Shown in pieces: positions 1-52,539 of a DNA stretch of 52,539 nucleotides. The translations under genes were made by a program, and so were the position numbers. The notes beneath the pieces were generated by a model, which saw only the letters and a program-made list of their open reading frames with translations, had not been told where the DNA came from and searched no databases. Within the stretch, counting starts at the first letter, position 1. Each line of letters starts with the position of its first letter. The stretch spans positions 1-52,539 of the IMG/VR virus record IMGVR_UViG_3300042691_014512; one strand, given 5' to 3'. The stretch comes from a virus.

Positions 1-329
1 CACTATGGTTAGCTTCATCTTTAGTTTTCTTATTTGGTAATCAGAAAAAGGCTGGTATTAATCACATTACCGCAACAAAAAGTGGTAGAACTATTCGATA
101 CGCGATTAGAACAAAAATATCAATTATAAAGAATCACGTAAATGGACTTGGTTATAATGATGGTAAAATAATTGCAGTACCACAAGGATATATCTCCGAT
201 ACTAAAGAAGCCTTGGAAAAATATAAAAAAGAATATTCACAATATTGGAACGCGATTTTAAGTGGTACGGGTGAAATTACATTGGATGAAAGTATTTCTG
301 AAATAAATGATATTTCTTACGAAGATTAA
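1..329 (+). CDS. 3' end of an unidentified gene (partial)
   Basis: An open frame enters from the left edge, is read from base 3, and stops with TAA at 327-329, giving about 108 C-terminal residues. The segment begins LWLASSLVFLFG and contains SGRTIRYAIRTKISIIKNHV and an acidic tail ending SYED. It lies 6 bases upstream of the cytosine methyltransferase in the same direction, so it is probably cotranscribed with it. The basic stretch followed by an acidic C-terminus is vaguely like the end of a phage RecA/UvsX recombinase, which would fit the replication neighbourhood. That is only an impression; no diagnostic motif lies inside the window. Confidence 0.6.
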   Translation, partial: LWLASSLVFLFGNQKKAGINHITATKSGRTIRYAIRTKISIIKNHVNGLGYNDGKIIAVPQGYISDTKEALEKYKKEYSQYWNAILSGTGEITLDESISEINDISYED

Positions 330-335
330 AAAAAT

Positions 336-1343
336 ATGAATAAATTAAAAGTTATATCACTATTTTCAGGTTATGGGACACAAGAATTGGCACTAAAATA
401 TATTGGTGTTGATTTTGAAAATGTTGCAAATTGTGACATCCTTAAAACCGCGAATATTGCTTACGATTCATTACACGAAACAACATTGGGTAACTTGGGG
501 GACATTTCGAAGGTAAACGAGGACAATTACCCCCAATGTGACCTAATGACTTACTCATTCCCTTGTCAAGATATATCAATATCAGGAGTACAAAAAGGAA
601 TTCAAAAAGGTACAAGAAGTGGTTTATTATATGAAGTTGAGAGAATTTTAACAAAAAACCAACCAAAATATCTCTTGATGGAAAATGTTAAAAACTTAGT
701 ATCTCACAACCATATAGATAACTTTAAAGCTCATATATCATTTTTAAATGAGTTGGGATATGGATGTTCTTGGAGGGTTTTAAATGGTGCTGACTATGGA
801 TGTCCCCAAAATAGGGAAAGAGTCTTTATGATGTCAGTTTTTGGAATGACAAATGAAGATGTTGAATCAATAATGAACGGAGTTGAGAAACATAGGAAAG
901 AAAGAGTACCAATGAGACCATTCATTGAAAATGACATTGTGGAGGACTTATTTATTGAATGTGACATAACACCTAACGAACCTAAAAAGAATAGTGTGTG
1001 CAGACTTGTGGGACGTAGAAACGATGTAAGTTACGACCAAGCAAGACGTATCTATTCTATTGATGGTTGTTCACCTTGTTTAACGACAACTGGTTCACCA
1101 CAAATTATGACAGAGGATGGTAGAATTAGAACAATTACTGGTAGAGAAGGTTATCGATTTATGGGTGTTAGAGAAGAAGATATTGATAAATTATTATCAA
1201 CAAGTCTAACAACAAACAATCACGTTGCTTTGGCTGGTAACTCAATTTGTGTTCCTGTGATGGAAGCAATATTTATAGAATTTTTGGGTGAATACATAAC
1301 ATCCGAAATCAAAAAAGAAGAAAACAATTTTGTTAACCCTTAA
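336..1343 (+). CDS. DNA (cytosine-5-)-methyltransferase
   Basis: Transfers methyl from S-adenosylmethionine to C5 of cytosine in DNA. All hallmark motifs are visible in 335 residues: the AdoMet loop FSGYG near residues 10-14, catalytic FPCQ with Cys77, ENV at 116-118, QNRERVF in the middle, and the C-terminal AGNSICVPV block. The length matches ordinary bacterial enzymes, so it looks complete and active. The target-recognition region between about 185 and 260 gives no specificity by eye. It starts 6 bases after the previous stop and ends 9 bases before the FEN exonuclease. It is the first of four DNA methyltransferases in the window. Protection of phage DNA from host restriction is the likely role, by inference. 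Confidence 0.93.
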   Translation: MNKLKVISLFSGYGTQELALKYIGVDFENVANCDILKTANIAYDSLHETTLGNLGDISKVNEDNYPQCDLMTYSFPCQDISISGVQKGIQKGTRSGLLYEVERILTKNQPKYLLMENVKNLVSHNHIDNFKAHISFLNELGYGCSWRVLNGADYGCPQNRERVFMMSVFGMTNEDVESIMNGVEKHRKERVPMRPFIENDIVEDLFIECDITPNEPKKNSVCRLVGRRNDVSYDQARRIYSIDGCSPCLTTTGSPQIMTEDGRIRTITGREGYRFMGVREEDIDKLLSTSLTTNNHVALAGNSICVPVMEAIFIEFLGEYITSEIKKEENNFVNP

Positions 1344-1352
1344 AAAAAATTA

Positions 1353-2360
1353 ATGACAAAAACATTATTAATTGATGGTAATAACCTAATGAAGATTGGC
1401 TTTCATGGGGTTAAAGAATATTACCACAATGGTAATCATATTGGGGGTATTTGGCACTTTTTAAATACAACCAAAAGGTTTATTGAAGAATACAATTTTG
1501 ATAAAGTAATTGCTTTTTGGGATGGAGCAGGTAATTCAAGTAAAAGAAAGATTATATACCCCCAATACAAAGAAAATAGGGTAGTTGATTCCAATTTGTT
1601 TAAAGAAGAATCTTTTTCATATCAAAAGGAAAGGGTTAAACAATATTTGGAAGAAATGTTTATTAGACAAGTTAATATTGAGAATAATGAAGCAGATGAT
1701 TTAATTGCTTATTATTGTCAGATTGCAACAGATGAATCAATTACAATATTCTCATCTGATAAGGATTTAACACAACTTATATCCCCAAATGTATCAATTT
1801 ATTCACCATCCGCAAAACAAATGTATAAAAATGGGGATAAGATTAAATTAAAAGAACATTCAATTCCACATAATAATATTTTGACATACAAGGTATTATG
1901 TGGTGATAAATCAGATAATATTGATGGGATATATTATTTGGGGGATAAAACTTTATTTAAATTTTTTCCAGAACTACTTGAACAAGACGTAACAATTGAC
2001 GATATTTTAACCAAGGCTGAAAACCTTTTGAAAGAAGATAAAGAAAACAACACCATTAAAAACCTTTTAACAGGAAAAACAAAGACAGGGATATATGGTG
2101 ATGAATTCTTTGAAATCAATAAAAAGATTGTAGACTTGTCCCAACCATTAATTGACGATGAAGGAAAAGAAATGGTTGAACTTTATTATAAGGAGACATT
2201 AGACCCTGATGGTAGAGGACATAGAAATTTAATAAAGATGATGATGGAAGATGGGTTCTTTAAATTTCTTCCAAAAGGTGATGATGCTTGGGTAAATTTT
2301 TTAAAACCATTTTTGAAACTTACAAGAAAAGAAAAACACAATTTTAAAACAAAAAAATGA
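1353..2360 (+). CDS. rnh: 5'-3' exonuclease, T4 RNase H / FEN family
   Basis: Flap endonuclease-type protein that removes RNA primers and trims flaps on the lagging strand. The N-terminus LLIDGNNLM supplies the first acidic metal ligand (Asp8). Mid-protein NEADDLIAYY and FSSDKDLTQLI give the acidic cluster typical of FEN enzymes. CGDKSDNIDGIYYLGDKTL is the metal-binding plus helix-hairpin-helix DNA-binding segment. At 335 residues it is close to T4 RNase H (305). It sits 9 bases after the methyltransferase and upstream of the helicase, in the replication cluster. The name follows T4; equivalence is by family, not a database match. Confidence 0.85.
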   Translation: MTKTLLIDGNNLMKIGFHGVKEYYHNGNHIGGIWHFLNTTKRFIEEYNFDKVIAFWDGAGNSSKRKIIYPQYKENRVVDSNLFKEESFSYQKERVKQYLEEMFIRQVNIENNEADDLIAYYCQIATDESITIFSSDKDLTQLISPNVSIYSPSAKQMYKNGDKIKLKEHSIPHNNILTYKVLCGDKSDNIDGIYYLGDKTLFKFFPELLEQDVTIDDILTKAENLLKEDKENNTIKNLLTGKTKTGIYGDEFFEINKKIVDLSQPLIDDEGKEMVELYYKETLDPDGRGHRNLIKMMMEDGFFKFLPKGDDAWVNFLKPFLKLTRKEKHNFKTKK

Positions 2361-2366
2361 TTAACA

Positions 2367-2822
2367 ATGAGAGAACAAAATGATGTAACCAAACTGGAAT
2401 TCTTGATGATGGTAAACGATAATATTATCGTACAAAGATTTTTCAATGTAAGAGATTACAATCCTTCTGCCAAGAATTCAATTGAATTTTTGGAATATAT
2501 GAATGGGTTGGTTGAAAATCTTAATTATTCGTTAAAAATGAAATCAGTGAGTTATCTATTGGAAAACCAATATGACATTACAAACAACCCAACAATTCTT
2601 AATACTTCCTTTGTAGAAGGACCTGAGTATTTTAACATTTTCATAAAACATAATGATAGGATTATCTGTCATAGGAAAATTGACGCCAAGATATATCCCC
2701 CAAAAATAAGATATACTGTGGATATTCGTCAACAAATCAAAGGTGTTTTATATGATTTAACGGATATTTTGTCCGAAAAAGATTTAACATTTAATTATTT
2801 GGGATATACCACACTAGTCTAA
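2367..2822 (+). CDS. conserved-looking unknown protein in replication cluster
   Basis: A 151-residue protein I do not recognise. It has no signal peptide, membrane segment or obvious catalytic motif. The composition is mixed and the predicted character is alpha/beta, with a C-terminus rich in beta-forming residues (LTFNYLGYTTLV). It sits 6 bases after the FEN exonuclease and 27 bases before the helicase, so a small replication accessory role (for example helicase loading or ssDNA-associated) is possible. That is inference from position only. Confidence 0.7.
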   Translation: MREQNDVTKLEFLMMVNDNIIVQRFFNVRDYNPSAKNSIEFLEYMNGLVENLNYSLKMKSVSYLLENQYDITNNPTILNTSFVEGPEYFNIFIKHNDRIICHRKIDAKIYPPKIRYTVDIRQQIKGVLYDLTDILSEKDLTFNYLGYTTLV

Positions 2823-2830
2823 TATTTATT
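2823..2830 (+). promoter_or_regulatory. TATTTATT box upstream of helicase gene
   Basis: TATTTATT follows the preceding stop codon directly and ends 19 bases before the helicase ATG. The same box, TATTTAT(A/T), occurs in sense orientation upstream of 12 other genes in the window, usually 13-19 bases from the start codon. It is a candidate -10-like promoter element. AT-rich chance occurrence cannot be excluded for any single copy. Confidence 0.4.
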
Positions 2831-2849
2831 CATACAACAATTCAAACAT

Positions 2850-4229
2850 ATGTCATCTAACAAAAATTTCGATTATTTAGGAAGCTCATTTCAAATACAA
2901 CTTATTAATCAAATTGTACTAGATAAAGAATTTTCGAGGTCTATTGTAGATGTAATAGAACCAACTTATTTTGATAACAAGTACTTTAAAATCATTATCC
3001 AAATGATTAAAGAGTATAGTCAAAAATGGGATGGTGTACCTTCTTTTGAAACTTTAGAACAAATAACAAAATCAGAGTTCCAACAAGAAAATGTTGCCAA
3101 AGTTGTTATTGACACAATTAGAAAAATCAAAGAAGCCCCAATATCTGGTGGAGAGTTTGTTCAAGAAAAAGCATTAAAGTTTTGCAAACAACAAGAACTA
3201 CAAAAAGCGATTACTAAAGCACAAAAAGTAATTGATGGTGGTGAGTTTGAGAATTACGACACTCTTGAAGAAATGATACGTGAAGCCCTTCAAGTTGGAA
3301 TAGTTGAAAGTGGAATGTTAAATGTATTTTCCAACTTGGATGATGTATTAAATGAAGATTATAGACACCCAATTCCAATGGGAATACCAGGAATTGATAG
3401 ACTTTTAAAAGGTGGTTTGGCAAAAGGTGAAATTGGGGTTATATTAGCCCCAACTGGTGTAGGTAAATCAACTATCCTAACCAAGATTGCCAACCACGCT
3501 TTTAATTTGGGTTATAATGTACTTCAAATATTTTTTGAGGATAATCCCAAGGTTATTCAAAGAAAACATTTTACATTGTGGACTAAAATCCACCCAGATG
3601 ATATGTCTAATAAAAAGGAAGAAGTTTTATCTAAAGTTAAGGAGATTGAAAATAAAATGACAAATCAACTTGTCTTGGAGAAACTTCCATCTGATACAAT
3701 GACAATGTCACAAATCAAGAACCTTATTAGAAAGAAGATTGCTGATGGTATCAAAGTAGATATGGTTTTATTAGATTATATTGATTGTGTTGTCCCTGAG
3801 AAAAACTTGGGTGATGAATGGAAATCAGAGGGTTCGGTGATGAGAGGATTTGAAGCAATGTGTCACGAACTTAACTTGGTTGGATGGACTGCAACACAGG
3901 GTAATAGAAGTTCAATATCATCTGAAGTTGTAACAACAGACCAAATGGGGGGTTCAATTAAAAAAGCTCAAGTTGGTCACGTAATTATATCAATAGCAAA
4001 AACACTTCAACAAAAAGAAATGAAGTTGGCCACAATGGCTATTACCAAATCAAGGATTGGGGATGATGGTATCATCTTTGAAAATTGTAAATTTGATAAT
4101 AGTATGTTGGAAATTGATACAGAATCTTCAGTAACATTCTTAGGTCACGAAGAACAAAAAGAAGAAAACAATAGACAAAGAATTAAAGATTTATTAGAAA
4201 AAAGAAAACAAAGAGAACAAAATAACTAA
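2850..4229 (+). CDS. replicative DNA helicase, DnaB/T4 gp41-like
   Basis: Hexameric fork helicase of the RecA-like DnaB superfamily. Walker A is APTGVGKST at about residues 200-208. The hydrophobic Walker B strand is VLLDYIDCV, and the downstream WTATQGNR matches the sensor/H4 motif of this family. An N-terminal all-helical domain (residues 1-150) fits the DnaB N-domain that contacts primase. The length of 459 residues is normal for DnaB and gp41. It lies in one operon with FEN exonuclease and, 3 bases downstream, nrdB. The DnaG-like primase partner is encoded 34 kb away at 37.8 kb. The C-terminal tail is highly charged. Confidence 0.92.
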
Positions 4230-4231
4230 TT

Positions 4232-5182
4232 ATGACTGAAAAAATATTAACAACCAATCCAAATCGTTTTGTGATTTTTCCCATCCAATACAATGATATT
4301 TGGGAATTCTATAAACAACACCAAGCGGCATTTTGGACTGCAGAAGAGGTTGACTTGACTGGAGACATCAGAGAGTGGCAGAACTTGTCAGAGAACGAAC
4401 AATATTTCGTAAAGAACATATTGTCATTCTTCGCAGCATCTGATGGAATTGTCAATGAGAACTTGGCTGAGAACTTTTATAGGGAAGTACAATATCCTGA
4501 AGCAAAATTCTTTTATGGATTTCAATTAATGATGGAAAATATTCATTCTTTAATGTATTCTTTATTAATTGATACTTATATATCAAATCCAAAAGAAAAA
4601 GACGAATGTTTCAATGCTATTGATAGATTACCCGCAGTTCAAAAGAAAGCCAAGTGGGCGTTGGATTGGATTGAGAAAGCATCTTTCCAAGAAAGATTGG
4701 TTGCTTTTGCTGCTGTAGAAGGTATATTTTTCTCAGGCTCTTTCTGTTCAATTTTTTGGTTAAAATCAAGAGGTGTTATGCAAGGACTTTGTAATGCTAA
4801 TTCATTGATTTTTAAAGATGAAAACTTACATTGTGATTTTGCAATTCATTTATTGAATAATCACGTTGAAAATAAACCAAGTGAAAAAAGAATTAAAGAA
4901 ATTCTATTGTCAGCTTTGGAAATTGAAAAGGAATTTATCACAGAATCTTTACCAGTTTCCCTAATTGGAATGAACTCAAATCTAATGAAACAATATTTAG
5001 AATTTGTAGTCGATGGGTTACTAATAAAGATGGGATGTAGTAAACATTTCAATGTTGAACAACCATTCAAGTTTATGGAACAAATTGCTGTTGAAACAAA
5101 GGGTAATTTCTTTGAATCAAGAACAATGGAATACCAAAAAGCTAAATTGAACGAAACGATTTCATTTACAGACGATTTTTAA
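4232..5182 (+). CDS. nrdB: ribonucleotide reductase small (beta) subunit, class Ia
   Basis: Makes the tyrosyl radical that drives ribonucleotide reduction. The diiron and radical residues are all present: Asp41 (TAEEVDL), Glu102 and His105 (MENIHS), radical Tyr109 ([11 protein letters not shown]), Glu163 ([10 protein letters not shown]), Glu197 and His200 (KDENLHCD). The [19 protein letters not shown] and ENIHSLMYS stretches resemble eukaryotic-type R2 more than E. coli R2. The C-terminal peptide ends SFTDDF, suitable for docking on the alpha subunit. At 316 residues it is slightly short but complete. nrdA follows after 10 bases, so the subunits are coexpressed. Confidence 0.95.
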
Positions 5183-5192
5183 AATTATAACT

Positions 5193-7607
5193 ATGTCATT
5201 AAGAATTCAAAAAAGAAATGGGGAAGTGGTATCATTTAACCCCACAAAAATACAAACAAGAATTAAACGAGCAAGTAAAAACCTAAATGTTAATTCTGAC
5301 CAAATATTCATTAAAGTTATCACCTCAGTACCAACTGAGGGGGTAATCTCAACTAAACAACTTGATAAGTTGATTTATGAAATTGCGGCATCATATACTG
5401 GAAGTCATCACGATTATTCGAGGTTGGCTTCCTCTGTTGCAATATCATCATATCATAAAGAAACTAGTGAAAGTTTCTCTAACACAATGCACTACTTACA
5501 TATTGAAGGTGTAATTAATGATAAGTTAATGGAAACTATTGAAAGTTATGGTGCATCTAATATTGATAGTGTAATTAATCACGAGAATGATTATAACTTT
5601 GATTATTTTGCTTGGAGGTCATTATATGAAATGTATCTTCTTAAAACACCACATGGGGTTACAATTGAAAGACCTCAACATATGTATATGAGGGTTGCTT
5701 TATGGGTTACAAAATCATTTGAAGAAGCTGTTGAATACTACAAGTCATTATCTAATCAACTTATCTCTCCAGCAACACCAATTATGATTAATTCTGGTAC
5801 AAAGATACCTCAATTGGCGTCTTGTGTGTTACATTATAATAACGAAGATTCAAGAGAAGGTTTATTAAATACTATGACTGATATTTCCACTTATTCGGCT
5901 GATGCTGCGGGTATTGGACTTTGTATGTCTAATATTAGAAGTAAGGAAAGTAGATTAAGTACATCAGGTGGTTTTGCTGGTGGATTGTTAAAATATCTAA
6001 AGATTGTTAATGAATCATTAAGATTTTTCAACCAACAAGGTAGAAGACCTGGTTCTGCAGCGATATATCTTGAACCTTGGCATAAGGACATCATTGATTT
6101 ATTGGAAATCAAAAAGAACACAGGTGCTGAAGAACTAAGAGCGAGAGATTTGTTCACCGCTTTATGGATTCCTGATAACTTTATGAGGGCTGTAAGAGAG
6201 AATGGTGATTGGTATTTATTCTGTCCTAATGACATCAAAAAAGCTGGATTACCTGCATTACAAGAAGTTTATGGTGATGAATATGAAAATGTTTATAATG
6301 AGGCTGTACGTATGGGATTGGGTAAGAAAATTAAGGCTCAAGACGTGTGGACAAAAGTTATTGAATCTCAAATTGAGACTGGTGTTCCATATCTATGTTC
6401 TAAAGATAGTGCTAACAAAAAGACAAATCATCAAAACATTGGTGTAATTAAACAATCAAATCTTTGTAATGAGATTTATCAATATACTGATGAAAAAACT
6501 ACAGCAATCTGTACCCTATCTTCAATGGTGTTAAAGAACTTTGTACACGATGGAGAGTTTAATTTTGAGGAACTTTATAATGAAACTTGTAAAGTTGTTA
6601 GAGCATTGAACAAAGTTGTTGATATCAATAATTACTCAACGAATAAGGGTGAAAAAGGTGGTAAAGAACAAAGAGCAATTGCTATTGGAACTCAAGGATT
6701 GGCGGATGTATTCTATCTAATGGATTATGAGTTTACATCGGAAGAAGCTAAGAAATTAAACAAAGAAATATTTGAAACAATTTATTATGCGGCAATTAGT
6801 GAAAGTAATAAATTAACCCACGATGGTGAATATCCAAAATACGACTTCTTTGAAGGTTCTCCAATGTCAAAAGGTATATTCCAATTTGATATGTGGGGAT
6901 TAACTGAATCTGATTTATCTGGAAGATGGAATTGGAATGATTTGAAAGAAAATGTAATGAAATATGGTGTATGTAATTCATTATTTACAGCACAGATGCC
7001 AGTTGCAAGTTCTGCTAAGATAACAGGTTCTTATGAAATGACTGAACCAGCACATTCAGCAATCTTTAATCGAAGAGTAGTTGGTGGTGAGATTATGATT
7101 GTTAACAAATATCTAATTGCTGACTTTGAGAAACTTGGAATTTGGGGTGAAGATTTGAAAAATGAAATTATCTTAAATGAGGGCTCAATTCAAAATATTA
7201 ACTTCAACAATTATTTAGACCCAGAAGACAAGAAATACAACTTCAAAGTTAAAAGGATTGAACATTTGATGAAGAAGTATAAAACAATATGGGAAATATC
7301 ACAGAGAGAATTGATTGATATGGCGGCAGATAGAGGTCCTTTTATTGACCAATCACAATCAATGAACATCTATATGGGTAACCCAACTTTGTCAAAGATT
7401 ACTTCATCACATTTCCACGCTTGGCAGAAAGGATTGAAAACATTATGTTATTATGTTAGAACTAAGGCAATATCAACTGGTGCAAAACATTTGGCTGTAG
7501 ATATATCAAAGATAGAAAAACCAAAAGTTACGCCAACATTACCCCACGTTGATGTTATCAGCAAACCAACAGATTCACCCTTTGAATGTTTTGGATGTTC
7601 ATCTTAA
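5193..7607 (+). CDS. nrdA: ribonucleotide reductase large (alpha) subunit, class Ia
   Basis: Reduces ribonucleoside diphosphates to deoxy forms for phage DNA synthesis. An ATP-cone begins the protein (RIQKRNGEVVSFNPTKI). Catalytic residues: Cys211 in PQLASCVLHY, Asn423-Cys425-Glu427 in NLCNEI, and the second redox Cys440 in AICTLSS. The phosphate-binding loop region is AQMPVASSAKITGS. The C-terminal CFGC pair (Cys799, Cys802) is the thioredoxin/glutaredoxin-accessible shuttle. At 804 residues it has full length with no intein or intron, unlike many phage nrd genes. It ends the first + strand block and is followed at once by a strong terminator. Confidence 0.96.
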   Translation: MSLRIQKRNGEVVSFNPTKIQTRIKRASKNLNVNSDQIFIKVITSVPTEGVISTKQLDKLIYEIAASYTGSHHDYSRLASSVAISSYHKETSESFSNTMHYLHIEGVINDKLMETIESYGASNIDSVINHENDYNFDYFAWRSLYEMYLLKTPHGVTIERPQHMYMRVALWVTKSFEEAVEYYKSLSNQLISPATPIMINSGTKIPQLASCVLHYNNEDSREGLLNTMTDISTYSADAAGIGLCMSNIRSKESRLSTSGGFAGGLLKYLKIVNESLRFFNQQGRRPGSAAIYLEPWHKDIIDLLEIKKNTGAEELRARDLFTALWIPDNFMRAVRENGDWYLFCPNDIKKAGLPALQEVYGDEYENVYNEAVRMGLGKKIKAQDVWTKVIESQIETGVPYLCSKDSANKKTNHQNIGVIKQSNLCNEIYQYTDEKTTAICTLSSMVLKNFVHDGEFNFEELYNETCKVVRALNKVVDINNYSTNKGEKGGKEQRAIAIGTQGLADVFYLMDYEFTSEEAKKLNKEIFETIYYAAISESNKLTHDGEYPKYDFFEGSPMSKGIFQFDMWGLTESDLSGRWNWNDLKENVMKYGVCNSLFTAQMPVASSAKITGSYEMTEPAHSAIFNRRVVGGEIMIVNKYLIADFEKLGIWGEDLKNEIILNEGSIQNINFNNYLDPEDKKYNFKVKRIEHLMKKYKTIWEISQRELIDMAADRGPFIDQSQSMNIYMGNPTLSKITSSHFHAWQKGLKTLCYYVRTKAISTGAKHLAVDISKIEKPKVTPTLPHVDVISKPTDSPFECFGCSS

Positions 7608-7614
7608 AATAATA

Positions 7615-7646
7615 AATCACGACATAATGTCGTGATTTTTTGTTTT
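7615..7646 (+). terminator. intrinsic terminator after nrdA
   Basis: A perfect 10-base-pair stem (AATCACGACA / TGTCGTGATT) with a TAA loop is followed by six T, one G and four T. It begins 7 bases after the nrdA stop and separates the replication/nucleotide block from the tail block. Confidence 0.9.
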
Positions 7647-7650
7647 ATGG

Positions 7651-7684
7651 TATTTATTGAAAAATATTAGGTTGTATATTTATT
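7651..7684 (+). promoter_or_regulatory. two TATTTATT boxes ahead of the tail block
   Basis: TATTTATT occurs at 7651-7658 and again at 7677-7684, just after the nrdA terminator and before the gp25-like gene (ATG at 7688). Position right after a terminator and before the first structural gene makes a promoter here nearly obligatory. The first copy leaves a 29-base spacing. The second would lie only 3 bases from the ATG, so if used it implies a near-leaderless message or a later start. Confidence 0.5.
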
Positions 7685-7687
7685 ATT

Positions 7688-8146
7688 ATGGCAAATGGCT
7701 TTACATATGGTATAAATTTTCCTTTTAGGGGTTCTTATTTTGGGGACTATTTGAGTTTATCTCAAACAACTGATGACGAAATTAGAAGTAATTTAATTCA
7801 CCTTTTATTAACGAGGAAAGGTACAAGATATTATTTACCTAATTTTGGTACAAGATTATATGAATATATATTTGAACCTATGGATGGACCAACATTTTCT
7901 GATTTGGAAGCAGAAATACGAGATTCAGTTAGTGAATATTTGCCAGGTTTGACTATAACAAATATAACAATAAATCCAGCTTCTGAGGGTGAGGAAGATA
8001 AGGGTACATATATAAACGACAACAATGAAAGGGTTTTTACAGTACCAGGTATTAGTCAAGCAGAACATACTGCAAAAATCAAAATAGATTATTTGGTTAC
8101 TGATACAGCATTCAACTCAAGTGATTTTATAATTATCAATATTTAA
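7688..8146 (+). CDS. baseplate wedge subunit, T4 gp25-like
   Basis: Small baseplate protein of the gp25/W family found in all contractile tails; it links the central hub to gp6 and seeds sheath polymerisation. The central segment, from the DDEIRSNLIHLLLTRKGTR stretch through LPNFGTRLYEYIFEP, is diagnostic, ending in the conserved FEP turn. It has 152 residues (T4 gp25 has 132). It is followed after 4 bases by the gp6-like gene, the order seen in T4. It opens the tail transcription unit. Confidence 0.9.
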   Translation: MANGFTYGINFPFRGSYFGDYLSLSQTTDDEIRSNLIHLLLTRKGTRYYLPNFGTRLYEYIFEPMDGPTFSDLEAEIRDSVSEYLPGLTITNITINPASEGEEDKGTYINDNNERVFTVPGISQAEHTAKIKIDYLVTDTAFNSSDFIIINI

Positions 8147-8150
8147 TATT

Positions 8151-9989
8151 ATGGCTAATAAAAAAATATCATATACAACTAGAGATTTTCAGTCAATTAG
8201 AACTGAATTAATAAATTTTACACGAACATATTATCCTGATTTAATTGATAATTTTAACGATGCTTCCATTTTTTCTGCATTATTAGATTTAAATGCTGCA
8301 GTATCAGATAACCTACAATTTAATATTGATAGGAGTATTCAAGAAACGGTACTACAATTTGCACAACAAAGGTCATCAATTTTTAATATTGCCAAAACTT
8401 ATGGACTTAAAATTCCAGGTCAAAGACCTTCAGTTGCTCTAGTTGATTTCTCAATTACAGTTCCAGCCTTTGGTGATAGAGAAGATTTAAGGTATTGTGG
8501 TATTCTAAGAAGAGGTGCTCAAATCAATGGAGCTGGTCAAGTTTTTGAAACTGTGTATGATATTGATTTCGCATCCGCAGTCAATGCCGAAGGTTTCCCC
8601 AATAGATTAAAAATACCCAATTTTGATTCAAATAATCGATTATTAAATTATACCATTACCAAGAGAGAAACTGTTGTTAATGGTATTACAAAAGTATTTA
8701 AAAGAGTTATCACACCAAATGATGTTAAACCATTTTTTGAATTATTTTTACCTGAAAGAAATGTATTAGGTGTTACTAGTGTATTATTAAAAGATGGTAC
8801 TCAATATGCAAATATTCCATCTGTGCAAGAATTCTTAGGATTAGATAATAGATGGTATGAAGTTAAAGCTTTAGCTGAAGAGAGAGTATTTATTGAAGAC
8901 CCTACTAAGGTTGCTGACAATCCAGGTATTAAAGTTGGTAAATACATAACAGCAACAAGTAAATTTATTACGGAATATACACCAGAAGGATTTTTGAAAA
9001 TGACATTTGGTGGTGGAAGTCAATCAGCTGATGAACAATTAAGAGAGTTTGCTAGAAATGGTTATAAATTAGATTTATATAAGTATTCAAATAATTTTGC
9101 TTTGGGAAGTACTCTTAAAGCAAATAGTACGTTATTTGTACAATATAGAATTGGTGGTGGTAGTGCTAGTAATTTAGGTGTTAATGTAATAAATCAAATT
9201 GGTACTATTTCATTTTTTGTTAATGGACCTTCTGATTCTGTAAATACAAGTGTTATAAATTCTTTGTCTTGTAATAATGTAACTGCGGCAATTGGTGGTG
9301 CACCTAACCCAACGACAGAAGAAGTTAGAAATTTAGTTTCTTTTAATTTTGCAGCACAAAATAGAGCGGTGACAATTAATGATTATGAATCAATAATTAG
9401 AACAATGCCATCTCAATTTGGAGCTCCAGCGAAAGTATCTATAACTGAAGAAAATAACAAAATTAAAATTAAGATTCTTTCTTATGATGAATCAGGTAAT
9501 TTAACTGAAATTACATCAAATACTTTAAAAAGTAATATTGCTAATTATTTATCAAACTATAGAATGCTAAATGATTATATATCAATAGAATCTGCAAATG
9601 TTATTGATTTGGCATTTAATATTGACGTGGTATTAGATAATAGTCAGAACCAAGGTGCTGTAATAGCTCAAATAGTTGATAGTGTTAATTTATATATGAG
9701 TCCAGCAACTAGAAATATGGGTCAAAATGTTAATATATCAGAAATAAGAAGAATAATTCAATCTCAAAATGGTGTTATTACTGTAGCTGAAATTCAAGCA
9801 TTCAATAAGGTTGGAGGTCAATATTCATCATCTCAAACATCACAAAGATATTTGGATAGTGAAACTAAACAAATTGAATTAATTGATGATACTATATTTG
9901 CTGAACCAAGTCAAACCTATCAAATTAGATTTGCATCTAAGGATATTAATATAAGGGTTAAGAATTTTAAAACTACTAATTTCTCATAA
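8151..9989 (+). CDS. baseplate wedge subunit, T4 gp6 / baseplate J-like
   Basis: Forms the inner iris ring of the contractile-tail baseplate with gp25. Recognised from the N-terminus (TTRDFQSIRTELINFTRTYYPD ... NDASIFSALLDLNAAVSDNL, split here by other residues), which is the typical gp6/gpJ start. The mid region TTEEVRNLVSFNFAAQNRAV followed by NDYESIIRTMPSQFG is the baseplate-J signature. At 612 residues it is close to T4 gp6 (660). The gap to the next gene is 74 bases and contains a TATTTATT box. Confidence 0.9.
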   Translation: MANKKISYTTRDFQSIRTELINFTRTYYPDLIDNFNDASIFSALLDLNAAVSDNLQFNIDRSIQETVLQFAQQRSSIFNIAKTYGLKIPGQRPSVALVDFSITVPAFGDREDLRYCGILRRGAQINGAGQVFETVYDIDFASAVNAEGFPNRLKIPNFDSNNRLLNYTITKRETVVNGITKVFKRVITPNDVKPFFELFLPERNVLGVTSVLLKDGTQYANIPSVQEFLGLDNRWYEVKALAEERVFIEDPTKVADNPGIKVGKYITATSKFITEYTPEGFLKMTFGGGSQSADEQLREFARNGYKLDLYKYSNNFALGSTLKANSTLFVQYRIGGGSASNLGVNVINQIGTISFFVNGPSDSVNTSVINSLSCNNVTAAIGGAPNPTTEEVRNLVSFNFAAQNRAVTINDYESIIRTMPSQFGAPAKVSITEENNKIKIKILSYDESGNLTEITSNTLKSNIANYLSNYRMLNDYISIESANVIDLAFNIDVVLDNSQNQGAVIAQIVDSVNLYMSPATRNMGQNVNISEIRRIIQSQNGVITVAEIQAFNKVGGQYSSSQTSQRYLDSETKQIELIDDTIFAEPSQTYQIRFASKDINIRVKNFKTTNFS

Positions 9990-10040
9990 TAATTTATTTC
10001 CCCAATTATTGATTTATCTTTTTTAAAAAGTCAAATAAAG

Positions 10041-10048
10041 TATTTATT
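10041..10048 (+). promoter_or_regulatory. TATTTATT box upstream of the 1768-residue tail gene
   Basis: TATTTATT ends 15 bases before the ATG at 10064, in the only sizeable gap (74 bases) between the gp6-like gene and the next tail gene. The spacing matches the other copies of the box. Confidence 0.45.
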
Positions 10049-10063
10049 TAAAAAGATAATTTA

Positions 10064-13000
10064 ATGTCAAATTCATATAGAATAAGAACCCAAGTTGGGG
10101 TTGATAAATCCGTAAAAATATTATTAGACCAAGATTTTGAACAATTAGAGATACTTTCTCTTAAGATTTTATCAGACCAAATCTATAATAGACAATGTTC
10201 AGATTATGGTGTTATTGTTGGTAGAATATCAATAAATAATGGATTTGGGTTACCAAATTGTAAGGTATCTATTTTTATTCCACTTTCAGAACAAGATGAA
10301 AATAACCCAATAATATCAACATTATATCCGTATAAATCATTAACATCAGTTAATGAAGATGGGTATAGATATAATCTTTTACCTTATACAAAATCATATA
10401 GTGCTCACGTTCCTACTGGTAGTTTTCCAGATAGAGAAGATGCTTTAGTTGACAATAACGTTATTGAAGTTTATGACAAATATTATAAGTTCACCACCCA
10501 AACAAATGATAGTGGTGATTATATGTTATTTGGTGTTCCATTAGGGTCACAAACAATTCACGTTGACATTGATTTATCAGATATTGGTGAATTTTCATTA
10601 TCACCACAAGATTTGATTAGAATGGGTGTTGCTACGGAATCCCAAGTCGCTGGAGTTAGTTTTAAATCATCTAATAACTTGAATTCTTTACCCCAAATAG
10701 TTTCTTTTAATAGAACAATAAATGTTGACCCATTTTGGGGACAACCTGAAGTTTGTAGTATTGGTATAACAAGAACTGACTTTGATGTAAGTGGTGAAGT
10801 GAATATTGAGATTACACCAACTGCCATTTTTATGGGCTCTATATTCTCTTCATCTGATGAACAATTTCAAAAATCAAATTGTAAATCAAAAATAAAACAA
10901 GGTGAATTATGTAATTTAGTTGCTGGAGCTGGTGAAATATTAGCATTAAGACAAACAATATCTTTGGATAGTCAAGGATTACCAATATTAGAACAATATG
11001 ATTTGGAATCTGGTGGGCAAGTTATTGATGAAAATGGAACTTGGCTTGTTGATGTTCCTATGAACTTGGATTATGTGTTTACTAATGAATTTGGGGATAG
11101 AGTATTATCTAATGACCCCACTATTGGTATTCCTACTAAAGGAAAATATAGATTTAAAATTAAATGGAATCAATCACCAAAACTATCAGAACCAATTAAA
11201 AGAGCTTATTTTTTAGTACCAAATATTAGAGAATATGGGTGGGATTCTTCAGGAAATTCTGACCCATTTCAAGTACCAAATCCAGACCCAAACGTTTTTA
11301 AATCTTATGCTTTTAGTTTAGATTGGAATGATTATGTTGACCCACAAGTTGCCATTGATTGTGAAGATTATTTTTATTTAATGAGTTATAATAAAGTCTA
11401 TAGTGTATCACAATTAATTGACCAATATAGAAGTGGGTATTTACAGAATAGAATTATTTCAATTAAGAATATATTAGATGAAACATGTGAGAGTGATAAT
11501 GTAAAATTCCCAACAAATGATGCTGCATATAGATTTGATTTAATATATTTGTTATTCATTATACTTTTGTATATTGCAAGACCTATTTTATATCTACTGT
11601 TAATTGTTTCACATTTACTTGCGGGTGTTATGGCCGCTTTATTTATTCCATATTGGAGAAGAATTGCTAATTTAAGATTACCAAATTTATCTTATCCTGA
11701 TTGTGATTTATGTAATTGTAAAGAAGGGGGTGAGGCAACGGGACCAACACCAAGTGAATTTCAAGTTGCGGTTGATACTGAATTATTAACTAATGGGTAT
11801 TTAACTCCATTATGGTCATTCAGTCAATATACAAAACCGGGATTTACTTGGGAAAATGATGGTTACGCACCAGATGATATTATTGTCAATATTAATGACC
11901 CAGCACTTGGATACAATGCTGCAGCCTCAAAATATTTAACCTTTTCAGAACAACTTTTGGTTACTGGTCAACCATACAACCCAGGATTACCATCACCAAA
12001 CACATTTGCACCTCAGATGCAAGACATTGGGAATGGTAAAAAAATATTCACAACGAGTATTCCAATTTTTGAAAGGTTAAATTTATTTAATTTAAAATCC
12101 GCTTATTTTGATGGTAGGATTCCAAAATTATGGAATGACAATGGAGATAGGTGGTATCCTGATGATAATGCAACTAATGTTAGAGACTCATATAATCCTT
12201 GGGGTGGTGGTAATAGAATTAGAGTATCTTTTAGACCAACACTAAATGGTTATCCTAGAACAACACTTCCAATAAACGATTGGTATAATACTGGTATATA
12301 TCAACCTTATCATTTTGACAATGTAATGCTTTTAATGGTAAGACCAGAAAAATTAAGTGAATTTACAGCTGGAGCACTTGTCACATTCCAATCATCAGAA
12401 TTATCAACTGACCCAAACATAACAGGTTCAACAACAAATCAATTTGGTAATAATGCAACAATTGGAATCACTATAAATCAAGGTAATCAATCAATAAATG
12501 TTGATTGGGCTAAATTTGATGGTAGTGGTAACAATACAACGACATATCAAATCGACCAAGGTGTTGATGACGCTCAGTATTCCAAATATCCAATGGATAT
12601 TGAATATTTCCAAGTAATTACTGGGATGACAATTGGTGATATATATGGATATAATATTGCTGATTTACAACAAGATGATTGTTGTTATCCTAATAGTGGT
12701 GACCCTGGAACAGTAAATGCACCTGGTTCATTAAGACATGCCTTATTTACTCGTATTAATATTGTTACAGTAAAAACTGATAATACATTCGTTCCTAATA
12801 ATAATTCCGCTGAAGTTGGAACATATCGTATTAGTCCAGCATTGTCTTTTAATAATTTTGCTGAACAGGGATTAGTTTTTTTAGTTAGAGGTGTTGACCC
12901 ATATTCAACAAGAGGTGAAGTTGAGTATGACTTATCTGGTATAATAAATGGATCAGTCATTAATAATAGAATTTTAGGTAATCTACCAGACCCATTAATT

Positions 13001-15370
13001 AATCCAGGAGGAATTGATTCGGATAACAGATGGATAATTAGAGGAAATAATTATAAATTAAATATACCAATAAATGGTAGTATCAATAACACAAGACACG
13101 TAGGTAATGTTGATGGTTTTGACCCAGCAACTAATCAATATTTATATTACCCATCCTATCACTATCAACCAACAATAGGTGGACAAAATGGTTTTATTTC
13201 TTTTAATTCTAAATTACCGAATTATTATTCTTTGTTAGATAAAAGTACACCAGGGCAATATTTAGCTAATTCAAGGGCTATGTGGGAAAGTTCTAATAAT
13301 AGTAGTACAGCCCCAATTATACCAATTATAAATCCTCCATTTTTAAAATTGATGAGAGATTATTCAGCTAGAAATTATACCGCAGATGGACTACCACCCA
13401 CAAACACTAGACGATTATTCAATGCTTTCCAAGTTGAATTTAGGGATATAACTAATCCACCAAATGAATTTAATCAAAGAGCGATATTAAATGGTGACCA
13501 AAAAATAAATATAGGACAATCTTGGAGAAGTCCAAATATATTTTATAGGTCATATTGGCCAAATCAAGTTGTTGAAGGTGGTACTTATATGAACCAAGTA
13601 CTTTGTTTGAATGGTGATGGTGCTTGTACTTTAGGTCCAAGTTTAGACCCTGATGATAATAAACCTAAAGGTGTATCATATTATTACGCACCATCTTATT
13701 TATTATATAATTCACCTTATGATTATAGTAATATGGTAAGTGCTGGAAGGATTGTTATGAGGTCTGACAGATTACCAACTTCAACATCTTATATTCAAGA
13801 TTTAGAAAATACATTCCCATTATTCTCAAATCCAAAGTTTACAGTTTATTTTGTTAATGATGACGAAACATCAGGAGTTGGAATATTTGGTACAAGTTCG
13901 GCTACAGAATTGGGAACACCAACATTTAGTAATTCTTTAGATACTTTAGATGACCAACCTTCAGGAATAACCATATTAAGTACTTTCACTTGTTCAGGTT
14001 TAGTACCTTTAGGTTGTTATGAAGGTAGTACGGGTGAAATTAATGTAAAACCTCAAACAGATACGTGTTATTATAATGGTATAAATGAAACACCAATTAT
14101 GGAAAATGGCTGTTATGTGTTAATAACAGTTCCAGTATTGACCTTACCTAGAGATATTCAATTACTAAATCAATGGACTAATAGATTACAAATAACATTT
14201 GCTGCCTGTAGAAATGTATGGTCACATATGTTCACAAATAATTGGATAAATGGAACATTGTATGCGTTTGCATTTAAAAATGACAGACGTTTTGATATTA
14301 ATAATCAACCTAAAAGTGTTTATTGTAAAGATACCATAATTTTACATCCGACTAATAATTTTTATTATAGAAGTAGTCCTTATTTTTCCGGTAATATAGG
14401 TTTACCTCCTAGATTTGTTGGTGCACCCCCACGTAATTCATTATATAAAGGTAACAAAAAAAATCTTAAATTTCCAACAACAATAATTGATTTAGGTCCA
14501 AAAACAAATTATACACAAGAGTTAGTTTTTTCAAATGAATTTGATGGATATGTTATGGATAGATTATCAGAAACAACATATAAAGATGTTTCAGAGATTC
14601 TAAATTTATTAATTATTAGTAGATTGGTAAATCTTAAATTCATTGAAGCTTTAGCTGGTACGGGTGGTGTTGGGGTTGGTAGTTATTTTGATAGTAGAAA
14701 TGATTATCTAGGATTTGTTGATGGTGATTATGCACAAATGATATCAATAAGTTCAGAATTAGGGGTTGTTGAATTTGAATCATCAAATTACCCACCAATA
14801 AATCCTGGACAAGACCCTATTTACTTCAATGACACTAATAGTAACAATGCTATTTTTGGTATATTTTTCTCATCAGATTCTCAAACAAGAGATTTCATAT
14901 CACCTAAACGAAATATTATTAATGAATTGGTTGACCCTAGTAATAATTGTGCATTTGACAATTTCTATGTTTATTCACAAGAAGTACCATTTTATCAATG
15001 GGAAATAAATACAAATCAGTATCCTAATATTTTTGGGTCTCAAAGTAATACTTGGTACACGGATACAATAAATAATGGAAGTTTCTTTTATAAAAAATAT
15101 CAATCATTGGATAGATTAGACGTTAGTTCAAGGTATTTTAGAACTAATACTAGTACATATAGTAGAGATGATAAAGGTTATATCTATTCATACGATAGTA
15201 CAACTAACGAATATAATCCAGATATAAATTCTTGGGAACAGAACTCACCTCAAGATAATAAAATTATTGTAGGTTCACCATTTTATTTTTATTTTGGATT
15301 AAAGAAAGGAAAAACAGCTTGGGATAGATTTATAAAAAAATGGATAAATTTTGAAAACATAACTGAATAA
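10064..15370 (+). CDS. very large baseplate/tail protein with internal membrane-like hairpin
   Basis: The 1768-residue protein follows gp25 and gp6, where T4 has gp7 (1032 residues), so a wedge role is likely by synteny only. Residues about 50-180 look like a carboxypeptidase-regulatory/transthyretin-type beta-sandwich (GVIVGRISINNGFGLPNCKV, then TNDSGDYMLFGVPLG). Residues about 488-530 are strongly hydrophobic (LIYLLFIILLYIARPILYLL, then LLAGVMAALFIPYW), enough for two membrane spans, followed by a Cys cluster PDCDLCNC. The remainder is Asn/Ser/Tyr-rich, beta-type and typical of tail fibres. A membrane hairpin in a virion protein is odd and might act on the host envelope. The next gene starts immediately after the stop. 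Confidence 0.8.
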   Translation: MSNSYRIRTQVGVDKSVKILLDQDFEQLEILSLKILSDQIYNRQCSDYGVIVGRISINNGFGLPNCKVSIFIPLSEQDENNPIISTLYPYKSLTSVNEDGYRYNLLPYTKSYSAHVPTGSFPDREDALVDNNVIEVYDKYYKFTTQTNDSGDYMLFGVPLGSQTIHVDIDLSDIGEFSLSPQDLIRMGVATESQVAGVSFKSSNNLNSLPQIVSFNRTINVDPFWGQPEVCSIGITRTDFDVSGEVNIEITPTAIFMGSIFSSSDEQFQKSNCKSKIKQGELCNLVAGAGEILALRQTISLDSQGLPILEQYDLESGGQVIDENGTWLVDVPMNLDYVFTNEFGDRVLSNDPTIGIPTKGKYRFKIKWNQSPKLSEPIKRAYFLVPNIREYGWDSSGNSDPFQVPNPDPNVFKSYAFSLDWNDYVDPQVAIDCEDYFYLMSYNKVYSVSQLIDQYRSGYLQNRIISIKNILDETCESDNVKFPTNDAAYRFDLIYLLFIILLYIARPILYLLLIVSHLLAGVMAALFIPYWRRIANLRLPNLSYPDCDLCNCKEGGEATGPTPSEFQVAVDTELLTNGYLTPLWSFSQYTKPGFTWENDGYAPDDIIVNINDPALGYNAAASKYLTFSEQLLVTGQPYNPGLPSPNTFAPQMQDIGNGKKIFTTSIPIFERLNLFNLKSAYFDGRIPKLWNDNGDRWYPDDNATNVRDSYNPWGGGNRIRVSFRPTLNGYPRTTLPINDWYNTGIYQPYHFDNVMLLMVRPEKLSEFTAGALVTFQSSELSTDPNITGSTTNQFGNNATIGITINQGNQSINVDWAKFDGSGNNTTTYQIDQGVDDAQYSKYPMDIEYFQVITGMTIGDIYGYNIADLQQDDCCYPNSGDPGTVNAPGSLRHALFTRINIVTVKTDNTFVPNNNSAEVGTYRISPALSFNNFAEQGLVFLVRGVDPYSTRGEVEYDLSGIINGSVINNRILGNLPDPLINPGGIDSDNRWIIRGNNYKLNIPINGSINNTRHVGNVDGFDPATNQYLYYPSYHYQPTIGGQNGFISFNSKLPNYYSLLDKSTPGQYLANSRAMWESSNNSSTAPIIPIINPPFLKLMRDYSARNYTADGLPPTNTRRLFNAFQVEFRDITNPPNEFNQRAILNGDQKINIGQSWRSPNIFYRSYWPNQVVEGGTYMNQVLCLNGDGACTLGPSLDPDDNKPKGVSYYYAPSYLLYNSPYDYSNMVSAGRIVMRSDRLPTSTSYIQDLENTFPLFSNPKFTVYFVNDDETSGVGIFGTSSATELGTPTFSNSLDTLDDQPSGITILSTFTCSGLVPLGCYEGSTGEINVKPQTDTCYYNGINETPIMENGCYVLITVPVLTLPRDIQLLNQWTNRLQITFAACRNVWSHMFTNNWINGTLYAFAFKNDRRFDINNQPKSVYCKDTIILHPTNNFYYRSSPYFSGNIGLPPRFVGAPPRNSLYKGNKKNLKFPTTIIDLGPKTNYTQELVFSNEFDGYVMDRLSETTYKDVSEILNLLIISRLVNLKFIEALAGTGGVGVGSYFDSRNDYLGFVDGDYAQMISISSELGVVEFESSNYPPINPGQDPIYFNDTNSNNAIFGIFFSSDSQTRDFISPKRNIINELVDPSNNCAFDNFYVYSQEVPFYQWEINTNQYPNIFGSQSNTWYTDTINNGSFFYKKYQSLDRLDVSSRYFRTNTSTYSRDDKGYIYSYDSTTNEYNPDINSWEQNSPQDNKIIVGSPFYFYFGLKKGKTAWDRFIKKWINFENITE

Positions 15371-17209
15371 ATGGGGAATATTAATGATACGAGAATAGTT
15401 TTAGGTTCTTTAAGATATAAGGGGTCACCAAATACAGATTTATCAATTCAACTTGGGTTAGAAGAAACACAAAAACAACAAGTTGAATATGATAGAACTC
15501 CTAATATAAATTTGGAACAAGTTTTTCAAGATGAAAGACAGGCTTCAAATAAATTTAGACCAACTTGTAAATTCTCAATAATATTCAAAAATGCTTATAG
15601 TGGTCAAACAATAGGTAATCCACCTTATCCACCATTTGAACAAAATTTATATTATCTTAACGCCCAAGAAACAGTAATTCAAAGGTGTAATCCAAATTCA
15701 AATTTTCCTTGGGGTGGATTCCCATTATATAATGAATTTGATTTTATTAGAAATGATTATAATGTATCAGGGTATACAATAACATCAGGTTCAACACCAC
15801 CTCATATTAATTTTGTAGCAAAGAGTGCATCAAGTTATAATTGGAATTTCTTTATAAGTTACGCGTTTGAAAATGACTACAATAAACAATTACAAGCTAT
15901 ATTCAAAGTTCCAAATGACCCCACACCACTTTATCCTACAGTAAATTGGACTGTAAGTGATGGAATTCCATTTGTGATTAAAAACTCAACTTATAATGGT
16001 AGGGACATAATTCAGTTTAGAAGTCCAATAAAACATGGGTTAAGTGTTGGAGAATTTTTTCAAGTTAGTTCTAATTTTAGATATACTGGTAGTAGTGTTA
16101 TTGATATTCATCAAGTTTATTCCTTGGGTGATGATACTTTTGGAAGTGATGAATATGTCTTTAATATTGTTAATATTGGATTCACAGGTTCAACATTTAA
16201 TGATGGTGGACAAGGAACTGCTAAAAGATTATTACTTAAAGATAATGTTACTGATACAATATCAAAATATTATATAAGAAGAAATAAAATATTAACAAAT
16301 ATTGATGATATTGTTGTAACAAAAACAGGATTTGAACAAACAGCTTTTAGAAATGTCAAAAAATATGAACCAGCAAATTTAACCCCAAATTTAACATCAA
16401 GAATTTCGGTTAAGGAAGGCTCACAAGCATATTCTGTTACAGTTAACAATATTTTGGATATTAATAATTTATTAGACAATCAAAAAAGACCAATATCTGA
16501 ACTTTTTTTCACGGTAATGTGGAAAGGATATTTTGGATGGACATTTGGGGTGAACGATTCTCAAACTAATAATTATTACCCAATGAAACAAGGATGGGGA
16601 TTTAATATTCCATCTGTTAATACTAATAATATACCAAATAATTGGTGGGATAATAATTTTTCATTATCAAATACGACATTTTTATTTACAGATTATCAAA
16701 GAATAGTAAACGGGAATCAATATAATTTTACTTATTTAGACTCATTACAAAAGGGTGATGAATTGGATGGTGATTTATGTGAATGGAATGATTTTGAACA
16801 AAAAGAGAGGGTTATATCTCGTGTTTATCATAAGATAAAATTCAATCCAAACTTATTTGATATTAATCAATCTTTGGAAACAACAAATTCAAATCAACGA
16901 GGATATTATTATAACCCATTACATTCTATGACTATAAGAGTATTTTCGGATTATATTGAGAATGGAGATAAAAGAACTGTTGAAAACATCCCTAATTATT
17001 CATATTTCACAACAACAAACGACCAATTTATTTGGCGAGATTTATATCCTTATGGGTATGTTGATAGTAGTGGATTAGGTGTTGATTATCCATTTTTAAA
17101 CGGTGTTCATTACCCTTATAATAATTTTATTTTTAGAATAATTCCAGAGGGAACTAATTATATTGAACAGACCATAACATCAGAACCAATAACAGACCCT
17201 TGTGAATAA
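15371..17209 (+). CDS. tail/baseplate structural protein, unidentified
   Basis: A 612-residue protein starting on the base after the previous stop, so translation is probably coupled. It is rich in Asn, Tyr, Phe and Gly, with many short beta-type segments (for example VNWTVSDGIPFVIKNSTYNG), a style common to phage baseplate and fibre proteins. I see no enzymatic motif, coiled coil or membrane segment. Position after the putative gp7-like gene might suggest a gp8-type wedge protein, but the length (T4 gp8 has 334) does not support that strongly. Confidence 0.75.
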   Translation: MGNINDTRIVLGSLRYKGSPNTDLSIQLGLEETQKQQVEYDRTPNINLEQVFQDERQASNKFRPTCKFSIIFKNAYSGQTIGNPPYPPFEQNLYYLNAQETVIQRCNPNSNFPWGGFPLYNEFDFIRNDYNVSGYTITSGSTPPHINFVAKSASSYNWNFFISYAFENDYNKQLQAIFKVPNDPTPLYPTVNWTVSDGIPFVIKNSTYNGRDIIQFRSPIKHGLSVGEFFQVSSNFRYTGSSVIDIHQVYSLGDDTFGSDEYVFNIVNIGFTGSTFNDGGQGTAKRLLLKDNVTDTISKYYIRRNKILTNIDDIVVTKTGFEQTAFRNVKKYEPANLTPNLTSRISVKEGSQAYSVTVNNILDINNLLDNQKRPISELFFTVMWKGYFGWTFGVNDSQTNNYYPMKQGWGFNIPSVNTNNIPNNWWDNNFSLSNTTFLFTDYQRIVNGNQYNFTYLDSLQKGDELDGDLCEWNDFEQKERVISRVYHKIKFNPNLFDINQSLETTNSNQRGYYYNPLHSMTIRVFSDYIENGDKRTVENIPNYSYFTTTNDQFIWRDLYPYGYVDSSGLGVDYPFLNGVHYPYNNFIFRIIPEGTNYIEQTITSEPITDPCE

Positions 17210-18023
17210 ATATTATTTAAGACTTTCGGATACCAATCAAGGACTTGAATTACCAATTGAAATGAATTGGGATTTCTTGGGCAAACAAGATAGTATTGAA
17301 GAATACGAATCTACAGTTATTGAAGAAATAATTGGAACTGCAACAGACTTTGAAGTTTCAAGATTTCACCATAGTGAATATTTCCTAAATGATAGTAGGA
17401 CTGCAATTAACTATGAATTTAATTTTTATTCAAATCCACCAATTACAGTAACATCAACAACCGTAGCTAATATTAATCTTTGGAAAAATAGTTATTTATC
17501 AGAAGGTTTTACTTCGACTGAAGTATATTACTTTAGTAGACCATTTAGGAATTCTTTTTTTAAATTAGATTTCTATGATACAACTAATGTTAAAAGTCAA
17601 ACTAATTATTTTACGGTAATAATACCAACACAACAAGGATTAACCCAAACTGCCTCAACATCAAATTCATTAAGTAATGTTAATATAAAAAAACCATATT
17701 TTATATTGGATTTTATTGGTGACCAAGAGGGATTCTTTTTTTATTGGTTGAATGATTTTAATTATTTGGAGATTGATACATTTTATATGTCAGCAAAATT
17801 CTTTGATGCGAAATTGGGGGTTTTTGTAAAAATGATGAATAGGTCTCAAGCTATATTGTCTAATAAATTTATTTTCGATGGTAATAAGTTATTTTTTAAT
17901 AAAGTTGTCTTGGATTATACCAATAAAACATATCAAATTTTTGATGGATATTCACCAAATACAAGAATTGGAACAAGTATTAATCCTATGAAATGGTATG
18001 AATATGTAAATCCACCACAATAA
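17202..18023 (+). CDS. tail structural protein, unidentified, GTG start
   Basis: A 273-residue protein whose GTG start overlaps the previous stop by 8 bases (GTGAATAA), indicating translational coupling. The first in-frame ATG is at 17261, which would remove about 20 residues; GTG is preferred because the tight overlap recurs elsewhere in this genome. The sequence is beta-rich and aromatic (YYFSRPFRNSFFKLDFYD). No family recognised. The neighbours on both sides are tail genes. Confidence 0.7.
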   Translation: MNKYYLRLSDTNQGLELPIEMNWDFLGKQDSIEEYESTVIEEIIGTATDFEVSRFHHSEYFLNDSRTAINYEFNFYSNPPITVTSTTVANINLWKNSYLSEGFTSTEVYYFSRPFRNSFFKLDFYDTTNVKSQTNYFTVIIPTQQGLTQTASTSNSLSNVNIKKPYFILDFIGDQEGFFFYWLNDFNYLEIDTFYMSAKFFDAKLGVFVKMMNRSQAILSNKFIFDGNKLFFNKVVLDYTNKTYQIFDGYSPNTRIGTSINPMKWYEYVNPPQ

Positions 18024-18024
18024 G

Positions 18025-19203
18025 ATGAGAACACAAAATAGACATATTAGAATTTCACCTGAAGTAATAACTAAAGATTTATTTTTGGTTAGATATAATG
18101 TTGATAGTCCGACTAATATTGTTGAGTCAGACCCTTGTTGTGACATTACAACAACAACCACAACAAGTAATTTTACTGGTTTGACATATGTTTATTCGTC
18201 AATGACACAACTTTTATCTGGCGGTACTAATGGAACATCTTTATTAACGGGTATAACAATTCCAATTTTATTAACAGAAACTGCAACTGACATTGGGTAT
18301 TATTCTGTTTTTGATGGGATGATATTACAACAAGATGTAATGAATAATTTCATCTTTACAGGAGATTCAATTTTTCCATATTATACGGTTATTTTGTATA
18401 ACACCTCAGAAAATGAACTTAAAAAATATTTAAGTTTTTCTAGTTATCAAATTTCTTGGGGGGATGGTCAAACTGAACCAGTATCACCATATACCCCACT
18501 ACCAATCCCGCATACGTATTCTTCTGATGGTGAGTACACAATATCAATAACTGGAATAAGTCCTTGGGGATATAATCTGATACAAAAAACAGTTCACATA
18601 CCAATAACTGGCGTGACAATTGATAATCCTAACGGAACTGCATATTTTACTCCATTAGGAGGAAGTTGGTCAGGTACACCAATTATGTATGATTATATTT
18701 TTAGTGGTGATAGTACTTGTGATGCGACAATAAATGGTTTTAATGATTATTTACAAGGTCAACCATTGATAATTAGTGGATATACAAAATCTTGTTTAAG
18801 TGATTTACAAGTGTATGGTCCTAAAACACAATTAATTGGGGGTAAATACAAACCTAATGAAACTATAACAGGTTCTAGTGGAGCTATTGGAATTTTTTAT
18901 GGGACACCACCTAATTCAAATTATACAGCATACACCCTTAATAACATAGATTATTTTGATTACCCTGACAACATAACAATTTTTGTTGTTAGTGGGGTGT
19001 CTTCAGTTGATTATGTTTGTTCAGCAATTACCAAAAATGAAGTTTTATTAAATGTAATTTCCGAGCCTGAAATCCAATCAAATGTATTCATAGAGAGAGG
19101 TAAAAATTCAGGATTGGAAAGAATTATGAGATTAGGGGAAGTTGATAATATTGGTGATATAGAAAAATATGGATATGGATTTTTCAATATAATAAATACA
19201 TAA
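18025..19203 (+). CDS. tail protein with PKD-like domain
   Basis: 392 residues. A short Thr run (CDITTTTTTSN) near residue 41 acts as a linker of the type found in other proteins here. Residues about 143-190 contain a PKD/Ig-like fold with the signature WGDGQT and HTYSSDGEYTISI. PKD domains are common in Bacteroidota surface proteins and in their phages, and usually mediate protein or glycan contact. No signal peptide. It starts 1 base after the previous stop. Role in host contact or as a spacer is inferred. Confidence 0.75.
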   Translation: MRTQNRHIRISPEVITKDLFLVRYNVDSPTNIVESDPCCDITTTTTTSNFTGLTYVYSSMTQLLSGGTNGTSLLTGITIPILLTETATDIGYYSVFDGMILQQDVMNNFIFTGDSIFPYYTVILYNTSENELKKYLSFSSYQISWGDGQTEPVSPYTPLPIPHTYSSDGEYTISITGISPWGYNLIQKTVHIPITGVTIDNPNGTAYFTPLGGSWSGTPIMYDYIFSGDSTCDATINGFNDYLQGQPLIISGYTKSCLSDLQVYGPKTQLIGGKYKPNETITGSSGAIGIFYGTPPNSNYTAYTLNNIDYFDYPDNITIFVVSGVSSVDYVCSAITKNEVLLNVISEPEIQSNVFIERGKNSGLERIMRLGEVDNIGDIEKYGYGFFNIINT

Positions 19204-19209
19204 CTTCAA

Positions 19210-19217
19210 TATTTATA
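19210..19217 (+). promoter_or_regulatory. TATTTATA box upstream of the 302-residue tail gene
   Basis: TATTTATA in the 52-base gap between tail genes, 38 bases before the ATG at 19256. The longer spacing makes it weaker than the other copies. Confidence 0.35.
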
Positions 19218-19255
19218 AGAAATGATAAAGATAAACGAATTAAAATTTATAATAA

Positions 19256-20164
19256 ATGGCGGTAGGTAGTTATGGGACAATAAGGCCAGCTGATGTTTCA
19301 CCAGAAGATGTGGAAATAATATTAAATTATACCCCATCAAGGGATGATACTGATAATTTTGTATTAACTAAATTGGATGCTAAATCAATATTAAGACCAT
19401 ATTTTAATAATGCACAAACAGGTGGAAATGCGAATATTGAGATTTTGGGGGGGTTATATAATCTTAGATTACCTGCGGAACAATTCAATAGGATTGGTAT
19501 TTACACTTTATATATTAGACCAGTTCAAATAAGAACAACACTTCTAGATTGTGGAGTTTTATCGGCATTACCTAATGTTAGAGGTATTATTATAGATTTA
19601 AATTCAGTACCAACTGAATATAGAAATAAATTTGTTAATCAAGGTTTAGTTGGATTTAGGATTGAGTATTTAAATACTGATGGTAGTAAAATACCTAATT
19701 TTTTTAGGATAATAACATCATCATTCTTTTGCGAACCTGTTATTCAAAATCTTACAAATACATCACAAAAAGCTATAAGATACAGATATACTGATAGTAG
19801 TAGTAATTTAATATTTTGTACACTTTCACCATCATCAGCACCTACAAACAAACCTAATGCGATACCATTTATTGGACAACCAAACCAAAATGTTATAATA
19901 AGTCATACATTTTTTAATCCATTATCATTGGATATTGAAATAGCTGAACACGACTTCTCAACATTAGCGATTGCATTGTTTGGTAATCAAACGAAATCAA
20001 TTGATGATGGTATCTACACATTGTACGATTCTGATAATAACATCTACAAACAATACAATTTATATGAAATTAGAGATCAATTCAATGAATTGTTGTATGA
20101 AGTTAGACAAGATAGAAATGATAATATTGATTTCAGTAAAAACTTTACAAATATAACTCAATAA
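19256..20164 (+). CDS. tail structural protein, unidentified
   Basis: 302 residues with no recognised domain. Begins MAVGSYGTIRPADVSPEDVE and ends in a polar segment (YNLYEIRDQFNELLYEVRQD) that could form a short helix. The stop TAA overlaps the next ATG by one base (TAATG), so it is coupled to the 1109-residue tail protein. The interior, with RIGIYTLYIRPVQIRTT and ARG-poor beta segments, looks like a baseplate or tail-tip subunit. Function inferred from context only. Confidence 0.7.
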   Translation: MAVGSYGTIRPADVSPEDVEIILNYTPSRDDTDNFVLTKLDAKSILRPYFNNAQTGGNANIEILGGLYNLRLPAEQFNRIGIYTLYIRPVQIRTTLLDCGVLSALPNVRGIIIDLNSVPTEYRNKFVNQGLVGFRIEYLNTDGSKIPNFFRIITSSFFCEPVIQNLTNTSQKAIRYRYTDSSSNLIFCTLSPSSAPTNKPNAIPFIGQPNQNVIISHTFFNPLSLDIEIAEHDFSTLAIALFGNQTKSIDDGIYTLYDSDNNIYKQYNLYEIRDQFNELLYEVRQDRNDNIDFSKNFTNITQ

Positions 20165-23100
20165 TGGCTAATAAATTTACTTGTCCTCCACAAGCATCAG
20201 GTGCTGGTAGTTTTTCTAACAATTTAGTTGGGTTACAACTTGTTGGTGGTGGTGGGTTAACTCAGGGTAATTTTGAATTCACACAATCAGCCAGTGAAAA
20301 GGTTGATAGAACATTTATTACTGGGACATTCTCAAACCCAATAAATTTAGAATCCTTGGGGTTAGATAATGTTAATCAATCAAAAACTATAGTTGAAAAT
20401 AATTTTAAGGTTTATCCTAATTATGATTTATCACAAATAAGTAATTTTGTTTTATATGGTTCTTTAGTTAAAAGAATGTCTGCAACAATTACAACTATTA
20501 TAAGTTATTTCCCTGCTGCAATAGAATCAACATTTTTAGGGTTAAATTACTTAACTGGTGATACTGCCACCAACATATCATATAATCCAACAACGGACTC
20601 AACAACTTTTGATTTAGATTTAGCAAGGATTAGAAATCCATTTGGTATTGATTTTACGGTTAATTCAACAAGAAATCTTGAATTGAGAGAAATTGAAGTT
20701 TCTTCATTAAGAAATATGACAATAGAATATGCAAATTATTCATTGTATGTTAATAATGATGGATATAAAGTAATTGGAATTATACCAACAACATCTTTAA
20801 CCGTTGGTACACTTAATTTAACTGTACAAGGTAATCCATTTTCAGGTGAATCAACAACTATTAGTGACTTAATTATTAGACCTAACGATACTCAAGTTAA
20901 TAAAGTATTTAATGAAGATTTTGGGGAAGTTGAAAACTTCTTATTAAATAGAAATGCGACACCAATATATACATCAACATATCAAATACCTAGAGAAGCT
21001 GAAGATGGTACATTTTATATTGAAAAAAATCAATTAACTTGGACATTATATGGTAAGTGGAATCTTGACATAATTACAGCATCGTTTCAAAACTATTTAA
21101 CAAAACTTAACGGAATAAGTGAATTATATGATGAACTTAGAACCAATTTAATCTCAAGATTTTTAACTACAGGTGCTTTAAAAGAATTTGACACTGATGA
21201 CCAAAAAGTTGAAAAAATATTACAAATATATGGTAGAAGTTTTGATGAAGTAAATACGTTTATTGGTTCATTGTCGTTTATGACTTCAGTAAATTATACT
21301 GTTGGTAATGATATACCAAGTCAACTTCTTAAAAATTTAGCACAAACTTTAGGATGGACTACAAATATATCACCAATAACAAATGACCAATTTTTGTCAT
21401 CAGTATTTGGTCAAAACAATCAACAACCATCAAACTTTACAGGGTTACCAAACTCTCAAACTCCTGATGAATTAAATTATCAATTTTATAGAAATATAAT
21501 ATTAAATTCGGCATATCTTTTTAAATCAAAAGGAACTAGAAAATCTATTGAAATTTTATTAAAACTCATTGGAGCCCCTGATGCTTTAGTCGAATTTAAT
21601 GAATTTATTTATTTGGCTGACCAAAAAATAAATATGAACAAATTCAATACTGAATTTGGAAATATTTCAGGTGGTACATATGTACAACAACTTCCTGTTT
21701 TAGAACCAGCGAATACTTTTACAATCTTTGGGGTTGAATATACTGGATTTACTACTGAGGCTATTATTCAGGATGTTAATACGTCAATAGACGAGTTCCC
21801 AATTGATAGTTTAGGATATCCAAAAGCACCAGTTGATTCTGAGAGTTATTTTTTCCAAATTGGTAGTGGATGGTTTGAACAAACACCACAACATAGAGGA
21901 CCTGAAGAAGTTAATATTACTTTAAGTGTTTTCACGGGAAATAACCCTAATTATCAAACATCATTACTACCATTTTCATATGGTCAAGAATATCTAAATA
22001 GATTTAGAAAATTTCCATTTATGAATTTGGGATATAAATTATCACCTTCAGTTGATAATAATAAAAGTTGGTATGATGATGAAATCAATTTACGACTTAA
22101 TTTAGATGGTAATATAAACGCTAGATATTTTGTTGGAGATGATAAATTAGTTTTAAATGTTAAAAATACTGAGATATTTTTAAATCCAGCACAAGGATTA
22201 GCTTATGATGTATGGTATTTGTCAAGAGAGTTAAATTACCCAATTCCTAATGAAGGAATGAATTTTGGTAGTGATGACCCTTGTGACCCATGTCCAATAC
22301 CTAGATACCCATATAGAGGTGACGTAGATTGGACCGAATTAAATCCAAAACCAAAAAGTAAATCTTTCTTCGAATTTGCTCAAACATTTTGGAGAAACAT
22401 GATTAATGTAAGAAATCGACAATATTCATTTAATGGTAAAACTGGGGGTTATCCAACATTAGAATCAATTTATTGGCGATATTTGGAATCTGAAAATGTT
22501 AATATTACTAACAATAATTTTACATACCAAACTATGATAGATTATGTCAATGGTTTGGGGGATTATTGGATTAGGTTAATTGAACAAATGGTCCCAGCGA
22601 CCACAATATTTAACACGGGAATTAAATATGAAAATTCAATATTTCATAGACAAAAATTTGTATGGAAAAGACAAAGAGGATGTCAAATCATAACTGTTGA
22701 AGAAACAAATCCTTGTGAATGTATTCAATTAACATTTAAATTGAAGAATCCAACTAGTCCTACAACTTTTAAATTAACACCTAATGGTTATTTCAATAAT
22801 AGACAATCTTATATTTATACTGATTTAACATCAGGAAATGTATTACTAATCAGATATAATTCATCATTATCTAGATGGGAATTTTTTATAAACAATATAG
22901 AATATGGATATTTGGATGTTGATTCAGTGTGCCCTGTAGGTAAAACGTGGATTAGCGAAAAGTTCATAATATCAACTGAAGGTGTTGATTGTGGACCGAC
23001 AAAACAAAGACCCCCACTATGTAGACCTTGTGAATTAAATGATAATCTATATAGGTTAGATTGCCCAGTTGAATCTGTTGAATGTCCAATATATCCTTGG

Positions 23101-23493
23101 GATTCTAATCCTAACGTAACAACTTTTGGTTCTGTATTGGGTAATGTGTTAAATACATATTTGGCGACAAATGGAACATCTGTAGGTAATTGTGATTTAA
23201 ATAGCATGACAACTATATGGTATGTTGATTTACGTGTAAACAATACTACGATTGTTTCGTATCCATTCTTTAATGGAATTGGGTATAACATACCAACATT
23301 TAGTACACCAAGTGTTTCTGATTGGGATATAGCAATAATTGCCGCATTAGAAGAACTTAAGAATTATGGATATAATTATTATTTAACTGATAACGATACT
23401 GTGGTAGTTTATAGTGAATCTTGTTCAATTTCGGATTCAATAATAAACTTTAAAATAAATGTAGGAATAAATTTTCAAATATATTGTAGTTAA
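20164..23493 (+). CDS. large tail protein with P2 gpI-type (tail protein I) segment
   Basis: 1109 residues. Around residues 441-475 the run [20 protein letters not shown] matches the conserved core of the tail protein I family, a baseplate component of contractile tails and contractile injection systems. The flanking region ([32 protein letters not shown]) also fits that family. The second half has Cys pairs ([29 protein letters not shown]) and beta-rich repeats suited to a fibre-attachment or host-contact extension. It is fused to a much longer C-terminus than the roughly 200-residue classical gpI. Starts and ends with one-base overlaps to its neighbours. Confidence 0.75.
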
Positions 23494-26400
23494 TGGCTTG
23501 TGAATTAAATGTTTTTTTAAGTGGTATAACTGGTGATTGTTCAAATACTAGCAGTGGTTCATTTGGGATTACTATTGAGGGTGATGCTCCAGATTATACA
23601 ATTCAATGGATTAGTCCGACAACAGGAACTACAGTATTAGGACCTGGTGTTACAGGTTATACTGAAAGTAGTTTATCTGCTGGAACATATACTTTTAATG
23701 TTATTGATAGTTGTTTATCAGGCAACACATATTTCTTAATGAATGTTAATATTTCATCAGGTACTTGTGTTTCCATTCAGTCAAGAAATACTTCGTGTGG
23801 ATTTAATAATGGCGTAATAACAGCAACAACTCAAAATTTATATGCACCATCAACACATTATTTATATGAAAATACAATTGGATTTATAACTTCAGGAACT
23901 AGTGGAATTAATAGTATAGTATTTGGTTCACTTTCAGCTGGAACATATTATGTAATTTCTGATGATGGTGGTGGGTGTACTGGTAAAAGTGAAAGTTGTA
24001 TAATTAAACCATCAAGTTCATTTACATATGGGTTATATCAAGTAAATAATTCCCCATGTTTTATTAATACTGGTGCATTATATATAACTGGTTTAACTGG
24101 AACTCCTCCATATACTTATTTATGGTCAAATGGTGGAACTGGACAATCAATTACTGGATTAAGTAATGGATTTTATAGTGTTTTAGTTACAGATGGAATT
24201 GGTTGTAATACTGCGGCTTCAGCCACTATTGAATCAGTACCAGCATTGAGTTCTTTAATTTTAATTGATAGTGAGCCATCTTGTTACACTTCTGATGGTG
24301 TTGTGACAGTTTATATTTCAGGAGGTACTGCACCTTATCATATTGAGGGTTCAAACGGAGAAGTTGTTATAACATTTGACACTTCTTATACATTCACTGG
24401 ATTACCATCAGGTAATTTTTCAGTTACGGTGACTGATGCTGGTTTATGTCAATCAACATCAACAACAACATTACAAACCCCTAGTGGAATTTCATTAGTT
24501 ACTGTTGATATTACAAATTCAACATGTAATAATAATGGAGGTGAAATTAATGTGACTATATTTGGGGGTAGTGCTCCATATATTTACACATTGACTGATT
24601 CATTATCAAATACGAGTACTTTCCTACAACCAATACAAAATGGTGGGGCAGTCTTCAATGGATTAAGTTCAGGTAATTACTTGTTGACCATTACAGATAG
24701 TTTAGGAATATGTCCTTATTCACAAACATATACAATAAATAATAACATATTATATACTCTTAGTGTGTCAGCCACAGGTACAACTTGTGGAAATGATGAT
24801 GGTTCAGTAACCTTATCTATAACTACTGGAGGAACGGCACCATATACATATCAAATTAATGGACAAAGTGTTATTTCTAATTCTTTATCATATACTTTTA
24901 CTAATTTACCATCAGGAAGTTATACTGCTTCAGTAACTGATGTTAACTTATGTCAACAAATATTACCATTTACGATTAATAGTTCGAGTGGTGTTAATTT
25001 CATTTTAAACGGAACAAATCCTATTGGTAATAATGGGATAATAGAAACTTTTATAACTAGTGGTGAACCACCATTTACGTTAAATTGGAGTTCAAATGTG
25101 GGATTGCAAACAGGATTAACAATAACAAATTTATCAGCAGGAACATATTCATTAACTATTACCGATTCATTTGGTTGTAGTCAAACTAGAACGATAACTT
25201 TATTGGGTTATAATTTATTTTCATCATATGAAATATATAATATTTGTGATGATGATTTTAACAATTCAGGTCAAATAGTTAAGAAAGGGTTAAAACAGAT
25301 GTTAATTGAAGGATTTTTTGATTTAACATCTGGTGACACTAATTGTATTCTTAATTCCGCATCTTTTGAATCTGTTGTAAATGTTAATGGAGTTATACAA
25401 ACTGATATCTTTTATGTAAGTAGTGGGATAACTGATTATCCTACAGATACTACTTTATTTGATTCTGTTGAAACATTATTATTAACATATCCTAATATTG
25501 ACTCCGTTACTATTGACCCTGTGAGTGGTGATTTAAAGATAACAACAATTTGTAATCCACCGATTTCTATTGTGGATGCAACAGTTATAATTGATGTAAA
25601 AATTTATTATGATATTAGTTGTGAAGTATGTTCTACACCAGTTTTAGCTCCGTTTATATTTACAGTTGACACAACTAAATTATCTGCAGGTTCAAGTTTA
25701 GTTGACCAATTCCAATTACCTACAGTATCAGGAGGATATTATGATTTTGATGTTGATTGGGGTGATGGAAATTCTGATGTTATAACAACTTGGAATGATT
25801 CAAATACTTTACATACATATACCGCAACTGGTATTTATCAAATTACTATTAATGGTCAATTTAGTGGATTTTCATTCAATAACAGCGGAGACGTTGCTAA
25901 AATTTCATCTATTGAACAATGGGGTATATTAGAATTAGGAGATTCACCAGGCCATTTCTATGGTTGTAATAATTTGGTATTAACTGGAGTTACTGACTTT
26001 ATTAATTTATCAACGACATCAATATTGGAGGATACCTTTAGGGATTGTACATCATTAACAACAATCAATAATGTTGAATATTGGGACACATCAAATGTTG
26101 TTAGTATGAGTGGTATGTTTTACTATGTTCCATCATTCAATCAAGATATTGGTTTATGGGATGTTTCGAATGTTACTGATATGAGTGATATGTTTTTTGA
26201 TGCGACATCATTTAACCAAGATATTGGTTCTTGGAATGTTTCAAATGTTATTAGTATGAGTGGCATGTTTCACTATGCGACATCATTCAATCAAGATATT
26301 GGTTTATGGAATGTTTCGAATGTTACTGATATGAGTGATATGTTTTTTGATGCGACATCATTTAACCAAGATATTGGTTTATGGAATGTATCAAATGTTA

Positions 26401-26912
26401 CTGATATGTCATTTATGTTTACTAACTCACAATTTAACCAAGATATTGGTTTATGGAATGTTTCAAATGTTACTGATATGAGAGCTATGTTTTACAATGC
26501 GACATCATTCAATCAAGATATTGGTTTATGGAATGTTTCGAATGTTACTGATATGTCATTAATGTTTTTCAATACGACATCATTTAACCAAGATATTGGT
26601 TTATGGAATGTATCAAATGTTACTGTTATGACTCAAATGTTCAATAACGCAATAATTTTTAATCAAGATATTAGTAATTGGAATGTATCTAACGTTACTG
26701 ATATGATATCAATGTTAGATAATTGTGGAATGAATCAAAGTAAATATGAAGCATTATTAGTTAATTGGAATCTATTACCATCATTACAACTTAATGTGAA
26801 TTTTGGTGTGAATGGAAGACAATATCAAATAGGAAGTCCTAGTGATATTGCAAGGTCAAATATTATTGGAACTTACTCTTGGACATTTATCGGAGACACC
26901 GCAGTACCATAA
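23493..26912 (+). CDS. adhesin-like tail protein: SprB-type repeats, PKD, DUF285/BspA-like repeats
   Basis: 1139 residues, last gene of the tail block. Residues 1-570 hold about seven SprB-like units, each with Cys, a GG-APYTY core and an L(S/P)(A/S)GTYT-VTD-C ending. A unique part begins at about 571. A PKD-like fold ([23 protein letters not shown]) lies near 752. Residues about 850-1080 consist of DUF285 (BspA-like) repeats of the form [16 protein letters not shown]. SprB is the mobile gliding adhesin of Flavobacterium and DUF285 repeats occur in bacterial surface adhesins, so the phage protein probably binds or mimics host surface molecules (inference). No signal peptide. Followed by a bidirectional terminator. 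Confidence 0.85.
26136..26732 (+). repeat. eight tandem 75-bp repeats encoding FNQDI units
   Basis: Units begin at 26136, 26211, 26286, 26361, 26433, 26508, 26583 and 26658. The period is 75 bases except for one 72-base unit. Each encodes about 25 residues starting FNQDI. Neighbouring units are very similar at DNA level, in places identical over more than 50 bases, so recombination can change copy number without breaking the frame. Confidence 0.95.
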
Positions 26913-26915
26913 TAA

Positions 26916-26942
26916 AAAACCCCACCTAAAAAGTGGGGTTTT
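26916..26942. terminator. bidirectional terminator between converging blocks
   Basis: A perfect 10-base-pair stem (AAAACCCCAC / GTGGGGTTTT) with a 7-base loop, T-rich on both sides, 3 bases after the adhesin stop and 4 bases before the end of the opposing resolvase gene. It serves both transcription directions. Confidence 0.92.
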
Positions 26943-26946
26943 AATT

Positions 26947-27546
26947 TTACCATTTACCTTCTTGTTTCATATATCCTAACACACAACAATAGGCATCACT
27001 CATATCAAAATTCTCTTTTTTGAGTGTGTTATTTTTAGTATAAACCCAATTTATTTGGGGTTCTTTTTTTGCGACTTGTTCCCATATTATTTGTTTTTTA
27101 TCACAATCTTTAGGATAGCCACCAAATAATACGTGTTTACCTTTATCGTTTTCTTTAACTAACCAAGGGAATGCGTTTTTTCTTGAATTGTATGTTGAAA
27201 TATATTCTGGTACAACTCCTAAAGTATCATAAATCTCCTTAGATATTAAAGTATTAAATCTAAGTAATGTTTGTACAGTATAAACATTATTACTATTTAA
27301 TAATGGTTCTTCGATTATAACTTTTGTGATATTAAAGTTTGAGTAATCTTTTAATTTTATTTTAAAAATCTCACTTTTAAGAATGAGCTCTTTTATTTTA
27401 TTTTCTTCTTTTGGTTTTGGTCTTGGTGAAATATGTGTTAATTCTAATAATTCTTTGGAATCTAAATCAAAAAGTGCCCAACCTATTGTACTAGTTGATA
27501 CATCTAGACCAAGCACTTTTGGTGTTTCTTTAATATCTTTACTCAT
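26947..27546 (-). CDS. RuvC-like Holliday junction resolvase
   Basis: 199-residue RNase H-fold nuclease that resolves branched DNA before packaging. Motif 1 is VLGLDVSTSTIGWALFD with Asp15 (the DxSTxxxGWA form typical of RuvC-like enzymes). Glu79/Glu80 lie in VIIEEPLL, and the C-terminal pair Asp181/Asp184 in NFDMSDAYCC completes the metal site. It takes the place of T4 endonuclease VII (gp49). It is the last gene of the - strand block and begins 4 bases after the stop of the 1069-residue structural gene, so it is likely expressed late with it. This fits a role in cleaning DNA for packaging. Confidence 0.85.
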   Translation of the reverse strand: MSKDIKETPKVLGLDVSTSTIGWALFDLDSKELLELTHISPRPKPKEENKIKELILKSEIFKIKLKDYSNFNITKVIIEEPLLNSNNVYTVQTLLRFNTLISKEIYDTLGVVPEYISTYNSRKNAFPWLVKENDKGKHVLFGGYPKDCDKKQIIWEQVAKKEPQINWVYTKNNTLKKENFDMSDAYCCVLGYMKQEGKW

Positions 27547-27550
27547 ATTG

Positions 27551-30500
27551 TTATATATCTAATTTAATCAAAAATTGTTGAATACCCTGTCTTAATATGG
27601 GTGATTGCATTTTTGATATAATCATAAGATTTTTATCAGAATCGTAAAGACCAATTTCAGTGATATAACGATTGTTACTTGAAGACCAAGTTGGATTTGA
27701 TGGAGTTTGAAATTCAACGCCACTCAAATTTATTTTATACACCATTTCATATATTGTTGCCTGAATATCAGTTTCAATATTACCATAAAAGTAATATTCA
27801 TCCCCAAAATTCAATTGATGTCCAGTAAGACCAATAGGTGTTAAATCAATATAATCACTTAAATCGTATATATCTGCATTATCATATAAATCTTGAGTAA
27901 TAACAAAAGTGTTACCAGTTAATCCTGATTGGGTTAAGAAACCATTTATTGTTGAACCACTTAATTGGTCTGTAAAATCAATAATTTTCCATTCATCGGA
28001 AATAGGTCTTCCACTACCATCCACTTTTTGACAAATTATTTCAAACTTATTAGCAATAAATCCATTATTTACATTACATAACCCAGAACAAATAGTACTT
28101 GCAGTAATAGCTGAATATGTTGGACAAGTTCCGGTATAACTTCCATATGTAGTTTCTCCAGAGACTTGAATAATTGCGGAGTCTAAAGAACCATCTAAAG
28201 TTATACCACAACCACTATATGTAATTCCTGAAGTTATAATTGTTTCATCTGAAATAATAAAACTACAATCAACAACTTTAATTGTCGCACTATTTGCTGT
28301 TGTACTAGCTGAGTAACTACTACAAGTAATGTTTACACAATCTTCAAATAAACTTGTTGTTAAACCAGTAACAGGAACAACATCAGGTATCCAAGTTCCA
28401 ATTGGAATATCATTTTCAGTTAATCCTGTTAAAATGGCTATTCTAGTATCTGCTGAATAAATCTCCCAGTCAGGTGAATTATAAACCAATCTTTCAGCTA
28501 AATCAAAATTTGTTAAATAAAGATTTGTTGACCCACTCAAAGTATTGAGATATGTTGATGTCACACAAGATTCATTTTCAACACATAATGTTACACATAA
28601 TAAAGGATTATAATTACATTCAGTATAACCTGATACAACTCCTTCAAAATCAATAGTAAAATCACCAATTAATCCGCCATTTGTAAAATTAATTATTAGG
28701 TCTGTATTATTAACATTGCTTCTAATTACCCAATCATTACCATCATAAAAAATATTATAAATTGCACCCTCATCAACAAGACTTCTAAATATTGGGAAAC
28801 CATTTAAATTTTGTTCTGTATTAACAAACGGATACGCTGTATAAGTATCAGGAAATGTTTCTGGAAGGGATAAAAACCAAAATGTAAAACCGGAATACCA
28901 ACAAGGAGTAATAGATGTGTTAGCCGTAGCTAAACATGAAAATTCATCACCAAATCTTACACTAACATTTTGAGATGTAATAGGATTACAAGAAACATTT
29001 GGACCTTGAATACTTTGGTAGTAATTACAATGTAATGAATTTGTAAATCCAAAATTATTTGATAATCTATATGTTACATAAAGATATTCAGTATTACCCG
29101 TTAAAATACCCTCAACTGAATTATTATCTAAACCACATATATTAGGTGTTATTAATGAAACTTTTGGTGCGGGTAAAGTCCAATTCCTATTAGACTTATA
29201 AGACATAGCAGCAATGATTTCTTCATCATCAAAGATAATTATTTTACTATCTGGGAACACTTTACCAACTCTACTAGGGTAACCATCCAAGTTTGGATTA
29301 GTATCCCATAAGTGGTAATATCGAATACCTGGGGTGTTCATATCTGAGTTTTTGGTTGACTCTAAATAATGAATAGTGTATAGATTCAAGTCATCAAACC
29401 CTGGAGGGTCAACATAGAATGATTGACCATTACAACAATTAGAATTTTTATGCCACATTAACCAAGGTAAATCAATTCTGAAATTTCTTGCTTGTCCTGT
29501 GGTATCTTCAGCTGTTTCATCAAAAGGTTCTAATGCAAATTTTTCACCATAAAATAAATCAATAGTTTGATTTGTGTAATGAACTATTGCAATAGTTTTC
29601 TGTTCTTCAGGTTTAACCGTTATCTTTTCATCAAATGAATTGTAATAGTAAACTGAACTTGTATCAGTTTGTCCACTACTTGAAGCATAACCAAAATATT
29701 CTTTAGACCCTAAATAATTAATTGAACCAAATTTAGTGTAATCATTATAAACATTTGAATCAATCCCTGCGGGACTTTCAGACCAAGGAATATTCATATT
29801 CCATATTTTGACATCAAATTCATCTGTTGTACAAACTGATTCATAATTAATAACATTATTTGACCAATGATTACTTGGTGTTACGCTATCATAAATTTCA
29901 GTAAATGAAGATGGATAAACTAAAACTCTAGCAAAACAACTAGAATATAAGTATGAAAAATCTGGAACAGGTCTATCCAAAGTTAAAGTATTATTACAAG
30001 CGTCTATTACTCTATATGTAAGAATTGAATAACAAGATGATACATTTACTAAACAATCAACTACAGGTGGTGGACAACAAGGATTTATAAAAGAACAAGT
30101 TGTTGTTGTCGTTGTAGTTGTTGGAATTGGTGTAACACATGGATTTGTTGTAGTTGTAGTAGTTGAAGTACTAGTTGTTGTTGTTGTTGCTGTAGTACAT
30201 TGACAATCATTCAATCCATTCCCATCGTAATATATTGTTATAATATCTCCAGCTTGTATACCTCTTATTGGACTATCATTACAAGAATTATCAGTAACCA
30301 CAATAGTATTAGTACCTATTAGTGTACTCATATCTACCACATAGTTAGAGTTAATTACGTGAGTATTATTCGTTTTAGCACTCCAATTAAAGACATCATC
30401 AACTGATGTACCAGTAAAAAATCCTCTAGGTGTTGCTTTATTATAGATAGGTTCAACTATAGAAGCCATAAATGGAATACCATAAGTGTTTCCACCACTA

Positions 30501-30760
30501 CCATCCACATAATATGGATATTTTATGTTTTCTTTATTTGATTGTGGAACACCTGCTGAGTTTTGAGCATTAAAACTTGGTTCTAGTATAAAATTATTAA
30601 ATTGATTATATGTTGATTGTGGTAAAGCATTATATGAAACTTCACTATCGCCAAGTTGGAAATAAGAAATATTAAAATTACCTTGTGAGATTTTCAACCT
30701 ACCTGTGTCGGTGATTCTCGTATTTATTAGACCTGATGTATTTTTTAAAATGTATCCCAT
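27551..30760 (-). CDS. large fibre/tail protein with Thr-rich linker
   Basis: 1069 residues. The N-terminus (GYILKNTSGLINTRITDTGR) resembles proteins that attach to the virion surface, but I cannot name the family. Residues about 188-222 form two Thr runs split by NPCVTPIP. The flanks are Cys-rich (CSFINPCCPPP, then VDCLVNVSSC), suggesting disulphide-stabilised small domains. Most of the rest is Ser/Thr/Asn-rich beta structure, with a C-terminal region closing FLIKLDI. No signal peptide. The - strand gene set from here to 37.8 kb appears to be host-contact proteins. The Thr runs are possible O-glycosylation sites given the nearby glycosyltransferase (inference). Confidence 0.75.
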   Translation of the reverse strand: MGYILKNTSGLINTRITDTGRLKISQGNFNISYFQLGDSEVSYNALPQSTYNQFNNFILEPSFNAQNSAGVPQSNKENIKYPYYVDGSGGNTYGIPFMASIVEPIYNKATPRGFFTGTSVDDVFNWSAKTNNTHVINSNYVVDMSTLIGTNTIVVTDNSCNDSPIRGIQAGDIITIYYDGNGLNDCQCTTATTTTTSTSTTTTTTNPCVTPIPTTTTTTTTCSFINPCCPPPVVDCLVNVSSCYSILTYRVIDACNNTLTLDRPVPDFSYLYSSCFARVLVYPSSFTEIYDSVTPSNHWSNNVINYESVCTTDEFDVKIWNMNIPWSESPAGIDSNVYNDYTKFGSINYLGSKEYFGYASSSGQTDTSSVYYYNSFDEKITVKPEEQKTIAIVHYTNQTIDLFYGEKFALEPFDETAEDTTGQARNFRIDLPWLMWHKNSNCCNGQSFYVDPPGFDDLNLYTIHYLESTKNSDMNTPGIRYYHLWDTNPNLDGYPSRVGKVFPDSKIIIFDDEEIIAAMSYKSNRNWTLPAPKVSLITPNICGLDNNSVEGILTGNTEYLYVTYRLSNNFGFTNSLHCNYYQSIQGPNVSCNPITSQNVSVRFGDEFSCLATANTSITPCWYSGFTFWFLSLPETFPDTYTAYPFVNTEQNLNGFPIFRSLVDEGAIYNIFYDGNDWVIRSNVNNTDLIINFTNGGLIGDFTIDFEGVVSGYTECNYNPLLCVTLCVENESCVTSTYLNTLSGSTNLYLTNFDLAERLVYNSPDWEIYSADTRIAILTGLTENDIPIGTWIPDVVPVTGLTTSLFEDCVNITCSSYSASTTANSATIKVVDCSFIISDETIITSGITYSGCGITLDGSLDSAIIQVSGETTYGSYTGTCPTYSAITASTICSGLCNVNNGFIANKFEIICQKVDGSGRPISDEWKIIDFTDQLSGSTINGFLTQSGLTGNTFVITQDLYDNADIYDLSDYIDLTPIGLTGHQLNFGDEYYFYGNIETDIQATIYEMVYKINLSGVEFQTPSNPTWSSSNNRYITEIGLYDSDKNLMIISKMQSPILRQGIQQFLIKLDI

Positions 30761-30764
30761 AAAA

Positions 30765-30772
30765 TATAAATA
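30765..30772 (-). promoter_or_regulatory. TATTTATA box (- strand) before the 1069-residue gene
   Basis: Read on the - strand, TATTTATA ends 4 bases before the ATG at 30760, in the 24-base gap after the upstream gene. It is closer to the start than most copies, so initiation at this ATG would need a very short leader. Confidence 0.35.
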
Positions 30773-30784
30773 TAATGTTTTAAA

Positions 30785-31510
30785 TTATGTAGTTGAAACT
30801 TTACAACAACTACACCCAAAAATATTAAGATTACTCAGAGAATAAAAATCTTCATTTGTTGAGTAATAACAATCCACATCCACATTTTTAACTAGCGAAG
30901 TCGTTGTTGTAAGTAAAAAATCTGTTGTACCACTTAAGGTTAAACTATTCCAAGAATCTGTAATTGTATCAACATATAATGTATTTGATTGACAACCTGG
31001 TATTGAATTATACGTTGAACCAGTTGTTAATCCAGTTAGAGTTGGTGAAATAACGATTGAGTCTATTACAAGTTGAGAATTTGTTGTAGTTGTTGACGCT
31101 GAAGATGTAGGTGAAACTTTATTAACATTTGTATGATTTACATCAAATGTGATATAAGTACCAATAGGTAAAGATGGCGTAACAACAACACTTGTCTCAT
31201 ATTTTTTTGTTACACTTATACCATTATTTTGTAAAACTGATGATGTAGTATTTAAAAAAACACTATATGTTGTAGGTTCATTTGGTTTATTAAGAACTAT
31301 TGTATTAGTACTAACTGCAGATAAAGAATCTTTAACAACTACTGTATAAGTACCTGTACATAAATTGGTAAATAGAGGGGTATTTCTAAAAGAAACACCA
31401 GCATCTATTGAATAAGAATATGGGGGTGTACCATTTTGTGCTGTAATGGATAAAGAACCATCACATCCACATATACCTTGATTAATATTAACTGATGAAA
31501 ATAACGACAT
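30785..31510 (-). CDS. fibre protein with one SprB-like unit
   Basis: 241 residues. The N-terminal 65 residues form one SprB-like unit (CGCDGSLSITAQNGTPPYSY, then LCTGTYTVVVKDS). The central part is Ser/Thr-rich beta, and the protein ends in a Cys-rich tail (IFGCSCCKVSTT). Related by this unit to the next gene and to the + strand adhesin. It starts 3 bases after the stop of the 233-residue gene. Likely a virion surface or fibre component; specificity unknown. Confidence 0.7.
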   Translation of the reverse strand: MSLFSSVNINQGICGCDGSLSITAQNGTPPYSYSIDAGVSFRNTPLFTNLCTGTYTVVVKDSLSAVSTNTIVLNKPNEPTTYSVFLNTTSSVLQNNGISVTKKYETSVVVTPSLPIGTYITFDVNHTNVNKVSPTSSASTTTTNSQLVIDSIVISPTLTGLTTGSTYNSIPGCQSNTLYVDTITDSWNSLTLSGTTDFLLTTTTSLVKNVDVDCYYSTNEDFYSLSNLNIFGCSCCKVSTT

Positions 31511-31513
31511 ATT

Positions 31514-32215
31514 TTAAAAACATAAACCTTCTGAAGCTGTTACTGAACTATTTGGATTTCCAGCTATAAGTACAGTCCAAGCAGTGAAGTTGGGATTTAT
31601 ACCTGCAATAGGTGGATATGAAGGTTCAGAATTAAAAGATACAATACTATTACTCGTTATAATACTTGAAGGTGAACCAGATAAAGACCAACCACCATTA
31701 TTTGGTATTGTTGGTTCATAGTATATTATTTCTTGATTACCAGGGTCAGAAATCCAACTAGGATAACCATTTATATATGTATTTGGTATAAAATTAAATT
31801 GAATTACATCTAAAATATTACCTTTAATATCCTTTATAAAAATAGTATAACAAAAACTATATTCAGTATATGGTGGTGGTGATGTTGTTGTTGAAGTGGT
31901 GGTTGTTGTTGTAGGTGCACCAACAGTACAACTAGTAGTTACCATAAAATCACCATAATAGTCAGTAATTGACGCGGTATAAGTTCCAACGGATAAATTA
32001 TCAATAGTTTGAGAACCTTGTAGTGTGATACCATTTGGATAAGTCCAAGTTATAGTATATGGTGTTGTACCTCCAGTTATCCCTAAAGTTATAGAACCAT
32101 TAGCAGAACCTTCTTTACCTGTAACATTAGTAACATTACATTTTACTATCATTGGTGCAACAGTAAAAACACTACAACTATTAACAGGTAAATAACCGGG
32201 GTTTAAATATGACAT
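31514..32215 (-). CDS. fibre protein with SprB-like unit and Thr-rich linker
   Basis: 233 residues. Residues about 25-95 are an SprB-like unit (GSANGSITLGITGGTTPYTI, then NLSVGTYTASITDYYG). A linker of Thr/Ser/Pro (TTTTTTSTTTSPPP) follows at about 99-116, and then a separate C-terminal domain of about 115 residues ending EGLCF that I do not recognise. The one-domain, linker, one-domain plan suggests a modular adhesin subunit. It is transcribed from the TATTTATA box just upstream and lies next to the glycosyltransferase gene. Confidence 0.7.
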   Translation of the reverse strand: MSYLNPGYLPVNSCSVFTVAPMIVKCNVTNVTGKEGSANGSITLGITGGTTPYTITWTYPNGITLQGSQTIDNLSVGTYTASITDYYGDFMVTTSCTVGAPTTTTTTSTTTSPPPYTEYSFCYTIFIKDIKGNILDVIQFNFIPNTYINGYPSWISDPGNQEIIYYEPTIPNNGGWSLSGSPSSIITSNSIVSFNSEPSYPPIAGINPNFTAWTVLIAGNPNSSVTASEGLCF

Positions 32216-32228
32216 AAAATTAATTTTC

Positions 32229-32236
32229 TATAAATA
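32229..32236 (-). promoter_or_regulatory. TATTTATA box (- strand) before the 233-residue gene
   Basis: Read on the - strand, TATTTATA ends 13 bases before the ATG at 32215, in the 24-base gap after the glycosyltransferase. The spacing is the most common one for this box. Confidence 0.45.
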
Positions 32237-32239
32237 GAT

Positions 32240-33220
32240 TTATTGTTCATTTTTTATAACTTTTTTCATTTCCTCTACATATTTTATAGTTGAACTATTT
32301 TTTTCTATGTAATCAAAATAATTAATATTTTCCTTTAATTTATCTAATGGGTTAACATTAATAAAATCACCTTTATAGAACTTTGTTGTTTTTACGTCTT
32401 CAGTAACTCCAGCCATATGTAATATGGGATGTTTTTCATAAGTTAAAATAGTGTCAGTTGCCCAAGAAAAACTTAAATCATTTACTATTTTTGTTTCGTG
32501 ATTAGTTCTCCAAAGATTCCATAAAACTGCCCACATATCAGCTGTCCATATCTGAAGTTCACCTGATGGTATTCTATATCTTATATTAAAATCAAAAAGT
32601 TTACGATATAACATTTCACAATCATTAAAAACTTTTTCCCAAAATGTATAATCAGTATTTTTTATCAGATATTGAGCTCCACCTGAATTTTTATTATTTT
32701 CCTTAACAACATCAATTGAAATATCCACAATATTTGTCATTAATTTAATTAAATAACCTTTTTCTAAATTTGGATAATGAGTTTCATATCTATTATTACA
32801 TCCTAGAATATAATCATAACTTATGTAACTTAAGGTGTCTGATAAATAAACAATATCATCACTTAATAATTTATCAAAATTTGGTAATTCTCTAAAAATA
32901 ATATCTGAATCGTGATAAAAATAACATTTCCCTAATTCTGGATATTCTTTTAACCATCTAGACAAGGCCATTGGTCTTAAACTTGGAATATATTTTTTAT
33001 CTTTTCTATCATCCAAATAATGATGAACATTTATACCCAAACTTTTTAATTTTAATGATTCTTCTGTTGGGGAAGTTAAACCATTAACCATAACAAATAA
33101 AACATGAATATTTTCAGGTTTGATTCCTTTTTCAATAAAATTATTTGTGTATACCTTTGTTTGCCAATGAAAATAAGGTATGTCAGGATGTGCGGAGACA
33201 AATACTAAATTATTTTCCAT
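32240..33220 (-). CDS. putative glycosyltransferase (DxD type)
   Basis: 326 residues, globular, no signal peptide or membrane span. Residues 100-109 read YFYHDSDIIF, placing a DSD (DxD-type) metal/nucleotide-sugar motif after a hydrophobic strand, as in GT-A enzymes. GGAQYLIKN at 180-188 resembles the acceptor-side GG-QY motif of the serine/hydroxyproline glycosyltransferase group (SGT1/HPAT-like). The Trp-rich stretch IWTADMWAVLWNLW and the conserved-looking His in HPILHMAG also fit that group. It sits inside the fibre gene block, flanked by structural genes on the same strand, so its substrate may be a phage fibre protein rather than DNA or host glycan. The fold call is moderate; the substrate is inference. 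Confidence 0.65.
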   Translation of the reverse strand: MENNLVFVSAHPDIPYFHWQTKVYTNNFIEKGIKPENIHVLFVMVNGLTSPTEESLKLKSLGINVHHYLDDRKDKKYIPSLRPMALSRWLKEYPELGKCYFYHDSDIIFRELPNFDKLLSDDIVYLSDTLSYISYDYILGCNNRYETHYPNLEKGYLIKLMTNIVDISIDVVKENNKNSGGAQYLIKNTDYTFWEKVFNDCEMLYRKLFDFNIRYRIPSGELQIWTADMWAVLWNLWRTNHETKIVNDLSFSWATDTILTYEKHPILHMAGVTEDVKTTKFYKGDFINVNPLDKLKENINYFDYIEKNSSTIKYVEEMKKVIKNEQ

Positions 33221-33255
33221 ATTTTTTTATTAAAAATATAGAGAATAATTTGACT

Positions 33256-34473
33256 TTATAAATAATATAGAATATCTGCAGTACCAAGAAAATCAGCGTT
33301 AGCTCCTAATGGTGTTATACACAACCACATTTCATCCAAAGTACCATTAACATTTGAACCAACTCTGATTTGATTGTCATCAAGTTTTGTTGTAGTTAAA
33401 GCAGAAGTACCAGCCTCACCAATCAAAGATGTCATAACGTGACCTGCTGATGTTATAGTATGTGTATTACCAGTACCCAAACTATATTGGAATGGTGAAT
33501 TTGGAATATCTACCCAAGTTGGTGTATAAGATAAAGTTGGGTTAAATTCCATAGTCAATAAGTAATTATCATTAGACGTATTAAGAATACTTATTGTATT
33601 ATATTGTGATGAAACCGAGGTATATGTCTCTTTTAATCTATAACCTATATAAGAATATTTTACACCTGAATTTAATAATGTTGTTGTTGCAGTATATGGT
33701 ACTGAAACGGTTGAATATAAACCATTTAAAGCACCCTCAGATGAAGTTTGAGAACATATCATATCAAAATAACCTGACCCTACGCCAACTTGTCTAATTT
33801 CATATCTTATTGGTTGGTTAGGTGAGGCCATATAAACATTTGGTATATTATTTGCCGCGGTGTAGTCAACAAAATAGATTGTTTGACCTGTTAAAATCAT
33901 ACCAAATCGTACCCTACCAACACCTAACCATTGATAATCTACAGTCATCAAATTGGATTTAGACCAATCAAAATTATTTGGGTCAAATTGACTATTATCC
34001 CAAACAGAAGTATCCGCACTATATGTACAAGAACCACTCAAATATATGTTAAATGTTATTGCACTTGTAACACCATTACTCTCCAAAAAGAAACCATCAA
34101 AAACTGAATTATATGGAGAACCTGTAGTTGATTGGAACATACCAACCCTTTTAATAACATTAGATTCAATAGCAAAATTACTAAAACTTGCCTCAAATAA
34201 TTGACTTTTACCTGGTTGATAAATTGGATGTGTTTTTGATTGACGAATAACTAAATCATTATTAGCAGAAGTAGACATTCTAACTCTTGCATATTGTTGG
34301 TCAAAAATTGAGGTTGCAGTACCTGCGGTAACTTCATTTACCTGAAGAGGATTTTTATCGTAAACGTGTTTGATATCTAAAAGATTAGTTACTGCCGCAG
34401 TTCTTAATCTACCAAACGCATCTAGGTTTGGGCTATCTGAGTATTTTATCGAATTATTAAAAATGTATGCCAT
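33256..34473 (-). CDS. virion structural protein, unnamed phage family
   Basis: 405 residues. The start, NSIKYSDSPNLDAFGRLRTA, followed by a YDKNP motif and later VDYQWLGVGRVRFGMILTG, is a pattern I know from uncharacterised structural proteins of many marine and gut tailed phages. No function is established that I can state. It is beta-rich without signal peptide. It begins 1 base after the stop of the 216-residue gene and precedes the glycosyltransferase. A surface decoration, collar or fibre role is plausible. Confidence 0.75.
   Translation of the reverse strand: MAYIFNNSIKYSDSPNLDAFGRLRTAAVTNLLDIKHVYDKNPLQVNEVTAGTATSIFDQQYARVRMSTSANNDLVIRQSKTHPIYQPGKSQLFEASFSNFAIESNVIKRVGMFQSTTGSPYNSVFDGFFLESNGVTSAITFNIYLSGSCTYSADTSVWDNSQFDPNNFDWSKSNLMTVDYQWLGVGRVRFGMILTGQTIYFVDYTAANNIPNVYMASPNQPIRYEIRQVGVGSGYFDMICSQTSSEGALNGLYSTVSVPYTATTTLLNSGVKYSYIGYRLKETYTSVSSQYNTISILNTSNDNYLLTMEFNPTLSYTPTWVDIPNSPFQYSLGTGNTHTITSAGHVMTSLIGEAGTSALTTTKLDDNQIRVGSNVNGTLDEMWLCITPLGANADFLGTADILYYL
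33257..33264 (-). promoter_or_regulatory. TATTTATA box (- strand) before the glycosyltransferase
   Basis: Read on the - strand, TATTTATA overlaps the end of the upstream gene and lies 36 bases before the ATG at 33220. The spacing is longer than typical. Confidence 0.35.
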
Positions 34474-34474
34474 A

Positions 34475-35125
34475 TTATATTAACCACCAATTATTATTTC
34501 TTGTCACCAATGTTAGTGACATATAGTTTATGTTCATATCAACGTAAGAATTTCCATCAATTGTACCAACCAATGGTGTTAATCTTATTCTATAAGAACC
34601 TGAATATCCTCCCTCATCTTTTATTATTAGTTTATATCCATCAATACCAGTTGGGTCAGGAATCGAAACATCAACATTTCCATTGTAATTTACCCCCCAA
34701 TATGTTATACCTGATGTTATAGTAAAAGCCGAAGTTGTTACACCCGTTGTTGTTTCTAAAAAATATGTTAAACCTGACAATGTATTAATTGTAGCACTAA
34801 AAGTAGAACCATTACTTTCATAAATTGTAAAAGTATTAACATTATCATAAGTGAACGCTGTAACACTAGTATCTGTAAAACCAGTTACAAATCCTGATAT
34901 TGTAAAAGTACCACCCGATGAATTAACAAAGGTAATTTCGCCTGTTGTGTTATTATAAGTACCACCAGTAATTACAACAGAATTAACCAAATTGGTAACT
35001 TGAGAAATTGTTGCTTTATATGAAGAACCAGCAGGATTTTGAGATGTATCACCAGTTACGACAATATGAATTAAATCATTAATTGTTACACCAGTTGCTA
35101 AAGTTCTATCTGTAAGAAATGCCAT
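34475..35125 (-). CDS. fibre-like structural protein, short
   Basis: 216 residues. Begins MAFLTDRTLATGVTINDLIH and has repeated Thr/Gly/Ser beta segments (GGTYNNTTGEITFVNSSGGT), typical of trimeric fibre shafts or tips. It ends in a hydrophobic strand set (YMSLTLVTRNNNWWLI) common at C-termini of phage fibre knobs. Preceded by the box at 35139-35146. No enzymatic motif. Confidence 0.7.
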   Translation of the reverse strand: MAFLTDRTLATGVTINDLIHIVVTGDTSQNPAGSSYKATISQVTNLVNSVVITGGTYNNTTGEITFVNSSGGTFTISGFVTGFTDTSVTAFTYDNVNTFTIYESNGSTFSATINTLSGLTYFLETTTGVTTSAFTITSGITYWGVNYNGNVDVSIPDPTGIDGYKLIIKDEGGYSGSYRIRLTPLVGTIDGNSYVDMNINYMSLTLVTRNNNWWLI

Positions 35126-35138
35126 TTAATATTTTATT

Positions 35139-35146
35139 TATAAATA
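35139..35146 (-). promoter_or_regulatory. TATTTATA box (- strand) before the 216-residue gene
   Basis: Read on the - strand, TATTTATA ends 13 bases before the ATG at 35125. The 12-base palindrome TATTTATAAATA here also contains the opposite orientation, so direction is ambiguous from this copy alone. Confidence 0.45.
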
Positions 35147-35147
35147 G

Positions 35148-35447
35148 TTAGGACATAAAGAAATAACCAACACCATCCATAAAAAAGAAATCATCCAAAT
35201 CCATAAATTCTTTTATATCTTCACTACAATATAATACCTTAAATTTCTCACAACCATCACTTGTTATGACTTTAACTCCAATTGCTGGAGCAGAATTAAA
35301 TTGAGGAGGTAGTGTTATTGTATTTATCGCTGGAACAGTTGTTGATATGTAAGCTAATAGAATACATTGATTACCAAATACATCACACACATAAATGGTA
35401 TATGGCTGATTTAACCCAATAATATTATTAAAAACTAGTGCGGTCAT
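35148..35447 (-). CDS. small beta-type virion protein with Cys pair
   Basis: 99 residues. The core pattern PYTIYVCDVFGNQC, then a strand set, then KVITSDGCEKF, matches the 71-residue protein encoded at 37554-37769 (PFDIYLCDDPLTTC ... KVVDDNDCE). The two are probably paralogous small Ig-like or decoration domains. The C-terminal extension FMDLDDFFFMDGVGYFFMS is unusually rich in Phe, Met and Asp. It lies between fibre genes on the same strand. Function unknown. Confidence 0.65.
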   Translation of the reverse strand: MTALVFNNIIGLNQPYTIYVCDVFGNQCILLAYISTTVPAINTITLPPQFNSAPAIGVKVITSDGCEKFKVLYCSEDIKEFMDLDDFFFMDGVGYFFMS

Positions 35448-35463
35448 TTAATTTAGATTATAA

Positions 35464-35471
35464 TATAAATA
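35464..35471 (-). promoter_or_regulatory. TATTTATA box (- strand) before the 99-residue gene
   Basis: Read on the - strand, TATTTATA begins just after the stop codon of the 692-residue gene and ends 16 bases before the ATG at 35447. Confidence 0.45.
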
Positions 35472-37550
35472 TTATAACTCACCAGAATCCCCAACTATTG
35501 CAATACATTCACTACAATCCGAATAATACAAAACACCTAAACTTTGAAAACTATTACCTGATAAGAATGATGATGTTGAACCTAAAGGTAATGAAGGATA
35601 ACTAGCTGAATATGAGATATATTTCCAACATTCATTTGAATATGGATAATCGGTCAAACTGAATACTTGGTTAATTACTGATGTAGGGCCAGGTAATGTT
35701 TGTATAACATATGAATTTGTATTACATCTTTGGAATAAATAATAACCAACAAGTGCTGATGCCGTTGGAGTTGGTGTCATTGTTGGAGTAATTGATGGTG
35801 TTGGTGTTGGTGTTGGTGTTTGAGTTACACTTGGAACACAAACTGAACAATCCGCATCAAAATCTAAAGGACCGTCAACCAATTCAATAATATTCATACC
35901 ATTAATTGTTAAGTCTATACCAACGTATGTTATACATCTTGAAATACCATCAACATTAGCTTTGAAAACTGATAATTGAGATAGTGTACCACCTGAAGGT
36001 AAAGGAAGAGCATTGGATGCGTAATATAAATTACCATTTTCACAATCAATGAATTTTTTACTACTAGGGCATTCAATTAATCCAAGAACTGTGTTGAAAA
36101 CAACATTACCAGAAACACTACAAGGTCTTGTAATTTGAGGTGTACTTGATGGGGTTATAGATGGGGTTGGTGTTGGAGTTGGTGTATAACCAGAAATTGT
36201 AACATCAACCGCTCTACCACCACAAGGTTCACTAATACTCGGTGTAGGAGTCATAGTTGGAGTTGTTGATATAGTCGGAGTAACACTTGGAGTTGGAGTA
36301 ACCTCACAATCAAATATTGCATTAAAGTCTAATACGGAACAATTAACTGTAGGTGTTGGTGTGGGTGTTGGACAAGCTCCACTAAATACATATTCATCAC
36401 ATAAATCAGGACAAGTTGAATTGCAAGGATAAGGTCCCTCTAATAAACAAGTACCATCCAATACTGATGACATACACCAAGTTCCACCAGTTGTGAAATA
36501 AATTACGTAACCATTAGTTTCTCCTGACCAATATGGTTCTCCATTATGAGTACCTCCGTATTTAAAATAATCATCGTATCCTAAACCAGTGTCATTAACA
36601 CAATAATTAACAATGTCAGTTTTATCAATTAAAATACAATATGGTGTTCCACTACAAGTATATAATGTGTAACCACTTGGACAAGTATAACCAGTACTAG
36701 AAGTTCCACCGGTAATTGAAGTTGATAATGGAATATCTTGACCAATAAAATCTAAAGTACTAAATAAAGTATCAGCAGTTAATTGAATAGTTGTTGTATA
36801 AGCACTAAGGGTTGTAACTGAACCTGAATATATTTCAGCTGCAAATGCTGCGGGGCCACCACTATTCAATCCCTCCATTTCAATAATGTTTAAACCTGAA
36901 TTGAACGTAAAAGGAAGTACTGTCCAAGTATTAAGATTTAAAGTTTGGGGCATTGATGTACAATAAATTGTGGGTGAAGTTTCATAAATTAAATTACCAT
37001 TAATTTTTAATCTAACCCTATCATCAGCACCAAATCCTATATAGTATGTTCCTTTTACGGGAATATCCAAACAATATGAAAATCCAAGCCAAGTATCCAA
37101 TGGATTAGGATTAGTTGTTGCGAAAATTCCTGCGACATTTAATCTACCAGTTCCTGAAAAAGGTACTACTCCCCCCCATAACGAATTTTGTAAAGCTGGA
37201 GGCCCGTAATATGGGGATATCCCGCCAAAACAACCAAAATAACCACCATCTTGACCTCCAACTTGAATATTTAAAATTCTACCACTATTATCAACTAAAA
37301 ATTGTGTATTAAAAAGTAATGTACCATTTTGAGTAAATGCTGAGGTTGTTGTTCCTGAATTGGTAATTGGAAACGAAAGATTTGTTACATCTTCATAAAA
37401 TATAACACCTAAATTACAATAAGTACCATTTTGACTACCAGTCGTTGCGGTATAAAAAAATGAACCCCCACTTGTTGCGGCGGTTGTGGTATATATACAG
37501 GCATCTGAATCTATGGTTGGGGTATAACCCGATGGACAAGGACAACTCAT
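35472..37550 (-). CDS. modular fibre/adhesin with PA14-like domain and Pro/Thr linkers
   Basis: 692 residues. Residues about 160-241 (GTYYIGFGADDRVRLKINGN, then LNIIEMEGLNSGGPAAFAAE) look like a PA14-type beta-barrel, a glycan-binding module. Several Cys-containing domains follow, joined by Pro/Thr linkers such as TPTPTPSITPTMTPTPT at about 396-445, 457-475 and 585-605. The linkers are encoded by short tandem repeats (GGTGTT on the + strand). The architecture of bead domains on stiff linkers suits an extended adhesin. The N-terminus SCPCPSGYTPT is Cys-rich and the same CPSGYT motif recurs near residue 295. No signal peptide. Glycan binding is inferred from the fold impression. Confidence 0.75.
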   Translation of the reverse strand: MSCPCPSGYTPTIDSDACIYTTTAATSGGSFFYTATTGSQNGTYCNLGVIFYEDVTNLSFPITNSGTTTSAFTQNGTLLFNTQFLVDNSGRILNIQVGGQDGGYFGCFGGISPYYGPPALQNSLWGGVVPFSGTGRLNVAGIFATTNPNPLDTWLGFSYCLDIPVKGTYYIGFGADDRVRLKINGNLIYETSPTIYCTSMPQTLNLNTWTVLPFTFNSGLNIIEMEGLNSGGPAAFAAEIYSGSVTTLSAYTTTIQLTADTLFSTLDFIGQDIPLSTSITGGTSSTGYTCPSGYTLYTCSGTPYCILIDKTDIVNYCVNDTGLGYDDYFKYGGTHNGEPYWSGETNGYVIYFTTGGTWCMSSVLDGTCLLEGPYPCNSTCPDLCDEYVFSGACPTPTPTPTVNCSVLDFNAIFDCEVTPTPSVTPTISTTPTMTPTPSISEPCGGRAVDVTISGYTPTPTPTPSITPSSTPQITRPCSVSGNVVFNTVLGLIECPSSKKFIDCENGNLYYASNALPLPSGGTLSQLSVFKANVDGISRCITYVGIDLTINGMNIIELVDGPLDFDADCSVCVPSVTQTPTPTPTPSITPTMTPTPTASALVGYYLFQRCNTNSYVIQTLPGPTSVINQVFSLTDYPYSNECWKYISYSASYPSLPLGSTSSFLSGNSFQSLGVLYYSDCSECIAIVGDSGEL

Positions 37551-37553
37551 TTC

Positions 37554-37769
37554 TTAAACTACTAAATTTGAGATTATTTCACAATCATTATCATCAACAA
37601 CTTTTAGATTATATGATAATTGACCATCCATAATTAATGGCACATCAAATGAATAAGTACCACCAGTCATGGTATCTACATAAACACAAGTTGTTAAGGG
37701 ATCATCGCATAGATAAATGTCGAAAGGTGTTGAACCTGAAACTCCATTTATTGTTATTGTTGTTGGCAT
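37554..37769 (-). CDS. small beta-type virion protein, paralogue of the 99-residue one
   Basis: 71 residues, first gene of the - strand block. Pattern PFDIYLCDDPLTTCVYVD followed by FDVPLIMDGQLSYNLKVVDD and a Cys-Glu near the end, shared with the 35148-35447 product. Likely a single small beta-sandwich. Separated by 3 bases from the 692-residue gene. Function unknown. Confidence 0.65.
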   Translation of the reverse strand: MPTTITINGVSGSTPFDIYLCDDPLTTCVYVDTMTGGTYSFDVPLIMDGQLSYNLKVVDDNDCEIISNLVV

Positions 37770-37786
37770 TTGACAAAATTGTTTTT

Positions 37787-37794
37787 AATAAATA
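37787..37794 (-). promoter_or_regulatory. TATTTATT box (- strand) at head of fibre block
   Basis: Read on the - strand, TATTTATT ends 17 bases before the ATG at 37769, in the 53-base gap between the diverging fibre block and primase gene. A promoter is required here for the - strand block. Confidence 0.5.
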
Positions 37795-37822
37795 TATTAG
37801 GTAATAAAACTTTGTGAATATT

Positions 37823-38725
37823 ATGTCTGACGATAATGAAATAATTGTAGATTTACTACGTGATATATTTGGGGATGAAAAACAACATTATGAATCTAAA
37901 GGCCAAATCGCACATCATTGCCCAAATTGTGATGAGGGGAGACATAAAGGTAATTTAGAAATAAATTACTTCCAACACCTATTCCATTGTTGGAGTTGCG
38001 GTGATACAAGTGATATGCACGGAACACTATACAAGTTAATAAAAAAATATGGAAAAAAATCCCACCTTAAAACTTATTCTGTATTAGCACCAGAAGAAAA
38101 CAAACCAATACAAAAGAAAAAGGTTAACAAACTCGAACTACCGAGTTTTTATCGGAAGTTCAATGAGGTCTCATCAATATACCCAGTTAGAAGACAAGCA
38201 TATAATTATTTAATGAATAGGGGTATTACCGATGAAATAATTGAAAGATATGGAATTGGTTTTTGTGATAATGGCAGTCACGCTGGTAGAATAATAATCC
38301 CATCTTATGATAAAAATAACAAATTAAATTACTATATTGCCAGAAGTTGGGATTTACATACAAAAGCAAAATATAAAAATCCTGAAAATCCAAAAGATGA
38401 AATCATATTCTTTGAGAGTTTGATTGATTGGAATAAAGACATTACCCTAGTTGAAGGGGCATTTGATTCCATATTCATTCCAAATAGTATTCCAATGTTG
38501 GGAAAACATATGAGTTCATTATTATTTGATACCTTATATGAAAAGTGTAATGGAAATATAACAATTGCCTTGGATGGTGATGCTTGGGATAATGCAATCA
38601 AATTATATCACGAGTTAAATGGTGGGAATTTGTATGGAAAAATTAAAATAGTTAAACTACCTTTGGACAAGGATATTGCTGATTTGAGGGGACAAATAAA
38701 TGAATATTATATTGAAATAAAATGA
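37823..38725 (+). CDS. DnaG-type DNA primase, T4 gp61-like
   Basis: Synthesises RNA primers at the fork with the DnaB-like helicase. A CHC2-type zinc site is at the N-terminus (His32, Cys33, Cys36, then Cys56 and Cys59 in FHCWSCG). The TOPRIM domain follows with Glu211 in TLVEGAFDS and Asp251/Asp253 in IALDGDAWD. With 300 residues it is compact like gp61. A GTG at 37814 lies in frame 9 bases upstream; I chose the ATG at 37823 since it is a normal codon and no conserved residue is lost. The last 4 bases overlap the nuclease gene (ATGA). Confidence 0.92.
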   Translation: MSDDNEIIVDLLRDIFGDEKQHYESKGQIAHHCPNCDEGRHKGNLEINYFQHLFHCWSCGDTSDMHGTLYKLIKKYGKKSHLKTYSVLAPEENKPIQKKKVNKLELPSFYRKFNEVSSIYPVRRQAYNYLMNRGITDEIIERYGIGFCDNGSHAGRIIIPSYDKNNKLNYYIARSWDLHTKAKYKNPENPKDEIIFFESLIDWNKDITLVEGAFDSIFIPNSIPMLGKHMSSLLFDTLYEKCNGNITIALDGDAWDNAIKLYHELNGGNLYGKIKIVKLPLDKDIADLRGQINEYYIEIK

Positions 38726-39570
38726 CAGATTTATATAAAGTAAGAGATGAAATACTAGAAATAGTTAAAAAAAGACAACAAGAATTACAATTGACGTTTG
38801 AAGAAGAAAAACACCAATACACAATGTTGGATAATAAAGGTGTATTGAAAGATGATTGGTATTCTGTATCAAAAATAATAAAAAAGTATTATGATGAATT
38901 TCCAGCTGAAGAAATTGCATTAAAGAAAGCTAAAGGTGATGTTGAAGAACAACAAAAATTGTTAAAAGAATGGTCGGATGCTGGAACGTATTCAACTAAC
39001 TTAGGGAGTAGAACCCACTTTTTATTGGAACAAAAATCCCTTGAAATGTTTGATATTAAAAAGGATGTCAGGCAACCAATCTTTGATTGTGATTTTGAAC
39101 AAATATTAAAGAGTGATAGAATGGTCAGTGCTGGTGAAAAATATTTGGATTTGATGAAACAACGAGGTGCTGTATTATTGGATACTGAAATGGTATTGGG
39201 GGATAATGAATTATGTTATGTGGGACAACCAGACCAAATGTGGTTAATTGAGAATAAAGAGAAGAATCAAATTGGTATATTTTGCGGTGACTACAAAACA
39301 AATAAACCTAAGAACTTTGAATCCAATCAATTCACAAAACCGATGAAATACCCCTTCAATAAATTACCCAACAATGCTTTGGGTCACTATTATGTTCAAT
39401 TACCATTATATTTGAGATTATTGTTTAAAATGTTGGTTGGAAGTAAATATGAAAATATTGGACTTTTTGGGGCAATAATTGTATTATTGAAAGAGGATGG
39501 GACATTTGAAGAGTTCAGAATTCCTATGAATGTAATTGCGCAAGTTTTTAATTTAAAATTAGATTTATAA
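38722..39570 (+). CDS. PD-(D/E)XK nuclease, RecB/Cas4-like
   Basis: 282 residues. The nuclease core is visible: GSRTHFLLEQ near 95-104, VGQPDQMW with Asp171, GDYKT with Asp190 and Lys192, and the late VQLPLYLRLL motif (Gln226, Tyr230) that marks RecB-family exonucleases. The N-terminal 90 residues are helical and charged. It probably processes DNA ends in recombination or host DNA degradation. Translational coupling with primase through an ATGA overlap places it in the replication/recombination module. Confidence 0.82.
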   Translation: MTDLYKVRDEILEIVKKRQQELQLTFEEEKHQYTMLDNKGVLKDDWYSVSKIIKKYYDEFPAEEIALKKAKGDVEEQQKLLKEWSDAGTYSTNLGSRTHFLLEQKSLEMFDIKKDVRQPIFDCDFEQILKSDRMVSAGEKYLDLMKQRGAVLLDTEMVLGDNELCYVGQPDQMWLIENKEKNQIGIFCGDYKTNKPKNFESNQFTKPMKYPFNKLPNNALGHYYVQLPLYLRLLFKMLVGSKYENIGLFGAIIVLLKEDGTFEEFRIPMNVIAQVFNLKLDL

Positions 39571-39588
39571 TACCAATACAATTAAAAA

Positions 39589-39765
39589 ATGAATTGTGAA
39601 AAGACAAAAATTGAAAAGTTATTAAATTACATTGGGATGAAATCAAAGAAATATCATTATGTTTATAATGGTGTTAAATTTGTATCAGATAAAGAAATAA
39701 TTGGAATAAATCCAAAAACATATAAACTTATATATAAAAACGAAAATAATGGACAATTTAATTAA
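39589..39765 (+). CDS. small unknown protein
   Basis: 58 residues, basic (MNCEKTKIEKLLNYIGMKSK at the start), no recognised domain. ATG at 39589, 18 bases after the nuclease stop. The 3' end overlaps the zinc-ribbon gene by 17 bases in another frame. Its placement in a tightly packed operon with good spacing is the main support. Confidence 0.55.
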   Translation: MNCEKTKIEKLLNYIGMKSKKYHYVYNGVKFVSDKEIIGINPKTYKLIYKNENNGQFN

Positions 39766-39973
39766 CACGGAAAAGAGTTTACCAAAGATTGATTTGAGAG
39801 AACAACCCACCATTACTTGTGAAGAGTGTGGTTCAAAATATTTTAAAGAAGTGGTTATGGTTAAAAAGGTATCAAAACTATTGACAGGTAGTTTGGAAGA
39901 CACATTAGTACCATTCCCAACATATCGTTGTGATGATTGTGGTCACATAAATAAAGATTTTGAATTGTTCTAA
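39749..39973 (+). CDS. small zinc-ribbon protein
   Basis: 74 residues with two CxxC knuckles: TCEECGSKYF and RCDDCGHINK, 42 residues apart, forming a likely zinc ribbon. Such small proteins in T4-like phages are often transcription or replication accessories, but the partner here is unknown. The stop overlaps the next ATG by one base (TAATG). Confidence 0.75.
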   Translation: MDNLINTEKSLPKIDLREQPTITCEECGSKYFKEVVMVKKVSKLLTGSLEDTLVPFPTYRCDDCGHINKDFELF

Positions 39974-40425
39974 TGAAAAAGATTCACATTAATAATGATG
40001 ATAATTATGCAACTCCTCCAGAATTTTATGAGGAGTTAAACAAGAGGTTTAAATTTGATTTTGACCCTTGTCCATATAATGAAAAGGATGTTGATATTGA
40101 TGGTTTAAATATTGAATGGGGGATGTCAAATTTCATAAATCCCCCATATAGTCAGAAGTTAAAGGAGGCCTTTATTAAGAAAGGGATTGAGGAGATGAAG
40201 AAGGGAAAAGTTTGTGTATTTTTGATACCAGTTTCCACCTCCACAAAGTTATTTCACGATTATATTAAACCAAATGCGACTGAAATTGAATTTGTAAGGG
40301 GGAGGATTAAATTTGGGAAAGTTGACAATGATGGTAATTTTTATTATCCTGTAAATTCAAAGGGTAAAGTACAAAGTGGTACAAAAGATAGTATGATTGT
40401 TGTATTTGATGGAAGAAAAAAATAA
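39973..40425 (+). CDS. dam: phage DNA N6-adenine methyltransferase (Dam type)
   Basis: 150 residues of the compact phage Dam family. The N-terminus NYATPPEFYEELNKRFKFDF with DPCPYN is characteristic, and the catalytic NPPYS lies at 56-60. VCVFLIPVSTSTKLFHDYI and EFVRGRIKFG are conserved later elements. Likely methylates adenine in phage DNA to evade restriction. The last 37 bases of the gene, with the following gap, are copied at 41045-41093, which marks it as the left boundary of a rearranged region. Confidence 0.9.
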   Translation: MKKIHINNDDNYATPPEFYEELNKRFKFDFDPCPYNEKDVDIDGLNIEWGMSNFINPPYSQKLKEAFIKKGIEEMKKGKVCVFLIPVSTSTKLFHDYIKPNATEIEFVRGRIKFGKVDNDGNFYYPVNSKGKVQSGTKDSMIVVFDGRKK

Positions 40426-40437
40426 ATAAAATGGAAA
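40389..40437 (+). repeat. 49-bp direct repeat, first copy
   Basis: Covers the 3' end of the Dam gene, the 5-base gap and the start of the next gene. Identical to 41045-41093 (offset 656 bases). Confidence 0.95.
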
Positions 40438-40976
40438 TAAATAATTTAAGTAAAGAAGAACTTGTTAGATTAAAACAAGAAGTTGATGATAGATTGAAAA
40501 CTATTGAGGTTAAAGAAACAAAACCAAAGAAAGGAACTATACTATCGTTAAAACAAGGTGATAAGATTTTTGGTATTAGATTGTCGTTTGGTGCCCATAG
40601 ATTAAAAGAACCAAATGAATTAAATGGGGAAGTAGATATAATTGATTATTGTAATATTGAGGGATTATCTTTAAAAGACAAAAGTGATAATTTCTCAATT
40701 AGTATATCACATCCGACAAGAGCATTTGGCATATCTACAACTTTAAGAAAAGAAGATTATATTGATGAACACTGTTATTTATGTATTGACTTAATGAAAA
40801 CTGGTTATGATGGCTTTTACACATTAAAACCTAAGACTTGGAAAGAAGATTTAATTAGAATGTTAAGTAAAAACATAGAAGATAGGAAAAAATACTTTCA
40901 ACAAGATTTAGAAATACTTGAAAGTAAATTGAATTTATTTATTCAATCAGAAGATAAAATTAAAAAATATATTTAA
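40431..40976 (+). CDS. unknown protein with N-terminal segment reused downstream
   Basis: 181 residues. It begins MEINNLSKEELVRLKQE, and the same 17 residues start the 62-residue product at 41323. The middle has KQGDKIFGIRLSFGAHRLKE and later SIEDRKK-type helices, ending with a coiled-coil-like stretch (KYFQQDLEILESKLNLFIQS). No family recognised. The presence of a duplicated 5' end shows it was the donor or recipient in local rearrangement. Confidence 0.7.
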   Translation: MEINNLSKEELVRLKQEVDDRLKTIEVKETKPKKGTILSLKQGDKIFGIRLSFGAHRLKEPNELNGEVDIIDYCNIEGLSLKDKSDNFSISISHPTRAFGISTTLRKEDYIDEHCYLCIDLMKTGYDGFYTLKPKTWKEDLIRMLSKNIEDRKKYFQQDLEILESKLNLFIQSEDKIKKYI

Positions 40977-41000
40977 GTGTGTGGGAATAAAATCACACAT

Positions 41001-41046
41001 AACAAAAACTGAAATGATAAAAACAATCTGTCACTTCTCAGATTTA
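41001..41046 (+). repeat. copy of the 5' end of the gp47-like gene
   Basis: 44 of 46 bases match 43351-43396, which covers the leader and first 11 codons of the metallophosphoesterase gene. Here the copy runs straight into the Dam-end repeat and cannot make a working enzyme. It is a recombination relic. A short inverted repeat (GTGTG ... CACAC) precedes it at about 40979-40998. Confidence 0.92.
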
Positions 41047-41093
41047 GTATGATTGTTGTATTTGATGGAAGAAAAAAATAAATAAAATGGAAA
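41045..41093 (+). repeat. 49-bp direct repeat, second copy (Dam 3' end)
   Basis: Identical to 40389-40437. It supplies the leader and ATG for the 76-residue gene that follows, as the original does for the 181-residue gene. Confidence 0.95.
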
Positions 41094-41317
41094 AGAAAAA
41101 CAGATTAGTATCAATTGGATATATTGGAATAATGAAATGTTATTTGAATATATCAGACAGGGAAGCGACACAAAGATATATTAAATCAGAAAATATGTCG
41201 GAAACACAATTTGAATTAGATAATGATATTCAATTTCACGTTATAGAATTTGATGATGAATTCGGTGCGTATAGCGTGTGGGAATCTACACCCACCTCTA
41301 AATCCCCAAATAATTAA
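41087..41317 (+). CDS. small unknown protein
   Basis: 76 residues, acidic C-terminal half (LDNDIQFHVIEFDDEFGAYS). The N-terminus contains IGYIGIMKCYLNISDREATQ, which reads like a short alpha/beta domain. Its start codon and leader come from the 49-bp duplicated segment. No function recognised. Confidence 0.6.
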   Translation: MEKKNRLVSIGYIGIMKCYLNISDREATQRYIKSENMSETQFELDNDIQFHVIEFDDEFGAYSVWESTPTSKSPNN

Positions 41318-41374
41318 ATAAAATGGAAATAAATAATTTAAGTAAAGAAGAACTTGTTAGATTAAAACAAGAAG
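41315..41374 (+). repeat. 60-bp direct repeat of 40423-40482
   Basis: Identical to the leader and first 17 codons of the 181-residue gene (offset 892 bases). It creates the start of the 62-residue hybrid gene. Confidence 0.95.
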
Positions 41375-41511
41375 CTGAAAACACAGATAAAAAATTACAT
41401 ATATCTGATGTTATATGCAGTTGCAAAAATAACTCTGCCTGTACATCAGAAGAAGATGGTAATGGTGAATGGAAAGATTATTGTTGGAAATGTAAATGTT
41501 TTCGTAATTGA
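41323..41511 (+). CDS. small hybrid protein (duplicated N-terminus plus ISDV module)
   Basis: 62 residues. The first 17 residues copy the 181-residue protein. The next part (NTDKKLHISDVICS) matches the 43028 product, whose DNA is alike over 42 bases with 3 mismatches. The end is Cys-rich (CSCKNNSACTSEEDG, YCWKCKC), possibly binding zinc. It is evidently an assembly of duplicated pieces; whether it is functional is uncertain. Confidence 0.55.
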   Translation: MEINNLSKEELVRLKQEAENTDKKLHISDVICSCKNNSACTSEEDGNGEWKDYCWKCKCFRN

Positions 41512-41513
41512 AT

Positions 41514-41570
41514 ATAACGATACTCAGATATAACCAGTTTAGGAATTGAAATACAAAACGTAAAAATATG
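41514..41570 (+). repeat. intergenic repeat, first copy
   Basis: Begins ATAACGATACTCAGATATA and ends just at the next ATG. The same start and end sequences occur at 42970-43030, also directly before a gene encoding an ISDV module. It may carry a shared promoter or recombination point. Confidence 0.85.
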
Positions 41571-41876
41571 ATAAAAAGATTATTAGAAAAACTGAACTTG
41601 ATTAAACCACAGAAACCTAAATTGGTTATATCTGATGTTATAATCAGTACGGATAAATTGACGGAATATCAATTGGAAATACGAACTCGTTTAAGAGAAA
41701 AATTTAATGACTTACAGATTGAAATCGTTAGGGGTGATAGATTAATGGTAAATGGAGTTATTATAACGGGTGGTGTTTTAATTTGGGATTCAAGAAACCG
41801 TAAAGATTATGAGAACGACATTAAATTTTTCTCTGATGAAATAAAACTTCAATATTTAGATAAAAAGAAGTATTGA
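41568..41876 (+). CDS. small unknown protein of the ISDV set
   Basis: 102 residues. Contains LVISDVIISTDK, a third version of the ISDV peptide seen in the 41323 and 43028 products. The rest (EIRTRLREKFNDLQIEIVRG, then LMVNGVIITGGVLIWDSRNR) reads as an alpha/beta domain. The stop codon is followed directly by an attC-like hairpin. No function recognised. Confidence 0.65.
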   Translation: MIKRLLEKLNLIKPQKPKLVISDVIISTDKLTEYQLEIRTRLREKFNDLQIEIVRGDRLMVNGVIITGGVLIWDSRNRKDYENDIKFFSDEIKLQYLDKKKY

Positions 41877-41877
41877 T

Positions 41878-41972
41878 TATAATGGTTGAGTGTATGAGTA
41901 GTGTAGTTTTGCACATACTTTCAACTTTACAGATAAACTTATTTAGCCACATTACTTATACACTTTGTTATG
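41878..41972 (+). repeat. attC-like imperfect hairpin A
   Basis: The left arm reads ATAATGGTTG then AGTGTATGAGTAGTGT (41889-41904). The right arm reads ACATTACTTATACACT (41949-41964) then TTGTTATG. The inner stem is 16 base pairs with two G-T pairs, the outer stem 5 pairs, with unequal unpaired spacers between them and a 44-base loop. The two-stem plan with AAC-like and GTT ends and a start after a stop codon resembles integron attC sites. The right end overlaps the next gene's ATG. Confidence 0.7.
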
Positions 41973-42119
41973 AACAGTAAAAAAAGAATTATACCAAATG
42001 TTCCTAAAGAGGAACGAGTTAGTTTTGAATATGGTTATCATAAAATACCAAATTGGATGTTAATATCGTTTGGTATAATTGTATTTGTTGGGATTGTGTG
42101 TTGGGTTTATTGTTCATAA
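41970..42119 (+). CDS. small single-pass membrane protein
   Basis: 49 residues with a basic N-terminus (MNSKKRIIPNVPKEERVS) and one transmembrane helix (WMLISFGIIVFVGIVCWVY) close to the C-terminus. Its ATG lies within the GTTATG end of hairpin A, and its TAA lies within CATAACG. The gene is therefore framed exactly by the repeated ends, like an integron cassette. Function unknown. Confidence 0.6.
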   Translation: MNSKKRIIPNVPKEERVSFEYGYHKIPNWMLISFGIIVFVGIVCWVYCS

Positions 42120-42146
42120 CGTTCACAAATATAAACAGTTATTATG
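42115..42146 (+). repeat. short cassette boundary, CATAACG...GTTATT
   Basis: CATAACGTTCACAAATA followed by CAGTTATTATG. The left part matches CATAACGGTTCGCAAATA at 42683-42700 apart from one indel and one substitution. ATAAC and GTTAT could pair as a minimal stem. It spans the stop of the membrane-protein gene and the start of the zinc-ribbon gene. Confidence 0.6.
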
Positions 42147-42317
42147 GAACACGAATTAGAATGTCCGAAATGTAATTATAAATTCTTCATAAGTGAGGAT
42201 TACCAAGTTGGCGATTGTCCAGATTGCGGTAAAACTCATTATTACTGGGATTATGTTTTGGATGAAGAAACTTATGAAGAATTTTTTAGTGGGTATTATT
42301 GGGAGGATAACGAATAA
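42144..42317 (+). CDS. small zinc-ribbon protein
   Basis: 57 residues. CPKCNYKF and CPDCGKTHYY form two CxxC knuckles, 15 residues apart, followed by a very acidic and aromatic tail (YEEFFSGYYWEDNE). Short rubredoxin-like ribbons of this kind are common in phages and of unknown role. Boundaries are set by the ATAACG/GTTATG type repeats on both sides. Confidence 0.65.
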   Translation: MEHELECPKCNYKFFISEDYQVGDCPDCGKTHYYWDYVLDEETYEEFFSGYYWEDNE

Positions 42318-42332
42318 TTGTTTATATTTGTT

Positions 42333-42361
42333 GTTATGTTCTCGTTTTAATGGAACATAAC
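42333..42361 (+). repeat. perfect hairpin with TCGTTTTAATG loop
   Basis: GTTATGTTC and GAACATAAC form a perfect 9-base-pair stem around the loop TCGTTTTAATG. The right arm is shared with the next hairpin. No T-run follows, so it is not a typical terminator. Confidence 0.85.
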
Positions 42362-42407
42362 GGTTGAGTGTAAAAAATCGTTTTAATGTTTTTTACACTT
42401 TGTTATG
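42356..42407 (+). repeat. attC-like hairpin B with the same loop
   Basis: CATAAC / GTTATG (6 pairs) encloses an unequal internal loop GGTTG / TT and a perfect 11-pair stem AGTGTAAAAAA / TTTTTTACACT. The 11-base loop TCGTTTTAATG is identical to that of the preceding hairpin. Its outer arms and GGTTGAGTGTA / TACACTTTGTTATG flanks match hairpin A closely, though the inner stems and loops differ in length. This is the clearest member of the attC-like set. Confidence 0.8.
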
Positions 42408-42444
42408 TTTTAGGTTTTATTTTTTAACGATTAAATTAAATAAC

Positions 42445-42681
42445 ATGATACAAATAGGAACAATATGTATTTCAGAACCGACAATACCTTCTGAATACGA
42501 TATGGCAAGACATTCACTTTTTATAATGGAAAGTAATGTTCATAGAATGAAATATATGATGGAACTTGGATACTTCTGTAATGAGTATTCAGAAGAAGAG
42601 TGGCAAAAATTTAAGAAGGTTGAAATACTATTGAGAAATAGACATTCAAATGTGGAATACCACACAAAAAATAAAACTTAA
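42445..42681 (+). CDS. small unknown protein
   Basis: 78 residues from the ATG at 42445. A longer frame opens upstream at 42364 but would run through hairpin B and lacks coding character, so the internal ATG is preferred. The middle is Met-rich (MARHSLFIMESNVHRMKYMM) and the end basic. No family recognised. The stop is followed by ACATAACGGTT, as at other boundaries here. Confidence 0.6.
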   Translation: MIQIGTICISEPTIPSEYDMARHSLFIMESNVHRMKYMMELGYFCNEYSEEEWQKFKKVEILLRNRHSNVEYHTKNKT

Positions 42682-42682
42682 A

Positions 42683-42714
42683 CATAACGGTTCGCAAATA
42701 AATCCAGTAGCCAT
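42683..42714 (+). repeat. cassette boundary CATAACGGTTC
   Basis: CATAACGGTTCGCAAATA lies 1 base after the TAA of the 78-residue gene and shares CATAACGGTT with hairpin B and most of its length with 42115-42131. No matching right arm is evident before the next ATG at 42715, so it may be a decayed site. Confidence 0.55.
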
Positions 42715-42972
42715 ATGAATATGAACATAGTTGAAATAACAGAAAAACTTTATAAACAAGAAATAAACCCGAATGAAGCAGAACGCTTGCTATTGGATTT
42801 ATTTGCTGTTAGCGGTTCGTTGCCTTCTAAGGATGAAGTAATAGGTAAAGGGTTTAATAACGCTAATGGCAGTGAATATAATAGAAGGAATGTGCTTCGA
42901 GATACTGATGATGATTTGTATTATACTGGATGGATGGATTGTTTTGATTGGTTGTCAAGTAATGACCGTTAA
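42715..42972 (+). CDS. small unknown protein
   Basis: 85 residues; a second ATG at 42721 is equally possible. The N-terminus is helical and acidic (VEITEKLYKQEINPNEAERL) and the C-terminus is Asp/Trp-rich (TDDDLYYTGWMDCFDWLSSN). No recognised family. The TAA stop forms part of GTTAACGATACTCAG, the repeated intergenic segment. Confidence 0.6.
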   Translation: MNMNIVEITEKLYKQEINPNEAERLLLDLFAVSGSLPSKDEVIGKGFNNANGSEYNRRNVLRDTDDDLYYTGWMDCFDWLSSNDR

Positions 42973-43030
42973 CGATACTCAGATATATGTAGTTTTTTCT
43001 TAATTTGAAACACAAAACTTAAATAATATG
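42970..43030 (+). repeat. intergenic repeat, second copy
   Basis: The first 18 bases (TAACGATACTCAGATATA) are identical to 41515-41532, and the last 25 or so (TTGAAACACAAAACTTAAAT) match 41547-41570 with few changes. The middle differs. It again leads into an ISDV-type gene. Confidence 0.85.
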
Positions 43031-43267
43031 GATAAAGATAATAAGAACGAAAATGTTGATAACACAGATAAAAAATTGCATATATCTGATGTTATGTGTA
43101 GTGATTTCGAAAAGGAATTAGTTAGACACAATTTTTATATAACGTTAATTCACAAAGAATTGATGAAAGGTGTAATTACTAAAGAAGAATTTATAAATAA
43201 ACAAGAGGAAGATATAAAAATGACTTCTAAAATTCTTGGTGATATTGTTAGAAATCATTACACATAA
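43028..43267 (+). CDS. small unknown protein with ISDV module
   Basis: 79 residues. NTDKKLHISDVMCSD is nearly the same as in the 41323 product, and the DNA matches over 42 bases (43061-43102 against 41380-41421, 3 mismatches). The rest is helical and charged (LIHKELMKGVITKEEFINKQ). The TAA is within ACATAACTAG. The 96 bases to the gp47-like gene contain AAATCCCCAAATAAT, also present near 41300, and no gene. Confidence 0.6.
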   Translation: MDKDNKNENVDNTDKKLHISDVMCSDFEKELVRHNFYITLIHKELMKGVITKEEFINKQEEDIKMTSKILGDIVRNHYT

Positions 43268-43363
43268 CTAGAATATATCAACACCTATTTTAAATCCCCA
43301 AATAATCAATGATTTAAGAGGTAAAAATGGGAAACTATTACGAAATTCAAAACAAAAACTGAA

Positions 43364-44140
43364 ATGATAAAAACAATCTGTCACTTCTCTGACTTACATT
43401 TGAGATTAATAAAAGACCACGATTTATACAAATCAATATTGATTGATATGTTTAATCAATTCAAAGATATTAAACCTGATAGAATTGTCTTCAGCGGGGA
43501 CTTAGTTCATAGTAAAAACCAAGTCAGTCCAGAACTTATTGAAATGGTTAGATGGACATTAGATGAATGTTCCAAGATTGCAAAAACAATAATCATTGTT
43601 GGAAATCATGATATGCTTGAGAACAATTTATCAAGATTGGATACATTAACCCCCATCATTGAATCAATGAATAATGATAACATTGTCTATTACAAAGATA
43701 GAGGTGTATATGTTGATGAGAATATTGATTGGGTTGTATATTCTTTATTTGAACACAATATTCCCCCAACAATTGAGAAATCTAATAACATTAAAATTGG
43801 ATTGTTTCACGGGCCTATTATAGGGTTATATACAGACATTGGATATAAGTTTGAAACAGGGTATGAGGTGAGTAAATTTGAGGGATGTGATATCGTTCTA
43901 TGCGGAGATATACACAAGCGTCAAATTATTTATTTGGATAAAACTCCAATAATTCAAGTAGGTTCAACAATCCAACAGAACTATGGGGAAAGTATCAAGA
44001 AACACGGATTTGGAATTTATGATGTTGTTAAGGATGAATATTCATTTGTTGATTTGGATAATCCAAAACCTTTTCTTAAATTTGCAATAAATTCATTTGA
44101 AGATATAATTGATGGAAAAGAAAAACTATTGAACTTTTAA
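43364..44140 (+). CDS. recombination nuclease, T4 gp47 / SbcD-like metallophosphoesterase
   Basis: 258 residues. The dinuclear-metal phosphoesterase motifs are complete: SDLHL (Asp10, His12), FSGDLVHS (Asp46), VGNHD (Asn81, His82), GLFHGP (His149) and CGDIHKRQ (181-184). In T4 gp47 works with the ATPase gp46 to resect ends for recombination-dependent replication; gp46 is not next to it here. It is shorter than T4 gp47 (339), lacking much of the C-terminal capping region. The leader and first codons are duplicated at 41001-41046, and a 19-bp piece of its 3' end at 44706-44724. Confidence 0.88.
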   Translation: MIKTICHFSDLHLRLIKDHDLYKSILIDMFNQFKDIKPDRIVFSGDLVHSKNQVSPELIEMVRWTLDECSKIAKTIIIVGNHDMLENNLSRLDTLTPIIESMNNDNIVYYKDRGVYVDENIDWVVYSLFEHNIPPTIEKSNNIKIGLFHGPIIGLYTDIGYKFETGYEVSKFEGCDIVLCGDIHKRQIIYLDKTPIIQVGSTIQQNYGESIKKHGFGIYDVVKDEYSFVDLDNPKPFLKFAINSFEDIIDGKEKLLNF

Positions 44141-44145
44141 TCTTA

Positions 44146-44153
44146 TATTTATT
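44146..44153 (+). promoter_or_regulatory. TATTTATT box before the HExxH gene
   Basis: TATTTATT ends 13 bases before the ATG at 44167, in the 26-base gap after the gp47-like gene. The box is otherwise mainly upstream of structural genes, which suggests late expression. Confidence 0.45.
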
Positions 44154-44166
44154 TGTAAAAGAAAAA

Positions 44167-44706
44167 ATGGACAAATTGATTAGAGCAAAGTTGAGAGAAA
44201 TATTAAATGAAAACATTGAGTTTTTATTAGACAAAGAGAGTGATGAATACCATCATTTGAAGGATGACTATGGATTGAAAGATATTAATAAAGTTCACTC
44301 AGACATCATCAAGTATTCAAAGGAAGCTTTAGAAAAATTCAAAGAGAAAGTTGATTTGTTTGACGATATTAAAATTATTTTTGTTAACAAAATTGGTGAT
44401 GGTGCTTTAGGTAGATTTAGAAGTGGAACGAGTTCTTCAATCCCAATAGTATTGATGTCTGAGAAGGATATTCTTAAAGGTGTAAAAAAATACGATGTTC
44501 CACTTTGGGTTGCTGTAGAAACTACAATATTCCACGAATTAGGACATGCAATTTGTGAATTAGAATACGATGTTTTTGGTGGTGAATATTTTGATTATGA
44601 TGATGAAGAGGAATGGGTTGAGAATTTTGCTTATGAACTCCACAATTATGATGATATCCCCCAAGATTTAGAAAACTTTATTCAAGCCTACAAGGAAAGT
44701 AATTAA
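44167..44706 (+). CDS. putative HExxH metallopeptidase-like protein
   Basis: 179 residues. ETTIFHELGHAICELEYD holds HELGH at 123-127, the zinc-binding motif of metallopeptidases, with acidic residues downstream as possible third ligand. No signal peptide. The N-terminal 17 residues (MDKLIRAKLREILNENI) form an amphipathic basic helix ending in LNE; a similar element ends in VNE in the 45795 product. It resembles T4 capsid-targeting peptides, which end at a prohead protease site (L/I-x-E), so packaging in the head is conceivable. The gene is bordered by a 19-bp direct repeat, as if inserted. Enzyme activity is not proven. Confidence 0.65.
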   Translation: MDKLIRAKLREILNENIEFLLDKESDEYHHLKDDYGLKDINKVHSDIIKYSKEALEKFKEKVDLFDDIKIIFVNKIGDGALGRFRSGTSSSIPIVLMSEKDILKGVKKYDVPLWVAVETTIFHELGHAICELEYDVFGGEYFDYDDEEEWVENFAYELHNYDDIPQDLENFIQAYKESN

Positions 44707-44724
44707 TGGAAAAGAAAAACTATT
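44706..44724 (+). repeat. 19-bp repeat of the gp47-like gene 3' end
   Basis: ATGGAAAAGAAAAACTATT is identical to 44112-44130. The two copies flank the HExxH gene. Confidence 0.9.
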
Positions 44725-44734
44725 AAATGTATAA

Positions 44735-44974
44735 ATGAGGAAAATAGGTCTAATAAGAAGTGATGGGTTTGTTGAAACCAAAGATGGAAAATTATTTTTA
44801 TTACCTATTAGAGGAACTGATGATTTAGGGTTTCCAAAGGTTTTAATTGATGCAACACAAGTTGGTGGTAGTGGTGAATTTAAAAGTCAATCAATCAAAG
44901 ATTATATTGGAATGAGAGTTGAATTTATCACCTTGAATAACAAAGTAGGGTATAATTTTACAATTATCCCATAA
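44735..44974 (+). CDS. small unknown protein
   Basis: 79 residues, beta-rich and without charge bias (IGLIRSDGFVETKDGKLFLL, then FITLNNKVGYNFTIIP). It might be a small OB-like or SH3-like barrel, but this is a guess from strand pattern. Follows a 28-base gap that carries the duplicated gp47 3' end. Confidence 0.6.
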   Translation: MRKIGLIRSDGFVETKDGKLFLLPIRGTDDLGFPKVLIDATQVGGSGEFKSQSIKDYIGMRVEFITLNNKVGYNFTIIP

Positions 44975-44990
44975 ATAATTTTAAAGATTT

Positions 44991-45551
44991 ATGAAAATAG
45001 AAAATCTTAAAAAAGACATTGAAAAATATGCCAAAATTAATGACATTGATGATGTTGATAATTTTATATTTTTATGTTTGAAACAAGGATTTGATATAAA
45101 AAAATATGGATTAATAGGAGAAAATAATGAGAGAGTTATCGAATACATTGAAAAGGAAGTTCCGATTGAGGTTATCAAATATGTCGAAAAAGAGACGATT
45201 AGAGAAGTCCCCATCGAGATTATTAAAGAGGTTGAAAAGGAAGTCATTGTTGAGAAGATAGTTGAAGTCCCAATTGAGTCGAAAATTTTTGTACCAAATG
45301 AGGTTATAGTAGAAAAAATTGTGCAAGTTCCAGTTGAAGTTGAGAAGATAGTGGAAAAAATTGTACAAGTTGAAAAACCAAATGATAAGATGGGAATGTT
45401 GCAAGAGACATTGATGAAACTAAGAAAAGAGATTGGGGAGAAAGATAAAACAATAACTGAATTAAATAACAAGATTGAACAACTTGAAAAATTGGTATCC
45501 AATACTGGTGCTGTGTTTATGAAGGGTTCAAATTTATTAAATAACTTATGA
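44991..45551 (+). CDS. coiled-coil protein with EKIVEVP repeats
   Basis: 186 residues. The centre (about 45-125) is an imperfect repeat of the form VEKIVEVPIE / VEKIVQVPVE, alternating charged and Val/Ile/Pro residues. It resembles the alveolin-type repeats of protist cytoskeletons, most likely by convergence. The C-terminus (LMKLRKEIGEKDKTITELNN) is a clear coiled coil. Such a protein could form filaments or a scaffold. The repeats also open long frames on the opposite strand, which I regard as non-coding. The stop overlaps the next start (ATGA). Confidence 0.75.
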   Translation: MKIENLKKDIEKYAKINDIDDVDNFIFLCLKQGFDIKKYGLIGENNERVIEYIEKEVPIEVIKYVEKETIREVPIEIIKEVEKEVIVEKIVEVPIESKIFVPNEVIVEKIVQVPVEVEKIVEKIVQVEKPNDKMGMLQETLMKLRKEIGEKDKTITELNNKIEQLEKLVSNTGAVFMKGSNLLNNL

Positions 45552-45772
45552 CAGCAGTAGAATTTTTAATTAAGCAGATATTTAGCGAAGAAGATAAATC
45601 ATTTTTAGAGTTTTACAATGGTGAAATTCAACGAGCTAATAAACTTTTTGAACAACAAATTAATGATGCTTTTAATGCAGGAGTAAATAGTGAAGATTAT
45701 TATTATCCTAATTCAATGTTTACAGAAAGTGAAACCTATTACAATGAAACCTATAAAGAAGATAACTTATAA
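45548..45772 (+). CDS. small unknown protein of a Bacteroidota-phage family
   Basis: 74 residues. The pattern MTAVEFLIKQI at the start, a central helix with KLFEQQINDAFNAG and the ending SETYYNETYK recalls a small family I have often seen in Bacteroidota phages and prophages (usually with MTAVEWL and YYNETY). No function is known to me. It is coupled to the coiled-coil gene by a 4-base overlap. Confidence 0.7.
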   Translation: MTAVEFLIKQIFSEEDKSFLEFYNGEIQRANKLFEQQINDAFNAGVNSEDYYYPNSMFTESETYYNETYKEDNL

Positions 45773-45780
45773 TATTTATT
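45773..45780 (+). promoter_or_regulatory. TATTTATT box before the ParB/Srx-like gene
   Basis: TATTTATT starts right after the previous stop codon and ends 14 bases before the ATG at 45795; the gap is otherwise A-rich. Confidence 0.45.
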
Positions 45781-45794
45781 AAAAAAAAAATATT

Positions 45795-46298
45795 ATGAAA
45801 AAAATTGTAAGATTAACTGAATCAAATTTAATTAGATTAATAAAAAGAGTAGTTAATGAAAACGAAGAAAGTTTAAGAACTAAAATAGGTAAAGAGAGGC
45901 AAGGAATTGGTAATTTTGATAAAACTAAGGACTATAAAATTAAAGTTCTAAAAAGATTTCCTAAATATTTGATTGATATTCATGATACTGCAGTTAATTA
46001 TTGGGAAGATACTTTAGAATATTTTCCATACACAAAAGAAGAATTAGATAAAGATAAACAGATTTACTCAACTCAAGAATATGTATCTAAATCTTTTATA
46101 GATAGCATTACAGACGAAATATATGAAGAATCTGATATAATATTATCTGAAGATAAACAAGGTAGACTTTGGTTATTAGATGGACATCATAGATTAGTTT
46201 ACGATAGAATAAATAATCGAAATTCTAAAGTTTATATTATACCTTTTGAAGATGTTGCTGAAATACAAGACACTTTCTATTCTGGAGGAGATGATTAA
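45795..46298 (+). CDS. ParB/sulfiredoxin-fold protein with N-terminal amphipathic peptide
   Basis: 167 residues. RLWLLDGHHRLVYDRINN (DGHHR at 129-133) is the signature of the ParB/Srx nucleotide-binding fold, seen in ParB CTPases, nucleases and phage kinases-like proteins. The N-terminus MKKIVRLTESNLIRLIKRVV then NENEE is a basic amphipathic helix which I have seen repeatedly at the start of small proteins in Bacteroidota T4-like phages. It resembles a capsid-targeting sequence. Activity cannot be told from the sequence. A TATTTATT box precedes the gene. Confidence 0.65.
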   Translation: MKKIVRLTESNLIRLIKRVVNENEESLRTKIGKERQGIGNFDKTKDYKIKVLKRFPKYLIDIHDTAVNYWEDTLEYFPYTKEELDKDKQIYSTQEYVSKSFIDSITDEIYEESDIILSEDKQGRLWLLDGHHRLVYDRINNRNSKVYIIPFEDVAEIQDTFYSGGDD

Positions 46299-46319
46299 AA
46301 AACAATAAAAATTAATAAT

Positions 46320-46538
46320 ATGGCAGATAGAAGAAGTACAGAAATATTTGAAAGAATATTCGAAGTGTTGGCAAACAATCCAGTTCAAGAAAACATTGAT
46401 ATTGCCAATGAAATGTGGTCAATGATTGGTGATTATGATATTCCACTCAGTCATTTGGAAGATGAAAATCTAATAACACTTGGTTTGGCGAGTGTTGATG
46501 AAGATGGTGAAATAAAATATAAAGAAATATCAATTTAA
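46320..46538 (+). CDS. small unknown acidic protein
   Basis: 72 residues, acidic and helical (TEIFERIFEVLANNPVQENI, then PLSHLEDENLITLGLASVDE). No recognised family. A 12-base-pair hairpin begins 8 bases after its stop and may end its transcript. Confidence 0.6.
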   Translation: MADRRSTEIFERIFEVLANNPVQENIDIANEMWSMIGDYDIPLSHLEDENLITLGLASVDEDGEIKYKEISI

Positions 46539-46546
46539 CTTTTACA

Positions 46547-46585
46547 AAATCCCACTATTTTTAACTAAAAAAGATAGTGGGATTT
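46547..46585 (+). terminator. hairpin overlapping the GTG start of the next gene
   Basis: AAATCCCACTAT / ATAGTGGGATTT form a perfect 12-base-pair stem around a 15-base loop. Only a weak T-rich stretch follows (GTTTACTTT). The next gene's GTG start (46577) lies inside the right arm. It may be a terminator, a translation-blocking element, or both. Confidence 0.6.
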
Positions 46586-46867
46586 GTTTACTTTGTCAAA
46601 GACAATTCTGACCAAGTTAAAATAGGGTACACAAAAAGAGATGTACAAAAGAGGGTTAAAGAGTTGAATTCACCGAATTTAAGTGTTATTCTTGAATTTG
46701 AGTCGAAATATCCCACCCAACTAGAAAAAGCCTTACATTTTAGATTCAAACAACATAATATTGAGAGGGAGTGGTTTAATTTAGCTAACTTCACTATTGA
46801 TGATTTGAAAAATATTTGTCATATTTTGGAGGAGGGTATAAACTCAATAAAAGAAAATAAATTTTAA
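46577..46867 (+). CDS. GIY-YIG-like T5orf172/MUG113 domain protein
   Basis: 96 residues. GFVYFVKDNSDQVKIGYTKR, then RVKELNSPNL, then ALHFRFKQHNIEREWFNL follow the T5orf172/MUG113 pattern, a branch of the GIY-YIG nuclease superfamily. The domain fills the whole protein, so it is a stand-alone small nuclease or DNA-binding protein. Start: GTG at 46577, because TAA lies in frame 15 bases upstream and no ATG precedes the domain. This start is within a strong hairpin, which could repress translation. Confidence 0.72.
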   Translation: MGFVYFVKDNSDQVKIGYTKRDVQKRVKELNSPNLSVILEFESKYPTQLEKALHFRFKQHNIEREWFNLANFTIDDLKNICHILEEGINSIKENKF

Positions 46868-46868
46868 T

Positions 46869-47033
46869 ATGAAAAACATTTTAGTAAAAATTGGATTTAG
46901 AATAGCAAGTTGGCTATACAAACAAGGAATTATTGCACCACAACTTTTATCCCACGAAGATGGAACTCCTGTTAGAAACATTAAAATTCTTACTCCAGAA
47001 GAGAGCGAACAACTTAAAAACAATTTAATTTAG
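46869..47033 (+). CDS. small unknown protein
   Basis: 54 residues from the ATG at 46869, 1 base after the previous stop. Begins MKNILVKIGFRIASWLYKQG, a basic amphipathic helix, then LLSHEDGTPVRNIKILTPEE. The stop TAG is followed by eight T, but without a clear stem. No family recognised. Confidence 0.6.
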   Translation: MKNILVKIGFRIASWLYKQGIIAPQLLSHEDGTPVRNIKILTPEESEQLKNNLI

Positions 47034-47064
47034 TTTTTTTTATAATAAAACACATTGGACAAGA

Positions 47065-47072
47065 TATTTATA
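47065..47072 (+). promoter_or_regulatory. TATTTATA box before the HNH gene
   Basis: TATTTATA ends 13 bases before the ATG at 47086, in a 52-base gap. Free-standing homing endonuclease genes in T4 often have their own late promoter, which would fit. Confidence 0.45.
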
Positions 47073-47085
47073 TAAAAAAGAAAAT

Positions 47086-47808
47086 ATGAAAACTTGTAAA
47101 AAATGTAATGTTATTATGAATGAAAATTTGTTTAGTAAAAACAAAAATAATAAAGATGGGTTATCAATTTATTGTATTGAATGTGAAAGGGTAAGAAAAA
47201 AAATATATAGGGATAAAAATAGAGATAAAATAAACGAAAGCTCTAAATTGTATAGAAAAAACAATCCTGAAAAATATAAAGAAACTATAAAAAAGTATTT
47301 GGATAAGAATCCTCATATGACTTCCAAAGAAAGAACTAAAAAATATAGAGAGAGTGAGGAATGGAGAGAAAAATTTAGAAAATGTTCAAAAGAATTTTAT
47401 GAAAAAAACAAAGAAATTTTAATTAAAAAATCAAAAGAGTATAGGGAAAAAAATAAAGAAAAAATGAGAAAATTAAGTCGTGATTGGGAAAACAAAAAAA
47501 ACAAAGAAGATGGTTTTTTTAGAATGAAAAAAAGAATAAGGGAAAGAATTAGAGATTATATGAAAGGTGAGAATAAAGGAGTTAAAACTAAGGAAATAAT
47601 AGGACTTGACTATAACGAATTTAAAGAATTTATTTCAAGTAAATTTTCTGATGGTATGAGTTGGGAAAATTATGGAAAATGGCATTTAGACCACATAATT
47701 CCTTTATGTAGTGCTAAAAATAAAGAAGAGATTTTAATATTAAACCATTATACAAATCTCCAACCATTATGGGCGGAAGATAATTTAAAAAAAGGAGGAA
47801 AGATATGA
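47086..47808 (+). CDS. HNH endonuclease, probable free-standing homing enzyme
   Basis: 240 residues. The N-terminus carries a CxxC...CxxC zinc finger (CKKCNVIM, then CIECERV). The middle (about 45-150) is an extremely Lys/Glu/Arg-rich helix set likely to bind DNA. The C-terminal HNH site is WHLDHIIPLC, then NLQPLWAEDNLKKG, with the DH pair and two Asn. This layout is common for phage HNH proteins that cleave and invade allelic sites. It sits between unrelated accessory genes with its own box upstream, as expected for a mobile gene. The stop overlaps the next start (ATGA). Confidence 0.85.
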   Translation: MKTCKKCNVIMNENLFSKNKNNKDGLSIYCIECERVRKKIYRDKNRDKINESSKLYRKNNPEKYKETIKKYLDKNPHMTSKERTKKYRESEEWREKFRKCSKEFYEKNKEILIKKSKEYREKNKEKMRKLSRDWENKKNKEDGFFRMKKRIRERIRDYMKGENKGVKTKEIIGLDYNEFKEFISSKFSDGMSWENYGKWHLDHIIPLCSAKNKEEILILNHYTNLQPLWAEDNLKKGGKI

Positions 47809-48146
47809 TAATATTAATTTGGTTATTAACGGCGTACGGAATGTCAAATATATTAGTTTATGGGTCAATATTTCAGGGAGTGAGAAATGGAATAAAAGAG
47901 TGGGGTAATTCACGATTACCTTTAAATGTGTTAGGAAAATTCTTTGGGGATTTACTATCTTGTATGATGTGTACATCAACTTGGGTTGGTTTTTTCCTAT
48001 CAATTTTTTATTATTCACCTTCAGCTTCATTAATAGGAACATCACTATGGTTTAGTTGGTTCTTTGATGGTATTTTATCATCAGGAGCTGTATGGGCAAT
48101 CAATGCGATTGTTGAATATTATGAAGAAAATAGACCATCTAAATGA
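47805..48146 (+). CDS. multi-pass membrane protein, DUF1360-like
   Basis: 113 residues with about three hydrophobic segments (IILIWLLTAYGMSNILVY; STWVGFFLSIFYY; IGTSLWFSWFFDGIL). LLSCMMCTSTWVGFFLS is the Cys-x-x-Cys motif of the DUF1360-like family found in bacteria and phages. The role is unknown; an inner-membrane accessory or superinfection function is conceivable. It overlaps genes on both sides by 4 bases. Confidence 0.7.
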   Translation: MIILIWLLTAYGMSNILVYGSIFQGVRNGIKEWGNSRLPLNVLGKFFGDLLSCMMCTSTWVGFFLSIFYYSPSASLIGTSLWFSWFFDGILSSGAVWAINAIVEYYEENRPSK

Positions 48147-49711
48147 AAAAAGTTTTAGAGTTATTTGCTGGTAGTCGTTCTATTGGTAAAGCCGCAGAAT
48201 CACTTGGAATGGAAGTATTTTCAGTTGATTGGGAACAATATGAGGGGATAAATTTATCAAAAGATATTGGTGAATTAACAATGGAAGATGTTCCATTCAC
48301 CCCTGATATTGTTTGGGCTTCACCAGATTGTACAACATATACAATTGCTGCAATATCACACCACAGAAACGGAACTGAACCCAAAAGTGAATATGCAAAA
48401 AAATGTGATATGGTTAATCAACATTTTATTTCATTGATAAAACAATGGTTAACCATTAATCCAAATATGGTATTCTTTATTGAAAATCCAAGGGGTATGT
48501 TAAGAAAGATGCCTTGGATGTTAGAATTCACAAGACATACAATATGGTATTGTTTTGCTGGGGAAACTGAAGTAATCACTAAACTTGGTTCACAAAAATT
48601 TAGTGACATTGTAAATACAACACAATCTTTACTAATGAAAGATGGTACTTGGAAAGACGCACCAATAAGACATTATGGTAAACAACAAATATATAAGTTA
48701 ACTCTCAGTAGAGCAGGGATGACTAAAGTAATTAGAACAACTAAAAACCATAAATGGATTATCCGATTACCAAATAAACGAGAAGTTATTGTAAATACAA
48801 TTGATTTAAAAACAAAAGACATTATACCATCAATATATGGGAAACATATATTTGAATTTATGGAAAACGAAGGAATTACTAGAGGATTTGTATTTGGTGA
48901 TGGATATGCGAACTATAAGGGAAAAAGAATACCCTATGATTCAGCTGCACAATTTTGTGGAGCTAAAGATGAAGAAATGGTAAAATATTTTGATAATATG
49001 GGTAGAAGTAGACGTAAAAATAAAGGACATTTAAACATTCATGGATTACCATTTGAATGGAAGACTGAAATCCCAAATATTTTTGATTATAGTTCAAATT
49101 ATATATATGGATGGTTAGCTGGATATTTTGCGGCTGATGGTACAGTTGGTAAAAATGGACAAGTTGTTATGTATTCGGCAAAAAGAAAAAATATTGAGGC
49201 ATTCAAGAATTTATGTCAGACAATAGGTATTGGTACTTATGAAATTAGAGAATGGAGTAGAAAGGGATTTGGAAAAGAAGAAACTATTTTATATAGTTTA
49301 GGGTTAATAAGAACTACGCTTCCAAGTGAGTTTTTCTTACTAAAACATCATAGAAATAATAATTTTATACCTAAATTTGAACCATATTGGTCTGTTGTTT
49401 CTGTTGAAGTTGAAGATAAATATGAAGATGTTTATTGTACTGAAGTCGAAGGTTACGAATCTTTTGTTTTGGATGGAAACATATTAACTCACAATTGCAA
49501 ATATGGTGATGAAAGAGCCAAACCAACTGATATATGGACAAATAGTACAACTTGGATACCAAGACCTGTTTGCAAGAATGGTAATACGGAATGTCATCAC
49601 CAACCAGCACCAAGGGGAAGTAAAACTGGAACTCAAGGTAGAAAAGGAAGTTATGAAAGAAGTAAAATACCTGAACAACTTTGTAATGAAATATTAACAT
49701 CAACATTATGA
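48143..49711 (+). CDS. cytosine methyltransferase precursor interrupted by an intein
   Basis: 522 residues; after splicing the host protein would be 207 residues. Extein part 1 has the AdoMet motif LELFAGSRSIGKAA, the PxC-type site ASPDCTTYTIAA (Cys63, SPDC rather than the usual PPC) and FFIENPRGML. The intein occupies residues 137-451. Extein part 2 resumes with CKYGDERAKPTDIWTN, which continues the host sequence RHTIWY as in phage cytosine methyltransferases. It ends with a 4-base overlap into a second methyltransferase. The unusual SPDC motif might alter activity or mean a related non-DNA substrate. Confidence 0.88.
   Translation: MKKVLELFAGSRSIGKAAESLGMEVFSVDWEQYEGINLSKDIGELTMEDVPFTPDIVWASPDCTTYTIAAISHHRNGTEPKSEYAKKCDMVNQHFISLIKQWLTINPNMVFFIENPRGMLRKMPWMLEFTRHTIWYCFAGETEVITKLGSQKFSDIVNTTQSLLMKDGTWKDAPIRHYGKQQIYKLTLSRAGMTKVIRTTKNHKWIIRLPNKREVIVNTIDLKTKDIIPSIYGKHIFEFMENEGITRGFVFGDGYANYKGKRIPYDSAAQFCGAKDEEMVKYFDNMGRSRRKNKGHLNIHGLPFEWKTEIPNIFDYSSNYIYGWLAGYFAADGTVGKNGQVVMYSAKRKNIEAFKNLCQTIGIGTYEIREWSRKGFGKEETILYSLGLIRTTLPSEFFLLKHHRNNNFIPKFEPYWSVVSVEVEDKYEDVYCTEVEGYESFVLDGNILTHNCKYGDERAKPTDIWTNSTTWIPRPVCKNGNTECHHQPAPRGSKTGTQGRKGSYERSKIPEQLCNEILTSTL
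48551..49495 (+). other. intein with LAGLIDADG homing endonuclease domain
   Basis: 315 residues (137-451 of the precursor). It starts with Cys in CFAGETEVITKLG (block A). Block B is RTTKNHKWII. Two endonuclease motifs are visible, GFVFGDGYANYKG and WLAGYFAADGTV, each with an acidic residue. The end is EVEGYESFVLDGNILTHN, followed by Cys as the +1 residue. All splicing residues (Cys1, block B His, terminal His-Asn, Cys+1) and both DOD motifs are intact, so splicing and homing are likely active. Confidence 0.92.
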
Positions 49712-50340
49712 AAGTATTGAATTTATATGCTGGTATTGGTGGGAATAGAAAATATTGGGAAGATGTTGAAGTAACAGCGGTTGAATATAATGAAGAAATC
49801 GCAAATGTATATCAACATTTTTTCCCCAATGATAATGTTATTGTTGATGATGCCCACGAATATCTTGCAAAGAATTGGAGAAACTTTGATTTTATATGGA
49901 GCAGTCCCCCTTGTCAAAGTCATAGCAAAGTTAGGATGATGGCAAGCAAGGGTGGAAGTTATGATTCAGTAATGCCTGATATGAAATTATGGGCGGAGAT
50001 AATCTTCTTACAAAACTTCACAAAGAATACCAATATAAAGTTTGTTGTTGAGAATGTTAAACCCTATTATGAACCATTTGTTAAACCATCATTGAAATTG
50101 GGGAGACATTTATTTTGGACAAACTTTGATATTCCAATTATTGATATTAAGGATGGTTTGACCCATAATGAGAGGGGAAGTTCAGAGAAGGGTTATTTTG
50201 ATTTGAGGGAGTTTAAATTAAAACATAGGAAAGACCAAATTATTAGAAATTGTGTTGATCCCAATGTTGGAAAATATATATTTGACATTGTTAAAAAAAG
50301 TAATTATGATAGAGAAAAAATTGGTGAGATTTCCCAATGA
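49708..50340 (+). CDS. second small DNA cytosine methyltransferase
   Basis: 210 residues. Motif I is NLYAGIGGNRKYW, catalytic SSPPCQSHSK has Cys69, and FVVENVKPYY is at 112-121. It is shorter than bacterial enzymes and lacks a recognisable large target-recognition domain, as does the extein of the previous gene. The two overlap by 4 bases and may be coexpressed. Likely modifies phage DNA; whether they act singly or as a pair is unknown. Confidence 0.88.
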   Translation: MKVLNLYAGIGGNRKYWEDVEVTAVEYNEEIANVYQHFFPNDNVIVDDAHEYLAKNWRNFDFIWSSPPCQSHSKVRMMASKGGSYDSVMPDMKLWAEIIFLQNFTKNTNIKFVVENVKPYYEPFVKPSLKLGRHLFWTNFDIPIIDIKDGLTHNERGSSEKGYFDLREFKLKHRKDQIIRNCVDPNVGKYIFDIVKKSNYDREKIGEISQ

Positions 50341-50452
50341 AAGTGAGTTCATTGAAATGGAAATCAATATGGATGAATTTGATAATGATAAAACATTTGA
50401 ACAAGAAATGTTTGGATGGTACAAAGGAATATACATTTCAATTAAATTATAA
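50306..50452 (+). CDS. small unknown acidic protein
   Basis: 48 residues from the ATG at 50306 (a longer in-frame start at 50252 would overlap the methyltransferase more). MIEKKLVRFPNESEFIEMEI, then an acidic stretch and an aromatic end (FGWYKGIYISIKL). It overlaps the preceding gene by 35 bases and the following by one base. No family recognised. Confidence 0.5.
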   Translation: MIEKKLVRFPNESEFIEMEINMDEFDNDKTFEQEMFGWYKGIYISIKL

Positions 50453-50883
50453 TGGAACTAATAACAACTTATATTTGTAAATTATCTGACACTGGTGTTC
50501 ACGATAATATATTTGGCGGAACCATACTTGGATTGATAGATCAAAGTGCTGGAGCTTATGCTGCTCAGATATGTGATACACCAAGAATGGTTACAGTTAA
50601 AATTGATGAATTGGTTTTTAAGAATCCAGTTAAAGCTGGAACAATTATAAAAATATATGGCAAAGTTTTGGAATTTGGTAATACTTCCATAACTTTATAC
50701 ATTGAAGTTAGAAAACATAATGTTTATACTGGTAAACAAGAGGTTGTGGTTTCAACTAATATAAAGTTTGTTAGAATTGATGAAGAAGGTTATCCAATTC
50801 CAATCTCGGAAAGAGTTAAGATTAGATACAATGAAAGAATTGAAAAATATGGTAAAGGATTATTAAACCCAGGTGAAAAATAA
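50452..50883 (+). CDS. hotdog-fold acyl-CoA thioesterase-like protein
   Basis: 143 residues. HDNIFGGTILGLIDQSAGAY, with the helix-containing IDQ and following MVTVKIDELVFKNPVKAGTI, then a strand set YIEVRKHNVYTGK, match the acyl-CoA thioesterase (YciA/BFIT-like) hotdog family. The Asp in LIDQ (at about residue 30) is the usual catalytic acid position. These enzymes hydrolyse fatty acyl-CoA. They are rare in phages, so an auxiliary metabolic role in host lipid or acyl-CoA use is possible. The start overlaps the previous stop (TAATG). Confidence 0.75.
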   Translation: MELITTYICKLSDTGVHDNIFGGTILGLIDQSAGAYAAQICDTPRMVTVKIDELVFKNPVKAGTIIKIYGKVLEFGNTSITLYIEVRKHNVYTGKQEVVVSTNIKFVRIDEEGYPIPISERVKIRYNERIEKYGKGLLNPGEK

Positions 50884-50884
50884 T

Positions 50885-51370
50885 ATGGAAGATTTTGATT
50901 CATTAAATGAGAAACAATTGGAATCCCTTGAAAGGGGACTCTCCGATTTAAAAAATAATAGAGTTATGACAAGTGATGAGTTTTGGAAGGGGTTGTTATC
51001 AAAAAAAGAACAACAAGAATTATTGGATGAGGCTTATGAGAATTATTGTAAAGAATATGAAAATGGCACTCATTTAATAGGTACTGGCTTATTATGGATG
51101 GCAAAAGAAACTAAAGGAACGTTTGTCTATAGAAGCAAAACCGATTCTGAGTTCTCTGAAAAGTGGGGATTGAAAATTGAAGAACGAGAGTTGAGTTTGG
51201 AAGAGAGGTTTAATATAAGATACCCTGGTGGTAAGTTTTCAGTATTTCAAGAGAACTATCCTAACACACATTTCTATAATGACCCACATAGTTTATTAGA
51301 TGCTTTTAATATCCCAACCCGACTAATCACAATATCTTACAAAGATAAAACCATAACGAGTTATGAATAA
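50885..51370 (+). CDS. unknown protein, paralogue of the following gene
   Basis: 161 residues from the ATG at 50885; a GTG at 50873 in frame would add 4 residues and overlap the thioesterase gene. LLDEAYENYCKEYENG and FSEKWGLKIEERELSLEER are shared with the 109-residue product, as is the ending TITSYE. This points to tandem duplication. It is acidic and helical, with no recognised function. The end overlaps the next start by 8 bases. Confidence 0.68.
   Translation: MEDFDSLNEKQLESLERGLSDLKNNRVMTSDEFWKGLLSKKEQQELLDEAYENYCKEYENGTHLIGTGLLWMAKETKGTFVYRSKTDSEFSEKWGLKIEERELSLEERFNIRYPGGKFSVFQENYPNTHFYNDPHSLLDAFNIPTRLITISYKDKTITSYE
51352..51365 (+). repeat. CATAACGAGTTATG junction (with a second copy at 51674-51687)
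   Basis: CATAAC and GTTATG arms flank GA. A near-identical junction (AATAACGAGTTATG) lies at 51674-51687, and identity continues through the following GAATAAAGAA in both. Each codes the ITSYE end of one gene and supplies the ATG of the next. The arms are the same as in the cassette-like region at 42 kb. Confidence 0.7.
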
Positions 51371-51692
51371 AGAACAACAACTACTAATTGATGAGGCTTA
51401 TGAGAATTATCGTATTGCTTTTGTTGAAGGCTATATCCACGAAGAATTAGATAAATGTTTATCTCAAGAAGAATTTCTTGAAGAAATAAAAACCGATAAA
51501 GACTTCTCTGAAAAATGGGGATTAACCATTGAAGAACGAGAGTTGAGTTTGGAAGAGAGATCAACAATTTGGAATAATACACATAATCCAGCAGGTAACA
51601 TATTCACACATAACCAATATGACGAGAATGATATACCTAAACGAGCAATCTCATTAAGATACAACCATAAAACAATAACGAGTTATGAATAA
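51363..51692 (+). CDS. unknown protein, paralogue of the preceding gene
   Basis: 109 residues. LIDEAYENYRIAFVEGYIHE and FSEKWGLTIEERELSLEERS, with the ending TITSYE, match the 161-residue neighbour, which has a longer insertion after the first block. Start ATG overlaps the previous stop (ATGAATAA). The same overlap joins it to the next gene. Function unknown. Confidence 0.68.
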   Translation: MNKEQQLLIDEAYENYRIAFVEGYIHEELDKCLSQEEFLEEIKTDKDFSEKWGLTIEERELSLEERSTIWNNTHNPAGNIFTHNQYDENDIPKRAISLRYNHKTITSYE

Positions 51693-51852
51693 AGAAAAAT
51701 ACATAGGTCTCATCTTAGATGAAAGAAATGACCATTATACTATTGGTTATAGAGAAACCACCGATTTGGAAACTTTAAAAAAGTGGAAGGAAGAAATGTT
51801 AGAATGTTCTAATGTTGAAGATTGTAAAATACTAAAAGTTGAAGAAATATGA
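51685..51852 (+). CDS. small unknown protein
   Basis: 55 residues (MNKEKYIGLILDERNDHYTI at the start), acidic, probably a small alpha/beta domain. The start shares MNKE with the previous paralogue because of the repeated junction. It overlaps the previous gene by 8 bases and the next by 4 (ATGA). No family recognised. Confidence 0.6.
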   Translation: MNKEKYIGLILDERNDHYTIGYRETTDLETLKKWKEEMLECSNVEDCKILKVEEI

Positions 51853-52103
51853 ATAAAAAAATATATAAAACATGGGAAGACATCTATCCCCTCACCTTAA
51901 TTAACTTACGTTTTGGTGGGTACGTAGCCTTTAATGCTGAAGAAGATGCAAGCTTCGTACAAGAAGTAAACACTGAAGAAGTTTCATATCAACTTATAGA
52001 TTGGTTAGAAGAAAAGGTCGACCCATGCCCTTATGGTGTTGGTGAGACCATTATGGGAGCAATGAATAACTTATTAGAAAAAATGAACCATATCCAACAA
52101 TAA
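51849..52103 (+). CDS. small unknown protein
   Basis: 84 residues. MNKKIYKTWEDIYPLTLINL, then a mixed segment and VDPCPYGVGETIMGAMNNLL near the end. No recognised domain. Coupled to the upstream gene by ATGA. Confidence 0.6.
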   Translation: MNKKIYKTWEDIYPLTLINLRFGGYVAFNAEEDASFVQEVNTEEVSYQLIDWLEEKVDPCPYGVGETIMGAMNNLLEKMNHIQQ

Positions 52104-52118
52104 AAGACATAGAAAGTT

Positions 52119-52400
52119 ATGAAAGTTAAAATTAATGAAAAATGGTTTGAGGGAAGATATAATGATGAGCGAAAATTTATTATACCCCTATCTGAAGAGC
52201 AAGATATTATATTTTTTTATAAATGGCAAAAAAAACATAATAAGTTTGGTATGCCAAAATCAGATTACACAGAAGATATTGAATATAAAAAAATATGTGA
52301 GTCTGGTACTTTAATTAATTGTTATCCAATACTAAACCTAAATGAAGATGAGGTTTGGTTAAAATTTGATAGTTATAAACCAATTGAATCTTATGAATGA
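52119..52400 (+). CDS. small unknown protein
   Basis: 93 residues, basic and aromatic in the middle (IIFFYKWQKKHNKFGMPKSD), ending PIESYE. The SYE ending and the 8-base overlap with the next start (ATGAATGA) repeat the pattern of the two paralogues upstream. Function unknown. Confidence 0.62.
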   Translation: MKVKINEKWFEGRYNDERKFIIPLSEEQDIIFFYKWQKKHNKFGMPKSDYTEDIEYKKICESGTLINCYPILNLNEDEVWLKFDSYKPIESYE

Positions 52401-52539
52401 TAAAATTTTAATTGGAAAAAAAGGGAAATCTGATAATGGTTATGTTTTTGCAGCTTACATTAAAATATTAGAACTACAACTCCCTATAAAATTCGTCCGA
52501 CTTGATGAAAAAGGTCAACCAATCTTTATTAAAATAAAC
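52393..52539 (+). CDS. unknown protein (partial, runs off the window)
   Basis: 49 codons from the ATG at 52393 to the window end without a stop. Starts MNDKILIGKKGKSDNGYVFA. Unrecognised. It is joined to the preceding gene by an 8-base overlap like others in this run. Confidence 0.6.
   Translation, partial: MNDKILIGKKGKSDNGYVFAAYIKILELQLPIKFVRLDEKGQPIFIKIN

Follow-up and report, generated by a model that had tools for sequence, protein, structure and literature searches.

A recombinase-less array of integron-like gene cassettes in a T4-like phage, probably part of a phage-borne platform with a non-IntI recombinase

Integrons are known as bacterial devices driven by the integrase IntI. In class 1, Vibrio and chromosomal Bacteroidota integrons, the recombinase gene is transcribed away from an adjoining attI site, and on the opposite side of attI lie cassettes of tiny genes, mostly of unknown function, with attC sites whose R''/R' boxes end in AAC and start with GTT, whose unpaired spacer is asymmetric and which are cut at AA|C (= G|TT). 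All of these traits recur in the phage loci described below. The IntI-specific insert in the catalytic domain is essential for integron function (PMC8138268). Extrahelical bases of attC decide strand choice for IntI, in IntI systems the unpaired spacer still fixes the polarity of sites that lack them, and the classical attC bottom strand carries a conserved G beside the cut box (PMC2727003). Furthermore, Qi et al. reported in 2023 that virulent phages such as TJE1, PH101 and P12002L carry integrase-less attC arrays (CALINs) that are recombined by IntI1, with divergent attC directions in P12002L (PMC9892861). A cassette array in a lytic phage, held to be very unusual in an earlier note on this DNA, accordingly has precedents. 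The present array resembles these CALINs in being an integrase-less attC array of a lytic phage, whereas its relatives differ in having a phage-specific recombinase with its own attI and an inverted polarity, neither of which is described there. Our search of the open-access literature turned up no description of a phage-encoded recombinase paired with an attI of its own, of inverted cassettes or of bulge-less attC sites.

The window, that is, the whole stretch of 52,539 bases analysed here, carries a T4-like gene set and is an incomplete virus genome. With a probability of about 0.84, its positions 41512-43290 are the cassette array, here lacking a recombinase, of a platform that phages carry, which is integron-like in its working but is not an IntI integron. 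The features are as follows.

39975-43363, + strand, whole insert as compared with empty-site relatives, 3.39 kb
41323-41517, + strand, left-end partial unit, ORF 41323-41511 (62 aa)
41512-41643, + strand, hairpin A, cut box ATATAAC, inner box GTTATAA, scanner score 23.3; loop holds the start codon of the cassette-1 ORF
41518-41882, + strand, cassette 1 (AA|C to AA|T), ORF 41568-41876 (102 aa)
41877-41972, + strand, hairpin B, degenerate cut box (TTATAAT), inner box GTTATG, which includes the start codon of ORF 41970
41883-42119, + strand, cassette 2, ORF 41970-42119 (49 aa, one hydrophobic helix), stop overlaps the next box
42114-42338, + strand, hairpin C, arms 42125-42143 and 42313-42331, entire zinc-ribbon ORF in the loop
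42120-42360, + strand, cassette 3, ORF 42144-42317 (57-aa zinc ribbon)
42355-42408, + strand, hairpin D, perfect 11-bp inner stem, loop TCGTTTTAATG, scanner score 21.2
42361-42687, + strand, cassette 4, ORF 42445-42681 (78 aa)
42682-42813, + strand, hairpin E, CATAAC / GTTAGC; loop holds the cassette-5 ORF start codon
42688-42972, + strand, cassette 5, ORF 42715-42972 (85 aa), stop overlaps the next box
42967-43096, + strand, hairpin F, GTTAAC / GTTATG; loop holds the cassette-6 ORF start codon, and the hairpin supplies the N-terminal tag ...NTDKKLHISDV
42973-43267, + strand, cassette 6, attI-proximal, ORF 43028-43267 (79 aa), stop overlaps the attI core
43261-43290, + strand, attI-like site CACATAAC|TAGAATATATCAACACCTA, without adjoining recombinase

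The insert comprises a methyltransferase gene (39973-40425), ORFs 40431-40976 and 41087-41317, the array and the attI-like site. In the relatives L120 and L122 the locus is empty, and the gene ending at 39974 directly adjoins the SbcD-like gene starting at 43364; short repeats lie at both flanks of the insert in the window. Within 41512-43290, six small + strand ORFs are separated by boxes reading T(T/G)(G/A)nnn(A/C)TAAC and stop at, or shortly ahead of, an (A/C)TAAC-type box. The AAC or AAT of the boxes starts at 41516, 41881 (AAT, degenerate), 42118, 42359, 42686, 42971 and 43266, and a T stands eight bases before it in 7 of 7 boxes (background 0.28 for TAAC in the same window). These positions bear out the earlier note, which had described six short, mostly unrelated genes ending at ATAACG- or CATAAC-type boxes; the boundaries are now corrected on the left to about 41323 and on the right to the attI-like site, which reads CACATAACTAGAATATATCAACACCTA and is the sole strict match in the window to the attI-like motif defined below. 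At the left end, ORF 41323-41511 begins with about 17 codons copied from the start of ORF 40431 (repeats D1/D2), followed by a window-type attC reduced to its right half (L'/R' at 41392-41412, left arm absent) and a Cys-rich tail. The tag TDKKLHISDV is common to this partial unit, cassette 6 and about 15 other phage contigs. No tyrosine recombinase was found in a PF00589 search of the 52.5 kb, in agreement with the earlier statement that the window holds no integron integrase, and an Rfam scan of the window gave no match. With six close attC sites in 1.7 kb and no integrase, the array conforms to the definition of a phage CALIN (at least two such sites).

Inverted repeats are formed with these boxes as left arms, and their right arms end in GTTAT(G/A) or GTTAGC. 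Of the six resulting hairpins, the two noticed earlier (B and D) do exist, and the four larger ones, A, C, E and F, had been overlooked because their loops hold an ORF start (A, E and F) or an entire ORF (C). The likeness to integron attC that had been pointed out is upheld by the boxes, the L stem and the asymmetric unpaired spacer. Folding of the + strand as DNA gave z-scores of -4.9 (41510-41645), -4.2 (42113-42341), -4.5 (42355-42408), -3.7 (42681-42815) and -2.2 (42965-43099), and only -1.2 (41872-41974) for hairpin B, the weakest of the six, whose cut box is mutated to AAT and which has a homologue of 78% identity in LR756500 (L001:3214-3311). A structural attC scanner of our own design, which picks up classical attC sites of Vibrio and Shewanella as well, placed the top two attC-like scores of the whole window, 23.3 and 21.2, within the array; Markov-shuffled sequence of related loci, 0.49 Mb in all, gave no score of 20 or more.

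An exact 17-base piece of hairpin F was found in 21 IMG/VR stretches, about 18 of which contain this ~130-nt site, whole or as its right half only, followed by differing ORFs. In 6 of those 18 contigs a tyrosine recombinase of ~266 aa is encoded beside the array, and a scan with these enzymes yielded ~95 IMG/VR relatives, from which 80 loci (L030-L109) were kept. Sites scoring at least 19 lie almost only upstream of the recombinase and on the same strand, with far fewer on the minus strand; the final 1.5 kb upstream contains 28-42 of them in each 500 bp, versus 8 in all downstream bins together. Furthermore, an attI-like motif, ATAACTA(T/G)nATATAT, is located 45-105 nt before the recombinase start in 77 of the 80 loci, in a search that imposed the core AAC and TATAT and left the position free, so that in these 77 loci attI lies beside the recombinase gene at the end of the array, as in an integron. 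The same motif is carried by the window at 43261-43290. A similar attI-like site is present in LR756500 at L001:8079; no recombinase was detected in this 462-kb sequence, though the same kind of array is present.

Among 168 distinct sites from the related phages, R''/R' boxes and an L stem recur with spacers of mostly 5/2, and a T stands eight bases ahead of AAC in 159. Their stems lack extrahelical bases: 145 of the 168 have perfect stems in which the expected side is free of bulges, a count somewhat biased by the scanner's penalty for bulges, whereas 10 of 13 classical sites recovered by the same scanner are bulged. Among 89 distinct sites with the loop TCGTTTTAATG, pairing at stem positions 1-11 is present in 84-100% of cases through 2-5 pair types, as against 48-98% when partners are shuffled. 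Comparison across the sites shows pairing conserved while the stem sequence changes, which indicates that the hairpin is under selection. On the array strand the loop itself was counted 88 times, against none on the opposite strand and one downstream. An exact search for window-type attC gave no match in ~85,000 bacterial genomes and exact matches in phage contigs.

Comparison of contig pairs reveals where the arrays exchange. On the recombinase side, paired contigs agree at 96-100%, and all similarity between them is lost within 1-4 nt of the attI core TAAC; those compared over 0.9-8.9 kb are 97-100% identical. Divergence at this core follows 99.8% identity over 8,853 bp in L033/L034, 99.98% over 8,851 bp in L075/L078 and 100% over 2,651 bp in L037/L041; L081/L083, L035/L038 and others likewise diverge within 4 nt of it. 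The window and its sister L110 are 96.9% identical over 864 bp from 43264 and differ in the attI-proximal cassette, which in L110 equals an internal cassette of the recombinase-bearing L070 (98.2%). In addition, L054 and L081 have a cassette of 315 nt in common (100%, TAAC at both ends), L047 and L052 a TAAC-bounded stretch of 960 nt (99.9%) that adjoins attI in one and is internal in the other, and the window's zinc-ribbon cassette 3 is the attI-proximal cassette of the recombinase-bearing L034 (93.5%). Of 25 internal ends of homology, 15 fall within 6 nt of TAAC (control 8-10%) and 2 near GTTA (control 7-10%). Cassettes are gained and lost site-specifically at both attI and attC, and the check proposed in the earlier note, comparison with relatives, found genes gained, lost and exchanged exactly at the boxes. 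Comparison of the genomes shows the architecture, the exchange points and the phage-to-phage sharing of identical cassettes.

By these breakpoints, exchange occurs at AA|C in the box that precedes each hairpin, which reads G|TT on the opposite strand. With the crossover in this left box, a cassette runs as C-hairpin-ORF-yATAA, and the hairpin lies 5' of the ORF to which it belongs. The previous grouping, in which each gene was followed by its attC and exchange occurred at the GTT of the GTTATG side, is replaced: attC precedes its own gene. Read on the opposite strand, the loci show the classical order recombinase-attI-cassette-attC, but the ORF points toward attI, and attC lies on its 5' side, unlike in IntI integrons. 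The longest ORF is directed toward attI in 129 of 146 cassettes and away from it in 6. Three independent features agree with this polarity. The unpaired spacer is longer on the cut side in 148 of 168 phage sites and in 11 of 13 classical sites from IntI loci. A G directly follows AAC in 154 of the 168 phage sites, which matches the conserved G of the classical bottom strand and supports this polarity, and the phage boxes, when flipped, match chromosomal Bacteroidota attC (ATAACAA ... CGTTATG). The inverted polarity also explains the recurrent tag ...NTDKKLHISDV as encoded by the cassette's own attC. The idea that such attC tags are fused to ORFs across the crossover was dropped, as the breakpoints lie on the other side of the hairpin and tag and ORF belong to one cassette.

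The linked recombinases scored 154-158 bits against the integron integrase model TIGR02249 (cut-off 265), with two broken stretches, and so are not classed as IntI. Their best NCBIfam model is XerA (NF040815), at 195, 186 and 167 bits, below its curated cut-off of 220. The IntI insert is absent: query residues 178-209 span residues 180-259 of IntI4 (VchIntIA, PDB 2a3v), which amounts to about 48 residues fewer. A predicted model (pLDDT 86.6, pTM 0.60) had XerA as its first structural match and 2a3v as the next. In a 67-row tree, IntI forms its own clade (99/95) with the phage enzymes outside it; the latter group with attI-bearing bacterial relatives, at 98/93 with one distant row and 81/49 without it. 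On this evidence the phage recombinase is to be regarded as Xer-type and outside IntI. It resembles the simple tyrosine recombinases of the XerA/Xer type (PDB 4a8e, 5hxy; NF040815) in its two-domain architecture and best full-length sequence and fold match, and differs from XerA in being phage-borne, linked to cassette arrays and without a dif site. Since sites devoid of extrahelical bases keep a polarity set by the spacer, joint loss of these bases and of the IntI insert is mechanistically consistent.

In the related phages, a full set consists of an attI-like site, the ~266-aa Xer-type recombinase gene, transcribed away from it, and the cassette array on its other side. In the platform that we propose, these parts work together. 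The linked recombinase would carry out the exchange on a folded single strand, presumably the ORF-sense strand, equivalent to the classical attC bottom strand. New cassettes would enter attI where the AA of TAAC meets its C, so that the newest adjoins attI, and the attC 5' of each ORF brings a leader, often a start codon and sometimes an N-terminal tag. The array in the window would be served in trans; the enzyme could be encoded in another part of the incomplete genome or by a co-infecting or resident phage, or be host IntI. Against this explanation speak the absence of a recombinase from the window and from LR756500, and the weak hairpin B with its mutated cut box. More broadly, we consider it probable that Bacteroidota phages own an integron-like system with an Xer-derived non-IntI clade, its own attI, attC sites without extrahelical bases, the hairpin as the captured gene's 5' leader, phage-to-phage exchange and recombinase-less arrays served in trans. 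The earlier suggestion that such an array might be maintained by another recombinase fits best.

The proposed platform has a variant in which recombination acts on double-stranded DNA, as in Xer systems, at an 11-bp arm (TTGnnnATAAC) plus spacer, with the hairpin serving expression or strand opening. Such a reaction is possible, as the nearest enzymes are XerA-type and the nearest solved relatives include ordinary dsDNA Xer enzymes; moreover, the T at -8 is conserved in attI and at cassette ends and is unmirrored at the inner box, and the insert that reads extrahelical bases is missing. We nevertheless hold this variant, a serious rival, to be less likely, because long conserved inverted arms, covariation and an attC-like spacer asymmetry would be superfluous for a dsDNA site, and the right part of attI is unlike the corresponding part of attC. 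The array could instead be a CALIN from a Bacteroidota chromosomal IntI integron, mobilised only by host IntI. The classical boxes (ATAACAA / CGTTATG) common to phage and Bacteroidota IntI arrays, the frequency of IntI in the Sunxiuqinia phylum sample, the recombination of virulent-phage attC by IntI1 (PMC9892861) and one attC type alike in a bacterial genome (L292:7435) and LR756500 would all fit this origin. It is improbable in view of the ~80 contigs in which the arrays adjoin a separate, non-IntI recombinase that has an attI of its own, and the earlier note's idea of capture from a host integron, at least as a recent event and as the main story, is likewise weakened by the missing extrahelical bases, by the inversion of the sites relative to the ORFs and by exact window-type sites occurring in phage contigs and nowhere in the genome collection. 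Host IntI could still be an additional user of the phage sites.

Least probable by far is ordinary mosaicism, in which the hairpins would be terminators or promoters and exchange would occur by homologous or illegitimate recombination at short repeats. Short repeats do flank the insert, and the hairpins do overlap expression signals, with start codons in the loops or arms of 58 of 154 sites and the motif TAnnTTTG at one fixed position in 18. Breakpoints 1-4 nt from one 4-base core between otherwise ~100% identical phages, strictly polar sites tied to a recombinase and attI, and pairing kept despite differing stem sequences all disfavour it.

With respect to occurrence, INPHARED contained no record with an enzyme closer than 42% to the phage recombinase clade. 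The attI motif was found in three bacterial homologues (52-56% identity) and one prophage homologue and is absent in more distant ones; the bacterial-genome relatives in which it is clear are only L190, L191, L192 and G124, the G124 copy being located in a prophage with a terminase. Judging from these bacterial relatives, the phages probably infect Bacteroidota, and true IntI is present in 84 of 296 sampled genomes of the Sunxiuqinia phylum, which is Bacteroidota. A recombinase profile gave nine matches in a 395-genome sample of the phylum, seven of which were left aside with the attI motif not clearly in place. One of these seven, L265, shows a similar attI motif.

If the proposed platform is real, cassette capture is not unique to IntI, and lytic and jumbo phages would have a mechanism for quick swapping of small accessory, possibly anti-defence, genes. 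The joint absence of extrahelical bases and of the insert that reads them would amount to a test, set up by nature, of the attC features that a recombinase requires, and an origin of integrons from Xer-like enzymes would become directly testable.

As to expression and cassette content, TAnnTTTG matches occur in 25 of the 168 sites, the 18 at the fixed position ending 2 nt before the inner box, and the overall rate is 1.4 versus 0.96 per kb, which is suggestive of a promoter for a subset of sites only. Scans of 85 cassette proteins with Pfam, PADLOC and PHROGs gave few matches, namely zinc ribbons, Lar-like restriction alleviation and SET, so that an anti-defence role of the cassettes is hypothetical.

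An 11-nt hairpin loop, TCGTTTTAATG, is conserved in the arrays of the 80 IMG/VR loci carrying the tyrosine recombinase (L030-L109), with stems that vary from one hairpin to another. Across these arrays, the loop occurs 88 times on the array strand and 0 times on the opposite strand. In the window, it is located at two positions:

42342-42352, loop TCGTTTTAATG
42378-42388, loop TCGTTTTAATG

A further attI-like site (ATAACTAGAATATATACGTAAGTCGCC) is present in relatives of the window, within 4730-5050 of the sister phage contig L110 and around 13707 of L120, a relative with an empty locus. The L110 site is preceded by one attC cassette, and the stretch of L110 examined contains no A1-type recombinase.

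A long, unusual attC-like site (GGTATGGTTAGT...GATTGCGGGC...) looks similar in the jumbo phage LR756500 (L001:5471-5600) and in a bacterial genome (L292:7435-7564), a resemblance that hints at cassette exchange between phage and host. In a prophage (L291), three identical reverse-transcriptase/maturase-like ORFs of 426 aa each (11181-16928) adjoin the cassette recombinase.

At the left end of the window insert, 40998-41046 duplicates 43348-43396, where the SbcD-like gene begins, with 94% identity, 41046-41087 is a copy of the end of ORF 39973-40425, and the sequence from 41323 onwards (41323-41372) copies the start of ORF 40431. These duplicated pieces are possibly scars of off-target insertion or rearrangement.

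Elsewhere in the window, the DNA cytosine methyltransferase ORF at 48143-49711 contains an intein-like insert spanning approximately residues 137-455 ('CFAGETEVIT...VLDGNILTHN'). Sequence comparison reveals that window segments 48028-48552 and 49494-49701 are adjacent in the near-identical phage L110, which therefore lacks the intein-like insert. The window also encodes a very long tail-region protein with tandem repeats (23493-26912).
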